The notes under the pieces were generated by a model, which worked only from the letters and a program-made list of their open reading frames with translations, had not been told where the DNA came from and searched no databases. From positions 1,134,615 through 1,182,567 of the forward strand of contig MU646314.1 of the NCBI GenBank assembly GCA_026770585.1: 47,953 nt of DNA, in the 5' to 3' direction. The translations under genes and the position numbers were made by a program. Shown here piece by piece: positions 1 to 47,953 of the stretch (position 1 is its first letter; every line of letters starts with the position of its first letter). Source of the stretch: Baffinella frigidus (taxonomy: Eukaryota; Cryptophyceae; Cryptomonadales; Baffinellaceae).

Positions 1-60
<60 letters not shown>
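1..60. repeat. (GA)n simple repeat at window edge
   Basis: The first 60 bases are an uninterrupted GA dinucleotide run, probably cut off by the window boundary. More GA-rich tracts occur at about 2.53-2.86, 3.94-4.56 and 14.11-14.22 kb. Confidence 0.95.
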
Positions 61-63
<3 letters not shown>

Positions 64-493
64 CACGTACGCATCCCGCATCCTGCCGGTACGGGAGATG
101 CGTTGGGCTTCAGGGGGGCCGCTGCCGAGCGAACTCGGCACACATAAGACAGTCAGGGTAAAAAACGGCCTCGGCTACCACGCAAAAGTCCTTGAAACCT
201 TTTAAGTTGTTTCCTCCTCGCTCGACACCGGGTGGCTATGAAGAACCGGGCGCGCATCATCGGAACCCCGCTCGAATTCCCGAGTCCTTACCGTGAACCG
301 ATTTAGGAGTTTGAGCGACCCGTGAGGGCTCATGGCGGGAGCCCTACCCACGTCAACACTGCATGCTACCACGCTGGGTGCTGTACCCACCCGTCGACTT
401 TGGCGCGGGAAAGAGCCCGGACCCACGACACCGCGTCGCCCAAATAGACAGAGACAGCGCTAGACAACAGGCGGCATTCGGCGAAATCGCTTG
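61..493. other. No recognisable gene
   Basis: I see short open frames on both strands but no convincing exon, splice pair or known repeat here. The stretch lies between the GA run and the first CCACTTAGCAGC element. Confidence 0.4.
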
Positions 494-632
494 CCACTTA
501 GCAACGACCGAGGACCTTTTCGCCTTGAAATCAAGGCGAAATTTCGGTTGGAATCCAGGGCAATGGATAAGATTCTAGTACAAATCGTTCAGATGGACTG
601 AATCCGTGAAGTCCCCCGTGGCTGCTAAGTGG
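494..632. mobile_element. Small inverted-repeat element, family CCACTTAGCAGC, copy 1
   Basis: An element of about 139 bp starts with CCACTTAGCA and ends with TGCTAAGTGG, its inverted complement. It carries no coding capacity, as expected of a non-autonomous MITE-like element. The same sequence recurs at 5634-5772, 11927-12065, 19693-19831, 22936-23075, 30002-30140 and 31327-31465, in both orientations. All seven copies are nearly the same length and differ by point changes. Confidence 0.85.
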
Positions 633-1217
633 GAGGTAGGAAACAGACCTTGTCGTAGCGGGAAAAGACAAGGCGCAACCGCGCTTGCGCCTCCTCGGAC
701 CCCACGAACCCCCGCGTGACCACCTCTGTCGCTAGCTTTGTTCGCGCCTGCCGAGGGGGGAAGAGCCGTTTATTCACGGGAAGCCGCCGTTCATTGATGC
801 GAACCGTCCGTTTATTGATGCACACCGTCCGTTTATGACAACGGGACACGGACTTGGCGATTCAAATCGAACCGGTTTCCCTACCAACCCCCGGCTTTGC
901 TCAGCACGCTTCAAAGCCAAGGATGGACAACTGAGAGAGACACACGGCAAGGTCACGAATTGACACCAGCGTGTCGAAGCCTCGATGTTGGAAAGCAAGA
1001 GCAGTTTTCACCTCTGCTAGCCACGCAACCAAGCACACACTGGCAACCCCTAGACGAATGGAACACTGGCAAACGTTGACCATGCTGGGATTAAATCGCC
1101 GCGAACCTCCGCGTGTGGAGCGGTTAGAAACAGATGTGCACACCGCGCCACACGAGGAGGTTCACGGAGCGCAGCCTCCACGTCGGAGGCAACCACAGAA
1201 GGCGCGGGAGCGACCTT

Positions 1218-1338
1218 CTAGCTCTGCCTGAGTTTTATCCTGGCTCGTCCTTCAAAGTATTTAGGAGCAGAAATCCAGCACACACGATCGAATAGAAAGC
1301 GTTAAGGACGCGCCAGCATAAAACCCAGGCAGAGCTAG
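1218..1338. mobile_element. Small inverted-repeat element, family CTAGCTCTGCCTGAG, copy 1
   Basis: Terminal inverted repeats CTAGCTCTGCC / GGCAGAGCTAG, about 30 bp each, enclose a short AT-richer middle. The same element is at 21970-22090, and a diverged copy lies at 20892-20999. It has no coding capacity. Confidence 0.8.
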
Positions 1339-1354
1339 ACCGTGGTGACATTTT

Positions 1355-1790
1355 TGCGAACGTCATATCATTCACGGGGGGCGCGGGAGCGACCTTGGTG
1401 ACATTCTTGCGAATGCCCCGCTTGAGCCGAAGAGCGGGAATGAACTTGGCAACATTAATCACGGGGGCGCGGGAGTGACCTAAGTCACATTTTTCCGAAT
1501 GCCCGCTTCAGTCAAGACTGATCCAAGTAATACCTTTTGGGGGGCGCGGGAGTGACATTGGTCACAGTTTTCACGGGGGGCGCGGGAGTAGTGACCTTAG
1601 CAACATTAATCACGGTGGGCGCGGAAGCGACCTGGGTGACGTTTTCCCGAACGCCCCGCTTGCACCGAAGCGCGGGAGTGACCTTATCAGCATTATCCAC
1701 GGGGGCGCGAGACCAACCTTGGTCACATTATCCAGGGGGGGAGCGGGAGGGACCTTGGTGACGTTTTTCCGCATGCCCCGCTTCAACCGC
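1355..1790. repeat. Degenerate GC-rich minisatellite with coding-like minus-strand frames
   Basis: Tandem variants of a unit containing GGGGGCGCGGGAGTGACC, followed by a T-rich segment and a CCCCGCTT segment, fill this stretch. Read on the minus strand, several units give related peptides around KRGIRKNVTKV and PAPPV, in open segments broken by frameshifts. It could be a decayed repetitive exon or a non-coding minisatellite. I cannot tell which. Confidence 0.55.
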
Positions 1791-1913
1791 ATCAGCACTT
1801 GGATATCCATCGCTGGCCCGCTCTTCGCCGTGGATAGCGAGTCGAGGATCTGCCGCGTTTTGCTCCGCTTCTCGCAGGCCTAGGGTTCGGGGTCCAGGGG
1901 TTAGGGTTTGGGC

Positions 1914-2051
1914 CACTTTAGACGTGATGGTGGTCAATCAAAAGTTGACGTAAGGACAGAATCCCCCCAAAAGGGGGGATTCCGCCAAAAGGTGACGTTG
2001 CGGTCATGGTAAGTTGACTTTTGCAAATGCCTCCTCTCAGGTCTAGCGTAG
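1914..2051. mobile_element. Repeated element with ACTTTAGACGTGATGG end, copy 1
   Basis: The segment from ACTTTAGACGTGATGG to TCTAGCGTAGG recurs at 15756-15897 with the same order of blocks. A short piece, CATCACGTCTAAAG, is found inverted near 7598. The middle holds an imperfect hairpin. This looks like a dispersed non-coding element. Confidence 0.65.
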
Positions 2052-2280
2052 GTTTGGGGTTTGGGGTTTGGGGTTTTTGGGTTTGGGGTTTGGGGTTTAG
2101 GGTTAAGGGTTTGGGGTTTAGGGTTTAGGGTTCAGGGGTTAGGGTCTATGGTTCAGGATTTACCGCCTCTGCTACGTCCTTGTACCGCTGCACAAACTCG
2201 AGGCAGCACTCCCGCACCCTGGTTTGGGGTTTCGGGTTTGGGGTTTGGGGTTTGGGGTTGTGGTTTGGGGTTTGTGAAAT
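2046..2280. repeat. Telomere-like GGGTTT(A/G) arrays
   Basis: Two blocks of GGGTTTGG / GGGTTTAG units lie at about 2046-2160 and 2219-2278. They are separated by about 60 bp of ordinary sequence. On the minus strand, the sense strand of the large gene, they read CCCTAAA/CCCCAAA. Confidence 0.85.
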
Positions 2281-2530
2281 CACGTCGTTCGAATAACTTT
2301 GAAAGTTGTTTCGAGAATGCGTCCTCAGAAAATACACCGGACTTGTTTTCGATGCCCCGGTACTAGTGTTCCCGGTTCCGAACACTACCGTCGACCGACC
2401 GCGCTCATTTCAGAGCGCCGATTCAGCGCGGGTTGGTGGTCCAGTGATCTTAAGTTACCCCCGAGTCCATTCTTGGCTGGTAGAAGGACTTGAAATTGAC
2501 ATTTCTGCGTTGCCCCCCCCTCTTTCACGA

Positions 2531-2860
2531 CACGTGCGGGGAGCGAGCGAGAGACAGCGCGAGAGAGCGAGAGCGAGATAGATAGAGAGAGGGAGAGGGA
2601 GAGGGAGAGGGAGAGGGAGAGAGCGAGAGAGCCCACACACACGGAGGTACGACAACACCGCATGCCAGGTACGAAGGGAAACTGAGAGGACCAGTCCCCG
2701 AAGGATTTTTTGGAGCCGTCTTCCTGCTGGAAGATGAGAGAGAGAGAGAGAGCGCGCGAGAGAGAGCGAGAGAGAGAGCGAGCGAGAGAGAGAGAGAGCG
2801 AGAGCGAGCGACCGAGCGAGAGAGAGAGAGAGAGCGAAAGAGAGAAAACGAGTACACACA
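2531..2860. repeat. GA-rich low-complexity tracts around an exon echo
   Basis: Two GAGAGAGCGAG-type tracts (2531-2630 and 2730-2855) flank a non-repetitive island at about 2640-2735. On the minus strand the island matches an exon of the large gene (see 3051-3099). Long frames of alternating Leu and Ser across these tracts are low-complexity artefacts. Confidence 0.85.
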
Positions 2861-3050
2861 CACAGGGGAAGTGGGGGAGGGGATGGGACGCGGGAAAGGG
2901 AGAGGACCAGTCCCCGAAGGTGCGTTTGGAGCCGTCTTCTTGCTGGAAAATCACTTCACACATGATCCCAGCTTCTTCGTACCTATCACACCCACCTCGT
3001 GGTCAGTCCCGCGCAGCTGTACACCATCAATACAGCACATCTATGTTTAC

Positions 3051-3099
3051 CCCCTCCCGCTGGAACAGGACTTGGCACATGATCCCAGCCTCTTCGTAC
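3051..3099 (-). CDS. Large helical-repeat gene, exon [16 protein letters not shown] or an echo of it
   Basis: The acceptor GCTTTGCAG and donor GAGGGG|GTAAAC enclose [17 protein letters not shown] second copy from 2982 downward reads [19 protein letters not shown] then RTFGDWSS and stays open longer. A third, at 2640-2735, has FQQEDGSKKSFGDWSS. One of the three is presumably the functional exon and the others are echoes. I cannot say which. Confidence 0.5.
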
Positions 3100-4303
3100 C
3101 TGCAAAGCGGTGTTTGACGAACCGCGCCAGGGCAAAAGTGCGATTTTCATACGCGCTCGCTCGCGCTCAAAGTGTTTAGATGGCTTATCGTGGTACAGAT
3201 TTTTAAAATTCCGCCAGCACGTCCTAGTGGCCACGCCAGTGCAGAAGTTCAATTTTCAAGATCGTGTAGTAGAATGATGATTCGTTCGAGTCAAGTTGAT
3301 TCTACCCGGGAAACACGCCAAAAGTGATGGGAATTGGAGCTCTTGCCATGCGGAACACGTCCGGATTCAACAAAATCTGTACCACAATAAGCCATCTAAG
3401 CACTGGTAGCGCGAACGAGTGTGTGTGAAAAAGAAACTTATGACCTGGCGTGGACGTGTGAGGGCTACACCCACTCCGGGTGCAGGATTGATGGAGAGGG
3501 GGGCGGGGAGAGACATGAAGACGATTTCTGCCACCACAGGGCCCTAGTGGCTATACGTCTGGGCAATTTGACTAGGCCTCATTTTGGCGTGAATTCACTG
3601 ATTTTACAGTGAATTCACTGCCTCGAGACGTATAGCCACTAGGGGGGTGCGCATCCTTATCACCAAGGCACCCCTGTAGCCGCGGTGAATGCGCACTTGA
3701 GCATCAATCATGTCAGGATCGATTTCATATGGGAACACTCGTAGTTTATTAAGTTGGCTCAATGAAATTCACTACACGTCACCATCTTTATGAGTAATAT
3801 TAAAGCAAACGTGTAGTAATTTTGATGGAACCCAAGTTTATAAATTAAAGAAGTTTCCACATGAGATTCAGATGATGTCAGTGTTGATTCAGCGGGGGGT
3901 GGGGAGATGATCACATGGTGATGATCTCTGTCGCGAGAAAGAGGGCGAGAGAGAGAGAGCGCGCGCGCGCGCGAGAGAAAGAGAGAGAGAGAGAAGGAGG
4001 GAGGGAGTGAGGGAGGGAGGGAGGGAGTGAGGGAGGGAGGGAGAGAGAGAGGGCGGGGTGAGACATGAAGATGATTTCTGTCGCGAGAGAGAGCGAGAGA
4101 GAGAGAGCGAGATAGAGCGAGAGAGAGAGAGAGGGGGAGGGAGGGAGAGAGAGAGAGCGCGAGGTGAGGCATGAATATGATTTCTGTCGCGAGAGAGAGA
4201 GCGAGCGAGAGAGGGAGAGAGAGTGAGAGGGAGGGAGGGAGGGAGGGTGATAGAGAGAGGGCGGGGCGAGACACGAATATGATTTCTGTCGCGAGAGAGA
4301 GCG

Positions 4304-4337
<34 letters not shown>

Positions 4338-7300
4338 GGGTGAGACATGAAGATGATTTCTGTCGCGAGAGAGAGCGAGAGAGAGAGAGCGAGATAGAGC
4401 GAGAGAGAGAGAGAGGGGGAGGGAGGGAGAGAGAGAGAGCGCGAGGTGAGGCATGAATATGATTTCTGTCGCGAGAGAGAGAGCGAGCGAGAGAGGGAGA
4501 GAGAGTGAGAGGGAGGGAGGGAGGGAGGGAGAGAGAGAGGGCGGGGTGAGACATGAAGATGATTTCTGTCGCGATGAATGCGCACTTGAGCATCGGGAAC
4601 TGCGAGCTCATCTGGTTTGCGGTTTAGGGATTGGGGTTTAAGGTTTAGGGTTTATGGTCTAGGGCTTAGGGTTCAGGGTTTAGGGTTGGGGGTTTAGGGT
4701 TTGGGGCGTAGGGCTTATGGTTTATGGTTTATGGTTCATGGTTCAGGATTTAGGGTTTAGGGTTTAGGATTTCTGGTTTCTGGTTTCTGGTTTCGGGCTT
4801 TGGGCTTTGGGCTGCGGGTTTCGGGCTTCGGGCTTCGGTTTTCGTTTTTCCTTTTTCGGGTTTCGGTTTCGGGTTTCGGGTTTCGGGTTTCGGGTTTCGG
4901 GTTTCGGGTTTAGCGCTTACTTGCTTCGACGACTCCAGCGCCGACCCAATCAACCCCCCGAGCATGTCAAAAATGCCCCCCTCCTGTTTAGGGTTTAGGG
5001 TTAAGGAAATGCCCCCCTCATGTCGCCCCGCAGCCCCCGAGTCAGCCCCGGGCTTCGGAATGAAAATTTGTTGGACACCCCCACAACCACGAAGCCCTGG
5101 GTGTTGTTACAAAGCAGACTCCAGCCGAGCGCGACCGCGCACTACGGAGGGCCCTTGGGGTGTTATTCAAATGTCAATGTTAAAAGGGAAAATGGTATTC
5201 GAAAGTCAATTTTCGGAAGAAAATGGCTCCAAAGTTGAGTCAACGGCTCCAAGAACGCACACCGGATAACCCTCGAAGGGCCTTGCGTGGCTAGTGGCTC
5301 GATTTTATTTGATGTCCACACCGGTCTTGTCCTCAAAATCGACACGGACTCTATACCAACACGGTGGACTGCGAACCTTTCATCACAAGTCAACTGACCT
5401 GAAGACAATGAATTCAATAATTTTTCTAATGCAAATTGGTCGCGTAACACCCCAGAATCCGGGGTCAACGAAACCCTCGTAGCCCACCGAGTGGTAGTGG
5501 TATCGGCCACATACCAAACCTCCCCGCTTCAGATCTGGTATCGTCCAGGTACAACGCGTACCGGGTTAGCTAACACTCGCGGGCGGGTGAGGTGCAAAGG
5601 CAACGTTCAAATGTGAGGTGCGGCGGCGGCGGGCCACTTAGCAGCGACCGAGGACCTTTTGGCCTTGCATTCAAGGTGAAATTCCGGGTAGGTTCAAGGG
5701 CAATGGAAAAGATTTTAGTACAGATTGTTTAGATGGACTGTATCCGTGAAGCCTCCGGTGGCTGCTAAGTGGCCTGTGTGCCTTGATGATTTCAGTTGAA
5801 GGTGGGCACACAGGCGTCCGGTGGATCGTTGGATCACAGCTGGAAAACACTTAACCCTGAAAACACCCAACCCTGAAGCCCCCGGTAGCTGCTAAGTGGG
5901 ACGTGATCATGCACTAGGGGTCCCTTGCATGCGGTGTCACAATTTCATCTCGGAACATACCAGAATCTGTCCACATAAAAAGACGTAATACAGCATCATT
6001 GTATGCCTAACATAGCATATACACCCTCATCTTCGGCGTCGGAAGCCTAAGATAGCGGGACAGATTCTGTCTTGTTCCGAAATTGAATCTCACGCCCAAC
6101 CCCGACGACAGCGGGCTCCTGGAAGCGACCCAACCTTTCATCAAAAGTCAACTTATCTGAAGACAATCAACTTTAAGGATTTTTCTGATGCAAACAGAGC
6201 CAAGGCCTTGGCTCTGCAGCAAAGCAACGACTTCTACAGAACCGGTACCTACCCACTCGGTGGGCTACGAGGGTTTCGTTGACCCCGGATTCCGGAGTGT
6301 TACGTGACCAATTTGCATTAGAAAAATCCTTAAAGTTAATTGTCTTCAGGTACGTTGACTTTTGATGAAAGGTTCGTTGTCCACCGTGTGGCACTGGGGC
6401 GGGTGGGCACTTTGAACTTCTCTATGTTGTGGCGGACTTTGACGAGCGCCACGGAGGGGTATTTCGTGGCTGAAATTGGAGCCATTTTCATTATTTCATA
6501 GGAGAAATCATAGGAGAAATTACTATGGCATAAGTAATTTTACCAATGAATCCTAATTAAATCAATTGCCCCCCCCATCCTGTGTGGGGGGCGGGTGCCT
6601 TGAACCTCTCCATGTTGTGGCGGAGTCGTCGAAGCAAGTAAACCCGAAACCCGTAACCCGAAACCCGTAACCCTGAACCCGTAAACCGAAACCCTGAACC
6701 CGAAACAACCTTGAATTTATCCATGTTGTGGCGGACTTTGACGAGCGCCACGATGGTGCGGAGGAGCGTGAGCTGCACCAGTCGATCGTCCACCTACACA
6801 CAACGTCTTATCGCTTAGCGGTTATTCAAGATCCCTTCGAAGTCCGCTGTGTGGTCCAAGGAAGTCGCGTGTCTCGCCGATGCTGTGCGGGATCGCGTCA
6901 GCTGCACCACCCGGGCATCCACCTACACATAATGCTGACACTTGACGCCACACACGTTGACACTTCTAATGTTACAGTTGACGCCATGAAAGTTAACAGT
7001 TCAGTTAAAGTTGACATGTTTGTACCGGAACCGTCAACAATCACCAACGTTTCATTGTTTCCGTAGCCAAATTCTCTGCACACCGCTCACCACCCTCGAA
7101 TGCACCATGCTCAGCTTCGGGTTCGTTTTACGTAGAGGGGTCGCAACGAGAGGGGTCGCAACGGGAGGGGTCGCAACGAGAGGGGTCGCAGCGAGAGGGC
7201 CCATGCACGCGCAACGCATCCTGCCTCTGCTTGAATACAACCGGGCTCCCCACAAGTGTTTTTCACTTGCAATTTCGTACTACATGTCCTGCTTTAATTT

Positions 7301-10300
7301 CATTGCATGGCGAGCCCAGTTTTACTCAGGCAGAAGTAGGCATCAAGCAACGTTGACATGCTGGGTGTGCGGTCCAAATTCTTCAACTTTCGAGCGGAAA
7401 CGAGCCCGGGCGCACCAAATCGCCTCTCGCCCAAAAACACGGAGGCAAGGCTAGATGTCATAGACCGAGAAGCGGCAATGCTGTACCCTCTCTCTCGCAG
7501 GCTCTCCCCCTCTCTGTCTGTCTGCACGTGTGTACCCAAACCCTAAACTCTGAACCCTAAACCCTAAGACTCTGCTTTCCGATGGGTAAGGCCATCACGT
7601 CTAAAGTGGGTTGACTACCATTTGTTTCTTCAAGAAGAATATATCATATCTAGCTCGTATATGCTTCTAGATATCATATACGAGCTGGATATCATATACG
7701 CACCCCGTGTGCAAAGAGCACTGCCCACCGAGACAAACGTCGAGAGTGCATCGTATTGTAGAAATGGGCTCCGCGCGGATTCAAGGTCAGGTCAGGAAAA
7801 ACGTCTTTTCGAGAAAAAAGCGCCGAAAACGAACTTTTATGCTATCTTAGGCATGGGCAAGATGCCTAAAATAGAATCAACCACCCTCGAGATAGCACAA
7901 AAGTTCATTTTCGACGATTTTTTCTCAAAAAGACGTTCCTGACCTCCTCACCTCACGTTTTAGAAATCCGCGCGGAGCCCATTTCTACAATATCAACGCA
8001 AAAGTGGAACATCCGTTAACCCAATCAACGGTGGAAAACTCACCTCGTGAGCAGCTTCGAGCATCGCTGGATACAATATCTGCTAGATCTGATGTACGAT
8101 ATCTGCTAGATCTGATATACGAGCTAGACATGATGTATATACCCCGTGCGCGGCTTGATATCATATATGAACTAGATACGATGCACGTACCCCGTGTGCG
8201 GCTTCGAGCATCAAGTCGAAGGGCCGCTGCATGCGCGTCCCGTCCCAGTAAGGCTACACTGATGCAGCGCTAGCTATCATAGACGTAGCCCTGTTCGCAT
8301 CCGGGTGCGGAGAGAAAGAAGCAACGCACCCCGTGTGCGGCTTCGAGCATGAGGCCGACGGTAGATATGATATACGATATCTGCTAGACATCATATACAA
8401 GCTAGATATGATATACGACATCTGATGGATGTCATTTACGCGCTAGATACGATGCACGTACCCCGTGTGCGGCTTCGAGCATCAAGTCGAAGGGCCGCTG
8501 CATGCGCGTCCCGTCCCAGTACGGCGCGTCTGGGAAGTGTAGCCGCCCTTCCGTCTGGTGCGTGGGTGTGGGGTTAGGGTTTAGGGTGTGGGGTGTGGGG
8601 GTCGTTCGTGTCACGGATTCGGGTCGATTCCCCTGTGTTGCGGTACATCCCGTCAACTTTTGGCGTGAACACGATTAAGCGTCCCGTTCCAGTACGGCGC
8701 ATCTGGGAAGTGTAGCCGCCCTTCCGTCTGGTGCGTGGGTTCGGGGTTTGGGTTTAGAGTTTACAGGGGCACCTCGCTCATAAGAAACCAATCTCCCCTA
8801 GGACCCTACCGTAGGCCTATGCCTAGGGCCCTATGTGGTCCTAGGGGGGGGGCAGTTTCTTATGAGCGAGGTACCCCTGTAGGGTGTGTTGGTCGTTGGT
8901 ATCACGGATTCGGGCGGGTACCGACGAGACACCTTGGACGAGGCAGCTTGCGGCGTAACGACACAGAGGGCTACGAAGGACTTTTCGGCCCAAATCGGGC
9001 CACCTTTCCGTCACCTTATCCGTAGGAACCCCCCGATGCCCCTACGGGTTGCCTGCCGTAGGGCCCCAGGTCTCGTCGCTTAGGGGTTATTCAAAATTCC
9101 TTCGTAGCCCGCTGTTTGGTTGGGTACCGACGAGACAACTTGGAAGAGGCAGCTTGCGGCGTATGATACATTGCTCACAAACACATCACGTGAATCTCAC
9201 CCGGACGATCATAATGAATACGATTTCGAGGCTCTCCGTAATCATAATGAATGCGATTTCGGGGATCTCCGATCCGATTCTGGTGTCTCTTGAGGTTCTA
9301 AATGAAGTCTACATTATTTCTACCCTCAAGATACACCAAAATCGTATTCATTATGCATACTCCGCGGGATTGAATGGGGCGAGGGGCAGGGTGGGTACCG
9401 ACGAGACTACCTGGAGGAGGCAGCTGGCAGCGTATGATACATTGCGAACAAACACATCACACCAATCGGGTGAGGAGCAGGCCACACAGCGGACTTCGAA
9501 GGGATTTTGAATAACCCCTAAGCGATAAGACCTACGACCCTACGGTAGGCACCCCGTAGGGTCCTACGGATAAGGTAACGGAAAGGTGGCCCGAATTGGG
9601 CCGAAAATCCCTTCGTAGCCCGCTGTGTGGCTGTGGGGGCGGGTACCGACGAGACTTGGAGGAGGCAGCTAGCGGCGTAAGATACAGTGCTAACAAACGC
9701 ATCACGTGCATCGGGCGAGGAGCTACCTCAGCCCCACTCGGGTTGACTTCATCCTTTTCACGCCAAAAGTTGACAGGGTGGGTACCGACGAGACAACTTG
9801 GAGGAGGCAGCTAGCGGCGTTCTGGCGGATGCGGATGTGCTTCGACGAGCAGAGGTCCAGCAGCACGGGCACGTAGCCTAGGGGTTTGGGGTTTGGGGTT
9901 TGGGGTTTGGGGTTTGGGGTTTGGTGTTTGGTGTTTGGTGTTTGGTGTTTAGGGTTTAGGGTTTAGGGTTCAGGGTTTAGGGTTTGGGGTTTGGGGTTTG
10001 GGGTTTGGGGTTTAGGGTTTAGGGTTTGGGGTTTAGGGTGTAGGGTTTGGGGTGTACCGCGGTGGAGGAACTCGACGCGGAGGGTGCGCACCGTGAATGA
10101 GAAGCGGTTCACAACCTGTTCGGAGGTTCGAGGTTTTGGTGTTAGGTAGTAACCTCCAACCGTTTTAGGGGTTGGGGGTTAGGGTCAAGACGATATCGAG
10201 GACCGTGAACGAGAAGCAGTTCACAACCTGTGCGACGGTTGGGGTTTTGTGACGAGCGCCACACCGACCTAACCCCACCCCAACCCCTGACTCGGTTCGA

Positions 10301-13300
10301 AATCGTTCCCCTAACCCCAGACCCCAACCCCGAACCCGGTTGGGGGCCTTGACTGGCCAAACGCCAGGTCGTAAGTCGGGATTTCAGCTACACGTCTTTT
10401 TAAAAAAATTGCACCCGGATCCGAAATTTTGTATTCGGATCGGACGTGGAAAGGACGAGTAGCGGCGAAATCGATAGTGGCTACGTACCATTTAGTACCG
10501 CGAAATGAAACGTTGCGTCCTGAAATTGCCAGTAAGGACCTGCCGTGGTTTGGGGTTTGGGATTTGGTCGATATCTCGAACCGGGTCAGGGGAAAGATTT
10601 CGAACCGGGTCAGGGCTTGGGGTGGGGTGGGGTGAGGTCACGGGCGCGAACCGGGTTAGGAGTTGGGGGTTTGGGTCGATAGACGATATCGAGGCGGAAG
10701 AACGTGCGGCCCAGGGCGGTGGAATCGGTGGAATCTAATCGCGGCGAGTATTTGAATCAAGTACGACCTGGCAATGAAAATTACTACACACCGGACTTTA
10801 TCCAGTCACGTCCTTGTAGTAATTTTCGTTGCAAATCGGATCGGAGATCCCGAAATCGTATTTGACTCAATAAGTCGTCTGGATGAAATCGCTAGCGCCA
10901 GAGAGGAGTCAACATGACGGAGGAAGAGCCTAACCCCCAACCCCTCACCTCTACCCCCCCACCCCTCATCCCTCACCCCGAGCACCAGGGAGCGGTGCGC
11001 GATGCGGACCAAACCCCTGGGGAGGGACAGACAGCCTGACTGGGAGTATCCGACCATCATCTTCGAATCCGAGGCGTGACAGGCGGGAACCGACAAAGCT
11101 AAAATCGGGATTTGGTCCACTTCTGAGCGCTGGTGGCTGGGAGGGTGCACACCCCTGGGGAGGGACAGACAGCCTGATTGGCTGGAGTTATCCGACCATG
11201 GTGAGTCTGTGGCAAGGTCCCTTGCTCACCCCAAATACAATCGATCTAACGGCCGATTCTGTGTTCGGGTTTCGGGATTCTGATTTCTGTTTTCTGTTTT
11301 CGGGTTCACAGGAAATGGACTTTTAAAATAAAAAAGCTGAGACCGAATTTCCGGCCTAAGCTTTTAAAAACGTGCTTAGGTCGCTCAATAGCGGTACAGT
11401 CGATCTAACGGCCTGAGGCTGGTTGGGAGGGACCATGAGGACGTTGAGCTGCATCTCGTACTCCTCCTTGAGAAGCTGGCTCGCCTTATTCACCCCTTGC
11501 TTCGGGTCGATCTTCGGAATCGCCGCCTGCAGGGCGATTGTTTAAGTTTCGCTAAACAAAATCGGTGTATCTTAGCGTGGGCCATGGTAAGATCGTTACC
11601 GAGGGGAACATACAAGTTATGAGGAAATCCCGATTGTTGAGCACACAGGACGCCTGCAGGGGGAGAGCTGCATCTCGCACTCCCTTTCAGAAGCTGGCTC
11701 GCCTTATTCACCCCTTGCTTCGGGTCGATCTTCGGAATCGCCGGCTGCAGGGCGATTTCAATAAAAAATTCAATAAAAATTACTGCACGTTTGCTTTAAT
11801 ATTGGATTTCAATGAAAATCACTACACGTGCGCTTTGAGACTACTAGTAAAAATCGTTATATGTAGCAAATTTCATTGCCGAAATGTTTCCATCTCGTAC
11901 TCCTCTTTCAGAAGCTGGCTCGCCTTCCACTGAGCAGCGACCGAGGACCTTTTCGCCTTGAATTCAAAGTAAAATTTCGGTTAGACTCCAGGGCAATGGA
12001 TAAAATTCTAGTACACATCGTTTGGATTGACTGTATCCGTGAAGTCCCCGGTGGCTGCTAAGTGGTTGACGCCTTGCTTCGGGTCGATCTTCAAAATCCC
12101 CCCTGCAGGCGGGTTTAGGTTTCCACTTTTACTAAAGTTAACAGAGGGTCCACATTTTCTTTGAGACGTCTCACTCTCGAATTTTGTCTCGGTGAGCAGC
12201 TCTCCCAGGCGAGAAGCAAGAGGAATAGCTAAACACCGTTCGCTATTCCTCTTGCTTCTCGACTGGATTTAGGTTTAGCTAAACACGTGTAGGATGGGCC
12301 TCTCCTGACGTCCATCCTACACGGGATCGGTATGTTTAACCCCTCTGCCCATCCTAGCTAAAACAGGGGCCGCTCTTACGCGTTTGCCCCCTGGGTTTCT
12401 AGCCCTGCCCGAGTAAATTTTGATGATCAAATTGATGGTCAAATTTGGCTCTTACCTGCAGGACGAAAAGGAGGCGGGGCATGGACGCGACAAGCCACTT
12501 GATCACCTCCAGATTCCGCATCTCCTCTGACACGCACACCATCCCTGCGGTTTCGGGGTTGCGGTTTCGGGATTAGGATGGCTTATGGTTTCCAGGTTCA
12601 GATTCGCCGCTGGTACTCACTCTATCTCTGCAGTTTCGGGATTGGGGTTTGGGGATTAGGGTGTATGGTTTAGGGTTTCCTGGTTCAGGTTTAGGGTACC
12701 TAAGACCTGCACCAAACCCTAAACCTAAGCCCTGCACCAGGCAGCAGGGTCAACACTTAAGTCAACAACGACTTACGCCAACAAAGCTGATCCTCGGCAG
12801 TAAGTTGCCATTTCGTTTAGATGGACCTGCTCTGGGAGCAGGCATTTGACTTAAGGCACTGGCTTTCAGGGGGAGTTGACTTGGGTGAAATGTTCTGACT
12901 CAGAGTGAAGTTCCACGCAGCTGGGGCTGTGGGTATCAAAGTCAGGCCTGAGTGAATCTACTTTGGCGTCCTCATAACCATGCATCCTTAGGTGCCCTTA
13001 GAGCCGGGATACCCACAGGGGCAAGCAACTGACGTATGATGCCAGCCCCGTGGCTGCCATCATACTCTTCGCGTTCCTCAATTGATTTCACTTCAGATTT
13101 GCCTTGGCGTTTGAGCCATTTTGCACTTTCAGGGCTTTACAATAGCTGGGTTTGTACCATGAATCTTTGAGATGGACAGGTCCCGAAACTAAATCTATTC
13201 AGGTCCGGGACTAATACGCTCGCATAAACCGACGCGGGTTCACGCTGGGTTCACCCGATTTCTGCGAGCCTAACCCCAACCACTTGGTGGGCTACGAGGG

Positions 13301-16300
13301 TTTCGGTGACACCGGATTCCGGGGTGTTACGTGACCAATTTGCAATAAAAAAATCCTCAAGTTAATTGTCTTCAGGTAAGTTGACTTGCGATGAAAGGTT
13401 CGTAGTCCACCGTGTGGAACCGTGAAACCTGAGGGAGGGTGGGAGAGAAGGAACGTACCAATTTTGGAGATGGGTGGGGGGTTGGGGGCGGGTTGGCCCT
13501 GGGTGGGAGGGCTGGGACTGGTTCAGGGGTCCGCTATCGAGGCACCCGGGGGTTCGTTTAAAAGCCAGGACCGGAAATCCGGTCCCAGCTTTTCCATTTT
13601 CAAAGTCCATTTCCCTAAGGATTTAAGTGCAAGTTTGTAAACGTCTTCAAAATTGTGACTCGTCCTCGCTCGGCAGCGGTAGGGTTTCGGGTTTAGGGTT
13701 CAGGCACCGATGTTGGAGATTGCGCGAACGAGGTACATGTCGAGGGGGCACTGCGTTCAAGGTTCAGGGTTGAGGGTTGAGAGTTTTGGGTTTAGGGTTT
13801 AGGGTTTAGGGTTTAGGGTTTAGGGTTCAGGGTTTAGGATTTAGGGTTTGGGATTTAGGGTTCAGGGTTCAGGGTTCAGGGTTTGGGGTTTAGGGTTTAG
13901 GGTTTAGGGTTTAGGGTTTAGGATTTAGGGTTTAGTGTTTAGGGCAAACCTGTGTGCGTGCCAACTCCTCGAACAAGAGGTGCATCGCCCGGAGGATCAG
14001 CGCGAGGTTGAGGGAGTTGGTCGAGAGCTGTGCGCAGTTCTTGGAGTCGGATGAGAGAAGCGCGAGCGTCTTGATGCACTGCCGAGAAAAAACATCGACA
14101 CCGGTCAAATTTCGAGAGAGCGAGAGAGAGAGAGAGAGCGAGAGAGAGCGAGAGAGCGAGAGAGCGAGAGAGCAAGATAGCGAGAGGGAGCCAGATAGAT
14201 AGTTAAATAGAGAGAGGGAGAGAGTTCTTTATTGACAACCACCTGGTCCGGATCCGCTTAGTCACCGAGGTGATTGTAACGGACCGGCCTCGCGCCAAAA
14301 GATAATCCACACTGGTGGACTCTCCACGCGACGATAACCTCTGTATCAAATCTATTGCGTAGTGTGAATTCCCTTTTCCAGCACTGCCGACGCAAAGAGG
14401 CCCACGCGTGTTGGCTCAAAGTGTGCACCAGGATGGCAACTAAGGTATGTACCAACACGGTAGCTCACTGCACTGCCAGCCAGAATCTTTTACCTGAAGT
14501 CAACAAAGCTGATCCTCGGCAGTAAGTTGCCATTTCGTTTAGATGGACCGGCTCTGGGAGAGCGGTTCATGAGAATCACGTGACCCGGGGAGCGATTTTT
14601 GAGGGACTCCGATCGGCGCCGATCGTAGTATTACTACACGCCGATCGGAGTCAGGATAAGATAACGGACATTGGTCTTGTTTTCAAAATCAGTCTTTCTA
14701 AAACCTACGAGTGTTATTAAAAGGTGATACGGCCCCATCAGTGTGTCCGTGAAACAGACATGTCTGTTCATGATTTGCCATATTCGTGAAACAGACATGG
14801 CAAATCGCTGCAAGTCAACCCCACACAGATGCGCCCGGATCCCGGGCGCATCTATATGAGGTTGACTTGACAAATCGCGGATGTGCCCATGAGTCGCCTC
14901 CAGTCTGGCCATGTTCTCCTCCGCGCCTGGTAGCTCAACCGCGGTTGAAGCCGGCTTGTCCGGGGAAACCTATATTTCTTTCATTTCCTGGAAACGAAAA
15001 TTACTACACAATAAAGTAATCAACTAAATAACTAACAAATAAGGTAAATAACCAACTAACTGACTGACTGACTGACTGACTGACTCACTCACTAACGAAC
15101 AAAGTAGTTAGTAGGGGCGTGCCTGGAGGCCGATACGCTTGGAGTCATCGTGCGCGCCAGCAGCGCGCGTCTCGCGCGACATTGCTTTCCTAACTAACTA
15201 ACTAACTAACTAACTAAGTAACTAACTAAGTAACTAACTAAGTGACTGACTAACTGACCAACTAACTAACTGAGTAAGTGTGTAAGAAAGTAAGTAAGTA
15301 ACAAACAAACTACGCAAGTAAGTAAGTAAGTAAGTAAGTAACAAACAAACTAACAAACAAACAAACAAACAAACACACTGACTACTTTACTGACTGATTA
15401 ACTAAGTAACTAGTTAGTAGGGGCTTGCCTGGAGGCCGATGCGCTTGAAACCATCGTGCACCCCGGCAGCGCCTGTCGGCGACTTACTAACAAACTACCG
15501 CAACTACCTACGGTAACCAACTAACGAACTAAGTAACGGCAACTAACTACGGTAACTAAGTAAGTAAGTAAGTAACTAAGTAAGTAAGTAAGTAACTAAG
15601 TAAGTAAGTGAGGGGTCTCGCCTGGAGGCCGATACGCTTGGAGTCATCATGGGCGCCGGCAGCGCGCGTCTCGCGTGACATTGCTTTCCGCCGCGCTCGC
15701 CGCCCCTGCGCCCAGAAACACTCAGAAACGTTCACCGTCTGAAGCCACGTTGTGTTGTCTACTTTAGACGTGATGGGTGGCAATCAAAAGTTGCCGTAGG
15801 GGAAGAATCGCGTGAATTCGCGCGATTTCTCCAAAAGGACTCACGACCTCCAGGGGAGTTGACTTTTGCGATTGACCCCCTTCCCATCTAGCGTAGGTGA
15901 CAGGACAAGCCCAGATTTTTCACGAGGGGGGGGAGCTTTTCGCTGCGCTCGCCACCCCTGCACCCCAATACCAACACCCTTTCAACACCCAAACCCTTTC
16001 AACACCAAAACCCTGACAGACCCAGAAACGTGCACATTCTGCCCCTGCGCCAAACATCCAGGAACCTTTCACCTTCTGTTGCCACTGCGCCCCAACTCGT
16101 TGCCAGGTTCTGAAAGAAAAATATGTTTCCCCGGATAAGAACCTCTCGGTGTTAGGCACCCTGACATACAGCGGGCTACGAAGGATTTTTCGGCCCAAAT
16201 CGGGCCACCTTTCCGTTACCTTATCCGTAGGCGTAGGAACCCCCCTATGTCCCTACGGATTGCCTACCGTAGGGTCCTAGGTCCTATCGCTTAGGGGTTA

Positions 16301-16770
16301 TTCGAAATCCCTTCGTCGTCCGCTGTGTGGCCCGGCCCCTACAGGGGTTACTTGCAAACAATGAACGCACCGCCCCAGGGTCCTACGATAGGGCTGGTTC
16401 TAGTAGCATAGGGGGCGGTGCGTGTCCTTATTCACGAGAAATCTCTGTAGGGCTACACACGGTGCGCGAAACAGTAGCGAGAGGGTGCTGCTTTGCCGAG
16501 ATGGTGGGGATCGCTGAGAGAAGCAGGAGAGGGTTATGGACAAAACACCAGATGATCTCCAACGCGAAAATGTTGATGATGTGGAAAATGGTGGAACTCA
16601 CCGCTTTGCCGATGTCGTGGGGGTTGCGGCCCGCCTCTTCTTCCGCTGCCCGCTCGGCCTGGAGATCCCGCGCAGGGTTGAGGGTTGAGGGTTGAGGGTC
16701 CAGGATCAAGAGTCCAGGGTCCAGGGTTGAGGGTTGAGGGTTGAAGGTGGAGGGTTGAGGGTTGAGGGTG

Positions 16771-16815
<45 letters not shown>

Positions 16816-17895
16816 GGTTGAGGGTCGAGGGTTGAAGTTCCAGGGTCCAGGGTCCAGGGTCCAGGGTCCAGGGTCCAGGGTCCAGGGTCCAGGGTCCAGG
16901 GTCCAGGGTCCAAGGTTGAGGGTCCAGGGTTCAGAGTCCAGGGTTGAGGTTTCAGGGTCCAGGGTCCAGGGTCCAGGGTTGAAGGTTTCTCACCGTGGCG
17001 CGAAGGTTGAGGTCGTCCTGCTGCTCCAGCGTCGCTGCGATGGGGGGAAAGACGAGGGTTATTAAGTTGACATACGAGGTTTGTTAAGTTGACACACGAG
17101 ATTTGTTAAGTTGACATACGAGGTTTGTTGAGTTGACATACGAGGTTTGTTAAGTTGACNNNNNNNNNNNNNNNNNNNNNNNNNNNNNNNNNNNNNNNNN
17201 NNNNNNNNNNNNNNNNNNNNNNNNNNNNNNNNNNNNNNNNNNNNNNNNNNNNNNNNNNNNNNNNNNNNNNNNNNNNNNNNNNNNNNNNNNNNNNNNNNNN
17301 NNNNNNNNNNNNNNNNNNNNNNNNNNNNNNNNNNNNNNNNNNNNNNNNNNNNNNNNNNNNNNNNNNNNNNNNNNNNNNNNNNNNNNNNNNNNNNNNNNNN
17401 NNNNNNNNNNNNNNNNNNNNNNNNNNNNNNNNNNNNNNNNNNNNNNNNNNNNNNNNNNNNNNNNNNNNNNNNNNNNNNNNNNNNNNNNNNNNNNNNNNNN
17501 NNNNNNNNNNNNNNNNNNNNNNNNNNNNNNNNNNNNNNNNNNNNNNNNNNNNNNNNNNNNNNNNNNNNNNNNNNNNNNNNNNNNNNNNNNNNNNNNNNNN
17601 NNNNNNNNNNNNNNNNNNNNNNNNNNNNNNNNNNNNNNNNNNNNNNNNNNNNNNNNNNNNNNNNNNNNNNNNNNNNNNNNNNNNNNNNNNNNNNNNNNNN
17701 NNNNGAGTGTCAGACATTGGACGACAATAGTTGCACCTCACCAGTCCCCCCCCCAGCAAAAGAGGGGGGGGGGGGGAGGGGGGAGAGAGATGTAACATAG
17801 CCCATGGGTTCATGGGCTAGGTAGCTACCCAGCCCTTCTTTCGGGTGGCACTGCTAGCGCCCAAAACGAGTTTCACGAACCCCACATGCCCGGGT

Positions 17896-17948
<53 letters not shown>

Positions 17949-18007
17949 GGTCGAGGGTTGAGGGTTGAGGCTTGAGGGTTGAGGGTTGAGGGTTGCGGGT
18001 TGCGGGT

Positions 18008-18060
<53 letters not shown>

Positions 18061-21000
18061 GGTCGAGGGTTGAGGGTTGAGGGTGGCGGGTGCGCACCAC
18101 CAGTCACCCGAAGCAGCTTATCCCAGACCCTTGCAAGGATTCGGGTATTTTATTTTAAAAACAAACCATCCTATGACGCTACGGTAGGAAACCCTAGGCA
18201 CCTCGAATTGCTGACGGGAGATACTGAAGATATCTCATCGATTTAGCTGAAGATTAGTACAGTACCCGACACGGTTATAAGCTGCTACGGGTTGCTGGTG
18301 GCAGGGGCCAGGGCAGCTACTGCAAAGCTACAGGGGAAGTCTCAAAAAGTAGCGGACACTCTGGTGTCCGCTACTTGGAGCCATTTTCCCCTCACAAGGT
18401 AACTTTTACCCCCAGGACGTGACCAAAATTCGTGAAACGGCAACCTACAAATAGTTGTAGTGTCGTGTCCACGAATTTGAGAAGTCCCCTGTGGCTTTGC
18501 AGCAGAGAGAACACCCCCCGCGGCTCCGCACCCCCTGTGGATGTAGCCGAGCGGCGCGGACGTGACGGACTCAACCGGGGAAGCGATTTGGTTCGCATCA
18601 GGGCCCAGAAAGCCATCCAGGACTGAACGGTTCAGCAATGAGAGCGGCGCGGACCTGATGGGCTCGTTATTAAGGCTCATAAATGTGTGAATCACTCAAC
18701 TCAAGGCTCAAGGGCCTACCTGGGACCTGTACCGAGAGTAAGAAGGAAGAAGAAGAAGACCTGATGGACTCTTTGGCAAAGACATTCAGGACTAAACGGT
18801 TGCGGCGAAGCCATCCATGACTGAACGGTTGTAACGAGAGCGCACCTGATGGACTCTTTGGCAATGTCGAGGAGCGCAGACCCAGCCGAGTGCCCCGCGT
18901 CGTGGTCGCCTGAGATCACAAATTCGCACAGCGAGGATACGATCACCTGCGTTGGGGGTTGGGGGTTGGGGGTTGGGGATTGGGTGTTGGGTGTTGGGTG
19001 TTGGGTGTTGGGTGTTGGGTGTTGGGTGTTGGGTGTTGGGTGTTGGGTGTTGGGTGGGTGTTGGGTGTTGGGGGTTGCGATCCCATCCCGCCGAGTATTT
19101 TAATGTCCGAGGCCACTCAATTTAAACCATCTTTAATGCTATCGTAAGGGTGGTTTATCTCTTATTTTGCTGTGTCAGCTTCGACATAGCTTTACTATAG
19201 GAGAAAACTCACCCCAAGATAGCAAAAACACGGTTTAAATTGAGTGGCCTCGCACATGAATTTAATCTTCTTCTTCTTCTTTATTATTAACCTCTCAAAG
19301 TCCCTGTGAACAGGTCCTAGGCCTATTGGAGAGTGGTCAACTTACTAGCTACGCACCGTTTGCCCTCGACGGGGACCGGGCCCCCGTACAGACATCCTAA
19401 GACCTGTCAACACTCGATCCCATGGGCAATTGGAGCCGTTCCTTCATAAATGGGCGAACGGTTCCAATTTCCTGTGGGCGGAGAGTGTCTGAATTCAATA
19501 CCGGAACTTAATTTAATACCGGAACAAATCGAATTTAGTACTGGAACAAATCGCACGACACCGTAGCCTTGGGGGTCATGCAGCCGAAAAGAAGAGGGGC
19601 AGCTCAACTCGCGCGTACGACGACCTCTTCGCTTGGACCCTAAACCCTAAACCCTGAATGCTGGGTACAGGGACTTCGGGTTCAGGGGTTGGCCACTTAG
19701 CAGCGGCCGAGTTCCTTTTCGCATTGAACTCAAGGTAACATCCCGGTTAGGTTCCAGGGCAATGGATAAGATTCTAGTACAAATATTTTAGATGGACTGT
19801 TTCCGTGAAGCCCCCGGTGCCTGCTAAGTGGAGGGGTCGGACCTCGCCCACGCTCTCTTTGCGTGGTGCAGGGACTGAGGATGTAGGGGTTAGCGATCCC
19901 AGGGTTAAGGGGTTGGGAGGGTTGAGGGGTTAGCAGATGGTTGTATTGAATTCGGGGGAAAGACAGCACGCCTCGAGCGTATGCCACTCTCTTTTCTCGG
20001 ACCCTAAACCCTGAACACTGAACCCTACACCTTAAACTATTGGTACAGGGACTGAGGGGTCAGGGGTTAGAGGTGCCAGACCTCGCCCTGGCGCTCAACA
20101 ATCGGGACCATGCTCTTCGCCAGCACCCTCCGCAGCACCGCTGCACACCTGCGGTTACGATGTGGGGTTTGGGGTGTGGGGTTTGGGGTTTGGGGTGTGG
20201 GGTTTAGGGTGTAGGGTGTAGAGTGTAGGGTGTAGGGTGTCGGGTGTAGGGTGTCGGGTGTAGGGTGTAGGGTGTAGGGTGTCGGGTGTAGGGTGTTGGT
20301 TGAGGGTTGAAGGTCTAGGGTTTAGGGTTGAGGTTTTAGGGTGTCGGGTGTCGGGTGTCGGGTGTCGGGTGTCGGGTGTAGGGTGTCGGGTGTAGGGTGT
20401 TGGGTTGAGGGTTGAAGGTCTAGGGTTTAGGGTTTAGGTTTTAGGGTGTCGGGTGTCGGGTGTCGGGTGTCGGGTGTCGGGTGTCGGGTGTCGGGTGTAG
20501 GGTTTAGGGTTTAGGGTTTAGGGTCTAGGGTCTAGGGTCTAGGGTCTAGGGTTTATGGTTGGGGGCCGACCTCCGCTTGATCTCCAGGTCCATGTCGTCC
20601 ACGCCTTCTGCCGCAATCTGTTCCAATTTGACCATCAAAATTAATTTGACCACACCTGCTCCTTGCCACCCTCTCCGTTAAATAAAAATTAAAGCTGCTG
20701 CAGGAAAACTGGATTCCTGGTACAGAAGTTATGTTTAGTACCAACACCGTGCAAAATTTCCAGACATCGAGAACCAACACAGAGACGGTGTTGGTACTCA
20801 ACCATTAACCTCTGCCATTATTTCATTCTTTGCCGTGGCGAAAATATGCAAAAATCGCTCTACTTTGAGGCCTCCTACTTCCACGAAGCGGACCTGAGTA
20901 AAACTGGGATCGCCATTAACTACATTTAGAGCAGGAAATCTTGTACAAACGTGCTAAACCATATTTACGGCGAGCCCAATTTTACTCAGGCGGGGCTAGA

Positions 21001-24000
21001 AAGCCTGAGGGCAAACGCGTAAGGGCGGGCGACCCAATTCCGGCATCAACCGAATCCCGGCATTCCGTAGGGTGCTTCCGTATGCAATACCGTAGGGCGG
21101 CAGGGAATGCCGGAATTATGTTGACGTCGGAATTAGGGCGCGCACTCTTACCAAAGACACTTGGGATTCTCATGTGGCCACACAGCGGGCTACGAAGGGA
21201 TTTTGCGCCCTTACCTTTCGGCCTCCAAGTTGGATGAAGCGTATCGTCGCGCCCTTACTCAGGTAGAGCTAGAAACCGTGAAGGCAAACGCATACCTTGA
21301 GGTTCGTGTGTGGCGAGTAATGTAATCCCGGGGGGGGTTGGACGTACCTTGCCACAAGAGAACGCTAGAGGGGCCTATTTAAAACCAGGGTGCTTTAAAA
21401 AGTGGGCATTTGTGTAGTAACTTTCGTTGATTGGTCTCGTTACTAGCCATATATTGGCCAGTCACAAAGTTGGAATACCTTATCCCGGTACAAATATCTA
21501 CAACCCCACATATAAATAGGCCCCTTGAGCATTCTCGAGTGGTGAGGCCCCCCACTTCGACGAAGCGGATCGCCAGGTCTGTGTTCAACACCAGCTGCAA
21601 CATTCGCCAAAAGTTGCCAAACATGGGTCAAGGGCTCCCAAGAACGGGCCTGGGACAACCCTCGAAGGGCCTTGCGTGGGGCGAGTAATCCCGGGGGGGG
21701 GTGGACGTACCTTGAGGCCTCCAACTTCGACGAAGCGGATCGCCGCGTCTGTGCTGAGCACCAGCTGCAGCAGGGTATCCCACGCGTCTCTCCGCACCGC
21801 CACCTGCATCCACAACTTGTCCACGTCAGCAATCACAACACCAGCAATTACCCATCGGCAGTTCGGTTGGGCCGCCAGATGCAAGAGGGTCTCCCACGCG
21901 TCCCTTCGCACCGCCACACCTGCGTCCACAGCTCGTCCAAGTCAGTAGCGTGCATTCTCTGATGCACTCCTAGCTCTCTCCGAGTTTTATTCTGGCTCGT
22001 CCTTAAAAGAAATGAAGAGCAGAAATCCAGTACAAAATGGCGAATAGACAGTCTTGAGGACGAGCCAGAATAAAACTGAGGCAGAGCTAGGACTCTGGTA
22101 AGCGCACGCGTCTCTTCTCATCGCCACCTACATCCACCTACCACCACAAAACCTCCTCCAAGTGAGCAACCACGCATCGGCAGTTCGGTAGGGTCCACGG
22201 TCCGGTTGGGCCACCAGCTGCACCGTGTCGCGTGTCGCCTCTCCTCACCGCCACTTGCGTCCACCACGCCACCAATCTCATAAGAAAACGGTTTTAATTT
22301 AAAACCTTTGGGCAATGAAATTTACTACAAACCATGATCTTTATTAGTAATATTAAAGCATTCGTGAAGTAATTTTCATCGATTCCTAAGGTTTGAAATT
22401 GAAACCGTTTTCACGTGAAATCACGCATCCACTCCCTCTCTGAGAGCAGCGCCGTCTTTGCCCACACAGCGGACTTCGGGGGGATTTTGAATAACCCCTA
22501 AGCGATAAGACTTAGGACCCTACGGTAGGCAACCCGTAGGGGCATAGGGTTGTTCCTACGGATAAGGTAACGGAAACTCGGGCACTCAGTGCCCGAAAAT
22601 CCCTTCGTAGCACCTGTGTGGCCACAGCTGTGTGCACCAGTCGACCCAACCGGAGCGTCGCTAGGATCGCTACGAGGCTGGGGTCCAAATGCGATGCATC
22701 GAAAAAATGTGAAACACCAAAATGGCTCAACTTCCAGCCAAAAAAATCTCGAAAATGAAGGGGGGTCGGCAATTTTCACCGTTTGAAAAGACTCGTGGGC
22801 GGGAAGTTCTTAGGCTAACTCAGAAGGCTATTTCAGAAGGCTGACTTTGAAGGCTGGCTCAGAACGCGTGCGCACGTGCACGCAGCGTGCAGGTGAAGCA
22901 AGCGACTGGTAGGAAATACGCAGCCGAGACTCCCACCACTTAGCAGCGGCTGAGTTCTTTCCCCCTCGGATATCCGGAGGAAACGCGGTTCGAATCCAAT
23001 GCAAATGGACAAGATTCTAGTAAAAAATGTTCAGATGGGACTGTATCCGTGAAGCCTCCGGTGGCTGCTCCGTGGGGCCGTTGTCTGACCTGAACCAGAC
23101 ACGTGGTGTACCAGGACGGCAAACCACGATTTGCACCATGACAAGCTCGGATTCGTGAGGAGTGGCGAGGGTCTGAGGAAGGCGGGCAGAGGCAGGTTCG
23201 GTGGAGTTAGGTTTCTGAAAATATTTTCAAAGAATGGTTGGGTGTTGAAAGCTTTCAACTGTTGTGGGGCAGGTTCGGGAGGGCGCGAGTTGCATGTACC
23301 ACACGGCGGGTTTCGCAGATCGGCCCATTAATGTTCGAGGTACTAACTGAGAATTGCGCGGTACAAAGACAACTTGTTAAATCGACACTTCAACCAGATT
23401 TATAGTTGAAATTTTCTGCGAAGGCCACAGTGCGGAGGGACGCGGCCCACTCGAGAATGCTGGAGGATTCTATTTATATGTGGGGTTTTAAATATTTGTA
23501 CCAGGATAAGGTGTTCAAACCTCGTGACTGGCCAATATATGGCTAGTTACGTGACCAATCAACGAAAGTTACTGCACAAATGCCCACTTTTAAAAGCACA
23601 TTGGTTCTAAATAGGCCCCTCTAGCATTCTCGTGTGGGCCCAGGGTGCGTAACCGGGTGCTACTGTATGCGATACCGTATGGTGATACCGGAATGAGGTT
23701 GACGCCAGAATTAGGGCGTCCACTCTTTACCAGGGGTTGGTAAAAGACATCTTAATACCAACATTTCGACCAGATTTATAGTTGAACTTCGAAGCCTACG
23801 GTGTGGAGGGTTGCGGCGCACCCGCTTCAATCTTGCACCAATTCACTCATCCACCAGGATCTTGTACCAAAAAACTTTTAATTTATAAAAATGGTTCAAT
23901 GAAATTTACTACACAGAAAGATTTTTGTTAGTAATATTAAAGCAAACGTGTAGTAATGTTGCTTCAAACCATTTTCATAAAATGAAAGTGTTTTCATATG

Positions 24001-27000
24001 AGATCCGGGGAGGGCTCATAGATTGTGGGCGCACCCGCTTCCCCTCCGACGCGAGCTGCAGCATGATGTCGATCGCCCCGAATGATGACATCACCGTCCT
24101 GCAAACAAACACCATTTCGTGAATAAACCATCAGTGATGTATCCATAAGGACCCTACGGTAGGCCATGGGTAGGGACATAGGGTTGGTCCGACGGATATC
24201 CTAGGAAGGAAGCAACGCATCACAAGTCGCCCCATTTGAATTAACCCCTGGTCCTCTTCTCATACCCAGGCCACCATCAGGTACCGCTCAGCCCGTCACG
24301 CCAGCAACAGAGACATAAAAAAACAGCACAGGGCGCTAGGTGGCGCACGGGGGGGGGGTTGACAGAGCTGAAACTTGTCAAAACCTAAAACTCTAAAACT
24401 TCAGGATCACGCCAAAAGTGGCCGGAATCGGAGCCCGTGTTCATGATTTCATCCCGGTCCGTGGCCGACAGTCGCGAAAACCGCTCTACTGCTTAAAGCC
24501 AAACCGAGTTAGTCCACTGTCCATTCGAGGTGCAGGCTATCGTCGTGTGGCCTGACTTTTCAGAGTCGGGCTCACAACCTGTTGGCAGCGCCACCCGCGA
24601 GGTGTGCTGGTGGTGGTTTGCAGGTGGCGCGGGGAGGGGGGGGGGGGGGGGGGTAGATAACCTGTTAGCAGCAACGCCCGCGAGGGCCAAGTACCGCATG
24701 GCAGCTTTCTATACCGGCGTCCCAACAACACACGCTAGCGACTTTTCAGAGACGGGCTCAAAACCTGTTAGCAGCGACGCCCGCGAGCGCAGCCATGGCG
24801 GGCGCAGCCATCACCTGCGTCGACGCGTACATGCTGCGAACAAGGCAAGAGACTTTTACTCAACTTGTCACGTCAGACCACATGCGAACAGCCAAGATGT
24901 TCAGTACTTGCTCTGCCGATTGGATGCAATTCAGTGACACAGTGCATGCTGCGAGCATCCGCGTGGTCAGTGCATGCTGCCATGCCACCCCCCGAGTGTT
25001 CAGCATCATCCACACCAGCATGCTGCCCCCCCCCCCCTCCCCTCAGTCGCGTACATGCTGCCAAATCGATGAACCGAATGAATCATCATGACCCACCGGT
25101 GGGTAAGGTGTTCCAACCTCGTGACTGGCCAATATATGGCTAATTACGTGACCAATCAACGAAAGTTACTACACAAATGCCCACTTTTAAAAGCACACCC
25201 CCTCAGTCCTCGCCAACGCTCCTCCGGACAGGAGCCTACCCGGGGTCAAATGCTAAATAACCCTTTATCGCGAAAGTCGACACATTGTGTACCACTATAA
25301 TACTTGCACGACCATTTAGTACCAGAATTCATTCATCACAGGGGGCTCAGATTCTGAGCCCCCTGTGGGCAAAATAATCTTAAGTTGCCAAATTTGCCTG
25401 TGGGTCCGCTCTTGCCCGGACTGCTCGCCAACACACCCCATCCCTGCCCCAAGTCAAGCCCTCCCACGTTTCACCCCACACCCAAGATCTCTGACGACAC
25501 CTTGCTACAAACCCGCCAGAATTTGAACGAAGTAAGGATTTGAGGAGCCACAGCGGGCTACGAAGGGAGTTTCTGGCCGATTCTGAGCGTGCATCGGTTG
25601 GGATATCCGTTGGAACAACCGCATGTCCCTACGGATGGCCTACCGTAGGGACCTATGGAGTATCGGCTTGAGGGTTCTCCACGAAATCCGTTGGTAGCCC
25701 GGTGCATGGGGTGGGTAGTTGGTGACCTGTTGGCAGCCATATCGAGCAACGGCATCAGGATTTCGCCACGCAATTGCTGCCGCCCCGGATTTGTCACCAG
25801 ACCTGCCAGCCACACAGCATCCATTAATTCATACCTAGCTCTGCCTCACTCGGGCTGACCGACTATTCTCAAGTTGACAGATTTGCGGTACACACCCACC
25901 TTTCTCAAGTTGACATATTTGCGGTACACACCCACCCAGAGGAAAAGAGCCCTGGCTGCCCAACCTGATGAGCCCAAAGAGACAGAAACAGAGCTAGCAT
26001 ACTGCACGTGCTTCGAAACGTCTCGCCCACTAGGACGAGGTACCCAAGGTCCTTTAGGTCCTTTAGGTTTTAAATGCTCCCAACATAGCCCAACACTGCC
26101 ACACCACCCGCGCAGGAGGTCGGTGATGGAGCTGCGCGGAAAGTCCCGCGACTATTTCTTTTATGTATTTTTTTGTAGGACCCTACGGTAGGAGGTCCTA
26201 GGGACCTGGGAATGGCTGACGGGGAGATTCAATGAGATCTCATTGATTTAGCTGAAAATTACTACAGTGCCCGACCCGGTTATAAGCTGCTACGGGTTGC
26301 TGGTGGAGCGCTAGAATACTGCACGCGCTGACTGGCACACCACCCGCGCAGGAGGTCGGTGATGGAACTGCGCGGAAAGTCCCGCGACTGTTGCCTTGAC
26401 ACCGCTTTTGCTGGCACGAGCCCAGCCCGGTTGAGTTATGTCCCGGGGAAAGCCTGTGCAATTATGTGAACAGTCGTGGGAGTGTCCCACGTCAGCTCTG
26501 GCATGTGAAACACATGCCCCTTTGCCATTCCTCGGAATGACAGGCGTCGACACTGGGACACGGTGGTGGTTCCCTCTCCTTGCTGGGGGCCCCCCACCTG
26601 CATGTAAAGTCGAGAGCTGACTTGCAGGGGGTCAGCAGAGATGACCAGCAGGGGTCACTCACAGAGCTAAACTTGCAGGGGTGACCACCCTCTCCTTGTC
26701 CTGCTGGGGGCCCCACCTGCATGCCCGACTCGTTCCCCCGGGGAACGCTCCATCGTCGGGGTCCTCTTCCGGAACGGCCGGAGGTACTTGGTCATCCTCA
26801 CGTTCCCTTCCCCTGGCAGAATGTCTCGTCGTGACGTTGGTGGTCGCTGCGCCATGCCGTGTTGGTTGGGTTGTGCAAGCCTCCTTATGCGCGTCGAATT
26901 GGTCCTCTTGGTGTGCGTGCCAAGCACCCGTTCGGTCTGGGAACCACCCTCCGCCCTCCCCCCACCTCCCCCCCCCATCCCCCCTTCCGCCCGCGCCGTC

Positions 27001-27335
27001 GCATCGGGAAACAGCCCCGTAAATGTCACTCTCCTGCTCGTCTTGGATCCGCCGTCCCTGCTCGTCTTGGCACCGCCGTCTTCCCGTCCTCCTCCTCCTC
27101 CATCTAGGTCACTCCACTTCGAGCTCTTTTGTAAACGTGCGGCAGAGCTCTTTTCAGTACGAGAGACAGAGCTCTTTTCAGAGGGCTGGTGCATGTACTC
27201 GCTGACTTCCTGCTGGAAGTGGGCGAGCCGCAATCGCGGCAGACTCAGCTTCTTCCTGTCCTCTGATCGATTCGTCGCCAGCATATCCGTTTTTTCAATT
27301 GTCCCCCCCCGGAAGAAGAGGTGCGCCGCTTCCAT
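3051..27335 (-). CDS. Large multi-exon gene for an armadillo/HEAT-like repeat protein (whole gene model)
   Basis: I infer one minus-strand gene from at least 20 exons listed separately below. Two arguments support a single gene. Each exon has an AG acceptor and a GT (once GC) donor, and consecutive splice phases agree over long runs: from the first exon through the one at 18846-18946, from 17034 to 15622, from 14078 to 11434, and from 11016 to 4921. The joined translation is free of stops in these runs. Many exons encode Leu/Ala/Val-rich amphipathic helix pairs like armadillo or HEAT repeats. Such proteins act as helical scaffolds binding other proteins. I do not recognise the subfamily, so no specific role is given. 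The C-terminus probably lies beyond the left part of the window. Links at 18.8-17.0 kb (which includes the N gap), 15.6-14.1 kb and 11.4-11.0 kb are uncertain. Confidence 0.7.
3541..3645. mobile_element. Inverted-repeat element CCCTAGTGGCTATACGTC
   Basis: CCCTAGTGGCTATACGTC is matched in inverse by GACGTATAGCCACTAGGG about 80 bp away, and the inner part contains GTGAATTCACTG repeats. This is a MITE-like hairpin without coding capacity. Confidence 0.75.
3750..3860. mobile_element. AT-rich element with ATTACTACACG / CGTGTAGTAAT ends
   Basis: An inverted pair AATGAAATTCACTACAC and GTGTAGTAATTTTGATGG flanks the block GAGTAATATTAAAGCA. Relatives lie at 10768-10850, 11757-11880, 22290-22410 and 23870-24000. 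It is a small non-coding element. Confidence 0.7.
3940..4565. repeat. GA-rich array with internal tandem duplication of about 278 bp
   Basis: A GAGAGAGCGAG-type tract is punctuated six times by ATGATTTCTGTCGCGAGA. The block from about 4062 to 4240 is repeated almost unchanged from about 4340 to 4530. Long minus-strand Leu/Ser frames here are artefacts of composition. Confidence 0.85.
4575..4611 (-). CDS. Large helical-repeat gene, exon start [13 protein letters not shown]
   Basis: After the acceptor CAAACCAG the phase-0 frame reads [13 protein letters not shown]. The 3' end is not clear because the frame runs into GA-rich low-complexity DNA. An echo (MLKCAFT) sits at about 3685-3715. Only the start at 4611 is supported. 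Confidence 0.5.
4612..4920. repeat. Intron made wholly of telomere-like sequence (minus-strand gene)
   Basis: Between donor GTAAGC (4920) and acceptor CAAACCAG (4612), all 309 nt are variants of CCCGAAA, CCCTAAA and CCATAAA on the minus strand. No other sequence type is present. Confidence 0.75.
4921..4983 (-). CDS. Large helical-repeat gene, exon [20 protein letters not shown]..
   Basis: A 63-nt phase-0 exon (21 codons) follows CTAAACAG and ends at AAGCAA|GTAAGC, a strong donor. It reads [20 protein letters not shown]. The following intron (4612-4920) is wholly telomere-like. The exon end plus intron start also appears inverted at about 6622-6700. Confidence 0.7.
5357..5495. mobile_element. 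Small element with CCACTCGGTGGGCTACGAGG end
   Basis: This element of about 138 bp has a CACGGTGGACT end and, at the other side, CGTAGCCCACCGAGTGG. Copies lie at 6252-6391 and 13280-13418. A half copy facing the second lies at about 6131-6195. It has no coding capacity. Confidence 0.75.
5634..5772. mobile_element. CCACTTAGCAGC element, copy 2
   Basis: A near-identical copy of the 139-bp element at 494. A lone right end (GTAGCTGCTAAGTGGG) follows at about 5885-5900. Confidence 0.85.
5901..6130. other. AT-rich inverted repeat, no gene seen
   Basis: A pair of matching arms, TTTCATCTCGGAACA and its complement TGTTCCGAAATTGAA, flank an AT-rich core at about 5942-6085. This is probably another non-coding element. 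Confidence 0.5.
6622..6700 (+). repeat. Inverted copy of an exon end plus intron start
   Basis: On the plus strand GGAGTCGTCGAAGCAAG followed by TAAACCCGAAACCCG matches the minus-strand exon end and intron start at 4921-4870. The copy is inverted and abuts an echo of the exon at 6710-6793. Confidence 0.7.
6710..6793 (-). CDS. Large helical-repeat gene, exon [20 protein letters not shown]..
   Basis: An 84-nt phase-0 exon (28 codons) is bounded by TGTGTAG and TTCAAG|GTTGTT. The peptide [20 protein letters not shown] then RHNMDKFK is an amphipathic helix. Downstream echoes of the 3' edge are at 6597-6625 and 6395-6465 (HNIEKFK). An upstream echo of the 5' edge is at 6896-6930. Confidence 0.75.
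7135..7205. repeat. 15-bp tandem repeat GAGGGGTCGCAACGA
   Basis: Four to five copies of a 15-bp unit (GAGGGGTCGCAACGA with single-base variants) stand in tandem. It is in frame on both strands, but no coding context is evident. Confidence 0.85.
7300..7540. other. Open minus-strand stretch of unclear status
   Basis: The minus strand is open and includes [19 protein letters not shown] and [13 protein letters not shown]. It could hold an exon of the large gene between 8462 and 6793, but no clean phase-0 splice pair is evident. Confidence 0.25.
7758..7988. mobile_element. Long-arm inverted-repeat element
   Basis: GTAGAAATGGGCTCCGCG at the left is matched by CGCGGAGCCCATTTCTAC at the right. Inner arms also pair (GGAAAAACGTCTTTT against AAAAAGACGTTCC, and ATCTTAGGCAT against ATGCCTAAAAT). 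The whole 231 bp can fold as one hairpin. It is MITE-like. Confidence 0.85.
8060..8450. repeat. ATATC/GATATAC-rich tandem blocks with exon echoes
   Basis: Blocks such as GATATACGATATCTGCTAGA repeat several times and alternate with copies of the exon at 8462-8554. Similar AT-rich blocks are at 7640-7700. Confidence 0.7.
8462..8554 (-). CDS. Large helical-repeat gene, exon [20 protein letters not shown]..
   Basis: A 93-nt phase-0 exon (31 codons) lies between CACGCACCAG and CACACGGG|GTACGT. It reads [20 protein letters not shown] then [12 protein letters not shown] 5'-edge echo is found at 8686-8740. Further copies lie at 8313-8345 and 8141-8275, the last nearly the whole exon. Each keeps a GT after the exon edge while the bases beyond diverge. 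Confidence 0.75.
8762..8881. mobile_element. TACAGGGGTACCTCGCTC element, copy 1
   Basis: Terminal inverted repeats TACAGGGGCACCTCGCTCA and TGAGCGAGGTACCCCTGTA, about 27 bp each, enclose a CTAGG-rich core that is itself palindromic. Copies are at 30353-30474, 42042-42164, 42712-42789 (right arm deleted) and 43219-43339. A distant relative is at 16340-16449. Confidence 0.85.
8962..9118. mobile_element. CACAGCGGGCTACGAAGG element, copy 1
   Basis: This element of about 155 bp has arms GGCTACGAAGGA and TTCGTAGCCC and contains CCTTATCCGTAGG and CTACCGTAGGG-type core blocks. Copies are at 9482-9631, 16168-16331, 22463-22622, 25548-25710 (diverged) and 37831-37996. A fragment is at 21178-21230. Confidence 0.8.
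9482..9631. mobile_element. CACAGCGGGCTACGAAGG element, copy 2
   Basis: Inverted relative to copy 1 and lying between two echoes of the 9786-9877 exon edge. Confidence 0.8.
9786..9877 (-). CDS. Large helical-repeat gene, exon [20 protein letters not shown]..
   Basis: A 92-nt exon is bounded by ACCCCTAG and GTCTCGTCG|GTACCC. It enters after base 1 and exits in phase 0. [20 protein letters not shown] then [10 protein letters not shown] is a classic armadillo-like helix pair. Four echoes of its 3' half, each keeping GTCG|GTACCC or similar, lie downstream at about 9638-9712, 9391-9465, 9121-9195 and 8917-8955. Two inverted-repeat elements sit between them. Confidence 0.8.
9878..10057. repeat. 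Intron made wholly of telomere-like sequence (minus-strand gene)
   Basis: The 180-nt intron between donor CGCG|GTACAC and acceptor CCCCTAG is CCCTAAA, CCCCAAA and ACACCAAA units from end to end on the sense strand. Confidence 0.8.
10058..10115 (-). CDS. Large helical-repeat gene, exon [19 protein letters not shown]
   Basis: A 58-nt exon lies between CCGAACAG and CACCGCG|GTACAC, with entry phase 0 and exit after base 1. It joins in phase to the exon at 9786-9877 to read [11 protein letters not shown]. An echo of its 5' edge (VVNCFSFTV) occurs upstream at about 10203-10240. The following intron (9878-10057) consists wholly of CCCTAAA-like repeats. Confidence 0.75.
10977..11016 (-). CDS. Large helical-repeat gene, short exon [13 protein letters not shown]
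   Basis: A frame [13 protein letters not shown] ends at CTCGGG|GTGAGG and exits in phase 0, as the next exon needs. I take the acceptor CTCCCCAG at 11017-11019. The frame also stays open upstream to about 11060. Entry after base 2 does not match the exon at 11434, so an exon between them may be missing. The acceptor region is echoed at 11150-11200. Confidence 0.45.
11434..11526 (-). CDS. Large helical-repeat gene, exon [20 protein letters not shown]..
   Basis: A phase-0 exon follows CCCTGCAG and reads [19 protein letters not shown], then [11 protein letters not shown]. The end is uncertain. I use CTCATG|GTCCCT at 11434, a weak donor, and the frame stays open to about 11360. Two partial copies lie at 11655-11756 and 11886-12108, the latter split by a CCACTTAGCAGC element (11927-12065). 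Confidence 0.65.
11927..12065. mobile_element. CCACTTAGCAGC element, copy 3, inside an exon echo
   Basis: The element splits a duplicate of the 11434-11526 exon. Sequence matching the exon lies on both sides, with the internal ATTCACC lost or replaced at the junction. This shows the element inserted after the exon was duplicated. Confidence 0.8.
12205..12345. repeat. Two adjacent hairpins
   Basis: GAAGCAAGAGGAATAGC pairs with GCTATTCCTCTTGCTTC at 12212-12259. CGTGTAGGATGG pairs with CCATCCTACACG at about 12283-12322. The GTGTAGGATG motif also occurs near 30482, 41425, 41990 and 46313. Confidence 0.7.
12456..12544 (-). CDS. Large helical-repeat gene, exon [20 protein letters not shown]..
   Basis: An 89-nt exon is bounded by AAACCGCAG and CTGCAG|GTAAGA, a near-perfect donor. 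It enters after base 1 and exits in phase 0. It reads [20 protein letters not shown] then PRLLFVLQ, two amphipathic helices. The acceptor lies at the end of a short CCCGAAACCGCAACC array. Confidence 0.8.
12720..13280. other. Intron with dispersed repeats, no exon seen
   Basis: About 70 bp (ACAAAGCTGATCCTCGGCAG onward) recur at 14503-14570. A block with TCTACTTTGGCGTCCTC and CCCTTAGAGCC recurs inverted at about 30625-30695. I find no coding sequence. Confidence 0.55.
13708..13750 (-). CDS. Large helical-repeat gene, exon [14 protein letters not shown]
   Basis: A 43-nt exon lies between GAACGCAG and AACATCG|GTGCCT, with entry phase 0 and exit after base 1. The exit phase matches the exon at 12456-12544, so the join reads ISNIG then MVCVSEE. 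An echo of the donor edge (ATCTCCAAAATTG|GTACG on the minus strand) is at about 13456-13475. Confidence 0.75.
13751..13949. repeat. Intron made wholly of telomere-like sequence (minus-strand gene)
   Basis: The 199 nt between CACACAG|GTTTGC and GAACGCAG are CCCTAAA and CCCTGAA units on the sense strand, starting within a few bases of the donor and ending at the acceptor. Confidence 0.85.
13950..14078 (-). CDS. Large helical-repeat gene, 43-codon exon [18 protein letters not shown]..
   Basis: A 129-nt phase-0 exon is bounded by CTCGGCAG and CACACAG|GTTTGC. The translation [18 protein letters not shown] then [17 protein letters not shown] is a strong pair of Leu-rich helices typical of armadillo/HEAT repeats. 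It is one of the clearest exons in the window. The next intron (13751-13949) is completely a CCCTAAA-like array. Confidence 0.8.
14115..14225. repeat. GA-rich simple repeat
   Basis: A GAGAGAGCGAGAG tract lies just upstream (in gene sense) of the 13950-14078 exon. Confidence 0.9.
14871..14933 (-). CDS. Possible exon with [17 protein letters not shown]
   Basis: An open minus-strand frame reads [21 protein letters not shown] after an AG at 14934-14935, with a coiled-coil-like pattern. No clear donor is visible. The sequence runs into an inverted repeat (14780-14880) containing GCGCCCGGATCCCGGGCGC. Coordinates are approximate. Confidence 0.35.
15002..15615. repeat. AACT/AAGT tetranucleotide-like tracts
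   Basis: Long runs of ACTAACTAACTA, GTAAGTAAGTA and CAAACAAACAAA fill an intron of the large gene. They are interrupted by two echoes of the exon at 15622-15705. Confidence 0.85.
15622..15705 (-). CDS. Large helical-repeat gene, basic exon with GC donor
   Basis: An 84-nt phase-0 exon (28 codons) starts after GGGCGCAG. It encodes [17 protein letters not shown] followed by [10 protein letters not shown]. It ends at CTCCAG|GCGAGA, a GC rather than a GT donor. Two echoes of the 3' half at 15423-15482 and 15119-15190 keep the same place as CAG|GCAAGC and CAG|GCACGC. The downstream intron is a CTAA/GTAA-rich tract. Confidence 0.5.
16602..16658 (-). CDS. Large helical-repeat gene, exon [19 protein letters not shown]
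   Basis: A 57-nt phase-0 exon (19 codons) is bounded by GATCTCCAG and AAAGCG|GTGAGTT, an excellent donor. The peptide [19 protein letters not shown] is a charged helix. The frame stays open beyond the donor, so some read-through is possible. An echo of the 3' edge (CATCTCGGCAAAGCAG on the minus strand) lies at 16489-16511. Confidence 0.65.
16659..16993. repeat. Intron made wholly of CCCTCAA/CCCTGGA repeats (minus-strand gene)
   Basis: The intron from ACG|GTGAGA to GATCTCCAG (335 nt) consists of CCCTCAA and CCCTGGA heptamers on the sense strand. The two heptamer types form separate blocks. Confidence 0.85.
16994..17034 (-). CDS. Large helical-repeat gene, short exon [14 protein letters not shown]
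   Basis: A 41-nt exon lies between CCATCGCAG and GCCACG|GTGAGA. It enters after base 1 and exits in phase 0. The sequence [13 protein letters not shown] is acidic and helical. It lies just left of the assembly gap, so the preceding exon may be missing. The following intron (16659-16993) is entirely a telomere-like array. Confidence 0.6.
17060..17159. repeat. 22-bp tandem repeat GTTAAGTTGACATACGAGGT, reaching the gap
   Basis: At least four copies of a 22-bp unit run directly into the N block. The gap is therefore probably a longer array of this unit. Confidence 0.85.
17160..17704. other. Assembly gap
   Basis: 545 consecutive N. Any exon of the large gene in this space is missing. Confidence 0.99.
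17889..18090. repeat. GGGTTGA array
   Basis: About 28 copies of the heptamer GGGTTGA with few variants. On the sense strand of the large gene it reads CCCTCAA. Confidence 0.9.
18576..18622 (-). CDS. Possible exon [15 protein letters not shown] of the large helical-repeat gene
   Basis: After the acceptor AACCGTTCAG a phase-0 frame reads [15 protein letters not shown] and meets CCCCG|GTTGAG. A second open frame over the same bases ([15 protein letters not shown]) is also plausible, so the frame is undecided. The segment AACCGTTCAGT plus CTGGATGGCTTTC recurs in variant form at 18782-18830 and, on the plus strand, at 44582-44607. Confidence 0.35.
18846..18946 (-). CDS. Large helical-repeat gene, exon [18 protein letters not shown]..
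   Basis: The acceptor CAACGCAG sits at the end of a CCCAACA-type array. The frame reads [18 protein letters not shown], then [11 protein letters not shown], a textbook armadillo-like unit. A donor ATCAG|GTGCGC closes the exon at 18846 after base 2 of a codon. The frame also stays open to about 18716, so the exon may be longer. Two echoes of the 3' edge lie at 18757-18790 and 18651-18675. Confidence 0.7.
18953..19078. repeat. GGGTGTT array ending at an acceptor
   Basis: Units GGGGGTT then GGGTGTT, read as AACACCC on the sense strand, end directly at the acceptor CAACGCAG of the exon at 18846-18946. Confidence 0.9.
19100..19255. mobile_element. Inverted-repeat element GAGGCCACTCAATTTAAACC
   Basis: GAGGCCACTCAATTTAAACC and GGTTTAAATTGAGTGGCCTC form perfect ends of a 140-bp non-coding hairpin element. 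Confidence 0.85.
19693..19831. mobile_element. CCACTTAGCAGC element, copy 4
   Basis: Same family as 494-632. It is followed directly by an echo of the donor edge of the exon at 20082-20148. Confidence 0.85.
20082..20148 (-). CDS. Large helical-repeat gene, exon [20 protein letters not shown]..
   Basis: A 67-nt exon is bounded by AACCGCAG and GGCGAG|GTCTGG. It enters after base 2 (completing an Arg codon) and exits in phase 0. [20 protein letters not shown] is a clear amphipathic helix pair. A short echo of the donor edge (GTGGGCGAG|GTCC on the minus strand) is at about 19833-19856, just beside a CCACTTAGCAGC element. Confidence 0.75.
20149..20580. repeat. Intron made wholly of telomere-like sequence (minus-strand gene)
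   Basis: 432 nt from CGGAG|GTCGGC to AACCGCAG consist of CCCTAGA, CCCTAAA, CCCTACA and CCCGACA units. A block of about 140 bp inside is duplicated (TGTAGGGTGTTG followed by GGTTGAAGGTCTAGGG occurs twice). Confidence 0.85.
20581..20627 (-). CDS. Large helical-repeat gene, exon [15 protein letters not shown]
   Basis: A 47-nt exon lies between GGAACAG and CGGAG|GTCGGC, with entry phase 0 and exit after base 2. It encodes an acidic loop or helix, [15 protein letters not shown]. The intron that follows (20149-20580) is wholly a telomere-like array. Confidence 0.7.
21358..21536. mobile_element. GAGAACGCTAGAGGGGCC element, copy 1
   Basis: Ends GAGAACGCTAGAGGGGCCT and AGGCCCCTTGAGCATTCTC are inverted repeats. 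The core includes CCATATATTGGCCAGTCAC and AACTTTCGTTGATTGGTC. Copies are at 23453-23631 and 47463-47623, with a core fragment at 25103-25197. Confidence 0.8.
21711..21803 (-). CDS. Large helical-repeat gene, exon [20 protein letters not shown]..
   Basis: A 93-nt phase-0 exon (31 codons) is bounded by GGATGCAG and CTCAAG|GTACGT. It reads [16 protein letters not shown] and then [10 protein letters not shown], a strong armadillo-like helix-turn-helix. Echoes of its 3' edge (RFVEVGGL or RFIQLGG) occur at 20859-20895, 21207-21240 and 21538-21620. Echoes of its 5' edge occur at 21860-21935 and 22095-22265, interleaved with small inverted-repeat elements. Confidence 0.75.
21970..22090. mobile_element. 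CTAGCTCTGCCTGAG element, copy 2
   Basis: Same inverted-repeat ends as 1218-1338. It lies between two echoes of the 21711-21803 exon's 5' edge. Confidence 0.8.
22463..22622. mobile_element. CACAGCGGGCTACGAAGG element, copy 4
   Basis: Arms and CTACGGATAAGG core as in the copies at 9482 and 16168. Confidence 0.75.
22623..23450. other. Intron, one element, no exon seen
   Basis: Apart from the CCACTTAGCAGC element at 22936-23075, I see nothing coding. A short run with several GCTGACTTTGAAGG-like repeats lies at about 22810-22865. Confidence 0.45.
24035..24098 (-). CDS. Large helical-repeat gene, exon [21 protein letters not shown]
   Basis: A 64-nt exon lies between TTTGCAG and AAGCGG|GTGCGC. 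It enters after base 2 and exits in phase 0. The translation includes [19 protein letters not shown], a helix with the Leu/Ile spacing of armadillo repeats. A short copy of the donor edge is found at about 23806-23825. Confidence 0.7.
24765..24814 (-). CDS. Large helical-repeat gene, exon [16 protein letters not shown]
   Basis: A 50-nt exon is bounded by CGACGCAG and AACAG|GTTTTG, entering in phase 0 and leaving after base 2. It encodes an alanine-rich helix. Two partial copies of its 3' edge, each still followed by GTT, occur downstream in the intron at about 24655-24705 and 24568-24605. These copies could act as decoy donors. Confidence 0.6.
24989..25022 (-). CDS. Large helical-repeat gene, short exon [11 protein letters not shown]
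   Basis: A 34-nt exon lies between GGGGCAG and CGGGG|GTGGCA. It enters after two bases of a codon and leaves in phase 0, which matches both neighbours. [11 protein letters not shown] looks like the end of a hydrophobic helix. Several short copies of its acceptor edge (CATGCTGC on the plus strand) follow between 24828 and 24985, so the functional acceptor is not certain. Confidence 0.5.
25203..25547. other. Intron, no exon recognised
   Basis: A GC-mixed stretch with a hairpin GGGGGCTCAGA/TCTGAGCCCCC at 25338-25364. No convincing splice-bounded frame. Confidence 0.4.
25727..25802 (-). CDS. Large helical-repeat gene, exon with [15 protein letters not shown]
   Basis: The acceptor GGCTGGCAG and donor AACAG|GTCACC bound 76 nt with two split codons (in after base 1, out after base 2). 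The translation reads [15 protein letters not shown] then MPLLDMAAN, an amphipathic helix pair typical of an armadillo/HEAT unit. The entry phase matches the first exon and the exit phase matches the exon at 24989-25022. Confidence 0.65.
26046..26400. repeat. Duplicated block with possible mini-exon (CACCACCCGCGCAGGAGG)
   Basis: The sequence CACCACCCGCGCAGGAGG and about 45 following bases occur twice, at 26102-26158 and 26339-26392. Between them lies a copy of a repeat family also seen at 18165-18300. On the minus strand each copy contains an AG acceptor, then codons for SITDLLRG, then GTGG. This could be a 24-nt exon with one echo, but its phase does not fit its neighbours. Confidence 0.4.
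26401..26716. other. Intron with echo of the first exon's donor edge
   Basis: The segment CTCTCCTTG..GCTGGGGGCCCC..CACCTGCATG appears at 26569-26602 and again at the exon end (26690-26723). An inverted pair (TGTGAACAGTCGTGGGA region) lies near 26465. No further exon is clear. Confidence 0.45.
26717..27335 (-). CDS. Large helical-repeat gene, first coding exon
   Basis: An open frame of 206 codons begins at ATG 27335. An upstream in-frame GTG at 27362 is less likely as a start. The N-terminus ([11 protein letters not shown]) is followed by a charged region containing [17 protein letters not shown], then Ser/Lys-rich and Gly/Glu-rich low-complexity stretches and another basic region. This is typical of a disordered leader before a folded repeat domain. 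The exon ends at CATGCAG|GTGGGG, splitting a codon after its first base, which fits the exon at 25727-25802. A partial copy of the donor region lies at about 26569-26602. The upstream 579 bp are shared with the divergent gene at 27915. Confidence 0.6.
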
Positions 27336-27914
27336 CTTGGAATGCCTTTGCGAGAGATGCACAGGGCGTTGGCCTCACCCGTCGCTTTCGCACTATAACA
27401 GCATCCCTGCCCCTTCCCACACCCTCGGACCGACCCCAGTACCTGGTCTGCGACCGGTATTTAACTTGTCGCTTGTTTTACGGAAATAGTGACAGTATAT
27501 ATAGTACAGAAAACGTATTTACGTCCATCTATTCGAGTATATCTAGTATATCCTGATATCAGCAACCGTATATTACGGTCTATTCATCTCCTGGGTGCGC
27601 GCGCCGTCCCACCGCCCTCTCTTGTGGTCACGCCCGTGTCCTTCGCGAATGATAGCAGAAATCCACGCCTCGTGCATCCAACCGGACACTCCTGCCGGGA
27701 GCGTGGCTGCCCCGCCTAGGGATACCGCTCCTCTAGAGCATGGGCCTTGCTAGCATGCCCTGTCTCCCTCCACGACACAGCCCACCACGGAGGGAGAACT
27801 CTGCCCCAGCACGTCCCTACCGCGCAGTCTCATACGCGGCGCCAGTTCACCCCCGCCCAGCTCCCCCTGATGCAGACCACGCCCCCCAACAGGCCCCCTA
27901 AGTGAGCATTCAGG
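27336..27914. promoter_or_regulatory. Shared upstream region of two divergent genes
   Basis: The minus-strand ATG at 27335 and plus-strand ATG at 27915 are 579 bp apart. The region contains an AT-rich centre at about 27480-27580 with TATATATAGTACAG. A bidirectional promoter is an inference from gene arrangement alone. Confidence 0.45.
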
Positions 27915-28088
27915 ATGAGCGCTAAACTGGCCAAGAAGAAGATGCGCGAGCTTTTCGCCGACCCTGGCAAGCCTGTCGCGGCGGGTGAAACCAAGGCGGC
28001 GTCTGGCCCGAAGCGCTCTGCGAAGCGGCGCCGCCTCAAGGCACCCCCGCCCCGCCTCTCGCACACTCCTGCTGTGCACCACAGCTCG
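27915..28088 (+). CDS. Unknown basic protein, first exon
   Basis: The ATG at 27915 opens a frame reading MSAKLAKKKMRELFADPG, then a Lys/Arg-rich stretch SGPKRSAKRRRLKAPPP that resembles a nuclear localisation signal. I place the donor at AGCTCG|GTGCTG (58 codons, phase 0), but the frame stays open to 28232. I do not recognise the family. A nuclear location is an inference from the basic cluster. Confidence 0.5.
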
Positions 28089-28162
28089 GTGCTGTCACGT
28101 GCAGTGCGTTGGCTGCAATCCACAGGAGCGAGACCTTTCCTCAAGTCGGCTCTCTCGTGCAG

Positions 28163-28240
28163 GCGTTCCCGCAGACGTTTACAGCGCGGCCGGCGCCTGA
28201 CGCCAAGGCTAAGCGCCTCAGAGCGAATGTAGAACGCAAG
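28163..28240 (+). CDS. Unknown basic protein, probable second exon
   Basis: After the acceptor CTCGTGCAG a phase-0 frame of 26 codons reads AFPQTFTARPAPDAKAK then RLRANVERK, ending at CGCAAG|GTCGGC. The intron before it would be 74 nt. The phase agrees with the first exon. Confidence 0.5.
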
Positions 28241-28384
28241 GTCGGCCCCTCTCGCTGCTCCCCAGGGGAGTCCCCCGCAGAAGCACTCTCACGCAGAAGT
28301 TGGACTCAAGAGGGGGGGTCAGCAACCAGGGATCGATGAAACAGCCAACAGCGCCCATTCGCGCGTTATACCGTGCATTTTGTA

Positions 28385-28509
28385 GCGGGCGCAGCGGCGG
28401 CACGCACGAACGAAACCGAAGGGAGAGGTTTGCGCCTGACAAAGATGGTGGGCCCTGGCAGACTCACGTGGATGAAGTCACCCACCAAGGCTCGTCTCTC
28501 GCCGCCAAG
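28385..28509 (+). CDS. Possible further exon with DGGPWQTHVDEVTHQ
   Basis: The plus strand reads ERFAPDKDGGPWQTHVDEV then THQGSSLAAK, ending at GCCAAG|GTGCCT. An acceptor TTTTGTAG precedes it. Its entry phase does not match the exon at 28163-28240, so the link is unproven. The left end is approximate. Confidence 0.4.
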
Positions 28510-28518
28510 GTGCCTACT

Positions 28519-28647
28519 ACCTATCTCTGTCTCAGTAAATTCGGGCTCATCATGTGCTCCTCAAAATTGATTTCCCTGAACAAATCCTCAACTTTTACTA
28601 AGAAATCCAAGAAAATGATCAGTCCGATTTTACCGAGACAGAGCTAG
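28519..28647. mobile_element. Inverted-repeat element CTATCTCTGTCTCAGTAAA
   Basis: CTCTGTCTCAGTAAATTCGG pairs with CCGATTTTACCGAGACAGAG. The inner part is AT-rich and non-coding. The outer GAGCTAG resembles the CTAGCTC family ends. Confidence 0.65.
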
Positions 28648-28739
28648 ACCCTGTTGACACTCCTCCGGCGTCTCTGCTCCTGCGTCTCAACCAACCCCCT
28701 GGACTTTGCGGCCCCACATGCCCGCACACTCTCATAGGA

Positions 28740-29270
28740 TAACGGACTGACGATGTGGTAGTTAGGTCTGCGTCGTGCAAAAAGCGATCGCCAGCGGACC
28801 CCTTAAGTGGTTCGCCAGCGGAGCACTTACTGGACGCGACTCGTACAAAATTTATCATGGAAAACAATTTGGGGTTTTAAAAGTCCTGAAACTGCTTGTA
28901 AAATCATTTTAGAGCTGCTAAGTGCTCCGCTGGCGATAGCTTTTTACATTATACGGTATTGACCACGGTAGGCCAGGACCCTACCACTCGAGGCTAGAAG
29001 AGGGAGTATTTTAAATGTGGGGTTGTTAAATTTAGTACCAGTCACGGGCAGGCTTGGTCACGTAGCTGGGGGAATTCCCCCAGCTACGTGACCAAACACC
29101 TCTAATCGTGTAAAAATTACTACACGTCTCTTTTTTCTTCTTCACTTCTACAGGAATCTCTGTTTTAAAATAGTCACATTTCTAGCCTCGAGTGGTAGGA
29201 CCTGCTTTTCCCTAAGAGCCCCCTAGGCCCTTGCAGCCTACCGTAGTCAATACCGTAGGCCGAACTACCC
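28740..29270. other. Repeat-rich, no gene seen
   Basis: CGCCAGCGGAGCACTTA and its inverse TAAGTGCTCCGCTGGCG flank about 130 bp at 28811-28938. A palindrome (CTGGGGGAATTCCCCCAG) centres near 29075. I see no exon. Confidence 0.5.
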
Positions 29271-29330
29271 CATTTTCAGTCCGTTGCCCTATTAACTCCC
29301 AATCAGCTGTGCGGATGCGAAAACGTCGGG

Positions 29331-29594
29331 TTGGCCGAATTTATGTCTCACGTCACCAGCAGGTTGGTGCTATGCTATGCTACGTCTGGGAATGGGAAAT
29401 TGTGTTGCGCTGCTGTAAAAATGGTGGGTCGCACACTGCTCGAAAGAATCGGTGGGTTGGAGAATTTTGCGCATCGGTCTGAGCGTGGCACCCTGAGGCG
29501 CCCAGCTCAGAAGCTTGGCACCCTGAGACGTAACGCAACGGATGCAGGCTTTGGCGATGCGATGCAAGGTGCCCCTCAAGACTGGCGCGGATGA
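29331..29594 (+). CDS. Possible coding stretch, unknown
   Basis: An 87-codon frame reads MAEFMSHVTSRLVLCYATSG and later VGRTLLERIGGLENFAHRS. It contains a duplicated GGCACCCTGAG segment. It may be an exon of the 27915 gene or chance. No splice pair is obvious. Confidence 0.25.
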   Translation: MAEFMSHVTSRLVLCYATSGNGKLCCAAVKMVGRTLLERIGGLENFAHRSERGTLRRPAQKLGTLRRNATDAGFGDAMQGAPQDWRG

Positions 29595-29625
29595 GGTTGC
29601 CCCCTCCGCCTCCGCGACGTTGCTC

Positions 29626-29816
29626 ACTCACTCACTCACTCGCTCTCTCACTCACTCACTTATTCACCCACTCACTCACTCACTCACGCACTCACTCACT
29701 TACTCACCCACTCACTCGCTCACTCTCTCACTCACTCACTTACTCGCCCACTCACTCACTCAGCCACTCACTCACTCACTCACTCACTCACTCACTCACT
29801 CACTCACTCACTCGCC
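29626..29816. repeat. (CACT)n microsatellite
   Basis: About 190 bp of ACTC tetranucleotide units with a few substitutions. Frames rich in Thr, His, Ser and Leu here are artefacts. Confidence 0.95.
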
Positions 29817-30001
29817 AACCATTCAATGGACAAAACGTACGGCCGGATTTGCGCCGACACAGAACCTCGGAATCCACCAAACGAGGAATGTACAGGGAAA
29901 TTCGGCAACGATGACACGTACCGATGTTAGCTTGCAAGCGGTAGCTATTCTGAGGCGGGCCTGATTTCCCACGCGACCCCTGAGGCGGGCCTGGCACTCG
30001 C

Positions 30002-30140
30002 CCACTTAGCAGCCACCGAGGCCTTCACGGATACAGTCCATCTAAACGATTTGTACTAGGATCTTATCCATTGCCCTGGAGTTCTAACCGCGTTTCCCCC
30101 GGATATCCGGTGGGAAAGGAACTTGGCCGCTGCTAAGTGG
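30002..30140. mobile_element. CCACTTAGCAGC element, copy 6 (inverted)
   Basis: Opposite orientation to copies 1-5, at the usual length. The seventh copy, also inverted, is at 31327-31465. Confidence 0.85.
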
Positions 30141-30157
30141 CCTGCCTGGCTTGATGT

Positions 30158-30246
30158 GATCCGAAAGGAAACATGGCCTTGCTACAGAACCAGTTCCGGT
30201 GTGCGCCTATGTTGGGAGCTCGAAGAACCTAAAGGACCTAAAGGAG
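30158..30246 (-). repeat. AGGTCCTTTAGGTTCTTCGA repeat, inverted copy
   Basis: A dispersed block with GAGCTCCCAACATAGGCG at its centre. Plus-oriented copies are at 31153-31250, 33089-33127 (short), 37727-37834, 38911-38995, 41478-41572 and 41873-41958. A second subfamily (CTCCCAACATATGCCAACG) is at 42284-42357 (inverted), 43021-43110 and, shorter, 26046-26092. Confidence 0.8.
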
Positions 30247-30275
30247 GTGGGCCTGACACTCGCTCTGCCTGGCAG

Positions 30276-30335
30276 GGGGCGGGCGCGGCTGACGATGATG
30301 ATCTGGACGATGAGTTCCTCGACAGCTTCCTGTAA
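30276..30335 (+). CDS. Acidic C-terminal exon, possibly of the 27915 gene
   Basis: After the acceptor CCTGGCAG a frame reads GAGAADDDDLDDEFLDSFL and stops at TAA 30333-30335. An acidic tail ending in hydrophobic residues is common at protein C-termini. It is the first convincing plus-strand stop downstream of 27915. Linkage to that gene is inferred only. Confidence 0.4.
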   Translation, partial: GAGAADDDDLDDEFLDSFL

Positions 30336-30352
30336 AGCGCGCAGTCTGGGGA

Positions 30353-30474
30353 TACAGGGGTACCTCGCTCATAAGAAACCGCCCACCCCCCTAGGACCAC
30401 CGTAGGGCCATAGGCATGGTCCTACTGTAGGGTCCTCGGGGGGGTTGGTTTCTTATGAGTGAGGTACCCCTGTA
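30353..30474. mobile_element. TACAGGGGTACCTCGCTC element, copy 2, nested in another repeat
   Basis: The element lies inside the motif CTGGGGATACAG..CCCGTGTAGGATG, which is uninterrupted (as its complement) at about 46311-46337. TACAG at both borders suggests a short target duplication. Confidence 0.8.
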
Positions 30475-30499
30475 CAGCCCCGTGTAGGATGACCGGAGT

Positions 30500-31150
30500 G
30501 ACTTTACACAGTCCGCCAGTCACAGCGCCGTCTGTTCATCACATAGCACGCCCGCGGGAAGCGCAGGCGCGGTGCAGGTTAACTCAGAAATTGTAAAGTA
30601 GTTGCTCAGCCGACGGCTTCTTGTGTGTGGGTATCTAGGCTCTAAGGGCACTTGAGGACGCAAGGTTGCGAGGACGCCAAAGTAGATTCACTTAGGCCTC
30701 AGAAGTAGATTCACTTAAGAGAGTTGACTGGAAACTCCGGTGTGTTCGCCCTGCGACCGCTCCTTGAGGGGAAGGGGTGCACTTCCTGCAAACACCCTCT
30801 GGGCAAGGACTCCTTGAATTTAATGGGCAGGATCCACCCGTGCTGTACAGGGGTACCTCGAATTTAAGAACACGCTCCCTCCCTTAGGACCACCCTAGGC
30901 TACTACAGGGGTATCTGGGCTAAGAAACCAGAACTTGAGAACACAGACCGGATTTGGACCCCCCGTTTTCTTAATTCAATACCAGAGGGTTGACTAAATC
31001 TTGCGTTTAGTCAACCCTCTGGTACTAACTTGAGAAAACAGACACCAACCCATGTCGGAGCACCCGTGTTCTTACAGCCCAGATACCAGCGCGATCGAAA
31101 CTGGCCCTGGAAGCCCTGGCCCTCCCCTCCACCCTCGTGCAGAACCCCAG
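30500..31150. other. Repeat fragments, no gene seen
   Basis: Contains pieces of the TACAGGGGTACCTCG family (30842 onward), a hairpin CCAGAGGGTTGACTAAA/TTTAGTCAACCCTCTGG at 30971-31022, and the block shared with 12.9 kb. No convincing exon. Confidence 0.5.
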
Positions 31151-31742
31151 GCCTTTAGGTCCTTTAGGTTCTTCGAGCTCCCAACATAGGCGGACACCAG
31201 AACTGGTTCTGTAGAAAGGCCATGCGTCCTTTCGGATCACATCAAGCCCCCCGTACGAGGATGGGTCGGTTCATACTTTATTTTTGGGGGAACTCCGGCG
31301 CGGGCGATTCATCGCCCTTCCGCCACCCACTTGGCAGCCACCGGGGGCTTCACGGATACAGTCCATCTAAACAATTCGTACTAGAATCTTATCCATTGCC
31401 CTGGAACCTAACCGGATTTTCACCTTGAATTCAAGGTGAAAAGGTTTTCGCTCGCTGCTAAGTGGTAAGGGGTAGCCTAGAGGCCCCTGTAGGTCCTAGA
31501 ACCACCCTACGCTCCTAAGTGTTGCCCTACAGTAGGGAGCGTGGACTTAAATCCGAAGCTCCTGTACACAGAGGATCGCAGCAAACCGGCTGAGAGAGAG
31601 AATTTATTGATTACAAGACCAGCATGACCACATTCTAAGACCCCCTCAGGAGGTTTTGGTACTACAAGGATCTGAAGTTCTCTCGCACACTTCACGTTGT
31701 TGTAGAACGGAGACGAAGGCTATTGACACTAAGGCTAAGGAT

Positions 31743-31990
31743 TAGAGGGGGGGGAAGCGAACCAAAAGTTGACAATTTTGTATGAGAATAATTGACTTTT
31801 GACAGAAAAAAACATTTTTTCCCCTCTGGACGGGCCCGCCTCGGTACCAGAAATCTCGCCGTAACCTGTTTGGCAAGGTGTTGGCCGGGGACACACTTTT
31901 TTCTCCAGGAGATGAAATTCTCAGTTTTTCAAGGGCTACAACTTTGCTCCTGGACCCAAAAAGTGTGTCCCCGGCCGTAAACATGTTCTA
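31743..31990. mobile_element. Inverted-repeat element GGCCGGGGACACACTTTTT
   Basis: GGCCGGGGACACACTTTTTT and its inverse AAAAAGTGTGTCCCCGGCC bound 31880-31977. A second pair (CAAAAGTTGACAATT against AATTGACTTTTGA) lies just left. Non-coding. Confidence 0.75.
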
Positions 31991-32027
31991 GGCTAAATCG
32001 GACGCTTCACCCCCCTCAAGGATTAGA

Positions 32028-32450
32028 ATGGAGCGTATGGAAGAAAAATGGGAGACTGGTCAAAACCAAAAAGTCAAAACCAAAATTGGTGTTGCGACTC
32101 AAAAATTACAACCCATCACAATGCTCTCGCGCGGCGCGCTCAGCGCTGCAACGGTCTGTCCCGCCCACCCAGAGCCTGTGTGCCTGATCTTCCGCCCCTC
32201 GATCCTCAACCCGCAGCCTCCCCTCTCACACCTCCAACCTTCCACCGCAGCTCGCCGTAGCGCGATCAGCCCTCCAGGCAGCGGTCCCGCGCGCGCTCCC
32301 CTCGCAGGTGGCTCACCGCGGGCTGCTATGCATCTCCAGTTGCTCCACGGGGATCTCCAAGGTACGCTTCTCCCTCAATCACGCCGGAACTCCGGAGAAT
32401 GGCTTTTTTTCAATCGCATACATCTTGCAACCCAGATCTTGCAACTCTGA
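32028..32450 (+). CDS. Uncertain open frame upstream of the ankyrin gene
   Basis: A 140-codon ATG frame (MERMEEKWETGQNQKVKTK) is open. In another frame an exon-like segment at 32251-32361 (LAVARSALQAAVPRALPSQ) has a strong acceptor CTTCCACCGCAG and donor TCCAAG|GTACGC, in phase 0 like the ankyrin exons. One of these may belong to the 5' part of the ankyrin gene. Confidence 0.3.
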   Translation: MERMEEKWETGQNQKVKTKIGVATQKLQPITMLSRGALSAATVCPAHPEPVCLIFRPSILNPQPPLSHLQPSTAARRSAISPPGSGPARAPLAGGSPRAAMHLQLLHGDLQGTLLPQSRRNSGEWLFFNRIHLATQILQL

Positions 32451-32704
32451 ACTACGCACTGCAGTGCGTTCTGGGAGCAGGATGATCAGAGGATTGTGCT
32501 GCACAAGAGCATAGGACCCTGCGAGCGGTGTGTGTGTGTGTGTGACCATATGCACAGTGAACGAATCGACGTGCAGGTGGGGGCATGTCCGCTCGGCGTG
32601 ATGCGTGCGCCGACAGGGTCGGGGCTGGGGTGGGCAGTGATGGCAGGCGAGTCTGCGAGGTGCTTCATCTCGACGGGCCCTCTTACTACGCTGAAATCGA
32701 CGGG

Positions 32705-32830
32705 TTTCCCGACCGAGGCAGCCCTAAAACCCTAAACCCCTCAAACCTTACACCCTTCAAACCCTAAACCCTAAACCCTAAATCCTAAACCATACACCCT
32801 AAATCCCAAACCCTTAACCTGAAACCCCGA
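32705..32830. repeat. Telomere-like CCCTAAA array
   Basis: Degenerate CCCTAAA units on the plus strand, which is the sense strand of the ankyrin gene. Just upstream, 32641-32700, a frame with VCEVLHLDGPSYYAEIDGF is open and could be an exon. Confidence 0.8.
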
Positions 32831-32997
32831 AAAACTCGGGGCTCTGATTCAGTCGATCTCGTCGTTGATGTTTTTTAGAACTGAGGGTGACGAAAGACGC
32901 CGCTGCATTTTGTTGAAGGAGTCTTCCGGGGGAGTTCCTGTTGCACGATTCTGCTTTGGCACGATGACTCTCGCGTGATCACCGAATCTTTCGGCAG

Positions 32998-33084
32998 GCC
33001 CTTCTGGTGGCGGAGGGCAAGAAGCTGCTGGCTGCGGACCCCAACGCTCTTCTCTCGGCAGCGCGGGTCGGAGATATGACCCAG
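32998..33084 (+). CDS. Ankyrin gene, exon ALLVAEGKKLLAADPNALLS..
   Basis: An 87-nt phase-0 exon (29 codons) lies between TTTCGGCAG and ACCCAG|GTGAGT. It reads ALLVAEGKKLLAADPNALLS then AARVGDMTQ, which looks like the capping start of an ankyrin domain. Confidence 0.75.
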
Positions 33085-36000
33085 GTGAGTCCTTGAGGTC
33101 CTTTAGGTTCTTCGAGCTCCCAACATGGGCAAAATTTTCTGGCCGCATGCCCTTCAACTCCGGAACATCGAACGAGAACACATCACAAATACACCTCACC
33201 CTCACCACCCCAACACATATATCTTATTTATGCACAATAATTGGATTTTGTCTGTCCCACGAAGTTCACCCTTGAAGCTATTTCGATCGGTTGAGTAATT
33301 TTTCAAAATGTGACTCACGCCACGCACCCCTCACCCGACGCCCCTCTCCGCACTCTCCTGATTCATTTCTCGCCTCACTATGCTCTCCCGTTTTGCAGAT
33401 ACACCAGATCGTGGCTGCTGGCGGCAAAGTTGGGGTCACCGACGCGGTACGTTTTCATGCCAAAAGAAAACTGAATCAGTTCCCTAATTAGCGTTTTCGT
33501 TTGATTAGGAGGCCTAATTGAATGTACTATGACCCAACCAATTTCTCCTATTCAACCTCCTATTAAAAAGGAACTGATTCAGTTATCTCCCGAGATGAAT
33601 TTGGCGTGCAGAACATCTCAGCATTTTGATTTGGTTGATTTCCTCTCAGTCCTCCTGCAACGACGCCAAGATCCCGAGTGCTTTGAGGAGTTTAGGGGTT
33701 AGGGGTTCAGGGTTAAGAGGGTATTGGCGTCTAGGGTTTATGGAAGAAGGGGTATTTTCGGCTCCAAGTGAGATTCGCTGGACTCGAGTGGGTCGCCACC
33801 GTTGGGTTCAATCCACTTCCATGTGGTAGGGTCAAGCCTGGAAGTTGACTGCATGCAGCGATCTAAAAGCTCGCCCACGATTCCCAGGGGGGGGTCACAA
33901 AACTCAAAATGCGTGCGTCAAATGTGTTTTCGTGGTGTGTCATCTTTGTTCTTAACTGTTGAGAAATTTGAGTCTCGTCGGGGAAATCTGCGCAAGGAAC
34001 CAAAACGGGGGATCGGTCGTCACCCCAAGAACCACCTGCTTTCCAGAACCAGATATGAGCCCCTTTTAGGTGTGCAGTCATCTCCGATGATTCACCTGCT
34101 TGGAATGGTGTCTGCTAGTTTCGAAAACGATCCGAGGGATTGCGCAGGGAGGCGCCGTGAAGGGGCCAGATGGAAGTGAGACGAGGTTTGTGAGACACAG
34201 ACCCTGCGTACACATACACACTGATCGTAAGCCCCAAACGCGAAACCACATGCGACAGCACTCTGAATTCCTAGGCCAGCACGAATCGATTCGGGGTCGG
34301 TGCGGTGATCTCAACGTGATCTGGCGTACCCTGCAACCAGCGTGTGGACCGTGCATATGCATTCTGGAAGGATTCCGCACCATCCGTTGGTACCGCAGAA
34401 GAACAATGTGCCATGCTCGGAGCGTTGGCATCTGTTGCAGGTGGCGCCTGAAACCACGCGGAGTGGGCGTGGCTGACGGGGAGGCGCGTGGCGCAGCTTT
34501 TCACCACGCCGCTGCATTATGCTGCTTTGAACGGCCACGAGGCGGCGATCAAGGCGCTTGTGGCGGCAAAGGCGGACGTTCACGCCAAAGACAAGGCAAG
34601 AGGGTGGGGGGGTCTAGGAGGGCGAGGGGGGGGCGTCGTGGGGGTTATGTGTTACTGTTCTGGTTTGGAGTTTTGAACCCTCAGATTGTTCAAAGACCCA
34701 ATCAGTGAACCATTGGCCCAACCGTCAACCCGAAACCCTAACCCCTGAGCGTAGACCCTGAACCCCTAACTCTCAAAGCGTGAACCCTGAATTTCCGACC
34801 CTTATTGATCAATTTTACACCCTAACTGTATACGGTAGAGACGTGCGCCTCGATCCTGAACTGAGATGAGGTTTTTGAGACATAGACTCAATGCTCACAT
34901 ACACCCTGAGGATGAACCCCGAGCGCAAACCTGAAACCCCTTGCACCCTGAACTCCAAGGCCAGCACGAACTGATTCAGGGTCGTTGTGGTGACCACGAC
35001 GTGATCTAGTCCTATGCAACTAGTGTGTGGACCGTCCACAAGCCTTCTAGAATGATTCCGCACGCTCCATTATGCACCACGGAAGAACAATGTGCTGTGC
35101 TCGGAGCGTTGGCATCGGTTGCAGGCGGCGCTAGAAACCACGCGGAGTGGGCGTGGCTGACGGGGAGCCGCGTGGCGCAGTGGGACGGAGAAACGCCGCT
35201 GCACAAGGCTGCTTTGAACGGTCACGAGGCGGCGATCAAGGCGCTTGTGGCGGCAAAGGCGGACGTTCACGCCAAGAACAAGGCAAGAGTGTGTGGGGGG
35301 GGAGGGTGCTGGGAGGGCGAGGGGGAATCTGATGGGGTCTGTACTGTATTATTGTGGTTTAGACGTTTGAATCTGAGGTCGTTGAAAGGAACCCAATCCG
35401 CGAACCTCAGAATCGACCGTCAACCCGAAACCCGAAACCTCAACCCCTGTGCTGAAACCCAGAACCATAAACCCATAGACTCTGAACCCCACACCCAAAT
35501 TTCCTGACCATATCCACACAGCGGAACCTGGTTGCTGAGTCACCAGGTTGACTCATTTAATTTCGTAGGGACCCTAGATCCCTTCGGATGGCCTACCGCA
35601 GCGTTATCCCTTAAGTGGCGAGTAGGTTCATACGCCCTACCGTAGGGCCCTAGGACCTGACTTGGGCGAGTAAGTGTGAATATTCACCCTATGGTCACTC
35701 AAGGGATGTGGATATTTCGATCTTCAACACCGAACCTGGATTCCGGAACTGTGAACCACGCAAGGAAAACCCCTGTACCCTAATGTCTGAACCCGAAAAT
35801 CTTCACCTTTACCCCAACCACCCAAATTATATAACCTTGAACCCAATCCCTAAAGGTGCAAACCCAATACCTCAGACTCATATCCTCGACCCTGATCCTC
35901 TGAACCACTGCTTGCGAAAAGGGCCGCCGTTTGTGAAACTTAGACCAAATGCGCACAAATACACCCTGAGCGTAAACCGAGAACTCTAAACCGAACGGCA

Positions 36001-39000
36001 TGGCACCCTGATCTCCTAATCAGGGTCGGTGTGGTGACCACATAGTGGCCTGACGTCCCCTGCAACCAGTGTGGAGACCGTCCACACGCCGTCTAAACGG
36101 ATTCCGCACTCTCCAATGTGCACCACAGAAAAAACAATGTGCTATGCTCGGAGCGTTGGCATCGGTTGCTGGCGGCGCCTGAAACCACGCGGAGTGGGCG
36201 TGGCTCACGGGGAGGCGCGTGGCGCAGAACGGAGCTACGCCGCTGCATCGTGCTGCTTTGAAGGGCCACGAGGCGGCAATCAAGGCGCTTGTGGCGGCAA
36301 AGGCGGACGTTCACGCCAAGAACAAGGCAAGAGTGTGTCGGGGGGGGTGATGGGGGGGCGAGGGAATGGCGTGGTTTGAAGTTTTGACCCTGGGGTGGTT
36401 GAAAGACCTGATCCGTGAAAGATAGAACATAAAACATAAACCATGAACGGAAACACCCTAGACCCATCAACCCTTTAACGGTGAACCAAGTAAGCCGATA
36501 CCCGAAAACAAAAATCGTAGGCCTCAATGTTAAACCCTTAACCTTTACGCACTAAACCGTGAATCCACAAACCCCTAATGCCACACCCTGAACGGTTACC
36601 CCCAACCCTATAGTAACCACTATCCCAAACCCCGGAACCTAAGCCTCTCACCATGAAACCCAAGACTTGAACCTTCAGCAATGATCCTTCAAACCTCAAA
36701 TCTATTGGCCTGAACCTTCAACCTTAACCATCAACCTTGAACCTTGTTTTGCACCCACAAGCTGAACACTCTACCCTGAAACCCGAACCCCTACTGAATC
36801 TTCAACCCTCAAACCTAACTTCCAAACCAGTTGCATCGAATTACTAATCCGTGCACCTGAAAATTCCAACACATAGACGATATTTCCTAAACTCTGCACC
36901 AACCCCCTCTCTATCCTGGACACTGAACAGTGGCCCTGAATCCAACGCTCGCAAATCTAATCCCTGAACTCTACTCCTGATCCCTCAACCCTTATCCTAG
37001 ACCCTGACATCGTCGAACCGTGAACCCTAAACAGCGTTACCCTGATTCTTCTCCATCTACGCTGAGCCCTTAATCTAGACCCTACATCAAGGACCTTGGA
37101 CCCTGAATCGGAACCCTGAACCTCAAACTGACACCGTTCCCGCTAATAGCAGAGTCCGGTTTTGCTATCGTGGGTGTCTCTTGAGATTAAACAGTGTGTC
37201 TCCTCCTTGGATTCGGAAGCTCTTGTGAAGGACGTTGTCCGGAGTTTGCGCTCCAAGAAACGCTGCGTGTGATGACCGGCCAATCAGGCGGTTGGCGATA
37301 TCACGCCTTGAACATCCACGCTGGATATGCAGAAGGGGCGCGGAGGGGTGTGTGCGCCAGGCGGGGGCGGTGTATCTGCGAGCGCTGGCAGGAGGTGGAG
37401 TTAGAGTCCATCCGGAAAATGCTCGAATGAGCGGCCGACACGGGGTACAGTAATGGCACAATGCGTAGCATGTGCGACACTGACGCTGACTGTTTGGCAA
37501 TAAATTATCACTCTCTCTGCGAGCGCTGACACCTCTGCCGCGTGGCACCAGGACGGTTCCACGCCGCTGATCTTCACGGTGTCACTTCTTTCTTTCCACA
37601 GCCTCATAACCTGCGACCCACACGGGCAGGACGGTTCCACGCCGCTGCAATGCGCCGTGGAAGAAGTCAAGACCTCTGCGGCGCAACTGCTCCGCGAGCT
37701 CGGCGCCACCGACGTAAGTCCGCTGGGTCCTTTAGGTTCTAGGTCCTTGAGGTTCTTCGAGCTCGCAACATAGGCGGACACTGGAGCTGGTTCTGCAGAA
37801 AAGCCATGCTTCCTTTCAGATCATATCAAGCCACACAGCGGACTTGGAAGGGATGTCGAATAACCCATAAGCGATGCAACCTAGGACCCTACGGAAGGCA
37901 ATCCGTAGGGACATAGGGGGGGTCCCTACGGATAAGGTAACCGGAAATGCCTTGATGCTGAAGCTTTTTTCCCTGCGTGCGTAGCCCGCTGTGTGGAGGG
38001 GGGCAGGGTTCTGGTAGGGCGAGGGGGGGGGGCGGCGTGGGGACTGTATTGTACCATTGTGGATGGGAGTTTTGAACCTGAGGTTGTTGAAAGACCCAAT
38101 CCGTGACCCCTAACCCCCAAATTCTGAGAGGAAACACCCTAAACCCATCGGTCCTTTGACGCGGAACTCCTGCCCCTTATTGCTGAACCTAAACCCCTAC
38201 CCGCAAACCGTCAACTGTAAACATGAAACCTACGCCTCAGTCTTGAACCATGAACATTGTGATTGCTTGGGTCTGGCGGATGCGTGCATAATTGAAACGA
38301 ATTCCGGTTACCTGCCTAAGAGATTTCGCCAGACCCGCAAAGAGGGTGCCGCGGGAGAGAGGAGGTGCCTCCCTGAGCGCCGCTGCGCGCCGCAGGAGGC
38401 AAAGACGCCGCTGCATGAGGCTGCGGAGGGAGGCCATGCGACGGTGGTGCAGAAGCTTCTGGCGACGGGGGCGGACAAGGAGGCGAAGGATGCGGTGAGG
38501 GGGCACTGTCATGGTGTAGGAGTGTTCTTGGTTGGTCCAGTCCCGGGCCCACCCCCTCGAAGCCAGATGGTCAAGCCTGGGAGTTGACTGAACGTAGGGT
38601 CCAAAAAGCCTGTACATGATCTCCAGGGGGTTCAAGAAACAAAGATATATGCGTGCGTCAGATTCCTTTTGAGGTTTGGCATCTGTGTTCCTAACTGTCG
38701 AGAAAGTAGAATATCATCGAAACAATTTGCCATGCTCCTTTTACTTTTTCACCCATTTTTTAACCCCTTGAATAGTTTGAGGAGGGTGGGGCCATGGAGG
38801 GGTCTGATGGGACCCCCCTCAATGTGGAGACGCTGTGCACAGATACAAACTGTGCGTAAACCGACAACGCTAAACCGAAAGCCCTTAATCACTGAAATCC
38901 TAGGCCAGCTTTTAGGTCCTTTAGGTTCCTGTAACTTCCACCATAGGCGGACACCGGAACTTGTTCTGCAGAAACGCCATTCTTCCTTTCGGCACGAACT

Positions 39001-41381
39001 GATTCAGACCCTTTGTGGTGACCACGACGTGGTCTGGCGTCCCCTACAACCAGTGTGTGGATCGTCCACAAGCCTTCAAAACGGATTCCGCACTCAATTA
39101 CGCACCACGGAAGAACAATGTTCCATGCTTGGAGTGTTGACATCGGTTGCAGGCGGCACTAGAAACCACGCGGAGTGGGCGTGGCTGACGGGGAGCCGCA
39201 TGGCGCAGAATGAAAGGACGCCGCTGCATTATGCTGCGTACAACGGTCACAAGGCGGCGATCAAGGCGCTTGTGGCGGCGAAGGCGGACGTTCACGCAAC
39301 GGACAAGGTGAGAGGGGGGATGGGTGCTGGGAGGGCGAGGGGGGGCGTAGTGGGGTTTTTGTGTTACTGTTCTGGTTTGGAGTTGTAACCCTGAGATTGT
39401 TCAAAGACCCAATCCGTGAACCGTTGACACAACCGTCAAATCGAACCCCCCAACCCCTGACCTTCAACCCCGAACCCCAAACTCTCAACGCGTGAACCCT
39501 GAAATCCCGACTATTATTGTTCAAATTCACAACCTAACTATATACGGTAAGGACGTGAGCCTCGATCAGCAACCCTGGACCGTTAAGTCCGAAACCGTGA
39601 ACCACGCACACCAAACCCTCACCCCTAATGTCGAAACCATGACCTCTCACCAAACTGTAGACAACCCTAAATCCCAAACCCTCAACCTCAGCCCTAAACC
39701 CTAAATCCCAAGCCCTCAACAGAAGCCCTAAACCCCAATACCTCAGACTTATATCCTCGACCCTGAGCCTCTCAACCAGGGCGTGAGAATAGGGATGCCG
39801 TTTGTGAGACATAACCTCAACGCTCACACACACCCTGCACGTCAACCCCGAACGCAAACCTGAAACCCCTTGCACCCTGAACCACTAGGCCAGCACGAAC
39901 TGATTCAGGGTCGTTGTGGTGACCACAATGTGGTTCGATGTGTTCTAGAATCATGCTGCACACTCCACTATGCACCACGGCAGTACAACTTTCCATGCTC
40001 GGAGCGTTGGCATCGGTTGCAGGCGGTGGGGACTGGGCGTGGCTGACGGGGAGCCGCGTGGCGCAGCTTTTCACAACACCGCTGCATTATGCTGCGTACA
40101 ACGGCCACGAGGCGGCGATCAAGGCGCTTGTGGCGGCGAAGGCGGACGTTCACGCCAAAGGCCATGTATGAGGGAGAAAGGGGTAGGGTGCTGGGAGGGC
40201 GAGGGCGGGAGGGCGGTAAGGGGTCGGTACTTTACTATTGTGGTTTGGAGGTTTGGCCCTGAGATCATTGAAAGACCCAATCCGTGAACCATATACCCCA
40301 CAGTAAACCCTAAACCCTAAACCCAGAGAGTAAACATCCTGGACCCATCAACCCTTTAACGTTGAACTGCTGTCCCTCACAGCTGAACCTAAACTTGTAT
40401 CCGGAAACCCAACACAGGAAACCCAATCCTCAATCTCAAACCCTGAAGCTTGACGCATTAAACCGTGAATCTTCCATCCCTAAACGCCAATCCCTAAGCG
40501 GTTACCCCACACTGAAAACAACCCTAGATCCCAAACTCCTGAATGTCAACCTTTCACCCCTCAACTCTCAGGAATGATCCTCTAAACCTCAAACCCATTG
40601 GCCTGAACCTTCAACGTCAACTATCAAACATGCACCTTGTTTTAAACCCACAAGCCGAACCCTCTACCCTGAAATCCGAACCCGACTGAATCATCACCCC
40701 TGAACCCCAACTCCCAAATCTATTTCCTGAAATCCATACTCCGTTTACCTAAAAATCTTTTTTTAAAAACGAACCCTAAACTCCGCTCTCACCCCCTTAG
40801 ACCTGGTCAGTGAACAGGAACCGATAAACCCAACCCCCGCACATCTAAACCCTGAACTCTACTCCTGATCCCTAAACCCTGAACCTAGACCCCGACACCT
40901 TCGAACCGTGAACCCTAAACAGTGTTACCCTAATTCTCCTCCTTCCACGCTAAAACAAATAATCTAGACTTTAAATCAAGGACTTTGAACCCTGAACCTG
41001 AATCGTGAACCTCAATCCTGGACCTTCCCGATGATAGCAGAGCCAGTTTTTCCTATCGTGGGTGGCTCTTGAGATTTAACAGTTTGTCTCCTGCTTCGAA
41101 TCGGAAGTTCGTTTGTAGCAAGTTGTTTGGGGGCTGGGCTTCAAAAATCGCTTCGTGGGATGACGGATCAAGCCGGGCTTGAAGTTGACTCCTTATTCAC
41201 CGGCGCTGGATGTCTAGAAGGGGCGCGGAGCGTGTGTGTGCCAAGCGGGGGCGGCGTATCTGTGAGCACTGACAGCTCTGGCGCTTTCCCCCAGAACGGA
41301 TGGACGACGCTGGAGTTTGCCGTTCGAAACGGTAAGACCTCTGCGGCGCAACTGCTCCGCGAGCTCGGCGCCACGGAGTAG
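32998..41381 (+). CDS. Ankyrin-repeat gene (or two tandem genes), whole model
   Basis: Ten exons, all starting and ending in phase 0, lie in order on the plus strand and can be joined without a stop to the TAG at 41379. Six of them encode one 33-34-residue ankyrin repeat each (pattern TPLH.AA..GH...... LL...AD). Two encode a shorter 28-residue ending unit. Ankyrin domains bind other proteins, and no partner can be inferred here. The 5' end is not resolved. Because the ending unit occurs twice (37630 and 41295), this may be two tandem genes, with the first ending near 37773. Confidence 0.75.
33399..33446 (+). CDS. Ankyrin gene, exon IHQIVAAGGKVGVTDA
   Basis: A 48-nt phase-0 exon follows GTTTTGCAG and ends at GACGCG|GTACGT. 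The peptide IHQIVAAGGKVGVTDA completes the ankyrin unit begun in the previous exon. Confidence 0.75.
34497..34595 (+). CDS. Ankyrin gene, repeat exon A (GC donor)
   Basis: Exactly 33 codons after GTGGCGCAG read LFTTPLHYAALNGHEAAIK then ALVAAKADVHAKDK, a full ankyrin repeat. The donor is GACAAG|GCAAGA, a GC donor with otherwise good consensus. Upstream in-frame sequence has a TGA (34450 region), which supports the GCGCAG acceptor. Confidence 0.75.
35181..35282 (+). CDS. Ankyrin gene, repeat exon B (GC donor)
   Basis: 34 codons read WDGETPLHKAALNGHEAAIK then ALVAAKADVHAKNK. The donor is AACAAG|GCAAGA. Here the frame is open upstream to 35025 (EEQCAVLGALASVAGG), so the exon could be longer than in copy A. 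Confidence 0.75.
36228..36326 (+). CDS. Ankyrin gene, repeat exon C (GC donor)
   Basis: 33 codons read NGATPLHRAALKGHEAAIK then ALVAAKADVHAKNK. The donor is AACAAG|GCAAGA. As in A, an upstream TGA closes the frame. Confidence 0.75.
36400..37140. repeat. Long AACCCTGAACC-type intron sequence
   Basis: About 740 bp of degenerate CCCTAAA/CCCTGAA/ACCTTCAA sequence on the sense strand, without exons. The homologous tract is 40270-41030. These look like old, decayed telomere-like arrays. Confidence 0.75.
37630..37713 (+). CDS. Ankyrin gene, ending-type unit T1 with a donor
   Basis: 28 codons after CGGGCAG read DGSTPLQCAVEEVKTSAAQL then LRELGATD and meet GTAAGT, a perfect donor. The homologous unit T2 has a TAG at this place. 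A 78-bp duplication puts a second CAG|GACGGTTCCACGCCG at 37552, in frame, so the exon may be 54 codons. If not spliced, translation stops at about 37773. Confidence 0.65.
38396..38494 (+). CDS. Ankyrin gene, repeat exon F (diverged)
   Basis: 33 codons between CGCCGCAG and GATGCG|GTGAGG read EAKTPLHEAAEGGHATVVQK then LLATGADKEAKDA. This is the closest to the general ankyrin consensus and least like the other copies, so it is probably an older member. It has a GT donor. Confidence 0.8.
39209..39307 (+). CDS. Ankyrin gene, repeat exon D (GT donor)
   Basis: 33 codons read NERTPLHYAAYNGHKAAIK then ALVAAKADVHATDK. The donor is GACAAG|GTGAGA. Copies A-C have GCAAGA at the same position. Confidence 0.8.
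40067..40165 (+). CDS. Ankyrin gene, repeat exon E (altered donor)
   Basis: 33 codons read LFTTPLHYAAYNGHEAAIK then ALVAAKADVHAKGH. The usual ending is changed, and GGCCAT|GTATGA supplies a new GT donor that keeps the exon at 99 nt and phase 0. Confidence 0.7.
41295..41381 (+). CDS. Ankyrin gene, terminal exon T2 with stop
   Basis: After TTTCCCCCAG, 28 codons read NGWTTLEFAVRNGKTSAAQL then LRELGATE, then TAG. The 500 bp before it are homologous to those before T1. Confidence 0.75.
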   Translation, partial: NGWTTLEFAVRNGKTSAAQLLRELGATE

Positions 41382-43218
41382 ATTGGACCCGAGAGGCACG
41401 CATCACTCCTGGGGAAACTACCCCGTGTAGGATGACCGCTGAGCGGAGCCCTTCCGCCAGATCACTCGTCCTCCCTTCAGGTCCTTTAGGTTCTTCGAGC
41501 TCCCAACATAGGCGGACACCGGAACTTGTTCTGCAGGAAAGCCATGCTTTCTCTCGGATCTCATCAGGCCCTCTGGTGTAGAGGATCGCGGCAGAAACCG
41601 GCTAAAGGGTATCCTCATTGGACCCGAGAGGCACGCCTAATTCGTCCTGCCTTCCTCACGGCTTCGACGGTGTGGACCGTCCGCAAGCCTTCTCAAAGGA
41701 TTCAGCACACTCCTTGTAAGCCTCGGTCGGACAGGTGACGAGCCTCGATGGTTCCTCCCCAGCGGGGTCTCACTCCTAGTGCACCACACAAGTACCCTGT
41801 TCTACGCTCGGAGCGTGGGCAGCGGTTGCAGGCTCAGGGGATCCGCAGTACGTGCGGCCTATCTACTTATAGTCCTTTAGGTCCTTTAGGTTCTTCGAGC
41901 TCCCAACATAGGCGAACACCGGAACTTGTTCTGTAGACAGGCCATGCTTCCTTTCGTGGACGCGACTTTGGTAAAGTCACTTCGGCCATCCTACACGGGA
42001 CTGTATTCCCAGACAGGCGGCGGCGCGTGCATTGACATACATACAGGGGCACCTCGCTCATAAGGAACCGCTCCCACCTAGGACCCTACAGTAGGACCAT
42101 GCCTAGGGCCCAATGGTGATCCTAAGGGGGTAGGCTTTTCTTATGAGCGAGGAACCCCTTTACATACTTCCTTCTTTCAGCTCCCGAGCGGCTGTCGGGA
42201 CCCAGCACTGGATTTCCGAGACATTCATTAGTCAACCATCGAGGCTCATCACCTGTCCGACCGAGGCTCACAATTTCACTTTTTTTGCAGTCCTTTCTAC
42301 GGAAGGGCGTGTCGTTGGCATATGTTGGGAGAAATTAAAACCTAAAGGACCTAAAGGATCACCTTTTCGAAAGTGATCGTTGCGCGGAGGTTCCATTCTC
42401 GAACTTCCACCACCGCCCCCAAAACGGGGGGAAAGCGAGGTTGATTGAGTTGATGCACGTCGGCTTCACGCTAGGGGGAGAGGCAGGCCGAGACGCAGGG
42501 CTCTAGCGCCGGTAACCGCCCCGAAGGGGTGGATCGTTCAACGGAACGTCTACAGAGACCACGTTTGAACCGGAATTGGATCCGTTTCTTCAATTATTTC
42601 TGATTGAAAATTTGTCTCGCCACCCCAAATATCCGGGTCTGAGTGATGAGCGGTCCCTCAGGAGGGAGCGCTCGAGTCCTTCGGCACAGATCGGAGGCAC
42701 CCGCCACAGGGTACAGGGGTACCTCGCTCATAAGAAACTGCCCCCCCTCCTAGGACCCTACAACAGGCCTATGCCTAGGCCCCCCTGTACCACTTCTCTG
42801 TTGAAAACCGAAACTGGCTGGCGTGTGGGTCTGTTCGTCAGTTTTTTTTTAAATCCAGCCTACTCTGCCAGTCAATTGGTTTGAAAAACTGATTGGAAGC
42901 CGTGGCTGGTGCTTAAGAACTGATTGGTTGCCTTCGCTGGTACTCCTCGGCCACACTACTACGTACGGAAAGATCGGATTCGAAAATGTCAATCGAAAAA
43001 ATCAAGGAGAACAGGGTGCCCCCTTTAGGTCCTTTAGGTTTTAATTTCTCCCAACATATGCCAACGACACGCCCTTCCGTAGAAAGGACTGCAGAGAAAG
43101 CATTTTTGCTTTCGGATCGCGTTTCGCTCTCCAGTGCAGAGGCTCGTGAAGAGGGGATACCCCCCCCTTTTGCCGTGTGTGGTGCCTCGTTGACAGCGCA
43201 GGACTCCCTCTCCCCGCC
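41382..43218. other. Mobile-element-rich spacer after the ankyrin gene
   Basis: Contains two AGGTCCTTTAGG repeats, an inverted AGGTCC relative, TACAGGGG elements at 42042-42164 and 42712-42789, and the echo of the ankyrin upstream block at 41775-41835. I see no convincing gene. Confidence 0.55.
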
Positions 43219-43339
43219 TACAGGGGTACCTCGCTCATAAGAAACGTCCACACCCCTAGGACCACCTTAAGACCCTAGGCATAGTCCTACTGTAGGGTCC
43301 TAGGGGAAGGCGGTTTCTTATGAGCGAGGTACCCCTGTA
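43219..43339. mobile_element. TACAGGGGTACCTCGCTC element, copy 5
   Basis: Complete copy with both arms and the CTAGGACCACC/GGTCCTAGGG core. Confidence 0.85.
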
Positions 43340-43459
43340 GCACGAGACCGTGGGATCCTCGGGCTCAATGTACGGACAGACGTGAGGGCAGAGGCGCCGG
43401 TACAACTGAGGGTCGTGCAGGCGAGTTGGAGGAGGCGGGGGCCAAGAGCGGCAGGGCAT
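43340..43459 (-). CDS. Possible minus-strand exon with LHDPQLYRRLCPHVCPYIEP
   Basis: From ATG 43459 the minus strand reads MPCRSWPPPPPTRLHDPQL then YRRLCPHVCPYIEPEDP, up to the mobile element. The Cys/His/Tyr spacing looks protein-like. A related peptide ([11 protein letters not shown]) is encoded on the minus strand near 19550-19580. Function unknown. Confidence 0.3.
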
Positions 43460-43907
43460 CGGTGCGGCGATGGGACCGGGTGGTCCTACTCCCTCTCCCT
43501 CAGTCGGGTTGACAGACTATTCTCAAGTGCAAGAGAATCAACGCCCCTCGGATGCCTCTCGCGGGCCTGAGCGGTCTCAGGACGAGGAAGGGCAGAGCAG
43601 AGAGAGTGTGTGTGACAGAGTGCACTTTATTGATGCTGACAAGGCCGCAATGTATCACCCCCCGAGGCAATGCCCAAGGAGGCTGTAGAGGCTTCGTTTC
43701 GATTTCGATTTCGTGTTTTATTAGCTTGGATTCGTCGGCCGACCCGGGCCTTCTGTTAGTCTAAAAATCGGTCTCGCCTACGTTGTATGTAAGCACCGTC
43801 TTGCCTAATTCTGGGGGTCGCTCCCTGATGATGCGGATGAGGAAGAAGACGACGAAGAAAGGGTTTAGTGGAGGATAGTGAGGCAGACCTAGGGGGGGAG
43901 AGCGCTC
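43460..43907. other. 3' flank of the V-ATPase assembly factor gene
   Basis: No convincing coding sequence. This should include the 3' untranslated region of the minus-strand gene that ends at 43908. Confidence 0.4.
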
Positions 43908-44387
43908 TCACGACGAGGCCTGCTTCTGCGCCAGGAGTTCCTGGTAGCGCGCGTAATGGGCGTGCATCTCGACCGCCGCGTTGGCCGCCAGCACGGCGCT
44001 CTCCAGCCCGCGCACGAACGACTTCTGCGACGAGCGTAGATGCTGCGGCACCAGCACGCCGAACCACCTGATCGGGTCGCCCCCGCCGACAGGTTCCAGG
44101 TCCGCGTTGGCCTCGATGCTCCGGGCAGGGTCCCGGTCGAGCTGGATGACTCCGCCCTCCCGGCTCTCGTCCACGGTGACCCGCACACGCGACTTGATCC
44201 GCGCGGGGTACTGCAGCTGGGAGACCGCCTGCCCGGACTGTCCCATGCTGCGGCGGGCGCGGGACATGTCCATCACCCCCGCCCGGCAAGCTGCCTCCAC
44301 CTCGGCTTGCGCTGTCTGGTAAGAGTCGACGCATCGGAGGTACGCGCGCAGCGCCTCGTCGACCTTCTCGCACAGCTCATCCGCCAT
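43908..44387 (-). CDS. Vma22/CCDC115-like V-ATPase assembly factor
   Basis: An intron-free frame of 159 codons from ATG 44387 to the stop at 43908. The N-terminal half is helical (DELCEKVDEALRAYLRCVD). A middle segment has MSRARRSMG and then LQYPARIKSRVRV. The C-terminal half has the family's hallmark DPIRWFGVLVPQHLRSSQKSF, followed by a final helix. Vma22 in yeast and CCDC115 in animals act at the ER (and beyond) in assembling the membrane sector of the proton-pumping V-ATPase and are not part of the final enzyme. Length is close to the family norm (about 180 residues). It is head-to-head with the PPC-domain gene. I am confident of the family from the hallmark motif and layout. Function is inferred. 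Confidence 0.85.
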   Translation of the reverse strand: MADELCEKVDEALRAYLRCVDSYQTAQAEVEAACRAGVMDMSRARRSMGQSGQAVSQLQYPARIKSRVRVTVDESREGGVIQLDRDPARSIEANADLEPVGGGDPIRWFGVLVPQHLRSSQKSFVRGLESAVLAANAAVEMHAHYARYQELLAQKQASS

Positions 44388-44625
44388 CCCTCCAAATGCG
44401 GGCGAATTCAGCCTGCCTCACCTTACCGCGATCCCTCCGCTCCACACGGGGGATTCTCACCCAGGACCCCTCACAGGACGCTTCCCGGAACCGAGCGCCG
44501 TGGCAGGAGCGTTGGTTGCCTTCGGCAGCGCGTGCACACACCGCAAGACGACCCAACCGACCCAACCCCCCGGGTTTGCGGAACCGTTCAGTACTGGATG
44601 GCTTTCTCAACATCCTCTGGCTGCG
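44388..44625. promoter_or_regulatory. Short divergent promoter region
   Basis: Only 238 bp separate the two start codons, so both genes probably share a promoter. The segment GAACCGTTCAGTACTGGATG at 44581 matches a minus-strand sequence of the large gene at 18605-18632 in nearly every base. Confidence 0.5.
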
Positions 44626-44751
44626 ATGACAGCTGCGAACAAGGCGCTCCTGTGCACCCTCACGCTGCTCCTGTCCTCACTCTCGCTCGCCAGCGCCTGG
44701 TTCGGGCGCTGGCGGAGGCCTGGCGGGGGGATGCGCGTTGCGGCACTGCGG
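44626..44751 (+). CDS. PPC-domain gene, exon 1: signal peptide plus transit-like segment
   Basis: 42 codons. MTAANKALLCTLTLLLSSLS then LASAWFGRWRR shows a hydrophobic core, an ASA cleavage site and an aromatic residue just after it. An Arg-rich, acid-free stretch follows (RWRRPGGGMRVAALR). This matches the bipartite plastid-targeting leaders of red-lineage complex algae. The donor is CTGCGG|GTAACC, giving a 29-nt intron. Confidence 0.75.
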
Positions 44752-47700
44752 GTAACCTTCTTGCACCACCTTGATCCCAGGTTTCCTTGTTGCGCAACAA
44801 GCAAGCCTTTGCCGTGCTGCAGGTGCGGCCGGGCGAGGACATCAAGGAGGCGCTGCTGGCGCTAGCTGTGCGGGAAGGCTTCAGGGCGGTAAGCGTCCAA
44901 TCCCTACCTAGCCCGTGCGAATACTTCGACTTCCGTCAATCCACCGGCAAGCTTTCCTCTGCCAGGCCGCTAGTCGTTCGCAGGGACGGTCTCGAGGCCC
45001 TGGAAGGTGGATGCAGCCTGCCTACGCTGAGCAGAGCCCCGCCGACCCCTCATCTTGAAGACCTCCTGCATGTGAACCCTCCACCTGACCGCTCCTCAGC
45101 CGCCCCCTCCCTGTTTCCCCCCTGAGTGGTGCTGCCCCCCTCTCGCGCAGGCCTGCGTGTTGACGTGCGTCGGCAGCATAACCGAGTGCAGCCTGCGCCT
45201 TGCGAACGCAGAGAAGGGCAAGAGCAACCCCACCATGGACGTCACAGGTTGGGGGTTGAGGATGTAGGGTTGAGGGTGCTGAGCATAGGGTTGCGGGTTC
45301 AGGGTTTAGTTAGGTGTGGTGCTTCAGATTATAGGAGGTTGGTTCCCGTCCAACCGTGTCATCCACGTGACAAGAGGCTGCGCCCCAGACCTCTGACCCT
45401 GCGAATTCCAGTCCCGGTCTCTGAGCCCCAACCTCGCAATTTTCAGCCCCGCCCCCTCTTCCCACAACCACTCAAGACCAGCCGTGCCTGTTCGACTCGC
45501 GCGTTTCTTGCGAGCTGTCGGCTGTTTTCCTAGCTGAATTTAAAGTCTGTGTCGTGCAGGGCGGCACGAGATCGTGTCACTCGTCGGCACTTTCTCCAAC
45601 GACGGGTACTCTAAACCCTACACCCTAAACCCTGAACCCTAAACCCTAAACCCTAAAACCCAAACCCTAAAACCTAAACCCTAAACCCCAAACCCTCAAC
45701 CCCAAAACCCACACCCCAAACCCTAAACCCCAAACTCTAAACTCTAAACCCTAAACCCTAAACCCCAAACCTCTGCAGAACAGAAAACCAGAGCCTGAAA
45801 CGGTCGCAGCCTCTCAACGTTGCGGCCGGTGAACCGAGAGTGACTCCCGCACGGTTTTCCACCGCACGCTACATCACGCCAGATTCTTGCAATGGGTTGC
45901 CAAAAGTCAATTCCCAGGAAGGAATCAGAGGAAATGGTTTACTTTTGGCAGAGTTCAGCGCCCAAAAGAGCGCTCGGAAAGAGCTGAACCCCCACGAGCA
46001 ATCTGGCGTGGCAGTGGCGCGCATCCGACACTTGCTGCCTAGGACTCTGTGGGGTCAATTTTGACCCCATGGCCACTTAAGGGATGGTAGCGCGCATCCG
46101 ACACTTCCCGCTCAGTTTTATGGCGTGTAGGTCATACGCACGCACGCTTTTCTCGGGAGGGTTCCATGTGGTGTCCCTGGCGGATGCACATTTTCAAGCT
46201 AGTGGTTTCATAAGTGGCCAACTCTCCATCTGGGGAAGGAGAGTTGGCAATTTATGAAGCGAGTCTTGGCGTCTTGCCAAATGACTCTGGCGTATCGTAG
46301 CGCTCAGGCGCATCCTACACGGGACTGTATCCCCAGAATAACAGGGTGGGTTTCATAAGTGGCCAACTCTCCATCCGGGCAGGAGAGTTGGCAACTTATG
46401 AAGCTAGTCTTGGCGTCTCGACATAACCGCGTCCCGGGGTTGTCCTCCCGCAGGAGCTGTCACCTGCACACGAGCCTCGCAGACTGCGCCGGGAAAGTCG
46501 TTGGGGGGCACCTCATGGGGGACATGCGCGTCTTCACCACCGCTGAGGTGACGTGATTTGACCACTTTGGCATTTGACCTGCCACGCTTCTTTTTTCTTA
46601 CTCGAACGCCTGGAGAGGCGTGATCTAAAAGTTATGAGCCTTGGAACGCGTCCGCTTCGGTACTGTGGCTGTCCTCCGACGTGAGGTGTGAGGTGCGCGT
46701 GCTTGCTGCTCGGAACCCCCTGCGTTCTAGTCAAAAGTCAAACTTGCGCTAGCGAGAGACCTTGGTTACGACCAGCACCGCCGCCTGATCCCTCAAGTGG
46801 CCAGTAGGCTCATACGCCCTACCGTAGGGCCCTAGGACCTGCCTAGGACCTGTCGGGGGTCAATTGTGACCCCCTGGCCACTTGAGGGATGTGAACCCCC
46901 ACCGAGGCTGTGTCTGCGCAGAACCTGAGCAAATCGCGGTGCTTTCTGAGCAAATCGCGGTGCCCTCTGAGCAGATCGCGGTGCCCGCGCTGAGACATAA
47001 GAGGGCGTGCTCCTGCGACAGCGTTCAGGGTAGATAGCATACGGCACTGGACTGCGGGAGCCCGTAGTGCTCTGATATCACCGCGTCTATGTACCAGCCC
47101 CAGAGGCGACCGTGGTCCAACACCCGGATAATTACCCTGAATTCGCGGTGCTTTCCACGCGAGGCTGGACGAACGCCATGGTTTCCAAACCTGTTTCGAC
47201 CTGAAAGTCGGGGTGGTGACAGATCGTGGTAGGAGAGTGTTTCTTCTATAAGGTTGGAAATATTTTCTGTCCCTTAAGTGCCCATGGGGTCAACATTGAC
47301 TCCACAGAGGTCCTCGGCAGGTCCTAGGGCCCTACGGTAGGGCGTATGAGCCTACTGGCCACTTAAGGGATACGGTGGGGGTTTATATTCAGCATATAAA
47401 CGCTCTCTTCGTTTTCGGGTGGCAGATCGTGGTAGGAGAGTGCCAAGACATTGTCTTTGCGCAAGAGGGACCTAATTACAAGTGGGGTTGTACACATTTG
47501 TACCAGGATAGGGTGTTCCAACCCCGTGTCTGGCCTAATGAGGGGTGGAATGGCTCCAAAGTCAATAAACGTTACTACACAAAGGCTACACCTCGGTTTT
47601 AAATAAGCCCCTCTGACATTCTCGTGCGGTGGCAGATCGTGGTGACAGATCTCATCCGGGAACATGTTTAATTTCAGAGAAAATGGCCTATCAAAACGGA

Positions 47701-47953
47701 TTCTGGCCCTAATTAAATTTACTTAGGGCCCTAATTAACCTTCGTCCAACTTCTAAGAACAAATAGGCAAATCATTTTCTTTTGAATTAGACATGTCCCC
47801 GGATTAGATCAGCCCACGCCTTTCGTTGCTGCGTTTCACAGTCATGAGTTGCTTTACAGGGACGAAACAAGTGACTTTTGGATGGTGGCAGATTGTGGTA
47901 GGAGAGTGCCAAGACATTGTCTTCGCGCGCGAGCTGGACGAGTGCACCGGTTC
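44626..47953 (+). CDS. PPC/DUF296-domain protein with plastid-type leader (whole gene, runs off the window)
   Basis: Six exons join in phase. The first encodes a leader. The others encode a PPC (DUF296) domain, found alone in prokaryotes and fused to AT-hooks in plant DNA-binding proteins. Hallmarks in order are the strand AFAVLQVRPGEDIKEALL, the strand ACVLTCVGSI, GRHEIVSLVGTFS, HLHTSLAD, KVVGGHLMGDMRVFTTAE and IVVGECQDIVF. No AT-hook is seen. The domain forms trimers in known structures. The leader suggests plastid import and a stand-alone prokaryote-like role, but the exact function is unknown. The last residues lie beyond the window. Confidence 0.85.
44781..44888 (+). CDS. PPC-domain gene, exon 2
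   Basis: 36 codons in phase 0, between GATCCCAG and GGGCG|GTAAGC. They encode VSLLRNKQAFAVLQVRPGED then IKEALLALAVREGFRA, the first strand and helix of the PPC fold. Confidence 0.85.
45151..45247 (+). CDS. PPC-domain gene, exon 3
   Basis: 97 nt after CTCGCGCAG read ACVLTCVGSITECSLRLANA then EKGKSNPTMDVT, leaving after base 1 at ACAG|GTTGGG. This is the second strand and exposed loop of the domain. Confidence 0.85.
45560..45605 (+). CDS. PPC-domain gene, exon 4
   Basis: 46 nt after TCGTGCAG complete a Gly codon and read RHEIVSLVGTFSND, the GRxEIxSL motif of PPC domains. It exits after base 2 at GACGG|GTACTC into a telomere-like array. Confidence 0.85.
45606..45775. repeat. Telomere-like CCCTAAA array starting at a donor
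   Basis: CCCTAAA and CCCCAAA units begin within five bases of the donor at 45606. The C-rich strand is again the sense strand. Confidence 0.9.
45776..46453. other. Remainder of intron 4 with paired repeats
   Basis: GTTTCATAAGTGGCCAACTC with a hairpin GGAGAGTTGGCAA occurs twice (46204-46275 and 46350-46410), on either side of a CATCCTACACGGGACTG segment. A partial CACTTAAGGGA element is at 46045-46085. Confidence 0.6.
46454..46547 (+). CDS. PPC-domain gene, exon 5
   Basis: 94 nt after CCCGCAG complete a Gly codon and read SCHLHTSLADCAGKVVGGHL then MGDMRVFTTAE. This includes the conserved HLHxSLAD and GGHLxG segments. The donor GCTGAG|GTGACG leaves in phase 0. If unspliced, a TGA follows after two codons. 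Confidence 0.85.
46789..46890. mobile_element. CCCTCAAGTGGCCAGTAGG element
   Basis: Ends TCCCTCAAGTGGCCA and TGGCCACTTGAGGGA are perfect inverted repeats enclosing CTACCGTAGGGCCCTAGG. Copies are at 47272-47371 (inverted) and 35607-35706, with a right-end fragment at 46051-46085. Confidence 0.85.
46915..46990. repeat. 23-bp tandem repeat GAGCAAATCGCGGTGC
   Basis: Three tandem copies of a unit of about 23 bp with CTGAGCAAATCGCGGTG. It resembles the exon-6 edge (GCAGATCGTGGT) and may derive from it. Confidence 0.7.
47211..47650 (+). repeat. Three echoes of the exon-6 acceptor edge
   Basis: GGTGGCAGATCGTGGTAGG or close variants occur at 47213-47240, 47420-47463 and 47629-47645, ahead of the copy at 47884. 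The second runs on to encode IVVGECQDIVFAQE before being cut by a mobile element at 47463-47623. A degenerate match to the exon's later part lies at 47140-47185. Confidence 0.8.
47463..47623. mobile_element. GAGAACGCTAGAGGGGCC element, copy 3, inserted in an exon echo
   Basis: The left end (AGAGGGACCTAATTACAA) follows the echo of exon 6 directly. The right end (AATAAGCCCCTCTGACATTCT) is followed by the next echo. Confidence 0.75.
47892..47953 (+). CDS. PPC-domain gene, exon 6 (cut by the window end)
   Basis: After GGTGGCAG the phase-0 frame reads IVVGECQDIVFARELDECTG to the window end. This is the last strand and C-terminal segment of the PPC domain. It is the only one of four copies that keeps the full reading, so it is taken as the real exon. 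Confidence 0.75.
   Translation, partial: MVVGECQDIVFARELDECTG

Follow-up and report, generated by a model that had tools for sequence, protein, structure and literature searches.

ITSs, that is, tandem telomere-type units at internal chromosome sites, are described as insertions made during break repair, at a few horse loci with a direct target duplication (PMC7215372). In the same account, 31% of human ITSs are intronic, as expected by chance, and their effect on splicing is named as interesting to test. In Daphnia, introns have been gained at double-strand breaks, some with short direct repeats of 4–17 bases; the string "telomer" is absent from the main text of that paper (PMC4202315). The gained introns of Amorphochlora amoebiformis are described as lineage-specific, half of them carrying the simple repeat [AT]n (PMC12730881), and plant telo boxes, AAACCCTA motifs in genes, as commoner in the first two introns (PMC3022908). 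A literature search with six phrases naming telomere-like introns found no paper that contains any of them.

The arrays of the cryptophyte Baffinella frigidus, a cold-water alga, being tandem telomere-type units inside chromosomes, resemble ITSs. Unlike the ITSs of that account, however, they are a mass repeat, they fill introns from donor to acceptor, and they follow the sense strand in the window (the whole stretch of 47,953 nucleotides that was analyzed). The likeness to Daphnia would lie in new introns arising from insertions at breaks, but the Baffinella array introns have no detectable direct repeats. With Amorphochlora amoebiformis they share a simple repeat in introns, although there the repeat is a dinucleotide and is not described, in the account cited, as the entire intron. 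A telo box is one short motif, for which a role in expression has been proposed, whereas the Baffinella arrays are intron bodies.

Introns filled with telomere-like heptamers

A gene modeled on the minus strand with 16 exons, a to p, and weak Arm/HEAT similarity (4570..24098; the model ends may differ from the true gene ends) contains five introns whose computed array cover is 94–99%, all of it C-rich telomere-like heptamers on the sense strand. All five are GT–AG, and their flanking exons are phase-continuous. Intron c–d (20149..20570, minus strand; 422 bp, phase 2, 97% sense C-rich array) consists of blocks of CCCGACA, CCCTACA, CCCTAAA, and other units. Intron f–g (16659..16993, minus strand; 335 bp, phase 0, 94%) has CCCTGGA and CCCTCAA blocks, and its last 15 nt are non-array. 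Intron h–i (13751..13949, minus strand) measures 199 bp (phase 0, 97%), and intron l–m (9878..10057, minus strand; 180 bp, phase 1, 97%) has many CCCCAAA units and the acceptor CCCCTAG. In intron o–p (4612..4920, minus strand; 309 bp, phase 0, 99%), the donor is GTAAGCGCTAAA and the acceptor is AACCAG, with 13 AG internally. The sequence-only reading had given the limits of the last four exactly and had rightly called them array-filled from donor to acceptor; its fifth intron is also array-filled, but the end that it placed at 20580 lies at 20570, where exon end GCGGAG meets donor GTCGG. Its further sites at which an array bounds one end of an intron (45606 at a donor; 18946, 12544, and 8554 at acceptors) are all present as described. 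A C-rich array of CCCAACA units (18952..19076, minus strand), for example, has its 3′ end 5 nt from the d–e acceptor. Another C-rich array, of CCCTCAA units (17892..18091, minus strand), lies within intron e–f.

Variation among the units of the five introns falls mostly at positions 4–6, with CCC and the final A kept at 90% or more. Wraparound alignment to (CCCTAAA)n gave scores of 131–252 across the five intron arrays, the score for 13751–13949 including array beyond the 43-nt exon i (13708–13750), which has array on both sides (alignment 13680..13944, minus strand). In 16 scans of 8 dinucleotide-shuffled windows, scores did not exceed 13, and random placement of these arrays filled five introns in 0 of 20,000 trials. 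Judged from the gene model, these results support the view that the telomere-like array is the intron itself, donor to acceptor.

Such introns had been regarded as belonging to one gene, which proves too narrow. Among genome loci with GTAAG directly before an array, four of the first eight listed can be read as complete array introns (L052–L055) of 170–326 bp, 97–98% array, with GT...AG ends and frame-continuous exons. One of them splits the gene for RPB1, of RNA polymerase II, and its joined translation aligns without a gap to solved RPB1; the joined translations of L052–L054 had no Pfam match above cut-off, and for these three the evidence is the open frames. Joined exons also match a known protein gaplessly in the PCC-domain gene of the window (Pfam E 9e-32), where intron P4–P5 (45606..46453, plus strand) carries an array at 45608–45771 that starts 2 nt after the first base of the intron; NCBI protein P0001 agrees with the array-bounded donor at 45606 but would place the acceptor 3 nt later. 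In 382 Mb, (TTTAGGG)4 has 30,621 matches, overlapping ones counted, versus 2 for the reversed pattern. An Rfam search of the window gave no match. Within the window, arrays cover 17.9% of modeled intron versus 2.2% of other non-exon sequence; a genome sample, not sorted by gene content (200 kb at preset places, mostly N, with 34,485 readable bases), is 12% array, close to the 18% in window introns.

Decayed arrays, absent from the sequence-only reading, make up much of the intron sequence of an ankyrin-repeat gene with 10 modeled exons (32998..41381, plus strand). Here sense C-rich arrays, mostly decayed, occur in 7 of 9 introns, and decayed arrays on the plus strand take up 55% of intron X5–X6 (36407..37128), 49% of X8–X9 (39408..39777), and 67% of X9–X10 (40276..41026). 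In five paralogous ankyrin introns, arrays of 84–751 bp lie at corresponding places, beginning 81–134 bases past the donor, inside longer introns, a pattern that fits growth or shrinkage within introns that would have existed beforehand.

Strand pattern and splice-site placement

In the modeled introns of the window, every array that reaches 100 bp (14 of 14) is C-rich on the sense strand, and array sequence in modeled introns amounts to 4,577 bp with the C-rich strand sense versus 448 bp antisense. An exception stands at the P3–P4 donor of the PCC gene, where the array is G-rich in sense (45248..45309, plus strand). In all nine array introns (9/9), the donor is the last GT preceding the array and the acceptor is the first AG following it. 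The sense strands of eight young window arrays have no GT, except one array with a single GT, and no AG, apart from three arrays with 13, 6, and 1. Read in the other direction, the eight have 25–90 GT and 0–48 AG. Arrays would thus splice well because the C-rich sense strand has few or no GT and AG, so that the splice sites become the last GT before and the first AG after the array. Two other contributions were considered and rejected: the repeat as a source of consensus branch points, because strict CTRAY is absent from young arrays, and stop codons as a requirement, because the arrays at 17892–18091 and 18952–19076 are stop-free in every frame.

Genome-wide counts bear unevenly on this strand pattern. 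After C-rich units, GCAGG occurs 506 times versus 136 for its reversed control GGACG, compared with 299 versus 201 in comparison sequence (odds ratio 2.5, P 3e-12, nested matches included; the control covers C-rich units only). With G-rich units, GCAGG has 900 matches, a count to which variant units (TGCAGGG, for example) seem to add, and CGCAG was therefore adopted as the acceptor pattern; within 12 nt, it occurs 367 times after (CCCTAAA)2 versus 120 times after (TTTAGGG)2, a pattern picked after the GCAGG result was known. At donors, GTAAG is followed by G-rich units 467 times versus 80 times by C-rich units. This comparison is confounded because GTAAGG resembles a G-rich unit and because, of the 8 C-rich matches retrieved, 3 are array-internal, and the donor counts do not support the strand rule. 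Elsewhere, in L050, a strong exon has a G-rich-sense array beside it. Beyond the window, calls of the coding strand, too weak to decide, comprise 7 C-rich-sense rows (two of them one exon present in two loci) versus 8 G-rich-sense rows, with 2 of each where the strand difference is clear. At 24 arrays elsewhere, the sequence around the nearest AG after the array and the nearest GT before it did not clearly separate the strands; the first AG is a YAG past 16 of 24 C-rich ends and 19 of 23 G-rich ends, the latter count being inflated by the sequence of the unit.

Origin of the array introns

We favor, with a probability of roughly 0.55 for the scheme as a whole, an account in which dispersed telomere-type arrays enter or arise in genes, grow, are spliced as GT–AG introns, and then decay. 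The heptamer arrays are an abundant dispersed repeat of the Baffinella nuclear genome. They would enter or arise within genes, a step that we infer, and then, as read from the arrays, appear to lengthen and homogenize in blocks. Removal as ordinary GT–AG introns is suggested by frame continuity and, for RPB1 and PCC, by homology, with the splice site sometimes probably an edge unit that differs from GTAAG or YAG at one or two bases. Older arrays would decay to degenerate septamer text in longer introns, as the ankyrin gene may exemplify. The least certain step is the start: most array-filled introns would begin as telomeric-repeat insertions at breaks in or beside exons.

Could the arrays instead be repeats of intergenic DNA or of the assembly, lying between frames that are open by chance, and not introns at all? 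At the sensitivity of the searches used, no homolog of the host gene was found among about 5.8 billion proteins, and its Pfam search gave nothing above cut-off (the Arm/HEAT matches are sub-threshold only). Moreover, open frames guided the choice of its exons, which was made by eye, and so frame continuity, kept at 14 of 15 modeled junctions (the exception, e–f, adjoins an N gap), is not fully independent evidence. However, frame, splice ends, and codon composition are concordant in this gene (exon GC3 is 0.85, and the chosen frame outscores the other five), and the homology-backed RPB1 and PCC junctions make an artefact extremely improbable.

Direct repeats of 15–43 bp, such as staggered breaks would leave, lie on both sides of some arrays, and one of them takes in an acceptor CAG (L022); with scores of at least 12, such repeats occur at 5 of 45 arrays versus 0.14 expected, and with scores of at least 10, at 6 of 45 versus 1.18. 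In the nine array introns, direct repeats at the ends did not exceed mismatched pairs (scores 6–9; mismatched flanks up to 11) in a test blind to repeats of a few bases, nor did inverted repeats between the ends. At the lengths that this test could detect, these nine have neither the end direct repeat of introns gained by break repair nor what would mark an introner: a target duplication of fixed size, or terminal inverted repeats on a shared element. The sequence-only reading had proposed that telomeric DNA is captured into genes, for example by break repair, and becomes spliceable. That the array is the intron, and recurs in other genes, is supported; the capture step is a candidate, with direct repeats at 5 of 45 arrays and at 0 of 9 array introns. 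An introner-like or other mobile element that carries the arrays, inserts with target duplication, and supplies the splice sites could account for the repeats beside some arrays, and for exon-edge fragments, many with a splice site, that are duplicated in neighboring introns (of 29 matches, 28 are same-strand; six of these are in a satellite beside exon p). But with no such ends on the nine introns, and the heptamers as the sole common feature noticed among them, this origin seems very unlikely. A weightier alternative, though less likely than not, is growth rather than gain, in which old introns had a few internal heptamers expanded by slippage or unequal exchange to the point of filling them, with no capture into exons. 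The paralogous ankyrin introns, the runs of identical variant units that amplification of a single variant would yield, and the nine introns without direct repeats all speak for it. Yet growth demands near-complete replacement of the interior in five introns of one gene, and it sits poorly with the insertion-like repeats at some arrays and with the 52 of 70 distinct GTAAG–array matches whose GTAAG keeps the register of the array, although part of these are array-internal.

Possible implications for intron gain

Returning to the favored scheme, a further and tentative proposal, for which we would put the chances somewhat short of even, is that telomeric repeats have been a major source from which this lineage gained introns. 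(CCCTAAA)n would be set into exons by repair or by telomerase, and there the C-rich strand would offer a ready intron body with hardly any GT or AG, whose edges differ from consensus splice sites by one or two changes. Such a ready-made body would therefore be tolerated even by RPB1.

How introns originate has long been asked, and for many new ones the source cannot be recognized. In the array introns of Baffinella, the intron sequence is itself recognizable, and a single genome could therefore yield counts by age, by orientation, by change at the edges, and by presence or absence. They raise the question of whether introns can be products of telomere maintenance or of break repair, and, with a body nearly without internal signals, they bear on the minimal needs of the spliceosome.

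Arrays and gene models in the window

The sequence-only reading took at least five introns of one gene to be telomere-like arrays from end to end. Among the 29 introns modelled in the window, these five (4612–4920, 9878–10057, 13751–13949, 16659–16993 and 20149–20570) are each at least 94% C-rich telomere-like array on the sense strand, with one donor shifted to 20570. Some sense C-rich array occurs in 18 of the 29 introns and some antisense array in 6. Arrays cover 17.9% of the modelled introns versus 2.2% of the other non-exon sequence, a remainder that may include unmodelled genes; the 1.4% in exons is an alignment crossing the 43-base exon i. When the same 16 arrays were placed at random in the introns of the minus-strand gene, five or more introns with 90% cover arose in none of 20,000 trials (mean, 0.11). 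Introns of the ankyrin-repeat gene hold decayed septamer arrays of up to 751 bp. Two further arrays, at 17892–18091 (CCCTCAA) and 18952–19076 (CCCAACA), consist of stop-free variants, and all three sense frames are open.

Baffinella is a cryptophyte. The minus-strand host gene (24098 to 4570) has at least 16 exons, chosen by eye; its reading frame scored best among the six, and third-position GC of its codons is 0.85 (0.89 in the Vma22 gene and 0.74 in the ankyrin gene). The frame is kept at 14 of 15 junctions. The exception is e–f, where, because the frame is broken and the intron includes a 545-base N gap, an exon is possibly missing. A homolog search with this gene found none, and its Arm and HEAT matches lie under the Pfam cut-offs. 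The ankyrin gene (plus strand; ten modelled exons; best Pfam E 4e-50) has three introns that begin with GC instead of GT (34596, 35283 and 36327; AAG/GCAAGAG). The Vma22 gene (43906–44387, minus strand) is a single exon. The PCC-domain gene (plus strand; joined Pfam match E 9e-32) has a first exon and a following 29-base intron that are guesses, and in the table of 29 introns its last exon is set to start 5 bases too low. Its query matches an NCBI protein from Baffinella frigidus (T484DRAFT_1571313, partial) at 98% identity over 68% of the query; the two differ at one splice-junction residue and in the choice of last exon, the residues of the protein's last exon being encoded at 47892–47953.

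Other repeats are present as well. The GA-rich tandem array at 3935–4574 (units of ~102 bp and 282 bp) has unit sequence in common with the terminal part of exon p, whose border therefore belongs to a satellite. Long tetranucleotide arrays lie at 29623–29813 (CTCA) and 15190–15412 (CTAA).

Array introns elsewhere in the genome

For strain CCMP2293, 534.5 Mb and 53.9% GC are reported (PMC9756366); the assembly we searched comprises 1,364 contigs totalling 382 Mb and includes the window at C12:1134615-1182567. A search for GTAAG with (CCCTAAA)2 no more than 12 bases downstream gave 80 matches, or 70 without nested pairs; in 52 of the 70, array-internal ones included, GTAAG fits the heptamer register (gap 0 or 7). 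We took the first eight in listing order, with 1 kb each. Of these, four read as complete array introns whose flanking exons are open and continuous in phase, three have GTAAG internal to an array, and one is unclear. The four introns (170, 177, 326 and 261 bp) are 97–98% array, with no internal GT past the donor and at most one internal AG past the donor GTAAG. One of them (L055) lies in RPB1, between GYIQRRLIKALE and DVIVRYDGTVRNSLGSVIQ. Once joined, these two stretches match Pfam RNA_pol_Rpb1_5 (E 4e-9) and 31 distinct Protein Data Bank chain sequences, of which all named ones are RNA polymerase largest subunits; the best, 3h0g_A, aligns without a gap across all 31 residues (E 8e-11). Joined translations at the other three loci (L052–L054) gave no Pfam match above the cut-off, and their support is the open frames; at L052 the upstream side is open in all three. 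The restriction to one gene thus describes the original five introns and fails as a limit, since array introns were read in further genes. In a sample at preset genome places, where 34.5 kb out of 200 kb could be read, 26 arrays cover 12%, so introns may not be their sole home.

Interstitial telomeric sequences, break-repair introns and introns with simple repeats are already known separately. A phrase search for telomere-like introns by name found none, most subscription papers lying outside its reach. End-to-end telomere-like introns in several genes, including RPB1, are apparently new, none having been met in the literature searched.

Origin and change of the arrays

The arrays had been proposed to be captured during break repair. 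In the sequence examined, flanking direct repeats score at least 12 at 5 of 45 arrays, versus 0.14 expected from mismatched flanks, and at least 10 at 6 of 45, versus 1.18. Such arrays are found at L005 (43 bp), 6639–6706 in the window (27 bp), L044 (15 bp) and L022 (15 bp, acceptor CAG included), with a weak case at 2051–2273 in the window. Staggered breaks that duplicate their target are reported at some horse interstitial telomeric loci (PMC7215372) and for new Daphnia introns (PMC4202315). Insertion by repair thus has support at some arrays but none at the array introns, as neither direct nor inverted repeats were found at the nine examined. The alternative is that arrays grew inside old introns. 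Array lengths do change there, as the spread across five paralogous ankyrin introns indicates (84–751 bp, with onset 81–134 bases past the donor), but growth must replace almost the whole interior several times, and we rank repair insertion slightly above it.

In the five introns, conservation is at least 90% at unit positions 1–3 and 7 and about 67% at positions 4–6; decay in the ankyrin introns is more even (conservation 59–72% per position, apart from 44% at position 5). Judged by these patterns, unit variants may arise at synthesis or amplification, with slow neutral decay afterwards.

Exon-edge fragments, many with a splice site, recur in the neighboring intron (8123–12109, 20861–22267 and 47211–47467), on the same strand in 28 of 29 matches. 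Copies of 5' edges lie upstream and those of 3' edges lie downstream, and one further match is an internal fragment of exon k; exon m, for example, has four copies of its 3' edge, and exon o has one inverted copy at 6622. From sequence, the pattern resembles recurrent insertions at exon borders that duplicated long stretches of target.

Strand preference and splice sites

Of the arrays inside modelled introns, the 14 that reach 100 bp all have the C-rich strand as sense, and intron array bases in the window number 4,577 sense versus 448 antisense; because the ankyrin introns are paralogs of one another, the number of independent events is smaller, perhaps nine. Genome-wide, CGCAG occurs within 12 bases after (CCCTAAA)2 367 times and after (TTTAGGG)2 120 times, and C-rich units are followed by GCAGG 506 times and by the reversed control GGACG 136 times, counts that include nested matches, cover the accessible stretches of the assembly and may be lower bounds. 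The latter pair stands at 299 versus 201 in 103 kb of examined sequence (odds ratio 2.5, P 3e-12, for the contrast with the post-array counts). Against a strict strand rule are GTAAG before G-rich units (467) and GCAGG after them (900), both of which the unit itself would largely produce, the donor of PCC intron P3–P4, which is formed by a G-rich-sense array, a strong exon adjoining such an array at locus L050, and coding-strand calls outside the window, which split 7 versus 8.

In each of the nine array introns (the five in the window and L052–L055), the donor is the GT nearest to the array on its upstream side, and the acceptor is the first AG found at the array's end or beyond it. Sense GT is absent from the eight young arrays of the window, save one array with a single GT; sense AG occurs 13 times in 4614–4919, 6 times in 20155–20565, once in 17892–18091 and in none of the others. 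Reversed, the same arrays would contain 25–90 GT and 0–48 AG. Units at array edges can be almost splice sites in themselves (CCCTAAA to CCCTAG; TAAACCC to GTAAGCCC). We infer that scarce sense GT and AG, together with such edge units, make the arrays spliceable.
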